DNA of 33,084 bases from Acidobacteriota bacterium (lineage in GTDB: Bacteria > Acidobacteriota > Vicinamibacteria > Vicinamibacterales > JAFNAJ01): the NCBI GenBank assembly GCA_023384575.1, contig JAHDVP010000046.1, positions 1 to 33,084 of the forward strand, given 5' to 3'. This document shows, one piece after another, positions 1 through 33,084 of the stretch (position 1 is the stretch's first letter; every line of letters starts with the position of its first letter). A model generated the notes under the pieces. It did no database searches, was not told the origin of the DNA, and was given only the letters and a program-made list of their open reading frames with translations. The position numbers and the translations under genes were made by a program.

Positions 1-31
1 ACGGCTCAACGCTCATCGCTGACACGGATAT

Positions 32-48
32 CAAGGGCGCAGCCCTTG
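32..48. repeat. Short perfect inverted repeat
   Basis: CAAGGGC (32-38), a 3-base loop GCA, then GCCCTTG (42-48) form a perfect 7-bp stem. It could be the terminator of a gene left of the window or a dispersed palindromic element. There is no T-run, so the function is open. Confidence 0.5.
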
Positions 49-81
49 GCTAGTTCTGCTAACCCTGATCCGACAATCTGG

Positions 82-109
82 CTGGCGGCTACAGGCTGGT
101 GGCTGGTGG
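82..109 (-). repeat. Heptad tandem repeat, (Y)AGCCNN type
   Basis: Four consecutive 7-bp units (CTGGCGG, CTACAGG, CTGGTGG, CTGGTGG). Read on the minus strand they follow the same YAGCC-centred heptad pattern found at 3194-3207 and 23341-23389. All three are intergenic. Confidence 0.7.
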
Positions 110-363
110 CCTGGTTGGAGACATCGACGATTGAACGACTGGCCGTCGCTTCACTGCCAGTGAGGCGACCGGTCAAGGAGAAGACGGCGATCGTCATCGT
201 GTTGGCCGGTCGCCGCTGGCCGGTCGTCGCAAGCCGAATGTCGGATCGGGGCTAATGCCCGCTCGATTCGGGCGTGGCGGGCGTAGAATCAGCCCGCCGC
301 TCTCTCCTGCCGTCCGGCGGGCTGAGTGGCGCCGACGGTTCCAGACAGGGCAGGAGGCATGGC

Positions 364-2019
364 ATGAAGCACACTGCAGTGGTTGCCGGACTCGTCGTCG
401 GCTGCGCGCTCGCGGCTGGCCACAGTCGGATGGAGGCGCAGGCGCCCGCGCAGCAGGAGGTCCGACCGCAGCCGCCCCGCGAACGCGATCCGCTGACGCC
501 CGCGCCGAATCGCCGTGCCGACGAGGGCCGCGGCCCCTTCAAGACCCTCGTGCTGCGAGGCGCGATTCTCATCGACGGCTCGGGCGCGCCGCCGGTCGGC
601 CCGGTCGACATCGTCATCGAGCAGAATCGCATCCAGGCGGTGCGCAGCGCGGGTACTCCGGGGTTGCCGCTGCGCCAGAACCGCCCGCCCGAGAATCCCG
701 ACCTCGAGATCGACGTCACCGGCATGTACGTCATGCCCGGGTTCGTCAGCCTGCACGAGCACGCGGGCGGCGCACCCAAGAACCCCGACGCGGAGTATCC
801 GTACAAGCTCTGGCTGGCGCACGGCGTCACGACGGTCGTCGGTGTCCCGCTGACCTCGCACCAGCTGGCCGTCAGCGAGCGGGAGCGGAGCCACCGGAAC
901 GAGATCGTCGCGCCGCGCCTCGTCAACTTCCAGCGGCCGGGCGCCGGCTGGGGCAAGGGTCCGGTAGACACGCCCGACGCGGCGCGCGAGTGGGTCACGT
1001 GGGCTGCGGCCAACGGCGTCGAGGGGCTGAAAGTGGGAGCGCACCGGCCCGAGATCATGGCCGTCCTGATGGAGCAGGCCCGCGAGCTGAAGCTCGGCTC
1101 GATCGCCCACCTCCAGCAGACGGGGGTGGCACACATGAACGCGCTCGAGGCGGCACGTCTCGGCCTGCGAACCGTCACCCATTTCTACGGGCACTTCGAG
1201 GCCCTGATGGCCGATTACGTCGTACAGCCGTGGCCCGTCGACCAGGTCAACGACGATGAGCAGATGCGGTTCGCCCAGGTCGCGCGACTGTGGGACAAGA
1301 TCCACCCGCCGGGGAGCCCGGAATGGAAGGAGTACCTGCAGGAGCACCGCAAGCTCGGGACCGTCTTCGACCCGACCATGACGGCGTACGCCGCAGGGCG
1401 CGACCTGATGCGTATGCGCCACACCGACTGGCACGCCAGGTACTCGCTGCCGTCGCTGATGGACTTCTACGCGCCGAGCCGCGAGAACCACGGTTCGTAC
1501 TGGTTCTACTGGACGCTCGAAGACGAGATCGCGTGGCGGAACTTCTACCAGGTGTGGTTCCGGCTGCTCAACGACTACAAGAAGATGGGCGGCCGCGTCA
1601 CGGCGAGCGCCGACGCAGCGTTCATCTACAACACCTATGGTTTCGGCAACATCCACGAGATGGAGCTGCTGCAGGAAGCGGGCTTCCATCCGCTGGAGGT
1701 GATTCAGGCGGCCACCTACAACCCGGCCCTGACGCTCGCCGAGTCGTGGGGCAGGCCCATGGATCGCGGCATGGTCCGCGCCGGCCTGCTCGCCGATCTG
1801 GTCGTGGTCGATCAGAACCCGCTCAAGAACCTCAAGGTCCTCTATGGCACCGGCGCGCTGCGGCTGAACGACCAGACCGGCAAGCCCGAGTGGATTGGCG
1901 GCGTCAAGTACACGATCAAGGACGGCATCGTCTACGACGCGAAGCAGCTGCTCGCCGACGTGGCGGGCATGGTCGAGAAGCAGAAGCAGACGCGGCAGAC
2001 GACGAGTCCGCAGCCGTAG
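364..2019 (+). CDS. Secreted metal-dependent amidohydrolase
   Basis: Predicted 551-residue amidohydrolase-superfamily enzyme, closest in style to the imidazolonepropionase/prolidase-like members. Residues 1-25 look like a signal peptide (positive start, then a VVAGLVVGCALAAG core), so it probably acts outside the cytoplasm. Superfamily hallmarks seen: an N-terminal beta-sandwich strand with the IDGSG motif (about 70-74), metal ligands H131 and H133 in PGFVSLHEH, a candidate bridging lysine K223 in GLKVGAH, further histidines H249 and H273, and the catalytic aspartate candidate D417 in TASADAAF. A C-terminal strand AGLLADLVVVD closes the sandwich. I chose the ATG at 364 rather than an upstream in-frame one because AGGAGG lies six bases before it and the signal peptide starts there. 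The substrate cannot be told; cyclic imides, acyl-dipeptides or prolyl dipeptides are all possible. It stands apart from the sugar genes and has no copy of the regulon palindrome upstream. Confidence 0.88.
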   Translation: MKHTAVVAGLVVGCALAAGHSRMEAQAPAQQEVRPQPPRERDPLTPAPNRRADEGRGPFKTLVLRGAILIDGSGAPPVGPVDIVIEQNRIQAVRSAGTPGLPLRQNRPPENPDLEIDVTGMYVMPGFVSLHEHAGGAPKNPDAEYPYKLWLAHGVTTVVGVPLTSHQLAVSERERSHRNEIVAPRLVNFQRPGAGWGKGPVDTPDAAREWVTWAAANGVEGLKVGAHRPEIMAVLMEQARELKLGSIAHLQQTGVAHMNALEAARLGLRTVTHFYGHFEALMADYVVQPWPVDQVNDDEQMRFAQVARLWDKIHPPGSPEWKEYLQEHRKLGTVFDPTMTAYAAGRDLMRMRHTDWHARYSLPSLMDFYAPSRENHGSYWFYWTLEDEIAWRNFYQVWFRLLNDYKKMGGRVTASADAAFIYNTYGFGNIHEMELLQEAGFHPLEVIQAATYNPALTLAESWGRPMDRGMVRAGLLADLVVVDQNPLKNLKVLYGTGALRLNDQTGKPEWIGGVKYTIKDGIVYDAKQLLADVAGMVEKQKQTRQTTSPQP

Positions 2020-2063
2020 GCACTCCGCGCCGCGTTGTACCTTCTTCCCGGCCTTCCGCGCCG

Positions 2064-2089
2064 GCTGGCGGGCCGACCGGCCCGCCAGC
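2064..2089 (+). terminator. Hairpin terminator candidate after the amidohydrolase
   Basis: GCTGGCGGGCC (2064-2074), loop GACC, GGCCCGCCAGC (2079-2089): a perfect 11-bp stem 45 bases after the stop codon. There is no U-tract, so intrinsic termination is only likely; it may instead stabilise the 3' end. Confidence 0.6.
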
Positions 2090-2158
2090 TCGACGGGCGG
2101 CGGTTTCGCACCGGCCGTCGTTCCGACGTACCCTCCCGAGAGAGAAAGGAGGGACGGA

Positions 2159-3064
2159 GTGAAGCACGCGGTCGGCCGAACCTGGACGCTCTTTCGTGAT
2201 GCCGGCGGTACGTGGCTCGAGCAGAACGCCTTCCTCCATGCGGGGTCGCTGGCTTTCTACACGCTCTTCTCGATGGCGCCGGTGGTCATCATCGCCGTCG
2301 GCGTCGCCGGCGTGCTCTTCGGCGAGGAGGCCGCGCGGGGCGAGATCGTCGGTCACCTCGAAGCGCTCGTCGGCCGTGAGGCCGCGCTCACGGTAGAGGA
2401 GGCCGTCGCGCGATCGCGGCCGGAGGAGGCGGGTCTGCTGGCCACCGCCGCCGGCGTCGTCGCGCTGGTCGTCGGGGCCACCACCGTGTTCGCCCAGATG
2501 CAGCTCTCGCTGAACAGCATCTGGGGCGTCGTCGCGGCGCCGCGCAAGAGCGGGATTCTCGTCCTGCTCAAGAACCGGCTGCTCTCGCTCGCCATCGTCC
2601 TGACGCTCGGCTTCACGTTGCTCGTGTCCCTGCTGCTCAGCGTGGCCCTTCGCGCGCTGGTGCGGTATGCGGAACACTGGGTACCGATTCCGCCGCTGGC
2701 GCTGACGGGCGCCGACCTCCTGCTGTCGCTGGTCGTGATCGCGCTGCTCTTCGCGGTGATGTTCAAGGTGCTGCCCGACGTCGAGGTGGCCTGGCACGAC
2801 GTGTGGACCGGCGCGGCGATCACGGCCGTGCTCTTCATCGCCGGGCGCTACTTGATCGCCTTGTATCTCACCTACACGGCGCCGGCGTCCGCGTACGGCG
2901 CGGCCGGGTCCCTGGTGCTCATCCTGCTGTGGGTGTACTACTCGGCGCTGATTCTCTTCTTCGGCGCGGCGTTCACGAAGGCGAAGACGCTCGCCTCGGG
3001 CAGGGGCGTAGTGCCACGCGCGATGGCAGCTCTCGTGAAACAGGAGATCGTGGACCGACCGTGA
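2159..3064 (+). CDS. YihY/BrkB-family inner-membrane protein
   Basis: A 301-residue polytopic membrane protein of the YihY/virulence factor BrkB family (often misannotated as ribonuclease BN). Family features seen: N-terminal AGSLAFYTLFSMAPVVIIAVGVAGVLF region, the NSIWGV segment after a helix rich in small residues, then several hydrophobic helices ending in YGAAGSLVLILLWVYYSALILFFGAAF-like sequence typical of the family's last two helices. About six membrane spans. The GTG at 2159 is chosen because AAAGGAGGG (2145-2153) lies five bases upstream; longer in-frame extensions run back into the preceding terminator hairpin and are arginine-rich. The molecular role of the family is unsettled (envelope integrity or transport has been proposed). 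It is monocistronic and appears unrelated to the sugar genes. Confidence 0.9.
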   Translation: MKHAVGRTWTLFRDAGGTWLEQNAFLHAGSLAFYTLFSMAPVVIIAVGVAGVLFGEEAARGEIVGHLEALVGREAALTVEEAVARSRPEEAGLLATAAGVVALVVGATTVFAQMQLSLNSIWGVVAAPRKSGILVLLKNRLLSLAIVLTLGFTLLVSLLLSVALRALVRYAEHWVPIPPLALTGADLLLSLVVIALLFAVMFKVLPDVEVAWHDVWTGAAITAVLFIAGRYLIALYLTYTAPASAYGAAGSLVLILLWVYYSALILFFGAAFTKAKTLASGRGVVPRAMAALVKQEIVDRP

Positions 3065-3107
3065 GACTCTCGAGACGACCGGCGGCTGGCTGCCCCACCC
3101 GCGTACG

Positions 3108-3138
3108 GTGACGGATCGACCCTCTGGCGATCGGTCAC
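3108..3138. terminator. Imperfect hairpin between convergent genes
   Basis: GTGACGGATCG (3108-3118) pairs with CGATCGGTCAC (3128-3138) with one mismatch across an 11-bp stem and a 9-base loop. It sits between the YihY-family gene (+) and the glycyl radical enzyme gene (-), where a bidirectional terminator would be expected. There is no T-run. Confidence 0.45.
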
Positions 3139-3193
3139 CAGCGTGAGACGAAGGTCTGCGCAGTCATTGGGGTAGAGCGCCGTGCGGGGCTCT

Positions 3194-3207
3194 CAGCCTG
3201 CAGCCTG
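3194..3207. repeat. Two-copy CAGCCTG heptad
   Basis: CAGCCTG occurs twice in tandem (3194-3200, 3201-3207) in a convergent intergenic gap. It is the same unit as the longer array at 23341-23389. Confidence 0.65.
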
Positions 3208-3220
3208 ACCGTATCCGCAA

Positions 3221-5578
3221 TCAGATGCCCCGGTGCTCGGTACGCGCAATGATCTCGTCCTGCAGCGGACGCGTCAGGTCGCAGAAGTAATCGCTGTAGC
3301 CGGCGACCCTGACGATCAGGTCGCGGTGCTGCTCGGGATGCGCCTGCGCCGCGCGCAGCGTGTCGGCCGTCACGACGTTGAACTGCACGTGATGGCCGTC
3401 GAGCGCGAAATAGCTCCGGATCAGATCGGTGAGGCGGTCGAGCCCCCCGTCGCCCTCGAGCACCTCAGGGGCGAGCTTGAGATTGAGCAACGTCCCGCCG
3501 CATCGCGCCTGGTCGAGGTGCGAGGCCGACCGGAGCACCGCGGTCGGCCCGTGGGTGTCGGTGCCCTGCACCGGTGAGATGCCCTCGGACACCGGTGTCC
3601 GCGCGCGGCGGCCGTCGGGCGTCGCTCCGACGCGCGAGCCGAAGTACACGTGGCAGGTCGTCGACAGGTAGTTGACGTGGTGGTCGCCACCGCGGGTGTT
3701 GGGACGGCCGTCGACAATGGCGTGCACGGCATCGAAGACCCGCCGCAGGATGGCGTCGGCGGCCTCGTCGTCGTTCCCGTAGCGGGGCGTGCGATGCCAC
3801 AGCAGCTGTCGCAGCGGCTCGTTGTCGGCGAAGTCGGAGGCGAGCCCCTGCAGCAGCGCCGCCAGGGTCATCCGTCCGGTGCGGAACACGTGGTACTCGA
3901 TGGCCGAGAGGCTGTCGGTGAGCGTCCCGATGCCGACCGGCATCATGTAGGTCGTGTTGTAGCGCGCGCCGCCGGCGTTGTAGTCGACGCCGCGCGCGAT
4001 GCAGTCGTCGATGAGCAGCGAGAGGAAGGGCGCCGGCATGTACGTGGCGTACAGCCGCTCGATGAGGCGATTGCCTCGAATCTTGATGTCGAGCACGTGG
4101 CGAAGCTGACGCGCGAACGCGTCGAAGACGTCGTCGAAGGACGCAAACGATGCCGGGTCGCCCAGCGAGAGACCGATGCGCCGCCCGCTCGCCGGGTCGA
4201 TGCCGTCGTGGAGCGTCAGCTCGAGCACCTTCGGCAGGTTCACGTAGCCGGTCAGGATGTACGCCTCCCGGCCGAACGCCCCGACCTCGACGCAGCCGCT
4301 CGTGCCGCCCACGCGCGCGTCCTCGATCGATTTCCCCTGGCGCAGCAGCTCCTCGACGACGAGGTCGGCGTTGAAGACCGACGGCTGTCCCCAGCCCTTG
4401 CGGATGATGGCGGCCGCCCGCCGGATGAACGCGTCGGGGCTGCGCTTGCTCACCTGGATGTTCGACGACGGCTGCAGCAGGCGCATCTCGTCGATCACGT
4501 CGAGCAGCAGGAAGCTCACCTCGTTGACGCCGTCGTCACCGTCGGCGGTGAGGCCGCCGACGTTGATGTTGCAGAAGTCGGTGTACGTGCCGCTCTCGGC
4601 CGCCGTCACGCCCACCTTGGGTGGCGCGGGCTGGTTGTTGAACTTGATCCAGAAGCACTGGAGCAGCTCTTCCGCCTGCTCACGCGTCAACCGGCCCTCG
4701 GCGACGTCGCGCCGGTAGAACGGCGCGAGGTGCTGGTCGAGCCGGCCCGGGCAGAACGAGTCCCACGTGTTGAGCTCCGTCACGACACCGAGATGGACGA
4801 ACCAGTACGCCTGCAGGGCCTCGCGGAACGTGCGGGGCGCATACGCAGGCACGTGGTCGCAGACGGCGGCGATCTCGAGCAGCTCTTCGCGCCTCGTCGG
4901 GTCGGTCGTCGACGCGGCGAGCGCCCTTGCCGCCTCGGCGTGACGCCGCGCATAGGCGACGAGCGCCTCGGCGCAGATCCGCATCGCGCGCAGCTCGAAG
5001 GTCTTGTCGACGGCGAGCGGGTCGCATTCGTGGTCGAGCGCGGCGAGCGACCGGTCGATGCGCGCCATCAGCGCCGTGAACCCCTCGTGGTAAATCGTGT
5101 CGCCGAGCACTGTGTGGCCCGGGGCCCGCTGCTCCATGAACTCGGTGAAGACGCCAGCCTCGTAGGCCGCGTGCCACTCCGGCGGCAGCTCGCGCAGCAT
5201 CAGCTCGCGCATCGATTGGCCTTCCCAGAACGGGATGATGCGCTCGGCGTACACGCGCCGCGCCTCCGGTGAAACGTCAAACGAGATCTTCTCGCGCGAG
5301 TGCAGGATGTCGAGGTCGGCGAGCGAGTGGCAGCAGAGCTCGGGGAAGGTCGGCGTCGCCTTCGGCGCCGGCCCGCGCTCGCCGACGATCAGCTCGCCCT
5401 CGCCGATGTGGACGGCCTTGTGCGCAAGCAGATGGCGAAAGACCATCGCGCGCCGCAGCGGCACGGGCGCCAGGCCGGCGAGCCGCATCGCCTCGGTCAC
5501 CAGTTCCGCGCGTTCGGTCGAGATGGAGGGGCGGGCGTCGAGACTCTCTCGACGCAGGCGGGCGACCCGGGGCGTCAT
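3221..5578 (-). CDS. hypD: Glycyl radical enzyme, trans-4-hydroxy-L-proline dehydratase-like
   Basis: A 785-residue pyruvate formate-lyase-superfamily enzyme. The glycyl radical loop is RVAGYSDYF with G760; the thiyl cysteine is C429 in GTSGCVEVGAFG with E431 two residues on. This is the dehydratase/lyase arrangement, not the adjacent Cys-Cys of pyruvate formate-lyase. From memory, the active site of Clostridioides difficile HypD uses F152, H160, D278, S334, D339, F340, C434, E436, Y450, T645 and G765. The same residue types occur here at numbers five lower: F147, H155, D273, S329, D334, F335, C429, E431, Y445, T640, G760. HypD dehydrates trans-4-hydroxy-L-proline to 1-pyrroline-5-carboxylate. 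The related hydroxyproline C-N lyase (HplG-type) or an uncharacterised relative are the alternatives. The ATG is one base after the activase stop, with GGAGG at 5584-5588, so translation is probably coupled. The enzyme needs anoxia. The symbol is not the hydrogenase-maturation hypD. No proC is in the window. Confidence 0.8.
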   Translation of the reverse strand: MTPRVARLRRESLDARPSISTERAELVTEAMRLAGLAPVPLRRAMVFRHLLAHKAVHIGEGELIVGERGPAPKATPTFPELCCHSLADLDILHSREKISFDVSPEARRVYAERIIPFWEGQSMRELMLRELPPEWHAAYEAGVFTEFMEQRAPGHTVLGDTIYHEGFTALMARIDRSLAALDHECDPLAVDKTFELRAMRICAEALVAYARRHAEAARALAASTTDPTRREELLEIAAVCDHVPAYAPRTFREALQAYWFVHLGVVTELNTWDSFCPGRLDQHLAPFYRRDVAEGRLTREQAEELLQCFWIKFNNQPAPPKVGVTAAESGTYTDFCNINVGGLTADGDDGVNEVSFLLLDVIDEMRLLQPSSNIQVSKRSPDAFIRRAAAIIRKGWGQPSVFNADLVVEELLRQGKSIEDARVGGTSGCVEVGAFGREAYILTGYVNLPKVLELTLHDGIDPASGRRIGLSLGDPASFASFDDVFDAFARQLRHVLDIKIRGNRLIERLYATYMPAPFLSLLIDDCIARGVDYNAGGARYNTTYMMPVGIGTLTDSLSAIEYHVFRTGRMTLAALLQGLASDFADNEPLRQLLWHRTPRYGNDDEAADAILRRVFDAVHAIVDGRPNTRGGDHHVNYLSTTCHVYFGSRVGATPDGRRARTPVSEGISPVQGTDTHGPTAVLRSASHLDQARCGGTLLNLKLAPEVLEGDGGLDRLTDLIRSYFALDGHHVQFNVVTADTLRAAQAHPEQHRDLIVRVAGYSDYFCDLTRPLQDEIIARTEHRGI

Positions 5579-5579
5579 G

Positions 5580-6479
5580 TCAACCTCCGACGTGAACGGC
5601 GAGGCCGCACCGTTCGAGATGCGACCGCGCGGCGTTCAGGGCTTCCGGCGCCGGGGGCAGGACGTCGGCGAGCGCGTATTCACGGCCAAGACGATTGTAC
5701 TTCGCCACGCCCGCCGTGTGATACGGGAGCAGGTCGACCTCGGACAGCCCCAGCGACGAGACGAACCGCCCCAGCGACGCGAGGTGATCGGCATCGTCGT
5801 TCACCGAGGGCACGAGGGGGACCCGCACGCGGACGGCGCGGTGCAGTCCGACGAGCCTGACCAGGTTCTCGAGAATCGGCCGGTTCGACACGCCGGTGAA
5901 GCGACGGTGCCGCTCGTCGTCGACGATCTTGAGGTCGTAGAGCACGAGGTCGGCGCCGGCCGCCACCTCGACCGCCGACCACGGGGCGAAACCCGACGTC
6001 TCGATGGCGGTGTGCAGGCGGTTCGCGCGGCAGGCCGCGATCGCCTCGGCCAGGAAGGCAGCCTGCATGAGCGGCTCGCCGCCGGAGAACGTCACGCCCC
6101 CGCCAGACCGGCGGAAGAACACCTGGTCCTTCTCGACCTCCTCCATCAGAGCGTCGACCGACATCGCACGGCCCGCGATCTCCCGCGCGCCGGTCGGACA
6201 GGCCTCGACGCACTCGCCGCAGACCTCGCAGGCGTCGCGCAGCAGGTCGACACCAGACGCGGTCTCGACGATGGCGCCGTGCGCGCAGGTGTCGACGCAG
6301 GTGCCGCAGCGGATGCAGCGTGTGGCGACCACGACGGGCTCGGGGTCGAGCGACTGGCTCTCCGGGCTGTGGCACCACCAGCAGCGAAGCGGGCAGCCCT
6401 TGAGGTACACGACCGTCCGGATGCCGGGGCCGTCGTGCACGGCGAAGCGCTCGATGCGGAGGACGAGGCCGGTCGTCAT
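5580..6479 (-). CDS. Glycyl radical enzyme activating enzyme (radical SAM)
   Basis: A 299-residue radical SAM activase that would install the glycyl radical on the enzyme encoded just downstream. The SAM-binding cluster motif is CX3CX2C (C29, C33, C36, in KGCPLRCWWCHSP). An inserted ferredoxin-like domain carries two further 4Fe-4S motifs (C55/C58/C61/C65 and C84/C87/C90/C94), as in activases of dehydratase-type glycyl radical enzymes and unlike the shorter pyruvate formate-lyase activase. TFSGGEP (130-136) is the SAM-contacting GGE motif; the rest resembles the usual partial TIM barrel, ending with LLPYHTAGVAKY. The gene precedes its partner and ends one base before its ATG. The 250-bp gap upstream separates it from the isomerase gene on the same strand; no better promoter is visible there, so readthrough from 8139 is likely. 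Confidence 0.92.
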   Translation of the reverse strand: MTTGLVLRIERFAVHDGPGIRTVVYLKGCPLRCWWCHSPESQSLDPEPVVVATRCIRCGTCVDTCAHGAIVETASGVDLLRDACEVCGECVEACPTGAREIAGRAMSVDALMEEVEKDQVFFRRSGGGVTFSGGEPLMQAAFLAEAIAACRANRLHTAIETSGFAPWSAVEVAAGADLVLYDLKIVDDERHRRFTGVSNRPILENLVRLVGLHRAVRVRVPLVPSVNDDADHLASLGRFVSSLGLSEVDLLPYHTAGVAKYNRLGREYALADVLPPAPEALNAARSHLERCGLAVHVGG

Positions 6480-6614
6480 GCGTGCCGTGTCGCACTCGAG
6501 TCGTTGGCGCGAGGGGCTTCGGCGGGCGATGGCGCGCGCCAGCGGGCACGCTCGCTCCGCGAAGCGGCTCCGCAGGGCGCACCAACCGGCCCTGCCGCGA
6601 CCTGTCGGCGATCG

Positions 6615-6638
6615 GCGTGGGGGCCCCCATCCCCACGC
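6615..6638 (-). other. Intercistronic hairpin between isomerase and activase genes
   Basis: GCGTGGGG (6615-6622) and CCCCACGC (6631-6638) form a perfect 8-bp stem with an 8-base loop; an alternative pairing uses the palindrome GGGGGCCCCC inside it. It lies in the 250-bp spacer of a same-strand gene pair. There is no U-tract. It may be a partial terminator or mRNA-stability element lowering expression of the radical-enzyme genes relative to the isomerase. The rest of the 6480-6729 spacer shows nothing else I can support. Confidence 0.45.
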
Positions 6639-6729
6639 AAGTCAGCCATCCCGTCGGCCTGACGTCGCGGCATCGCCTTTGGCCCTCGTCGCCCCGCTGG
6701 GGCTGAAAATCGCGTGATGCCCGCCTCCA

Positions 6730-8139
<1,410 letters not shown>

Positions 8140-8230
8140 GAGCGGGTCTCCGGAACGGGGGTCGCGCGTCGGGCGGGCGCCCGGAGGGGCGGGCGACGGG
8201 CGTCCCCGCGAGAACAGTAACACGGTTCAC

Positions 8231-8242
8231 TTTTCCGGAAAA
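8231..8242. promoter_or_regulatory. Palindrome TTTTCCGGAAAA in a divergent promoter region
   Basis: A perfect 12-bp palindrome between the divergent isomerase and epimerase genes, 7 bases from the regulon operator at 8250-8265. An inverted half-site GTTCAC (8225-8230) lies on its other side. It could be a second regulator's site or part of a spaced operator; I saw no other copy in the window. Confidence 0.35.
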
Positions 8243-8249
8243 CATTGGA

Positions 8250-8265
8250 TCGTGAACGTTACCGA
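8250..8265. promoter_or_regulatory. Regulon operator, copy 1 (imperfect)
   Basis: TCGTGAACGTTACCGA matches the ideal palindrome TCGTGAACGTTCACGA except that two adjacent bases in the right arm are exchanged. The central AACGTT dyad is typical of LacI-family operators. It sits in the 261-bp gap between the divergent isomerase (-) and aldose epimerase (+) genes, and could serve both. Confidence 0.7.
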
Positions 8266-8400
8266 TCCCGCCGGATTCTGATAGACTCCGGACCAGGCCG
8301 CCCGCTGCCCGGGGCGGGCCGGCTGCCCGCCGGACGCCCGCCAAACACCCGCGGGCCCGCCGTTCACGCCGCCGCCGGCGGCCGTCAGGGAGAACACCGC

Positions 8401-9579
8401 ATGCCCAGGTCGACGCTCGTCCTCATGGCTCTGACCTCCGCCGTCTTCCTCGCCCACGCGGCGTGCAGCTCGTCTGCGCCAGGCGACTCCGCCCCAGCCC
8501 CCGCGGCGCCCGCGGCCAGCGTCACCCGCGCCGCCTTCGGCACCCTGCCCGACGGCACGGCCATCGAGGTCTTCACCCTCACCAACGCCCACGGTCTCGT
8601 CGTCCGCGCCATCACCTATGGCGGCATCATCGTGTCGCTGCACGCGCCAGACCGGGACGGCCGCCTCGACGACATCGTGCTCGGCTACGACACGGTCGAT
8701 GGCTACGTGAAAGACAACTCGCCCTACTTCGGCGCGATCATCGGGCGCTTCGGCAACCGCATTGCCAAGGGCACCTTCTCGCTCGACGGTCAGGCCTACA
8801 CGCTCGCCACCAACAACGGTCCCAACCACCTGCACGGTGGTCTGCAGGGTTTCGACAAGGTCGTGTGGACCGGCGAGAGCGCTTCGACCGACCGCGGACC
8901 GTCGGTGACCTTCTCGCGCACCAGCCCCGACGGCGAGGAAGGGTATCCCGGCGCGCTGACCGCGCGCGTGACCTACACCCTCACCGATCGCAACGAGCTC
9001 ATCGTCGACTACCACGCGACCACCGACAAGCCCACGATCGTCAACCTGACGCAGCACAGCTACTTCAACCTCGCCGGGCAGGGCGCGCGCGACATCCTGG
9101 GCCACGAGCTGCAGGTTGTCGCCGACCGCTACACGCCGGTCGATTCGACGCTCATTCCGACGGGCGAGCTCGCGCCGGTCGAGGCGACGCCGTTCGACTT
9201 CCGTGAGCCGACGGCCATCGGCGCCCGCATCGATGCCGACCACCCGCAGATCAAGGCCGGCCTGGGCTACGACCACAACTTCGTGCTGACCCGGTCGGGA
9301 GACGGGCTCGAGGTCGCGGCGCGGGTGGTCGAGCCCACCACCGGTCGGACGCTGGAGGTGGCCACCACCGAGCCGGGCCTGCAGTTCTACTCGGGCAATT
9401 TCCTCGACGGCAGCATCACCGGGAAGGCGGGCCGCGTCTACCAGCACCGCTACGGCTTCTGCCTCGAGACGCAGCACTTCCCCGACTCACCGAACCAGCC
9501 GGCGTTCCCGTCGGTGGTGTTGCGACCCGGCGAGGAGTACCGCACGCAGACCGTGTTCACCTTCGGCGTGGCGCGCTGA
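8401..9579 (+). CDS. galM: Exported aldose 1-epimerase (galactose mutarotase)
   Basis: A 392-residue aldose 1-epimerase that interconverts alpha and beta anomers of galactose, glucose or arabinose-type sugars. Residues 1-21 are a signal sequence followed by C22 in AHAAC and a Ser/Pro/Ala-rich linker, suggesting a periplasmic lipoprotein, although the lipobox lacks the usual Leu at -3. Catalytic features: H145 in PNHLHGG, base H219 in NLTQHSYFNLAG, GYDHNFVL (289-296) and the acid E356 in FCLETQHFPDSPNQP. ATG 8401 is chosen because the signal peptide starts there and AGGGAG lies just upstream. Its divergent promoter region carries operator copy 1, so it is probably induced with the arabinose genes and prepares released sugars for uptake or isomerisation. 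Confidence 0.93.
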   Translation: MPRSTLVLMALTSAVFLAHAACSSSAPGDSAPAPAAPAASVTRAAFGTLPDGTAIEVFTLTNAHGLVVRAITYGGIIVSLHAPDRDGRLDDIVLGYDTVDGYVKDNSPYFGAIIGRFGNRIAKGTFSLDGQAYTLATNNGPNHLHGGLQGFDKVVWTGESASTDRGPSVTFSRTSPDGEEGYPGALTARVTYTLTDRNELIVDYHATTDKPTIVNLTQHSYFNLAGQGARDILGHELQVVADRYTPVDSTLIPTGELAPVEATPFDFREPTAIGARIDADHPQIKAGLGYDHNFVLTRSGDGLEVAARVVEPTTGRTLEVATTEPGLQFYSGNFLDGSITGKAGRVYQHRYGFCLETQHFPDSPNQPAFPSVVLRPGEEYRTQTVFTFGVAR

Positions 9580-9589
9580 GCGCCCACGG

Positions 9590-9626
9590 GACGTGAGGGG
9601 GCGCGCGGCCGAGCGACACTCACGTC
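9590..9626 (+). terminator. Weak hairpin after the aldose epimerase gene
   Basis: GACGTGAG (9590-9597) and CTCACGTC (9619-9626) are perfect 8-bp arms around a 21-base loop, starting 11 bases after the stop. The long loop and absent T-run make this a low-confidence terminator. Confidence 0.3.
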
Positions 9627-9840
9627 GGCAAGGCATGCCGCGTCGGCGACCGCCCGTTCGGTCGACGTCGGTCGCCTCGCACGCGTTGCCGGTGGCGATG
9701 CGTGGCGGCACCGCGACATCGAGACGTTCACCGAGCGTCAACGCACGGATCGAGGACCCGTGCCCCACTCCCCTCGCCTCCGACGACCGTGGTATCTTTG
9801 GAGCCCCGAAGAAACCCGGTCGACCCGTGAGGAGGCGCTG

Positions 9841-10506
9841 ATGAACTGGATCGATGCGTTCAGATGTGCGGCCCGTCCTCAAAGAGTGCACCTTGTCGCT
9901 GCTGCGGTGGCAGTCGTCGCCTCTATCTCGATTGCGACACTCCCGACCGAGGTGGCCGGCCAGGTCGTGCCCAGCATCCCCGTGGCGCTGCCGGGAGTGT
10001 GTCCGGAGTCCTGTTGTGCGTACGGCCAGATCTGGACGGCGACGTCCAGCGTGAACGCGTTCAGCTCGCCTCCCCCGATCACGGCACCTCCAGTGTTCAC
10101 AGTCCAGACTGGCGAACAGGTGACCGCGGTGCGAGGCGTGGTGATGGTCACGCACGCCCCGCCGATCACACTTCGGGATCCATCCGCCCTGAACGTCCTC
10201 CGCGACGGCAGTACGCGGCCCTTCCCCTTCCCCGCAAGGGCTGGCGCCCATCTGGGGCTCCTCTGGGTACACGAAGACGGTCTGTCTACCGTGTGGTACG
10301 AGGGCGAAATCGTTGAGCGTGTACACGCTCGCTTCCTGCCGGCTCCTGCCTGCGCCGAGGCCCTGCATGACGGAGGATGTGCGGGCGAACTGGCCCACGA
10401 TGGTGGACCTCGACACGCGTGGTTCATCGAGGTGCGCAACGCGCACGGCAGGACCGGATGGGTGCAGGTGACCGAAGACCTCTGGGTGAGGCCGCGCTGC
10501 GACTGA
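9841..10506 (+). CDS. Secreted protein of unknown function
   Basis: A 221-residue protein I do not recognise. A signal peptide is clear: polar start, hydrophobic VHLVAAAVAVVASISIATLP core (about 20-39), likely cleavage near VAGQ. The mature N-terminus holds a cysteine cluster (CPESCCAYGQIW), and two or three more cysteines occur near the C-terminus (CAEALHDGGCAGEL and the final RPRCD), so disulfides are likely in an extracytoplasmic protein. The C-terminal WFIEVRNAHGRTGWVQV resembles the end of a bacterial SH3-like strand set, but this is only a resemblance. Start support is strong: GGAGG at 9831-9835, five bases before the ATG. It is a single gene, convergent with galK, with no regulon palindrome in its upstream region. 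Confidence 0.75.
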   Translation: MNWIDAFRCAARPQRVHLVAAAVAVVASISIATLPTEVAGQVVPSIPVALPGVCPESCCAYGQIWTATSSVNAFSSPPPITAPPVFTVQTGEQVTAVRGVVMVTHAPPITLRDPSALNVLRDGSTRPFPFPARAGAHLGLLWVHEDGLSTVWYEGEIVERVHARFLPAPACAEALHDGGCAGELAHDGGPRHAWFIEVRNAHGRTGWVQVTEDLWVRPRCD

Positions 10507-10548
10507 CCACGCCGGAGATCCCCGCTGCCGAACGGTAGCCCCATCCCC

Positions 10549-10568
10549 GCCGGGGCCAAAGCCCCGGC
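10549..10568. terminator. GC-rich palindrome between convergent genes
   Basis: GCCGGGGC (10549-10556), loop CAAA, GCCCCGGC (10561-10568): a perfect 8-bp stem immediately after the galK stop. It is extended by imperfect outer arms GTAGC (10535-10539) and GCTAC (10569-10573), the latter overlapping the galK stop codon. Its position fits a bidirectional terminator; its form also fits a dispersed GCCGGGGC-type palindromic repeat. Confidence 0.6.
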
Positions 10569-10569
10569 G

Positions 10570-11781
10570 CTACGGACGTAGCAGCCGCGCCCCGCCGCCG
10601 GGGCGTGTGGTGAAGAGACGCCCTGCGCGGCCCGTGCGCTCGCGGTAGCCAGCCGCAACGCGGGCGACGAAGTCCTTGGCTCCAGCCTGCTCGACGATCG
10701 CCACGGCGCACCCACCAAAGCCGCCGCCCGTCATCCGCGCGCCCACGCACGCGCAGTGCGCTTGCGCGATCTCCACCATCGCATCGAGCTCGGGGCACGA
10801 GACCTCGTAGAGGTCGCGCAGGCTCGCGTGCGACTCGCGCATCAGACGCGCCACGGCCGCGCGGTCGTCTTCCCGCAGCGCGGTGGCCAGCGCCGGCGGG
10901 CGCGCGATCTCCTGAACGACGTGACGGGCGCGCTGCCAGTCGATCTCGTCCACGCGATCACGGAACGCCCCGAGCATCCCGATGTCGACGTCGCGAAGCG
11001 CCCGCACGTCGGGCTCTTCCATGCGGATCGCCTCGACGACGCGCTCGCAGGCTGCGCGTCGATTGTTGTACGCGCTCGACGTGAGCGATCGCGTCACGGC
11101 GGTGTCCATCACCACGACGAGGAGGTCGCCGGGGATCGGCACGGGCTCGAGCGCGAGCGAACGGCAGTCGACGAGCAGCGCCGTGCCTTCGCGCGATGCG
11201 GAGGCGGCGAGCTGGTCCATGATGCCGCAGGCCATGCCGACGAACTCGTTCTCGGCGCGCTGGCAGAGCCGTGCGGCCCACACCGGGTCCCATGGCACGC
11301 CGGCCACCTCGCAGAGCGCGCGCGCCACCGCGACCTCGAGGGCGGCAGACGAGGAGAGCCCGGCACCCATCGGCAGGTCGCTAGCAATCGCGAGATCGGC
11401 CCCACCGACCGTGCGGCCGTCCTGCTCGAGCGCCCACGCCACGGCGCCGACATAGCCTGGCCACCCCTCAAGCGTACGTGGCTCGAGGGCATCGAGCGCG
11501 ATCGTCCCCGTCTCATCGAACGCCACGGCGTCCACGTGCAGCACGCGTTCGCCTCGTGAGCCGAACGCCACGGCGACGCCCAACTCGAGCGCCATCGGCA
11601 GCACGAACCCGTCGTTGTAGTCGGTGTGCTCGCCGATCAGATTGACGCGGCCCGGCGCGAAGGCGACGCCGTGCGCCGCGCGGCCCGTCCGGCGCCTCAG
11701 TCGATCCGCCGCCCGCGCCGCGACCGTGGTGGGTCGATCGGCGCCGGTCGTCGATCCGCTGAATGGCTCATTCGTGATCAC
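10570..11781 (-). CDS. galK: Galactokinase
   Basis: A 403-residue cytoplasmic GHMP kinase that phosphorylates galactose to galactose 1-phosphate (Leloir pathway). The galactokinase signature [15 protein letters not shown] starts at residue 44 with R45; the ATP-binding loop [11 protein letters not shown] is at 137-147; GIMDQ gives catalytic D189; [13 protein letters not shown] near the C-terminus is GHMP motif 3. The start is uncertain: no ATG is available in the right place, so I use the GTG at 11781, which overlaps the end of galT by 14 bases and follows a GGAG. The longer in-frame extension is shadow sequence of galT. This is the last gene of araB-araD-symporter-galT-galK, followed by a palindromic terminator candidate. 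One operon for arabinose and galactose suggests a substrate carrying both sugars. Confidence 0.95.
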
Positions 11782-12802
11782 GGTAGTGCCGCTCCGACAT
11801 CTCGCGCAGCCGCGCGGCCGCGACCTCGGCCGTGAGGTCGCGCTGAGGCTCCGCGGTGAGCTCGTAGCCCACGAGGAACTTCCGCACCGTCGCCGACCGC
11901 AGGAGCGGCGGCAGGTACGTCGCGTGCAACCGCAAGTACGGATGCCACGCGCCATCGGTGGGCGCGCCGTGCCATCCCATCGAGTACGGAAAGGGCGTGC
12001 GGAACAGGTTGTCGTACCGCGCGCCGAGGCGCTTGACGATGTCGGCGAGCGCCTGGCGCTCGTCGTCGGCCAACGCCACGAGGTCGGCGACGCGCCGCCG
12101 GGGCACCAGCATCGTCTCGAAGGGCCACACGGCCCAGAACGGCACGAGCGCCACCCAGTGTTCGTTCGAACAGACGACGCGCTCGCCGCCCGCCAGCTCG
12201 CGCGCAAGGTAGTCGCCGACGAGATCGGTACCGTGCGCCGCGAAGTACCGCCGCTGCGCATCGAGCTTCCGGGCGGGAATGCCGGGCACGTGCTCCGTGG
12301 CCCAGATCTGCCCGTGCGGATGCGGGTTGCTGCAGCCCATCATCGCGCCGCGGTTCTCGAAGACCTGCACGTAGCCAATCGTGCCGCTCTCGCCGAGCGT
12401 CGCGACCTCGTCGGCCCAGCAGTCGACCACCCGCCCGATGTCGGCCACGTCCATGCGCGAGAGCGTGAGGTCGTGCCGCGGACTGAAGCACACCACGCGG
12501 CACACGCCCCGCTCGGGCACGGCCCTGAGCAGGCCTTCGTCCATCGCCTCGGACGCCGTCTCCGAGACGATGGCGGGGAAGTCGTTGTCGAAGACGAAGG
12601 TGTGCGCGTAGGCGGGATTGCGCGCGCCGTTGGCGCGCACGTTGCCCGGACACAGGTAACACGCCGGGTCGTACGACACCGACGCCTCGCCGGCCTCGTC
12701 GTCGACCTGCCCCTGCCAGGGGCGCCCGAGCCGCTGCGGCGACACGAGCACCCACTCATCGAGCAGCGGGTTGTACCGACGATGCGGGCCATCGAGGCGC
12801 AT
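11768..12802 (-). CDS. galT: Galactose-1-phosphate uridylyltransferase
   Basis: A 344-residue HIT-superfamily enzyme that exchanges galactose 1-phosphate with UDP-glucose to give UDP-galactose and glucose 1-phosphate. Seen: the N-terminal [16 protein letters not shown] typical of GalT; zinc ligands C48 and C51 in CYLCPGN; the active-site motif [11 protein letters not shown], in which H163 is the uridylylated histidine by family comparison; and [17 protein letters not shown] in the C-terminal half. Length is normal. It begins 18 bases after the symporter stop and overlaps the galK start, so it is translationally linked on both sides. No galE is visible here, so the UDP-sugar epimerase must be elsewhere. 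Confidence 0.97.
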
Positions 12803-12820
12803 GGCGCACCCGTCGCGGTC

Positions 12821-14584
12821 TCAGCCGCGGAAGTACATGTAGGCGATGACGATCAGCACCATCACGAGCGCCGAGCTCAGCACGTCGTTCTTGTCCCAGC
12901 TCGCGCGCGTCTCGCGTCTGTGCTCCTCGGTGACCGTCGCGTAGGTCAGACCCGCCAACTGCTCCTTCGGCGGCTGGGTGGTCGCATAGCTCACGCCGAT
13001 CAGCACTGCGGCCGACACGACGAAGATGAGCAGGCTGTAGTACTGGAAGTAGATGTTGTTCACGATCCAGAAAAAAGAGCCGACCTCGTAGCCGCCCTCG
13101 AATCCGGCCAGCTTCAGCGTCACCGGCGTGTCGACGGCGAGGCGGAACACGCCGAGCAGGAAGCCGACGACGAGCGCCCAGAGGCAGCCGGCGCCGTTCA
13201 GCCGCTTCATGAAGACGCCGAGGAAGAACACCGCGAAGATGGGCGGCGCGAGATACGACTGCACGCCCTGCAGGTACTCGTAGAGGCCGCGCGCGCCCTG
13301 GATCACGGGAATCCAGAAGAGCCCGATCGCCACCATCACCGTCGTCGCCACGCGGCCGATCCACACGAGCTGGTGCTGCGTGGCCGTCGGGTGCAGCTTG
13401 CGGTAGAAGTCCATCGTGAAGAGCGTCGACGAGGCGTTGAACACCCCCGCGAGCGAGCTCATGAGCGCGGCGAGCAGGCCCGCCACGACGACGCCGCGCA
13501 GACCGATCGGCATCACCGCCTGCACGAGCAGCGGGAAGGCCGCCTGCGCCGACGCGGGGACGACGTGGCCCTGCGCGTCGACGAGCGGGCTGAGCGCGTC
13601 GAACTGTCCCGTGCGCGCGAGCGCGAGCGCAATCATGCCCGGGATGATGAAGATGAAGACGGGCAGCAGCTTGAGCGTCGCCGCGAAGATCGCACCCCGC
13701 CGCGCCTCGCGCTCGCTCGGCGCGCCGAGGGCGCGCTGCACGATGTACTGATCGGTGCACCAGTACCACAACCCGATGATCGGCGCGCAGAAGAGCATGC
13801 CGAGCCACGGGTAGTTGGTGTTGAAGTACCACGCCATGCGCCCGCTCTCCTTGACGGGTGCCCACGTCCCTTCGACCCCCTCGGGGATGAGCGGCTTCCA
13901 GAGGTTGAACATGTCGGGGTCGAGCGCGGCGCGGAACTCGCTCCAGCCACCGAGCTTCGCGAGGCCGAACGCCGTCAGCATCAGCGACCCGATGATGAGC
14001 ACCAGCGTCTGCACGGCCTCGGTGTAGGCCACCGCCCGCAGGCCGCCGAGCACCGTGTAGAGCCCCGTCAGCAGCACCACGAGCACCGAGCCGACCCAGA
14101 AGGCGTTGAACGTGATCGAGCCGAGCGTGACGCTCAGCTCGGGCAGGAGCGTGGCGAAGACGATGCCCCCGGCGAAGATGCCGACGGCGATTTTCGTGAG
14201 CACGTAGGCGACGAGCGAGATGATCGACAGCACCCACCGCGAGGCCGGCGAGAACCGCCGCTCGAGGAACTCGGGCATCGTGAAGACCTTCGACCTGAGG
14301 TAGAAGGGCACGAGCACCCAGCCGAGCACGAGCAGGCACCAGGCGTGCAGCTCGTAGTGCGCCATGGCGACGCCGTCGGTCGCACCCGACCCGGCGAGCC
14401 CCACGAGGTGCTCCGAGCCGATGTTCGAGGCGAAGATCGACGCGCCGACCACCCACCAGCCCAGGTTGCGCCCCGCCAGGAAGTAGTCGTCGGCGGTGTC
14501 CTTGTTCTTCTTGACGACCCACCAGGTGAGCGCGCCGAGGACCGCGAAGTAGCCGGCAATCACGAGCCAGTCGAGTGTCGCCAT
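12821..14584 (-). CDS. Sodium:solute symporter (SSS/SGLT type), sugar uptake
   Basis: A 587-residue inner-membrane protein with about 14 hydrophobic segments, of the SGLT branch of the SSS family. Seen: TWWVVKKNKDTADDYFLAGR near residues 20-40, then GASIFASNIGSEHLVGLAG, the family's sodium-site region, and LAALMSSLAGVFNASSTLFTMDFYR, the conserved helix with serines that bind sodium in vSGLT. C-terminal helices include YLAPPIFAVFFLGVF. ATG 14584 is chosen because GGAGG lies about 11 bases upstream and the homologous core begins there; the ATG 48 bases further upstream has no ribosome site. Its position between araD and galT suggests it imports L-arabinose and/or galactose; the sequence alone cannot say which. 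Confidence 0.93.
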   Translation of the reverse strand: MATLDWLVIAGYFAVLGALTWWVVKKNKDTADDYFLAGRNLGWWVVGASIFASNIGSEHLVGLAGSGATDGVAMAHYELHAWCLLVLGWVLVPFYLRSKVFTMPEFLERRFSPASRWVLSIISLVAYVLTKIAVGIFAGGIVFATLLPELSVTLGSITFNAFWVGSVLVVLLTGLYTVLGGLRAVAYTEAVQTLVLIIGSLMLTAFGLAKLGGWSEFRAALDPDMFNLWKPLIPEGVEGTWAPVKESGRMAWYFNTNYPWLGMLFCAPIIGLWYWCTDQYIVQRALGAPSEREARRGAIFAATLKLLPVFIFIIPGMIALALARTGQFDALSPLVDAQGHVVPASAQAAFPLLVQAVMPIGLRGVVVAGLLAALMSSLAGVFNASSTLFTMDFYRKLHPTATQHQLVWIGRVATTVMVAIGLFWIPVIQGARGLYEYLQGVQSYLAPPIFAVFFLGVFMKRLNGAGCLWALVVGFLLGVFRLAVDTPVTLKLAGFEGGYEVGSFFWIVNNIYFQYYSLLIFVVSAAVLIGVSYATTQPPKEQLAGLTYATVTEEHRRETRASWDKNDVLSSALVMVLIVIAYMYFRG

Positions 14585-14657
14585 GGTCTCGATGTCCTCC
14601 GGGGCGTGGCTGCCAGACCCGACGCGCGCCATCCCCGGGCCGCGCGCGCGGGCGTCG

Positions 14658-15365
14658 TCACCGGCCCGACTTCTGGCCGTAGTACGCGTGCGACCCGTGC
14701 TTCCTCAGGTAGTGCCTGTCGGTCAGGTACGGCGCGGGCCGCGGCGCCTCGGGCGCGATCGCCCGCGACATGACGTCCATGCGCGCGAGGAACTCGAGCA
14801 CCTGCGCGAGCTCCACCGCCGCCCTCGGCGTCGGGCCCCACGCAAACGGCCCGTGGTTGGCCACGAGCACCGCCGGCACCTCGTCCGGCGAGACGCCCGC
14901 CGTGGCGAACGTCTCCACAATCACGAGGCCCGTGTTCCGCTCGTAGTCCGACTCGACCTCGTCGGCCCGCATCGACCGGGTCACGGGCACGTCGCCGCGG
15001 AAATGGTCGGCGTGTGTCGTGCCCATGCAACGCACCGGCAGCCGCGCCTGCGCCAACGTCGTCGCGAACTCGGAATGCGTGTGGACGATGCCGCCGCACG
15101 CGAACGCGCGATACAACTCGAGGTGCGTGGGCGTGTCCGACGAGGGGCGCAGCGACGAGTCGACGACCTCGCCGGTCTCGAGCGAGACGGGCACCATGTG
15201 CTCCGGCGTCAGCGCCTCGTAGGGCACGCCGCTCGGCTTGATGGCCAGGAGGCCCGCCGCCCGGTCGACACCCGACACGTTGCCGAACGTGCCGAGCACG
15301 AGGCCGGTGGCCGAGAGCGCGATGTTGGCGCGGTAGACCTCTTCACGCAGTGCCTGAGCGATCAT
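14658..15365 (-). CDS. araD: L-ribulose-5-phosphate 4-epimerase
   Basis: A 235-residue class II aldolase/epimerase that converts L-ribulose 5-phosphate to D-xylulose 5-phosphate, the last dedicated step of L-arabinose catabolism. Residues match the positions I remember for E. coli AraD: zinc ligands H95, H97 and H171, catalytic D120 in TTHAD and Y229 in HAYYG. Also present are the phosphate-binding GNVSG (29-33) and KPSGVPY (43-49), and SSDTPTH (75-81) with D77. The KHGSHAYYGQ ending separates AraD from fuculose aldolase. It follows araB after 46 bases that contain a strong hairpin, and precedes the symporter gene. Confidence 0.96.
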   Translation of the reverse strand: MIAQALREEVYRANIALSATGLVLGTFGNVSGVDRAAGLLAIKPSGVPYEALTPEHMVPVSLETGEVVDSSLRPSSDTPTHLELYRAFACGGIVHTHSEFATTLAQARLPVRCMGTTHADHFRGDVPVTRSMRADEVESDYERNTGLVIVETFATAGVSPDEVPAVLVANHGPFAWGPTPRAAVELAQVLEFLARMDVMSRAIAPEAPRPAPYLTDRHYLRKHGSHAYYGQKSGR

Positions 15366-15382
15366 CGATGCCTCGACTCGCC

Positions 15383-15405
15383 GGCGCCGGGTGCGGCCCG
15401 GCGCC
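15383..15405 (-). other. Intercistronic hairpin between araB and araD
   Basis: GGCGCCGGG (15383-15391), loop TGCGG, CCCGGCGCC (15397-15405): a perfect 9-bp GC-rich stem that fills most of the 46-base gap within the operon. There is no T-run. Likely roles are partial termination or 3'-end protection, setting araB above araD and the downstream genes. Confidence 0.55.
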
Positions 15406-15411
15406 CGGCGC

Positions 15412-17130
15412 TCACGATTGTGGGGTTGCCTCGGCCACCGGCACGGCGGCGACGACCCGCTCGCGAATGGCGAGCAGCCGTTTCATCAGCGTCGGCAGGT
15501 CGGCCGTGGCGCCGGGCACGCCGCCAAAGGTGTCGTGCAGCTCGCGATAGATCCCGTACACATCGGCGTAGACGGCCTGCGCGGCTGGCGCCGGATCGTA
15601 ACGCCGGGCTTCCGGCGCCGCCATGCGCGCCTGTGCGGCGTCGAAGGTGTCGTAGCCGCCAGCCGCCGCGCCAGCGGCCACCGCCGCCGCAATCGCCGAC
15701 CCGAGCGCCGGCGTCTGCGGCGACCCCGACACCAGCATCGGCGAGCCGAGCACGTCGGCGTAGATCTGCATGAAGAGCGCGTTCTTCTCCGCGATGCCGC
15801 CGCAGCAGACGACCCGATCGATGGGCACGCCGCAGCTCGTCAGCCGTTCGATGATCGCGCGCGCGCCGAACGCCGTGGCCTCGATGAGCGCGCGATACAC
15901 CTCGGCGCGCGTCGTGTGGAGCGTCTGCCCCACGACGAGGCCCGTCAGCCGGGGATCGACGAGGATGGTCCGGTTGCCGTTGTTCCAGTCGAGGGCGACG
16001 AGCCCCGACTGCCCTGGCGCGAGTGCCGCCGCCTCCGCCGACAGCGCCGCGTGCAGCGCCTCGTCGCCCTGGCAGATCTCCTCGACCCACCACTTCAGGA
16101 TGTCGCCGACTGCCGACTGGCCGGCCTCGATGCCGTCGTAGCCGGGCAGGATCGACCCGCGCACGATACCGCAGATCCCGGGAATCTCCGTCTGCTGGTC
16201 GTCCGCCGGCGCGATGGCACAGTCGCACGTCGAGGTACCGATGATCTTGACGAGCGTGCCCGTCCTCACCCCGGCGCCAATCGCCCCGTAGTGCGCGTCG
16301 AATGCGCCCATCGCGATCGGCAGGCCCGGCCGGAGCCCGAACGTGGCCGCCCAGGGCTCACAGAGGTGGCCGGCAGGTCGATCGGCCGCGTCGGCCCTTT
16401 CGTAGAGCCGATCGCGCAGGTCGGCCAGCTTCGGGTCGAGCCGGGCCAGGAACTCTTTGGGTGGAAGACCGCCCCAGGACTCCGAGTAGAGGGCCTTGTG
16501 ACCGGCCGGGCAGATACCTCGCGGGATGGCCCGCGCGTCGTCGATCCCGGCCAACAGGGCGGGGATGAAGTCGGCCAGCTCGACCCAACTCGCTGCCGCG
16601 TCGAACACCTCGGGCGCGATTTTCAGGCATCGCCAGATCTTCGACCAGAACCACTCCGACGAGTAGGTGCCGCCGATGGGCGCCAGCAGGTACGGCGCGT
16701 GCTCGCGCGCGGTGGCCGTGATGGCGGCCGCCTCAGCCGCCGCCGTGTGGTCCTTCCACAGCCAGGCCTGGGCCGCGAGGTTCGAGGCCCATGTCGGATC
16801 GAGCGCGAGCGGCCGGGCGCGCGCGTCGACCGGCATCGGGGTCGACCCGGTCGTATCGACGCCAATGCCGATCACGGCCGGCCGCGAGAAGTCGGCATCG
16901 GCATCCGCGGCGTCGAGCGCGCGGGTCACCGAGGCGCGTAGTCCTTCCACGTAGTCGCCGGGATGCTGCCTGGCGAGATGCGGATCGCGCGGATCGATCA
17001 GGATCCCCTGTTCGCCCGACGGGTAGTCGAACACGTGCGTGGCGATGGTTCGCCCGGTGTCGCAGTCGACGACGACAGCTCGAACGGAGTTGGTGCCGTA
17101 GTCGACGCCGATGGTGAACGCCCGCTTCAT
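15412..17130 (-). CDS. araB: Ribulokinase
   Basis: A 572-residue FGGY-family sugar kinase that phosphorylates L-ribulose to L-ribulose 5-phosphate. The length and motifs are those of AraB: N-terminal phosphate-binding VDYGTNSVRAVVVD (9-22) with D10, GIGVDTTGSTPMPVD, TYSSEWFWSKIWRCLK, the catalytic-loop GAFDAHYGAIGAG, and IGTSTCDCAIA followed by GIEAGQSAVGDILKWW. The ATG at 17130 has GAGGAG at 17138-17143 and begins the conserved first strand; the longer in-frame ORF adds only Pro/Arg-rich sequence. It is the first gene of the araB-araD-symporter-galT-galK operon and is divergent from the LacI-type regulator, with a perfect regulon palindrome between them. Confidence 0.97.
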   Translation of the reverse strand: MKRAFTIGVDYGTNSVRAVVVDCDTGRTIATHVFDYPSGEQGILIDPRDPHLARQHPGDYVEGLRASVTRALDAADADADFSRPAVIGIGVDTTGSTPMPVDARARPLALDPTWASNLAAQAWLWKDHTAAAEAAAITATAREHAPYLLAPIGGTYSSEWFWSKIWRCLKIAPEVFDAAASWVELADFIPALLAGIDDARAIPRGICPAGHKALYSESWGGLPPKEFLARLDPKLADLRDRLYERADAADRPAGHLCEPWAATFGLRPGLPIAMGAFDAHYGAIGAGVRTGTLVKIIGTSTCDCAIAPADDQQTEIPGICGIVRGSILPGYDGIEAGQSAVGDILKWWVEEICQGDEALHAALSAEAAALAPGQSGLVALDWNNGNRTILVDPRLTGLVVGQTLHTTRAEVYRALIEATAFGARAIIERLTSCGVPIDRVVCCGGIAEKNALFMQIYADVLGSPMLVSGSPQTPALGSAIAAAVAAGAAAGGYDTFDAAQARMAAPEARRYDPAPAAQAVYADVYGIYRELHDTFGGVPGATADLPTLMKRLLAIRERVVAAVPVAEATPQS

Positions 17131-17217
17131 CTGGACTCTCCTCGGTCGGACGGCCGGCCCGGGGCCGTGCGACCCAGGCCTCGCCGGGGGCACCGGCCAG
17201 CTCGGAACCAGCGGCCC

Positions 17218-17231
17218 CGTGAACGTTCACG
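17218..17231. promoter_or_regulatory. Regulon operator, copy 2 (perfect palindrome)
   Basis: CGTGAACGTTCACG is a perfect 14-bp palindrome in the divergent araB/regulator gap, 88 bases from the araB ATG and 84 from the regulator ATG. It is placed to control the araB operon and autoregulate the LacI-type gene. Confidence 0.8.
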
Positions 17232-17315
17232 ATACACTGGATTCGGCACTCGGGAACACAGTAAGATGAGCCGGAACACCATGCGCGCCTCCCGCCCCGC
17301 CCGGTCATCAGCCCT

Positions 17316-18479
17316 ATGAGCCCGACCTCCCCCCGCCGCTCCGTGGCCTTCCGGCGTCCCGTCGGCATCAAGGACATCGCCCGCGCGCTCGGCGTCTCGA
17401 CCGGCACGGTCGACCGTGCGCTGCACGCCAAGCCCGGCATCAACCCGATGACCAGGACGCGCGTGCTCCGCATGGCCGAGTCGCTCGGCTACCGGCCAAA
17501 TCTCGCCGCGCGGCACCTCAAGTCCCGCCGGGTGGTGCGCATCTCGGTCCACCTGCCCCGCGAGATTGCCCTCTTCTGGGACTCATTGCGCGAGGGCATC
17601 CGCCAGGCCGCCGCGCCGTTTGCGCCGACGCTCGAGGTCGACTTCGAGAGCTACCCGCGTCTTGGCGAGGGCGACGTGCCACTCTTCGAGCGCGCGCTCG
17701 GCGAGGGGACCAACGGCCTGATCGTGGCCCCAGGCGACCCCGTCGCGCTTCGCCCCTGGATCAGGGTGGCCGCCCAGCGCAGCATTCCTGTCGTCTGCGT
17801 GGTCACCGACGCGCCCGATACCCAGCGGCTGACGTCCATCTCGGCCGACCCGTACACCGTGGGCGCCGTGGCCGGCGAGTTCCTGTCGCGCTGCCTGCCG
17901 CAGGGTGGTCCGGTGGCGTTCTTCACCGGCTGGCTGTCGACGCAGGACCACGCCGACAAACTCCGGGGCTTCGAGGCCAGCACGCAGGCGCTCGGCGGCC
18001 ATCTCCGTCTCGCGGGGGTCGTCGAGGCCCACGACGACGAGCGGGAGTGCCGCCAGCACGCGCTCCATCTCCTGAGAGCGCAGCCCGACTTGAAGGGCGT
18101 CTACGTGAGCACCGTCAACTCACTGCCCGTGCTGCGCGCGGCGCAGGAACTCGGCCGCCTCGACGACCTCACGATCATCACGACGGACCTCTTCCCCGAG
18201 CTCGTCGACTGGATCCGGTCGGGCCGGGTGGCCGCCACCGTCTACCAGCGGCCAATCAGCCAGGGGCGGCTGGCCTTGCGTGCGCTCTACGAGTTCATCG
18301 TCCACGGCACGTGCCCGCCGTCGCGCATCAACGTCGTGCCGCACCTCGTGATGCGCAGCAACCTCGATTTCTTCCTCGAGCGGCTCCCGGTCGAGGGCGA
18401 CGTCCTGGCGGCGCCACTCGACGAACCGGCCTCGAGCACGGCGCGCGCGACGGTGCTCACGCTCGGCGCGAACGGTTGA
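17316..18479 (+). CDS. LacI-family transcriptional regulator
   Basis: A 387-residue regulator. Residues 17-37 form the LacI-type helix-turn-helix (GIKDIARALGVSTGTVDRAL), followed by GYRPNLAARHLKS (58-70), the hinge region that inserts at the centre of operators. The remainder is a periplasmic-binding-protein-like effector domain (ISVHLPREIALFWDSLREGI, GTNGLIVAPGD, GVYVSTVNSLPV, ITTDLFPELVDWI), so a sugar ligand is expected. The recognition helix STGTVDRAL differs from the usual VS..TVSR form, which fits a distinctive operator. No good ribosome site precedes the ATG at 17316; a GTG at 17343 is an alternative that would trim nine residues outside the helix-turn-helix. By position and operator type it is the best candidate for binding CGTGAACGTTCACG. 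The likely inducer is L-arabinose or an arabinose-derived intermediate. Confidence 0.93.
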   Translation: MSPTSPRRSVAFRRPVGIKDIARALGVSTGTVDRALHAKPGINPMTRTRVLRMAESLGYRPNLAARHLKSRRVVRISVHLPREIALFWDSLREGIRQAAAPFAPTLEVDFESYPRLGEGDVPLFERALGEGTNGLIVAPGDPVALRPWIRVAAQRSIPVVCVVTDAPDTQRLTSISADPYTVGAVAGEFLSRCLPQGGPVAFFTGWLSTQDHADKLRGFEASTQALGGHLRLAGVVEAHDDERECRQHALHLLRAQPDLKGVYVSTVNSLPVLRAAQELGRLDDLTIITTDLFPELVDWIRSGRVAATVYQRPISQGRLALRALYEFIVHGTCPPSRINVVPHLVMRSNLDFFLERLPVEGDVLAAPLDEPASSTARATVLTLGANG

Positions 18480-18491
18480 CGCCGCCGCATC

Positions 18492-21419
18492 TCAGGGGCG
18501 CCGCTCGACGACGATCGACGCACGCTCGCCGTCGACGGGCCAGCTGAAACGGAGCCGTCCGTCCTCACCCGCGGTGGCCGACGCGACCGCGCGGCCGTCC
18601 TGCCGCAGCTCGTACGTGCCGGGCGCGAGACCGGCGAGCCGCAGCCTGGCCTGATGGCTGAGTCCCGATCGATTCTCGAGGACGAAGGCGAGGCGGGAGC
18701 CGTCGGCGCCGATCTCGACGACCTCACCCGGGGCGAAGCCGTCCCAGTCGAGCCACACGTGCCGGCGCTTCCCATCGCGCGTCAGCAGGTGGAGCCGCTG
18801 TCTCAGTCCATCGCGTGGCACGACGCGGACGACGCCGCCCACGCCGGCATCGACCAGCGTGCCGCCGTACGCGACGCGCCCGAAGATGGCGTCGTCGGCC
18901 ACGATGGTGGCCGACGTCCGCAGGGCGCCGCCGAAACCGAGGTCGATCTCGCCGTCGTACGGCCAGGCGCCACGGCCGACATCCTTCCTGATCCACGTGC
19001 TGCCGAACTTCTCGGCGCTGAAGCCCCAGGCGGCGGCGCCATCGTTCTGCGGCCCGGGATACCAGTAGCCGTAGTTCGAGGCGGCCGTCCCCGAGTTCAC
19101 CATCGCCCACGCGCTGAGGTACGAGGCGTAGCCCACCCGCAGGAACGCGCCGGGCTCCGCCGCCACGTGCAGCGCGTAGTCGACGAGCGCCCAGCCGCCC
19201 ATCTGGGCCATGTAGCTCAGCGTGTAGCGGCTGCTCTCCCGCCGGTAGTCGCTGCCGAGGAAGTAGTAGGCCGGCTCGATGACGCCGCGGACCGCGAGGT
19301 TCGCCTTGATCTGACGCTCCATGAACTCGCCAATCCTCTCCCGAGGCAGCTCGGTGTGCGACCACCACTTGTCGAGCCGCGTGTCGTACCACGACCGCTC
19401 CACGGGCGTCAGCTCGTGGGCCATCGCGTAGCGCGCGATCGCGTGGGTCGACTCGAAGCCCGTCGTGTCGAAGCTGTATTCCGAGCGGAACGGGTAGGGG
19501 TCGTCGTAGACGAAGTAGGTGACCTTCTTCTCCCACTCGGCGCGCAGCCACGCCGCAGCGTCCCGGCGTCCTTCGGCTTCGAGCGCCTCGATGAGATCGA
19601 GCAGCACCAGCTCGTTGTAGCAGCCCCATTTGTAGATCTCGTAGAACGGCCGCAACGCGTACGGGTACGTGAAGTACGCGCGCGCCGTCTCGGTCGCCCG
19701 TTCGAGGTAGCCCGCCGCGTCGAGATACGTCGTCAGGCCGGGATACTGCTTCGCGATCTCGTACATGTGGAAGTAGAGCATCACGACGTGCGGGTAGTCG
19801 AACATGCGGAAGACGTGTTCGAGGCCCTTCCCGCTCGAGTCGAAGCCCCACGGGCTCGTGCGCAGCTCGTGCCAGTTGGGCACACCGTAGATGCCGTACG
19901 GGTACGGGTGTTCGGCATCGGTGCGCTGCAGTCCTCCCCAGACGAAGCGTTCGAGGTAGTACTCGATTGCCGCAATCTCGTCGCGGTCGGGGAAGTGGCG
20001 GTTCTTCGCAGCGAGAAAGGGCGCCTTGCTGAGGCCCGGGTCGTCGGCAGCGAGCACGTATCCCCACCACCCGTCGTAGCCGTCGGTGTCGTCCGGCCCG
20101 CGCAACACGCCCGATCGCATGTCCCAGATCGAGAAGAGGCCGTCGTACCAGCGATCGGGCCGGCGGTGCTGCTGGCTCGAGACGAGGAAGCGGGCACGCT
20201 TCTTCACGAGCGTTTCGACGGGCTCGGTGACGAAGAACTCCACCCGCGTGGTCCGCCCGTCGGCATCGCGCACGTCGACCCAGTTCTCGCCGAGCCGATT
20301 GAAATCGAGCCGGTAGATCACCGTGTCGGCGAGGCCCTGCGACGGGCCGAGACGCTCGACACGCGTCTGGCCCGGATGCTCGGCCTCGAGCGCCGCGATC
20401 GGCACGCGCGATCGGACGGCGACCCGCGCGTCGAGATCGGTCGGCACCGTCAAGCCCGGCACCACGTAGATGTCGGGAAGTCCCCTCGCGTACAGCGCGT
20501 CACGCACGCCCTCGATGTCGGGCGCGGTCTCGAACACGAAACCGAAGCGCGCCTCGTCGCCGGGCTGGCCCGACGGCGACAGCACGAGGCTCGTGTGCGG
20601 CTGGCGCCACGTGCCGCGTCGCTCCATCGGCCCCTTCGCCCCGGAGTGGATGTACACGTAGAAGTCCTGCCGGACGTCGCGGACCTGATCGGTGAGCTGG
20701 TGGAACTCGAGGCGTGTCCCGCGCTCGGGCGTCATCACGAGCAGTGGACCGACGCCGTTCGGTCGGACCCAGTACAGGAACGACCCGTCGCCGCCGACGA
20801 AGTGGTGCTTCACGAGCGTCTGCTCGTAAATGGCCTCTGGCGTCTCCCCACCGCGCGTGTTCATGTGCAACGGCAGGGCGACGTCGCCGACCTCGATGGC
20901 ACGGGTGCTGAGGTTGCGGACCCCGACGCGCCAGCCGAGCGCGCCGTCGATCACGGCGAAGCCCGATGTCAGCTCCAGCGCCGCCCCGCCGTCTGCGTGC
21001 GTCGTGTAGACGGCTTCATGGAACGATTCCCCCTCGCGCGGCGTGCCGCGGCGCACGGCGCGTGGCAGCGGCTGGGCCACCTCGGTTCGGTCCGTGCGCG
21101 CCTGCTTCCACCGCGCGTCGGGCTCGTGCCACCGGTAGTGGAGGACGACATCGCCCAACACGCGCCCCGTCGCGATATGCTCGGTGCCGAACCGGTCGCC
21201 GGCGATTCTGAGACTGGAGAGGCCGGCCTCGGTCGTCGTCACGACGAAGGGGCCGACGGCGATCGGCTCCTCGATCGCTGGCGAAGCCGACGCAGGCAGC
21301 AGGATCAGCGCAACGAGCGCGGCCGGCGCGACGAGAGGCCGGCGCGTCGGCGCCTCGGCCCTTGCGCAGGATGGCCCGACCGTGGTGAGGTGGGGTGTCG
21401 CCGGGAGTCGTGTACGCAT
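18492..21419 (-). CDS. Large secreted DUF5695-like putative carbohydrate-active protein
   Basis: A 975-residue exported protein. A long n-region is followed by a hydrophobic LVAPAALVALILLPASASP core (about 29-47). Residues to about 430 look like beta-sandwich domains; the middle (about 440-790) is rich in aromatic helix motifs such as WYDGLFSIWDMRSG, FVWGGLQRTDAEHPYPYGIY and FYEIYKWGCYNELVLLDLI, suggesting an (alpha/alpha)-barrel glycosidase fold. The C-terminus is beta-rich. I recognise it as DUF5695-like from memory of that family's repeated aromatic motifs; no activity can be assigned, and catalytic acids cannot be chosen reliably. It is convergent with the regulator (12-base gap) and divergent from the threonine dehydratase gene across only 42 bases. 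No copy of the regulon palindrome lies upstream, so it may not belong to the regulon despite its position. Confidence 0.72.
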   Translation of the reverse strand: MRTRLPATPHLTTVGPSCARAEAPTRRPLVAPAALVALILLPASASPAIEEPIAVGPFVVTTTEAGLSSLRIAGDRFGTEHIATGRVLGDVVLHYRWHEPDARWKQARTDRTEVAQPLPRAVRRGTPREGESFHEAVYTTHADGGAALELTSGFAVIDGALGWRVGVRNLSTRAIEVGDVALPLHMNTRGGETPEAIYEQTLVKHHFVGGDGSFLYWVRPNGVGPLLVMTPERGTRLEFHQLTDQVRDVRQDFYVYIHSGAKGPMERRGTWRQPHTSLVLSPSGQPGDEARFGFVFETAPDIEGVRDALYARGLPDIYVVPGLTVPTDLDARVAVRSRVPIAALEAEHPGQTRVERLGPSQGLADTVIYRLDFNRLGENWVDVRDADGRTTRVEFFVTEPVETLVKKRARFLVSSQQHRRPDRWYDGLFSIWDMRSGVLRGPDDTDGYDGWWGYVLAADDPGLSKAPFLAAKNRHFPDRDEIAAIEYYLERFVWGGLQRTDAEHPYPYGIYGVPNWHELRTSPWGFDSSGKGLEHVFRMFDYPHVVMLYFHMYEIAKQYPGLTTYLDAAGYLERATETARAYFTYPYALRPFYEIYKWGCYNELVLLDLIEALEAEGRRDAAAWLRAEWEKKVTYFVYDDPYPFRSEYSFDTTGFESTHAIARYAMAHELTPVERSWYDTRLDKWWSHTELPRERIGEFMERQIKANLAVRGVIEPAYYFLGSDYRRESSRYTLSYMAQMGGWALVDYALHVAAEPGAFLRVGYASYLSAWAMVNSGTAASNYGYWYPGPQNDGAAAWGFSAEKFGSTWIRKDVGRGAWPYDGEIDLGFGGALRTSATIVADDAIFGRVAYGGTLVDAGVGGVVRVVPRDGLRQRLHLLTRDGKRRHVWLDWDGFAPGEVVEIGADGSRLAFVLENRSGLSHQARLRLAGLAPGTYELRQDGRAVASATAGEDGRLRFSWPVDGERASIVVERRP

Positions 21420-21461
21420 GCGTCAGACATTCTGCCAGACCTCCGCTCGCGGGCCGCGCCG

Positions 21462-22445
21462 ATGATTGGGCTCGACGATTCGCTCACGCTCGACGAGCTC
21501 GAATCGGCCGCACGTGTGGTCTACGCCGTGATGCCGCCGACCCCGCAGTACCGCTGGCCGCTGCTCTGCGAGCGGCTCGGCACCGAGGTCTGGGTCAAGC
21601 ACGAGAACCACACGCCGGTCGGCGCATTCAAGGTCCGTGGGGGCCTCGTCTACTTCGACGCCCTCGTCCGGTCGTCGGCTCGGCCCGCGGGGGTGATCAG
21701 CGCGACGCGCGGCAATCACGGCCAGTCGGTCGCCTTCGCCGCCGCCCTTCACGACCTCCCGGCCACGATCGTCGTGCCGCACGGCAACAGCCGCGAGAAG
21801 AACGCGGCGATGCGGGCGCTCGGGGCCACGCTCATCGAGCACGGCGACGACTTCCAGGCCGCCAGGGAGTTCGCGGAGGCGCTGGCCAAGGAGCGTTCGC
21901 TCCACGCCGTGCCCTCGTTCCATCCGCGGCTCGTCGCCGGCGTCGCCACCTACAGCCTCGAGCTGTTCCGTGCGGTGGACCACCTCGACGTTGTCTATGT
22001 GCCGATCGGGATGGGGTCGGGCATCTGCGGCATGCTGGCCGCGCGCGATGCGCTGGGCCTCGCCACCGAGATTGTCGGCGTCGTGTCGGCGCACGCCACC
22101 GCCTATGCCGAATCGTTCGCCATCGGGCATACGGTCGAGAGGCCGGCCACCACGGCCCTGGCCGATGGCATGGCCTGCCGCGTGCCGGAGCCGGGCGCCC
22201 TCGCGCGGATCCGGCGGGGCGTCGAGCGGATCGTGCAGGTCGACGACGACGAGGTGGCGCGGGCGATGCGGCTGATCTTCGCCTGCACGCACAACACGGC
22301 CGAGGGCGCGGGAGCCGCCGGTGTCGCTGCCGCACTGCAGGAGGCTCGCCGGCTGACGGGTCGACGGGTGGCCGTCGTCCTGTCTGGCGGCAACGTCGAC
22401 AGCGGTGTCTTCGCCGGCGTGCTGGCCGGAGGGTCGGGGCGCTGA
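21462..22445 (+). CDS. Threonine/serine dehydratase-family PLP enzyme
   Basis: A 327-residue fold-type II PLP enzyme related to catabolic threonine ammonia-lyase, which forms 2-oxobutanoate and ammonia from threonine (or pyruvate from serine). Seen: PLP lysine K57 in TPVGAFKVRGG, substrate loop SATRGNHGQSVAFAA (80-94), phosphate-binding glycine loop VPIGMGSGICG and C-terminal VLSGGNVDSGVF. No ACT regulatory domain follows, so it is the short catabolic form. The ATG at 21462 has no clear Shine-Dalgarno. It is probably cotranscribed with the methyltransferase starting two bases after its stop. It is not obviously part of the sugar regulon, although amino-acid release from glycoprotein would be compatible. 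Confidence 0.9.
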   Translation: MIGLDDSLTLDELESAARVVYAVMPPTPQYRWPLLCERLGTEVWVKHENHTPVGAFKVRGGLVYFDALVRSSARPAGVISATRGNHGQSVAFAAALHDLPATIVVPHGNSREKNAAMRALGATLIEHGDDFQAAREFAEALAKERSLHAVPSFHPRLVAGVATYSLELFRAVDHLDVVYVPIGMGSGICGMLAARDALGLATEIVGVVSAHATAYAESFAIGHTVERPATTALADGMACRVPEPGALARIRRGVERIVQVDDDEVARAMRLIFACTHNTAEGAGAAGVAAALQEARRLTGRRVAVVLSGGNVDSGVFAGVLAGGSGR

Positions 22446-22447
22446 TC

Positions 22448-23227
22448 GTGCCGAGGGTCGACTACGATCGGATCGCCGCACTCTACGACGAACGCCTGCG
22501 CGACCACGCGCTCGATCGTGACCTCGTCGACCTGCTCGAAGCGCGGAGAGCGGCGGTCTCGACACCGGCACGCGTGCTCGACATCGGCTGTGGGACGGGA
22601 AAGCAGATCGCCGTCGATCGGGAGCAACTCACGGGCGTCCACTTCGTCGGGGTCGATCGGTCGGCCGCGATGCTGCGCATCGCGAGGTCACGATGCCCGG
22701 GGGCGACCTGGGTCCGCGCCGATGGCGTGCGGCTCCCGTTTGCCGCCTCGACCTTCGATTACGCGTGCAGCCAGTTCTCGTACCACCACATCGGCCGGAC
22801 GCGTCGCCTGCTCGCCGAGGCGTTTCGCGTGCTGCGGCCGAACGGACGCTTCTCGATGACGAACATCGACCCGTGGGGGATGCGCGGCTGGCTCGTCTAT
22901 CGCTACTTTCCCGAAGCCTTCGAGGCCGACCAGCGCGACTTCCATGCTGTCGACGACTTCGTCGCGTGGATGCGGCACGCCGGCTTCGACGACGTGCGCG
23001 TGCGGCGCACCGATCTGTCGAAGGTGGAACGGCTGGGGGCCTTCCTGTCGTACGCGTCGGCGAGGCATCGCGCGTCGCAGCTCATGACGATCTCCGATGC
23101 CGCCTACGCGGCGGGCCTGCGCTGTCTCGAGCACGCGGTGGCCCGCGAGGGTGACGTGGAGGTTGCCTCGCCGTTCGTTCTCGTCACCATCACCGGCGAC
23201 AAGACGGCGGTGTCGGGCGCGCCCTGA
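22448..23227 (+). CDS. Class I SAM-dependent methyltransferase
   Basis: A 259-residue cytoplasmic methyltransferase of the UbiE/COQ5-like (Methyltransf_11) type. Motif I is VLDIGCGTGKQ (43-53), followed by VGVDRSAAMLRIA (motif II), WVRADGVRLPF, YACSQFSYHHI and AFRVLRPNGRFSMTNIDPW (motif III region). The GTG start lies two bases after the preceding stop, indicating translational coupling to the dehydratase. The substrate is unknown; nothing in the sequence narrows it. Confidence 0.88.
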   Translation: MPRVDYDRIAALYDERLRDHALDRDLVDLLEARRAAVSTPARVLDIGCGTGKQIAVDREQLTGVHFVGVDRSAAMLRIARSRCPGATWVRADGVRLPFAASTFDYACSQFSYHHIGRTRRLLAEAFRVLRPNGRFSMTNIDPWGMRGWLVYRYFPEAFEADQRDFHAVDDFVAWMRHAGFDDVRVRRTDLSKVERLGAFLSYASARHRASQLMTISDAAYAAGLRCLEHAVAREGDVEVASPFVLVTITGDKTAVSGAP

Positions 23228-23340
23228 CGCACGCGGCGACTGGCCCATGCCGGATGCGGGATCCCGCACCGACGCGTCTCTCGTGCCCCCGTCGGGCCAC
23301 CTGCGTGCCGTGCGAGCGAGGTGCGCATCAGCGGGGCCGC

Positions 23341-23389
23341 CAGCCTGCCGCCTGTAGCCTGCCGCCTGCCGCCTGTGGCCTGCAGTCTG
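23341..23389. repeat. Seven-copy heptad tandem array
   Basis: Seven contiguous 7-bp units: CAGCCTG, CCGCCTG, TAGCCTG, CCGCCTG, CCGCCTG, TGGCCTG, CAGTCTG. The CCTG part is nearly fixed and the first bases vary. It lies in the convergent gap between the methyltransferase (+) and GH51 (-) genes, 16 bases from the GH51 stop. It belongs to the same family as the arrays at 82-109 and 3194-3207. Confidence 0.9.
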
Positions 23390-23405
23390 ATCGTGGCAAC
23401 GAAGC

Positions 23406-24962
23406 TCACTCGAGGCGCAGCTCGAGGATCGTCAGCGAGTGTTTCGGGAACGTCCACGAGAACGAGCCGCCGTCGACGTCGACGCGCGCGCTGCGGATCG
23501 TGGGTCGCACCTTCAGGTCGTCGCCGAAGCCGTGTGTGGCTTTCAGATCGTCGTGGTACAGGTGCCAGACGCCGATGTCGGGGCGCGGCCGGCCCTGCTG
23601 ACTCTCGATGCGCGCCGTGATGCCGCGGTCGCGGCTGCGATTGAGGACGTTGACGAACACGCGTCGCGTCTTCGGGTCGAAGGTGGACGAGACGTCCAGG
23701 TACTGCAGCGGCGGCCGCTTGTCGAGGCTGAAGGTGGGCCCCGACACCCAGACGTCGAGCGAGGTGAACCCGCGCTGCCTCCCGTACTCGACGAGCGGGA
23801 AGTAGGTCGGCTGGAGGAAGAGGCCCTCGCGGTTCGTCATGATGGGCGCAATCACGTTCACCATCTGCGCGAGGTTGGCCATCTTGACCACGTCGGCGTG
23901 ACGGAAGAAGACGTTGAAGAACATGCCCATCGCCAGGGCATCCTCGAAGTTGTAGATCTCCTCGAGCCCCTGCGCCGTGAACGCGCGGTACCACACGTTC
24001 CATTCGTCGTACGCGATGAAGATGGGACGCGGCTCGGGCTGGCCCGACTGCGCCTCGCGAATCTGCGCGGCGGTCACGCGGATGTAGTGTTCGATGGTGC
24101 GCGACCACCCGCCGAGGAACCGCTCGAGATCGTCGTCGCGGTTGTTGATGTAGGTGTGCAGCGCAATGTAGTCGACGTGATTCCGCAGGGCACGAAGCAC
24201 CGTGCGGTTCCAGTGAATCCAGTCGCCCCCGTAGTGGCTCGGGCCGTTGGCGACCAGCTTGATGTCGCGGTCGACGGCGCGCATGGCCTTCGCGGCCTCG
24301 AGCGCCATCTTCGCGTAGTCTTCGGCGTTCTTGTGCCCGAGCTGCCACGGCCCGTCGATCTCGTTGCCGAGCGCCCAGTACTTCACCTTCCACGGGTCGT
24401 CGCGGCCGTTCTTCCGGCGCTCGTTCGCCCAGAAGGTCGAGCGCGCCTCGTTCGTGTACTCGACCCACTGGCGGGCGTCCTCGATCGTCCCGAGCCCGAG
24501 GTTGATGCAGATGTACGGCTCGATGCCGAGAGCCTCGGCGTAGTCGAGGAACTCGTGCGTGCCGAAGCGGTTCGACTCGAGGGCGCCCCAGGCGCCGTCG
24601 ATCCGCACGGGCCGCTGGTCCTTCGGGCCGATGCCGTCTTTCCAGTTGTAGCCCGACACGAAGTTGCCACCGGGCCAACGCAGGATCGACACGTCGAGCT
24701 CCCTGACGGCGGCCATCACGTCCTTCCGATAGCCCAGCTCGTCGGACAGCGGACTGCCCTCCTCGTAGACGCCGCCGTAGATCATCCGCCCGAGGTGCTC
24801 GGCGAAGTTGCCGAAGACGTGGGGGTGCACCTCGCCGATCGCGCGGTCGACGTCGATCTTGATGCGCGCCTCCGGACCCTGACCCTGGGCGCCGGGTGAG
24901 GCGACGATCAGGGGGAAGACGAGGAACGGTACGGCGAGCAGCGGGCGAGGGACTCGAAGCAT
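23406..24962 (-). CDS. Secreted GH51 alpha-L-arabinofuranosidase
   Basis: A 518-residue glycosidase that removes alpha-L-arabinofuranosyl groups from arabinan, arabinoxylan or arabinogalactan chains by a retaining mechanism. Seen: [20 protein letters not shown] (51-70) and [20 protein letters not shown] (about 94-113) at the start of the (beta/alpha)8 barrel, acid/base E201 in [11 protein letters not shown], nucleophile E320 in [10 protein letters not shown], and a C-terminal beta-sandwich. Residues 1-28 are a signal peptide, so it acts outside the cytoplasm, unlike many intracellular GH51 enzymes. ATG 24962 is preferred over the one 33 bases upstream because GGAGG precedes it and the signal peptide begins there. 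It is divergent from the S9 peptidase, with operator copy 3 between. Confidence 0.95.
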
Positions 24963-25015
24963 CGACGCCTCCGGGCACCAGGGGGCCGTGTTCATGCTAC
25001 CGGTTTTTCCTGGTG

Positions 25016-25031
25016 GCGTGAACGTTTACGA
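25016..25031. promoter_or_regulatory. Regulon operator, copy 3 (one arm mismatch)
   Basis: GCGTGAACGTTTACGA keeps the CGTGAACGTT core with one C-to-T change in the right arm. It lies in the 102-base gap between the divergent GH51 and S9 peptidase genes, so one site may control both. Confidence 0.72.
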
Positions 25032-25064
25032 TGCGCTATTTTGCCGTCGAACAGGAGGATGCCC

Positions 25065-27368
<2,304 letters not shown>

Positions 27369-27683
27369 CGGCGAGGTCTGCGCGTCCTCCGGCCGAGCAC
27401 TGTCCACGTGAGGCCGGCGCGTCCCGGCACCGCGCGCCTGGCGACGCCGACCTCCGTTCACCGGGTCACGGCACGGGCGGTGCGAGCGTCAACTCGATGG
27501 TGACTGCCCGCGCGACCGGCAACGACACCACCCGGCTGTCCGGGAGATCGGTCTTCCATCCGAACGGCAATCTGGGTCGTGGCTCCGCCCCGGGGCCGGT
27601 ATTCGTCGTGACGAAGGCGGTCGGCGTCAGCCTATGCGGGGTCGGCCCGCGTGTCCGGGCGCAGTTGACGGCGCGAGCCAGGT
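27369..27683. other. Intergenic region between convergent genes
   Basis: No complete gene is seen. The minus-strand frame between about 27466 and 27650 reads like protein (FGWKTDLPDSRVVSLPV and RAVTIELTL) and might be a decayed C-terminal gene remnant, but it has no start of its own and I recognise no family. No strong hairpin was noticed. Confidence 0.4.
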
Positions 27684-28616
27684 CTACGCGGTCGGGTCGG
27701 CGGCTGCGACTGGGGCGGCGCGCCGCTCCGTCCACGCCGCGCGAAGCAGGCTTGTGGCCGTGTAGAGGACGACCACGATCACGAGCCACCGCACCGCCAC
27801 GAGCGGCAACGATTTGACGATGTAGGCCGCCAGCAGCACCGCGGGCAGGCCACCGAGCGTCAGGCCGAGTGCGGCGCGCCGGCTGTAGCTGCCGGCGCCG
27901 ATGAAGCGGAGGCTGCCGACGGGCATCAGGAACGCGCACGAGCCCATCATGATGGGGAAGGCGGCCTTCGGGTTCATGCCGAGCAGGCTGACCAGGATCA
28001 TGCACGGCGCGTAAAGGCCGATGCCCAGCGTCATCAGCGCACCGAAGATGAAGTTGCCGGCGAGCGCGAGGCCGAGCCGTGTGCCACGGACGCCGAGCGC
28101 CGCGCCGCCGGCCGGAAAGAGATCGAACTGGGCCATGAGCATCAGTGCCGCCGCTGCCAACAGCGCCGAGCCCATGCCGATTTGAATCCGATGGCGCGGC
28201 CAGCCGGCCACCACGCCGGCACCCAACCAGGCGCCGACGACCGACGCGGCGATCATGGCCACGAGCGTCAGCGCGTCCACCTCGATGATCGACGTGTAGA
28301 TGAACGCCTGCGCGACGACCGGCAGGGTGTGCCCCGCGTTGAGCGTCCCAGGAATGATGCGATCGGGAACCACGCGCCTCAGCCGGTACAGCGCTGTCGT
28401 CGTGGCGAACGAGCCGATGCCGAGCGTATCGAAGAAGTTGGTGACGGCGCCGATGCCGAGCTGCAGCGCTGTCGGCGCGCGCCCGTCGAGCGCTTCAGGG
28501 GCCGCGGTGCCCTGATGCGCCCGGCCTCGGCTTATGAGCCGAGCCCAGCCGGCCACGAACAGCGTGGTCGTCAGGGCGAGCATCCAGTACAGCACCGCGA
28601 TAGGGTTGACGATCAT
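27684..28616 (-). CDS. TauE/SafE-type (TSUP) membrane permease
   Basis: A 310-residue inner-membrane protein with about eight hydrophobic spans. It has the two-half architecture of the sulfite exporter TauE/SafE family: first half LGIGAVTNFFDTLGIGSFATTTALYRL, second half GNFIFGALMTLGIGLYAPCMILVSLLG followed by NPKAAFPIMMGSCAFLMP. Family members move sulfite, sulfonates or other small organic anions; the substrate here is unknown. The ATG at 28616 begins a short hydrophobic N-terminus. It is transcribed away from the downstream glycosidase gene and shares the 462-bp gap with it. Confidence 0.88.
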   Translation of the reverse strand: MIVNPIAVLYWMLALTTTLFVAGWARLISRGRAHQGTAAPEALDGRAPTALQLGIGAVTNFFDTLGIGSFATTTALYRLRRVVPDRIIPGTLNAGHTLPVVAQAFIYTSIIEVDALTLVAMIAASVVGAWLGAGVVAGWPRHRIQIGMGSALLAAAALMLMAQFDLFPAGGAALGVRGTRLGLALAGNFIFGALMTLGIGLYAPCMILVSLLGMNPKAAFPIMMGSCAFLMPVGSLRFIGAGSYSRRAALGLTLGGLPAVLLAAYIVKSLPLVAVRWLVIVVVLYTATSLLRAAWTERRAAPVAAADPTA

Positions 28617-28890
28617 CTCGTGCGTTTCTCGGAACGAGCCCGCGCCATCCTAACATCGACCGGTGCCGACCGCCCGCCTCCCGCCCGGCCGACGGGCCAC
28701 AGCCGAGCGCGCCACGACCGTCGACGCTTCGCTCTTTCGAGCGCGGCTTCATGACGAGGATCTCGGGGCCATCGCCCGTCGGTCGCCGGGCGCGCCCTCG
28801 GGACGTCATGTTCGCCGACCGCGCGCGCGAACGGGACGGCCTGTGACGCGGCTTGCTTGAAGCGTCCCCCTCGTGTGGTCTTCGCGCCCC

Positions 28891-28919
28891 TTGATTCTGG
28901 GGGGCGAGATCGGTATGAT
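28891..28919 (+). promoter_or_regulatory. Sigma70-type promoter of the large glycosidase gene
   Basis: TTGATT (28891-28896) and TATGAT (28914-28919) are separated by exactly 17 bases. The -10 element runs straight into operator copy 4, so a bound LacI-type repressor would cover the transcription start, expected near 28926. Confidence 0.65.
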
Positions 28920-28934
28920 CGTGAACGTTCACGG
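28919..28934. promoter_or_regulatory. Regulon operator, copy 4 (perfect palindrome)
   Basis: TCGTGAACGTTCACGG contains the perfect 14-bp palindrome CGTGAACGTTCACG (28920-28933), identical to copy 2. It overlaps the end of the -10 box and the predicted start of transcription of the downstream glycosidase-like gene. Confidence 0.82.
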
Positions 28935-29078
28935 CTGGCAGCGGCCCCACCCCGTTGCCGGCGGCCGGGCCCTCGGGCGCGGCCCCTCAACCCGTCGTAC
29001 CCCTGGATCCGGGGCGTCGTCGACCTCCTCCTCCCTCCCGGCGACGCCCCGGACGCCCGGGGCTCACTCCCTCTCGCC

Positions 29079-31931
29079 ATGACTCGACTCGCCCAGACAC
29101 TCGTCGTCTCCCTGGTTGGAGTTCTCCCGACGATGGCCCTCGCCAACCCCGTGTCGCTTTCGAACGGTTCCATCGAGGCCCGGTTCGGGCCGCGTGGCCT
29201 GAGCGCCATCGCCGCACCCGCGACCGGCACCACGACCACCGTCGAGCGCGACGAGTTCGCCCTGACCCTCGACGGCACCCGCATCGACAGCGCCGCGCTC
29301 CCCGATCCGACGGTCGAGCGCGCGGAGGGCGCGCTCACGTTCGCGTGGCGCTCGGGCGCCTACCGCGTCGACGTCGTCTACGAGCTGGCGCCGGGATGGC
29401 ACTTCCTCAGCAAGCAGATCGTGGTGCGGTCGACGCCGGCGGCGGCCTTCCACGTGGACGACGTCACCGTGTTTCGCCTCGACGTGACCGAGCCGCTGCG
29501 TGAGCTGTACGTGCAGAAGAGCGAGCGGCCCGCGCTCGGCACCGGCGACTACGCGGGCAGCCTCAGGTTCGACGACGGGACGGCCCTCCTCGCGCTGGCG
29601 CAGAACCCTTTCCTGGCGGTCGAACGGCGGGAGCGCGGCGTGATGGTGCGCTACGCCCCCGACATGGCGTGGCAGGCGGCGTGGGGCGACTTCGCGGCCG
29701 ACCGCGGCCTGCTCGTGCCGGTGCGGCTCACCGGAAGGCGCGAGCCGGCCCGCATGCTGCCCGAGTGGCACCTCGGCCCGCTCCCGCCCGCCGACGGGCT
29801 CGACGAGGCCGAGATCGCGGCGTTCACCGAGGCCGTGCGGGCGTTCCTCCTCTATCGTCCCGAACGACCGCTCAACCTGTTCGTCGGCTGGTGCGTGAAC
29901 GACTACCAGATCGACATCGCCACGGCCGAGGGTCGCGAGGAGTACACGCGCGTGCTGGGGCGTGCGGCCGAGCTCGGCGCCGAGCACGTGCTCTTCGCGC
30001 CGACCAACTCGGATCTGGGCCGGCGCGAGGACAGCGTCGACGACTGGATGTGGGAGAACCTGCTCTGGCTGGGCCTCGGGCAGAAGATTCGTCGGAACGA
30101 GTGGGATCCACGGACTGGTGAGATGCCTGCGACCGTGCAGGAGATGCTCGACGTCGCACGCGACCGCAGGCTGAAGCTCGTGGCGTACGTGTATCCCATC
30201 CTGTCGTTCTCACAGAACCCGGACTGGCTGGTGACGCGTCCGAACCAACCCGACGGCAAGAAGTATGCGAGCCTCGGCTACCGCAGCCTGCAGGACTGGT
30301 TGATCGAGACCCTCGTCGCCTTCCACGCCCGGACCGGGATCTCCGGCTACTCGTTCGACCACACGTTCCTCGGCTTCGACGGCCCGAGCCGCTACGCGCA
30401 GTGGTGGGGCTGGCGTCGCGTGATGGAGGACCTGCGTCGCCGCATCCCCGACATCGTCATGGACGGCCGCCAGGCGTACCATCTCTACGGGCCCTGGGGC
30501 TGGCTGGCCGGCAGCTTTCCACACCCCACCTACAGCGACGAGCAGCCGGAGAGCTTCGTCCCGTTTCCCGACCTGAGCTTCGACCGCGTGTCGGCGGCGC
30601 GCCAGCGTTACACGGCCTACCGTTTCAGGAACGTCGATCACGCGCCGAGCGAGATCGTGCCCGGCTTCATCGCGCACCAGACCGCGCGCAACGACGACAC
30701 GGGCCGCATGCCGCAGACGAAGACCGAGCGCGGCATCATGCTCGATCGGTTCCGGCCGCGCGACTGGGATGTCCTTGGCTGGCGGTATTCGCTGCTGTCG
30801 TCGATTGCCACCGCCGGCTGGAACAACGTGCTCAACATGATCCCGGCCCGTGACCTCGAGGAGTACCGGCACTTCTCGGAGGACGACAAGGCCTGGTTCC
30901 GCGGCTGGCTCGAGTGGACGAAGACGCACAGGGAGTTCCTGCGGCACACGCGCACCATCCTGGGACAGCCCGCCATCGGCAAGATCGACGGCACGTCGGC
31001 GATCGTCGGCGACCGCGGGTTCCTGTTCCTGTTCAACCCGAACGCCCGAAGGCTCACCGCGCGCGTCACCCTCGACGACGCGATCGGATTAAAGGGGACA
31101 GGCACCTTTTTTCTGCGTCAGCTTTTCGACATCGAGGGTCTCATCATCCCGAAGCCGGGAGTTGGCGCGTGGACCTACGGCGACGAGGTGGCCATCGAGA
31201 TGGACGGCCAGTCGGCGATGGTCGTTGAAGTCGGCCCGGCCGACGCTTTGCCGGCACCGACGGTGTTCAACCTGCCGGCCACGGCGTCGGTACGAGTCGA
31301 TGGCCACGTGGTCCGGATTGACGGCGCGCGAGGCGAGGTCGGCACCGAACGCGACGTGCTGGTCAGGCTGCCCGCGGGGCGGCCCGTCTCGTCGGTGCGC
31401 GTGAACGGCGTCGACCTGCCCTTCACGCGTCCCGGCACCGACCTCGTCGCGGTCAAGGTGCGGTTCGCAGGGGCGCCGTTCCGACGCGCCCAGCAGGTGG
31501 GTCAGCTCGAGGCCGGTTTCACCGGTGGCACGTTCTCGGCGCGATTCTCGGTGCCGGCGAGAGTCTTCGACCAGCTTGCGGCACGCCAGGCGGCCTGGCC
31601 GATTCCGTGGACGCCCGAGGACTTCCGCACGCCGTGGCTCGCGCCGCACCGGCTGCTGCTCTACGTGCAGGCGGCCGAGCCCGACGATCGCTGGGAACCC
31701 CGGCTGCTCGTGGACGGCCGGCAGGTCGAGCTGCGCAAGGCGTACACGGCCATTCGCGCGGCGAGGCGGACGTTCGTCGGCTTCTACGCCGACGTGTCGC
31801 TGCTCTCGCCCGACCGGGACTACACCCTGGAACTGCACCTGCCCGAGATGAAGGCCGGCCAGTTCCAGGGCGTCTTCTTCCAGAACGTCGAGCCCGAGTA
31901 CACCGACGCGGTCATGTCGCCGGGAAGGTGA
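29079..31931 (+). CDS. Large secreted glycoside hydrolase-like protein, family unassigned
   Basis: A 950-residue exported protein. Signal peptide 1-22 (LAQTLVVSLVGVLPTMALA). An N-terminal beta-rich domain (about 23-250) is followed by a probable (beta/alpha)8 barrel (about 260-620) resembling clan GH-D alpha-galactosidases: NLFVGWCVNDYQID, AELGAEHVLFAPTNSDLG, LKLVAYVYPILSF, and GYSFDHTFLGF with D427 as a nucleophile candidate. MDGRQAYHLYGPWGW follows. C-terminal beta domains complete it. I cannot place it in a named GH family; alpha-galactosidase-type activity on arabinogalactan is only a guess. No clear Shine-Dalgarno precedes ATG 29079, but the signal peptide and the promoter position exclude the upstream frame extension. 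Residues 671-679 (LKGTGTFFL) are encoded by an inserted REP-like sequence. Operator copy 4 covers its promoter. It ends six bases from the convergent GH127-like gene. Confidence 0.78.
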   Translation: MTRLAQTLVVSLVGVLPTMALANPVSLSNGSIEARFGPRGLSAIAAPATGTTTTVERDEFALTLDGTRIDSAALPDPTVERAEGALTFAWRSGAYRVDVVYELAPGWHFLSKQIVVRSTPAAAFHVDDVTVFRLDVTEPLRELYVQKSERPALGTGDYAGSLRFDDGTALLALAQNPFLAVERRERGVMVRYAPDMAWQAAWGDFAADRGLLVPVRLTGRREPARMLPEWHLGPLPPADGLDEAEIAAFTEAVRAFLLYRPERPLNLFVGWCVNDYQIDIATAEGREEYTRVLGRAAELGAEHVLFAPTNSDLGRREDSVDDWMWENLLWLGLGQKIRRNEWDPRTGEMPATVQEMLDVARDRRLKLVAYVYPILSFSQNPDWLVTRPNQPDGKKYASLGYRSLQDWLIETLVAFHARTGISGYSFDHTFLGFDGPSRYAQWWGWRRVMEDLRRRIPDIVMDGRQAYHLYGPWGWLAGSFPHPTYSDEQPESFVPFPDLSFDRVSAARQRYTAYRFRNVDHAPSEIVPGFIAHQTARNDDTGRMPQTKTERGIMLDRFRPRDWDVLGWRYSLLSSIATAGWNNVLNMIPARDLEEYRHFSEDDKAWFRGWLEWTKTHREFLRHTRTILGQPAIGKIDGTSAIVGDRGFLFLFNPNARRLTARVTLDDAIGLKGTGTFFLRQLFDIEGLIIPKPGVGAWTYGDEVAIEMDGQSAMVVEVGPADALPAPTVFNLPATASVRVDGHVVRIDGARGEVGTERDVLVRLPAGRPVSSVRVNGVDLPFTRPGTDLVAVKVRFAGAPFRRAQQVGQLEAGFTGGTFSARFSVPARVFDQLAARQAAWPIPWTPEDFRTPWLAPHRLLLYVQAAEPDDRWEPRLLVDGRQVELRKAYTAIRAARRTFVGFYADVSLLSPDRDYTLELHLPEMKAGQFQGVFFQNVEPEYTDAVMSPGR
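31091..31110. repeat. REP-like palindromic element inside a coding region
   Basis: AAAGGGGACAGGCACCTTTT is an imperfect palindrome of the type I remember as a widely dispersed REP element in soil bacteria (reverse form AAAAGGTGCCTGTCCCCTTT). Here it lies in frame in the large glycosidase gene and encodes KGTGTFF. Its AT-rich edges contrast with the GC-rich surroundings. Confidence 0.72.
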
Positions 31932-31937
31932 GCGACG

Positions 31938-33084
31938 CTACTTCACTTTCCACTCCTGGATCCCGGCGGACACGTCAGCCTGCAGCGTCACCTCGAGCCG
32001 TAGTCCGCTCGTGGTCACGGGCGTGAACGCGACGCGGTTGTACCGGTCGAGTGCGACGCCGAACGTGTCCGACGTCGCGACCGGCTTCCACTCGTCGCCG
32101 TCCTTGTAGAGCAGGCGCCAGGAAGCCGGCGCCCGTGTCTGGCCGCGCCCGGTGTCGTCGAACCAGTAGACCTCCGACTGCGACACCGTGGCCGGAGCGT
32201 CGAAGGCGTACTCGACCCACTCGGTCGTGCCTCGTCTCGGCCAGAACGAGAAGAACGAGGTCGGGTCGTTCGACGCGGCGGGCTCTTCCGCGTCGTTGAT
32301 GGCGAAGGGATTGCGCCCGGCCGACGTCGTGACGGTGCTCCGTGTCGCCACGGTCGGCAGCGGCGTCGGCTTCGCCCCGGCCTCCGACGTCGGCAACCAG
32401 ACGATCATCTGACCGCGTCCCCGGTTGGCCCAGGCATAGTAAGGAATCGCGACGAACTCCTGTTCACGCGTCGTCACGCGGCCGTCGGCGCCGTAGGCGA
32501 GCGCGATGGCGCGGCTCGTCACGACCTGAACGCCGCCCAGAAGACCGGCGCGGAACTCCGACACGAGACGGGCGGTGTCGGGCAGCACCAGGTTCCTCAC
32601 CCGCCCGCCGGGGTTGTCGGGCCACTCGGCGGCGAACACGAGCGGGCCGCGCTGCAGCGCCACGCGCCCGCGATTCGCCTCGACCTTCTCGTGTGCCATC
32701 ACGCGTCGCACGGGCATGGGCAGCGACAGCTCGATCACGTCGCCGGCCTCCCACGTGCGTTGCAGGGTCACGTAGCCCCTGGTGAGCGCCACGGGCACGG
32801 TCTCCCCGTTGACCTTCAACCCGACCGCGCCGCTCGAGGGCTCGGCAAAGCGATACAGGTCGCTCGGCACCGGTTCGTTGCGGGCCCAGCCGGGAATCCG
32901 TACGCGGATGGTGAACGCTCCGGTCTCCGCCGGCGTCACGGTGACCCTGACGTCGCCCTCGAACGGATAACGGGTCTGCTGCGCGAGCTTCACGCGGCGC
33001 CCGCTGCCGAGCGTGACGTCGGCCGATCCCTGCGCGAAGAGGTTCACGTAGAGCGTGTCGCGCTCGGTCGCGTAGACGTAGCCT
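31938..33084 (-). CDS. GH127/DUF1680-type beta-L-arabinofuranosidase-like protein, 5' end outside window
   Basis: About 381 C-terminal residues are visible; the reading frame continues past the window edge (GYVYATERDTLYVNLFAQGS precedes any plausible start). DUF1680/GH127-GH146 hallmarks are seen: YVNLFAQGSADVTL, TRYPFEGDVRVTV, FTIRVRIPGWARNEP, a GYVTLQRTWEAGDVIELSLPMPVRR segment and VALQRGPLVFAAEWPDN. The last 130 residues (WVEYAFDAPATVSQSEVYWF, WRLLYKDGDEWKPV) resemble a discoidin/F5-8-type carbohydrate-binding domain. GH127 enzymes release beta-L-arabinofuranose, the linkage found on hydroxyproline in extensins; the catalytic residues lie in the missing N-terminal part, so activity cannot be confirmed here. 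Convergent with the preceding gene. Confidence 0.88.
   Translation of the reverse strand, partial: GYVYATERDTLYVNLFAQGSADVTLGSGRRVKLAQQTRYPFEGDVRVTVTPAETGAFTIRVRIPGWARNEPVPSDLYRFAEPSSGAVGLKVNGETVPVALTRGYVTLQRTWEAGDVIELSLPMPVRRVMAHEKVEANRGRVALQRGPLVFAAEWPDNPGGRVRNLVLPDTARLVSEFRAGLLGGVQVVTSRAIALAYGADGRVTTREQEFVAIPYYAWANRGRGQMIVWLPTSEAGAKPTPLPTVATRSTVTTSAGRNPFAINDAEEPAASNDPTSFFSFWPRRGTTEWVEYAFDAPATVSQSEVYWFDDTGRGQTRAPASWRLLYKDGDEWKPVATSDTFGVALDRYNRVAFTPVTTSGLRLEVTLQADVSAGIQEWKVK

Follow-up and report, generated by a model that had tools for sequence, protein, structure and literature searches.

Gene content of the arabinose/galactose locus

The stretch of DNA analysed in this work (hereafter the window) comprises 33,084 bp of a 38,691-bp contig, in a genome of 5.89 Mb distributed over 112 contigs. 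The host is taken to belong to the Acidobacteriota in the GTDB sense, since the genomes sampled from its phylum include some with HypDs nearly identical to those of named Aminicenantes and Acidobacteriota. The window carries a gene predicted to encode the oxygen-sensitive glycyl radical enzyme HypD together with its activase, at one side of a set of genes for arabinose and galactose utilization. The genes, the active site and the operator-like sites are read directly from the sequence, as is the statistical linkage described below, and the features on which the argument depends are as follows.

3221..5578, minus strand: hypD, predicted trans-4-hydroxy-L-proline dehydratase, glycyl radical enzyme (C429, E431, G760), 785 aa, ATG start
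5580..6479, minus strand: hypD-AE, radical-SAM glycyl-radical activase, 1 nt upstream of hypD
6480..6729: intergenic gap of 250 nt between the fucose-isomerase-like gene and hypD-AE
6730..8139, minus strand: L-fucose-isomerase-family protein (PF02952, 92.5 bits), proposed from its context to be the L-arabinose isomerase
8251..8264: operator-like palindrome CGTGAACGTTACCG (2 mismatches), divergent isomerase/galM promoter region
8401..9579, plus strand: galM, aldose 1-epimerase (PRK11055, 341 bits, above the cut-off of 240)
10570..11781, minus strand: galK, galactokinase (TIGR00131, above cut-off)
11768..12802, minus strand: galT, galactose-1-phosphate uridylyltransferase
12821..14632, minus strand: SSF symporter of the sugar type (PF00474; nearest solved relatives SGLT1/SGLT2, 7sl8, E 7e-112)
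14658..15365, minus strand: araD, L-ribulose-5-phosphate 4-epimerase (PRK08193, above cut-off)
15412..17130, minus strand: araB, ribulokinase (PRK04123, 624.6 bits vs a cut-off of 428)
17218..17231: operator palindrome CGTGAACGTTCACG, between araB and the LacI-type regulator
17343..18479, plus strand: LacI-family regulator (PF00356, PF13407), proposed arabinose repressor of the locus
23406..24995, minus strand: GH51 alpha-L-arabinofuranosidase (PF06964, 122.8 bits)
25017..25030: operator-like site CGTGAACGTTTACG (1 mismatch), divergent promoter region of the GH51 and DPP-IV-like genes
25059..27368, plus strand: DPP-IV-like S9 prolyl peptidase (PF00930, PF00326; nearest solved relatives the bacterial DPP IV structures 2ecf, 5yp1 and 2d5l)
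28920..28933: exact copy of the operator CGTGAACGTTCACG, before the gene at 29133-31931
29133..31931, plus strand: unannotated 932-aa protein with a predicted glycoside-hydrolase-like fold (GH36/GH97/GH101-type, low confidence)
31938..33084 and on to about contig position 34627, minus strand: predicted GH127 beta-L-arabinofuranosidase, C-terminal part in the window (PF20736/PF20737)
upstream of GH127, beyond the window: TonB-receptor-like gene, recognised by eye
contig positions 38323 and 38552: operator-like copies before the TonB-receptor-like and GH127 genes

Some of these assignments are firmer than others. In addition to its match above cut-off, GalM scored 356.9 bits with TIGR02636, below the cut-off of 397.65, and the GH51 enzyme scored 466 bits with NF051901, whose cut-off is 625. 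The contig reads N just past the edge of the window, and the GH127 protein was searched as two pieces; the part beyond the window gave a PF07944 match of 380 bits (contig 33239-34405), and the nearest solved structure was 6ex6, followed by other GH127 enzymes including 3wre/3wkw. The isomerase-like gene has homologues of 28-31% identity that adjoin araD/araB in Aminicenantes-type genomes. The SSF gene was considered as a dedicated hydroxyproline/proline transporter, a role that was dropped because the solved structures closest to it are those of sugar cotransporters. No GH121 gene was found among the contig ORFs scanned, and no ABC importer for beta-arabinobiose was seen among the contig genes examined, which hold instead the SGLT-type SSF symporter and the TonB-receptor-like gene. 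Two further genes lie between the regulator and the GH51 gene: a large DUF5695 protein with a secretion-like start (18492-21242), and a threonine/serine dehydratase (21462-22445; PRK06110 above the curated cut-off) that could use the serine of extensin, and before which no operator copy occurs.

The 932-aa protein encoded at 29133-31931 had no sequence match in Pfam, NCBIfam or the PDB. Its structural model is of low confidence (pTM 0.47), and the best Foldseek match was the GH36 enzyme AgaA (E 3e-16), with VIA-align Z scores of about 14-17 and an rmsd of 4.8-8.7 over roughly 450-530 residues; galactosaminidase, GH97 and phosphorylase-domain entries score like GH36 for this model. Strong homologues are restricted to eight of 297 genomes of the phylum, the host included, and seven of the eight bear HypD. 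We regard this protein as a candidate for a new glycoside hydrolase family. Homologues were also seen to adjoin GH127 genes in several genomes (G072 C25, G216 C4, G272 C1).

Identity of the glycyl radical enzyme and its activase

The preliminary description of this DNA had listed eleven active-site positions at which the protein carries the same residue as HypD of Clostridium difficile, at a constant offset of five, and had predicted hydroxyproline dehydration from them. All eleven residues were found (F147, H155, D273, S329, D334, F335, C429, E431, Y445, T640 and G760), each numbered five less than its C. difficile counterpart, and in the alignment all eleven columns were identical to C. difficile HypD with no exception, at an overall identity of 54%. 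Ten of the positions, H160, D278, S334, D339, F340, C434, E436, Y450, T645 and G765 in C. difficile numbering, have been mutated and assayed in that enzyme; the eleventh, F152, is the only one absent from the text of that report (PMC7077986). The core of the superfamily is in place, namely the thiyl residue C429 and the radical residue G760 within the domains PF02901 (PFL-like) and PF01228 (Gly_radical), and the match goes beyond the generic Cys, Glu and Gly, as had been argued. In the alignment read by eye, glycerol dehydratase keeps only H155, C429, E431 and G760 of the eleven and changes the others (F147>G, D273>H, S329>F, D334>M, F335>Y, Y445>F, T640>S), and two glycyl radical enzyme paralogues taken from HypD-bearing genomes likewise keep four, F335, C429, E431 and G760, their eleven columns reading R-E-A-A-M-F-C-E-D-V-G. 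Judged from these comparisons, the residues specific to HypD number six or seven of the eleven.

Independent comparisons agree with this assignment. The curated HypD equivalog model NF043068 gave a score of 1224.7 bits, with its cut-off at 1100, and every other model remained under its own cut-off. The nearest solved structure by sequence was HypD itself (6vxc, 1027 bits), with glycerol dehydratase second at 492 bits, and 6vxc was also the top fold match of an AlphaFold2 model of the protein (mean pLDDT 75; TM 0.91). In a tree of 123 rows whose outgroup consisted of only two glycyl radical enzyme paralogues, C. difficile HypD and the window protein shared one clade of 50 rows (SH-aLRT 98). A search for placement in a distinct cluster with substitutions at the hydroxyproline-contacting residues was negative. 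A score above the NF043068 cut-off is not by itself proof of HypD, because two proteins in which Thr replaces the catalytic Glu also pass it; unlike these, the window protein has the Glu (E431). Taken together, sequence data could hardly support the assignment as HypD more firmly. Hydroxyproline dehydration is the activity that best fits the enzyme, and we are highly confident that it dehydrates hydroxyproline whatever the source of the substrate.

The two Thr-bearing proteins just mentioned (L066 and L070, from genomes G006 and G020) belong to a set of five HypD-like sequences, together with L147, L148 and L153, that read GCVT in place of GCVE, keep the other ten sites and branch deep in the tree. 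Since the E436Q substitution abolishes the activity of C. difficile HypD, this set may represent a different enzyme that acts on a hydroxyproline-like substrate and is mis-called by the model.

The activase encoded immediately upstream scored 334.5 bits with TIGR02494, above the cut-off of 174; its best equivalog is the HypD activase NF043069, with 339.8 bits under a cut-off of 425. By analogy with C. difficile HypD, whose chemistry we assume here because the residues are identical, the activase would install the radical on G760, and C429 would then abstract a hydrogen from C5 of trans-4-hydroxy-L-proline, with loss of water to give (S)-1-pyrroline-5-carboxylate (P5C).

With regard to the genomic setting, the preliminary description had considered a non-Clostridial host of high GC content unusual for HypD, a view that does not hold, since 65 of 396 sampled genomes of the phylum exceed the NF043068 cut-off and relatives were found across Chloroflexi, Planctomycetes, Armatimonadota, Gemmatimonadota, Clostridia and other groups. 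It had correctly pointed out that no proC adjoins hypD; moreover, no gene of the genome passes the proC cut-off, the best proC-like gene reaching 94 bits vs 197. A P5C dehydrogenase that passes TIGR01236 is encoded elsewhere in the genome, as are two genes of the proline dehydrogenase family. Given a P5C dehydrogenase and a proC-like gene that is only sub-threshold, P5C is probably converted to glutamate, although its reduction to proline is also possible. A proline-racemase-family gene (3533-4570 of locus L196, contig 9 of the same genome), whose best match is trans-3-hydroxyproline dehydratase, below cut-off, lies at a distance of some 10 kb from the gene for P5C dehydrogenase; a second hydroxyproline route is possible.

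Operator-like sites and recurrence of hypD near arabinose genes

The palindrome CGTGAACGTTCACG was derived by comparing the promoter gaps of the locus; the generic LacI consensus, also tried as an operator query, gave only a chance-level match. At up to one mismatch the motif occurs five times in the 5.89-Mb genome and all five copies lie on the 38.7-kb contig, whereas about one copy would be expected genome-wide by a uniform-base estimate. The chance of the 2-mismatch copy in the isomerase/galM gap is about 0.0008. Joint induction of the sugar and peptidase genes through the LacI-type repressor is probable. The prolyl peptidase and the arabinofuranosidase share an operator-like site, for which a locus devoted only to polysaccharide would not obviously have a need. 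No operator copy lies directly before hypD-AE/hypD, and the gap at 6480-6729 was found to contain no operator-, promoter- or T-tailed terminator-like site; read-through transcription of both genes from the isomerase gene is possible. In the Aminicenantes-type loci described below, no repeated palindrome comparable to CGTGAACGTTCACG was evident.

The sugar setting of hypD had been remarked upon as odd, rightly so, and it proved to be the informative part, both as an arabinose/galactose locus and through its recurrent linkage. HypD, araB and GH127 were located in the 396 genomes of the phylum, and genes within 30 kb on one contig were counted as linked. HypD and araB were linked in 13 of the 39 genomes having both, against 0.7 expected from genome sizes. 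The 13 genomes fall into three families, with ten in f48, two in f65 and the host genome alone in f1, and with one representative per family the probability of at least three being linked is about 0.001. In terms of presence, araB and HypD also co-occur above expectation (39/66 vs 59/330, raw counts that include shared ancestry). The f48 and f65 loci hold in addition GH127 (up to two genes, mostly 53-61% identical to that of the window), GH51, araD, the isomerase-like gene and galM, and in several Aminicenantes-type genomes galM adjoins hypD. The HypDs of f48 and f65 group with named Aminicenantes in a clade of their own (nine rows, SH-aLRT 99), away from the window protein, and the association of HypD with araB has therefore probably arisen at least twice. 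Since most of the linked genomes belong to the one family f48, independent linkage events are few, about two to three. A recent block transfer of HypD, araB and GH127 from Aminicenantes was considered and is unlikely, as identity between the isomerase-like proteins reaches only 28-31% and the HypDs lie in different clades. In the genome G203, hypD, the activase, a DPP-IV-like gene 58% identical to that of the window and GH127 all lie within about 10 kb, the DPP-IV-like gene adjoining hypD and GH127 being 3 kb away.

Beyond these genomes the linkage was not seen. An independent search recovered 19 further genomes that carry HypD as well as GH127. Other phyla account for most of them and Acidobacteriota for at least four, and in none were the two genes close; likewise, none of 80 HypD loci across phyla had araB or GH127 at good identity within the flanks covered. 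Among the neighbourhoods inspected, one locus (L179, G216:C4, 2056-11438) has an apparent hydrogenase cluster between hypD and the arabinose genes that is absent in G072, as judged from protein starts. At another (L166, G256:C5, 794-4350), hypD has as neighbours a gene of the ornithine cyclodeaminase/mu-crystallin family and one for an S46 peptidase, both plausible for proline/hydroxyproline metabolism.

Proposed pathway and relation to known systems

In canonical extensin repeats, serine bears alpha-galactose and hydroxyproline bears one to five arabinofuranoses in beta or alpha linkage (PMC5371791). We propose, with a probability of roughly 0.6, that HypD finishes a pathway, encoded by this locus, for the hydroxyproline-rich glycoproteins of plants and chiefly for extensin. 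The source of the substrate, co-transcription and every enzymatic activity are what we infer here. In such a pathway the GH51 and GH127 enzymes would remove alpha- and beta-L-arabinofuranose from hydroxyproline, the GH36-like protein encoded at 29133-31931 may take galactose from serine, and the DPP-IV-like enzyme with other peptidases would release hydroxyproline. Arabinose would then enter through the isomerase, AraB and AraD, and galactose through GalM, GalK and GalT, and the hydroxyproline would be converted by HypD to pyrroline-5-carboxylate and by the P5C dehydrogenase encoded elsewhere to glutamate. The gene set suggests plant cell-wall glycoproteins rather than animal collagen as the substrate; at the same time, the arabinose, galactose and GH127 genes would also fit pectin or arabinogalactan, without any protein.

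Another reading is a real HypD in an incidental place, with a patchily inherited hydroxyproline-fermentation pair at the end of a polysaccharide locus, using hydroxyproline from any source including collagen. HypD is indeed patchy in the order, whose two other HypDs (L035, L036) are without such adjoining sugar genes, and the 19 unlinked genomes and the missing operator before hypD-AE point the same way; such an origin is conceivable and we take it seriously, yet it does not readily explain an excess of HypD-araB linkage in HypDs from separate clades, nor the presence of galM beside hypD in several Aminicenantes-type genomes too. It would, by contrast, be very surprising if the enzyme were a dehydratase of the HypD clade acting on some other substrate of the locus, such as a sugar-derived polyol, another hydroxyproline isomer or an N-methyl derivative. 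The sugar setting would suit such a substrate, N-methyl-cis-4-hydroxyproline is used by other glycyl radical enzymes (8id1, 8iof), and the HypD-like proteins with Thr for E436 illustrate that the substrate does not follow from a match to the family model by itself; against this, all eleven pocket and catalytic residues equal those of HypD, and the N-methyl-hydroxyproline and polyol enzymes are just 29-33% identical in the structural match. The extensin-type pathway accounts better than coincidence for the sugar setting, yet the independent lineages behind it number two or three. A wider version, that HypD was recruited more than once into regulated extensin-type loci, that the protein encoded at 29133-31931 is a new glycosidase family for the same substrate, and that anaerobic hydroxyproline dehydration recycles plant cell-wall protein in soils and sediments, is offered only tentatively.

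Discussion of HypD has centred on the gut, where collagen and diet supply its substrate. If the proposed pathway is true, the plant cell wall would be the hydroxyproline source for some environmental HypDs. In the open-access literature we found no paper combining hydroxyproline, glycyl radical and extensin, nor one combining HypD, hydroxyproline and extensin, and the word 'plant' is absent from the main text of the C. difficile study (PMC7077986). The enzyme itself adds one more member to a known family, and it is the wiring of HypD to an arabinoside and prolyl-peptide locus that is a variant not found in the open-access literature searched.

Among characterized systems, the closest for the enzyme is C. 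difficile HypD (6vxc/6vxe; PMC7077986), with which it shares 54% identity, the eleven active-site residues and the predicted fold, the activase being adjacent here; unlike that gene, hypD of the window has no neighbouring proC and is surrounded by a sugar locus. HplG (7vua) and the N-methyl-hydroxyproline dehydratases (8id1, 8iof) are likewise glycyl radical enzymes acting on hydroxyproline-like substrates, and are 27-30% identical to the window protein. For the sugar side, the HypAA/HypBA1/HypBA2 cluster of Bifidobacterium longum, which is described in the parts of the source available as using an alpha-arabinofuranosidase, GH121 and GH127 on hydroxyproline-rich glycoproteins (PMC7263609), has in common an alpha-L-arabinofuranosidase, GH127 and sugar uptake aimed at hydroxyproline-linked arabinosides. 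The window differs from it in having GH51 and not GH43, and SSF/TonB-type uptake genes, with neither GH121 nor an ABC importer seen among the contig genes examined, and it adds HypD for the hydroxyproline itself, an enzyme that the same parts of that source do not mention for the B. longum cluster. Finally, the reconstruction of Latescibacteria also describes an uncultured anaerobe proposed to degrade extensin with the help of GH127, with no mention of a hydroxyproline dehydratase in the portions of that account available (PMC4454575); relative to it, the window locus would add a hydroxyproline-consuming step and a local set of operators.
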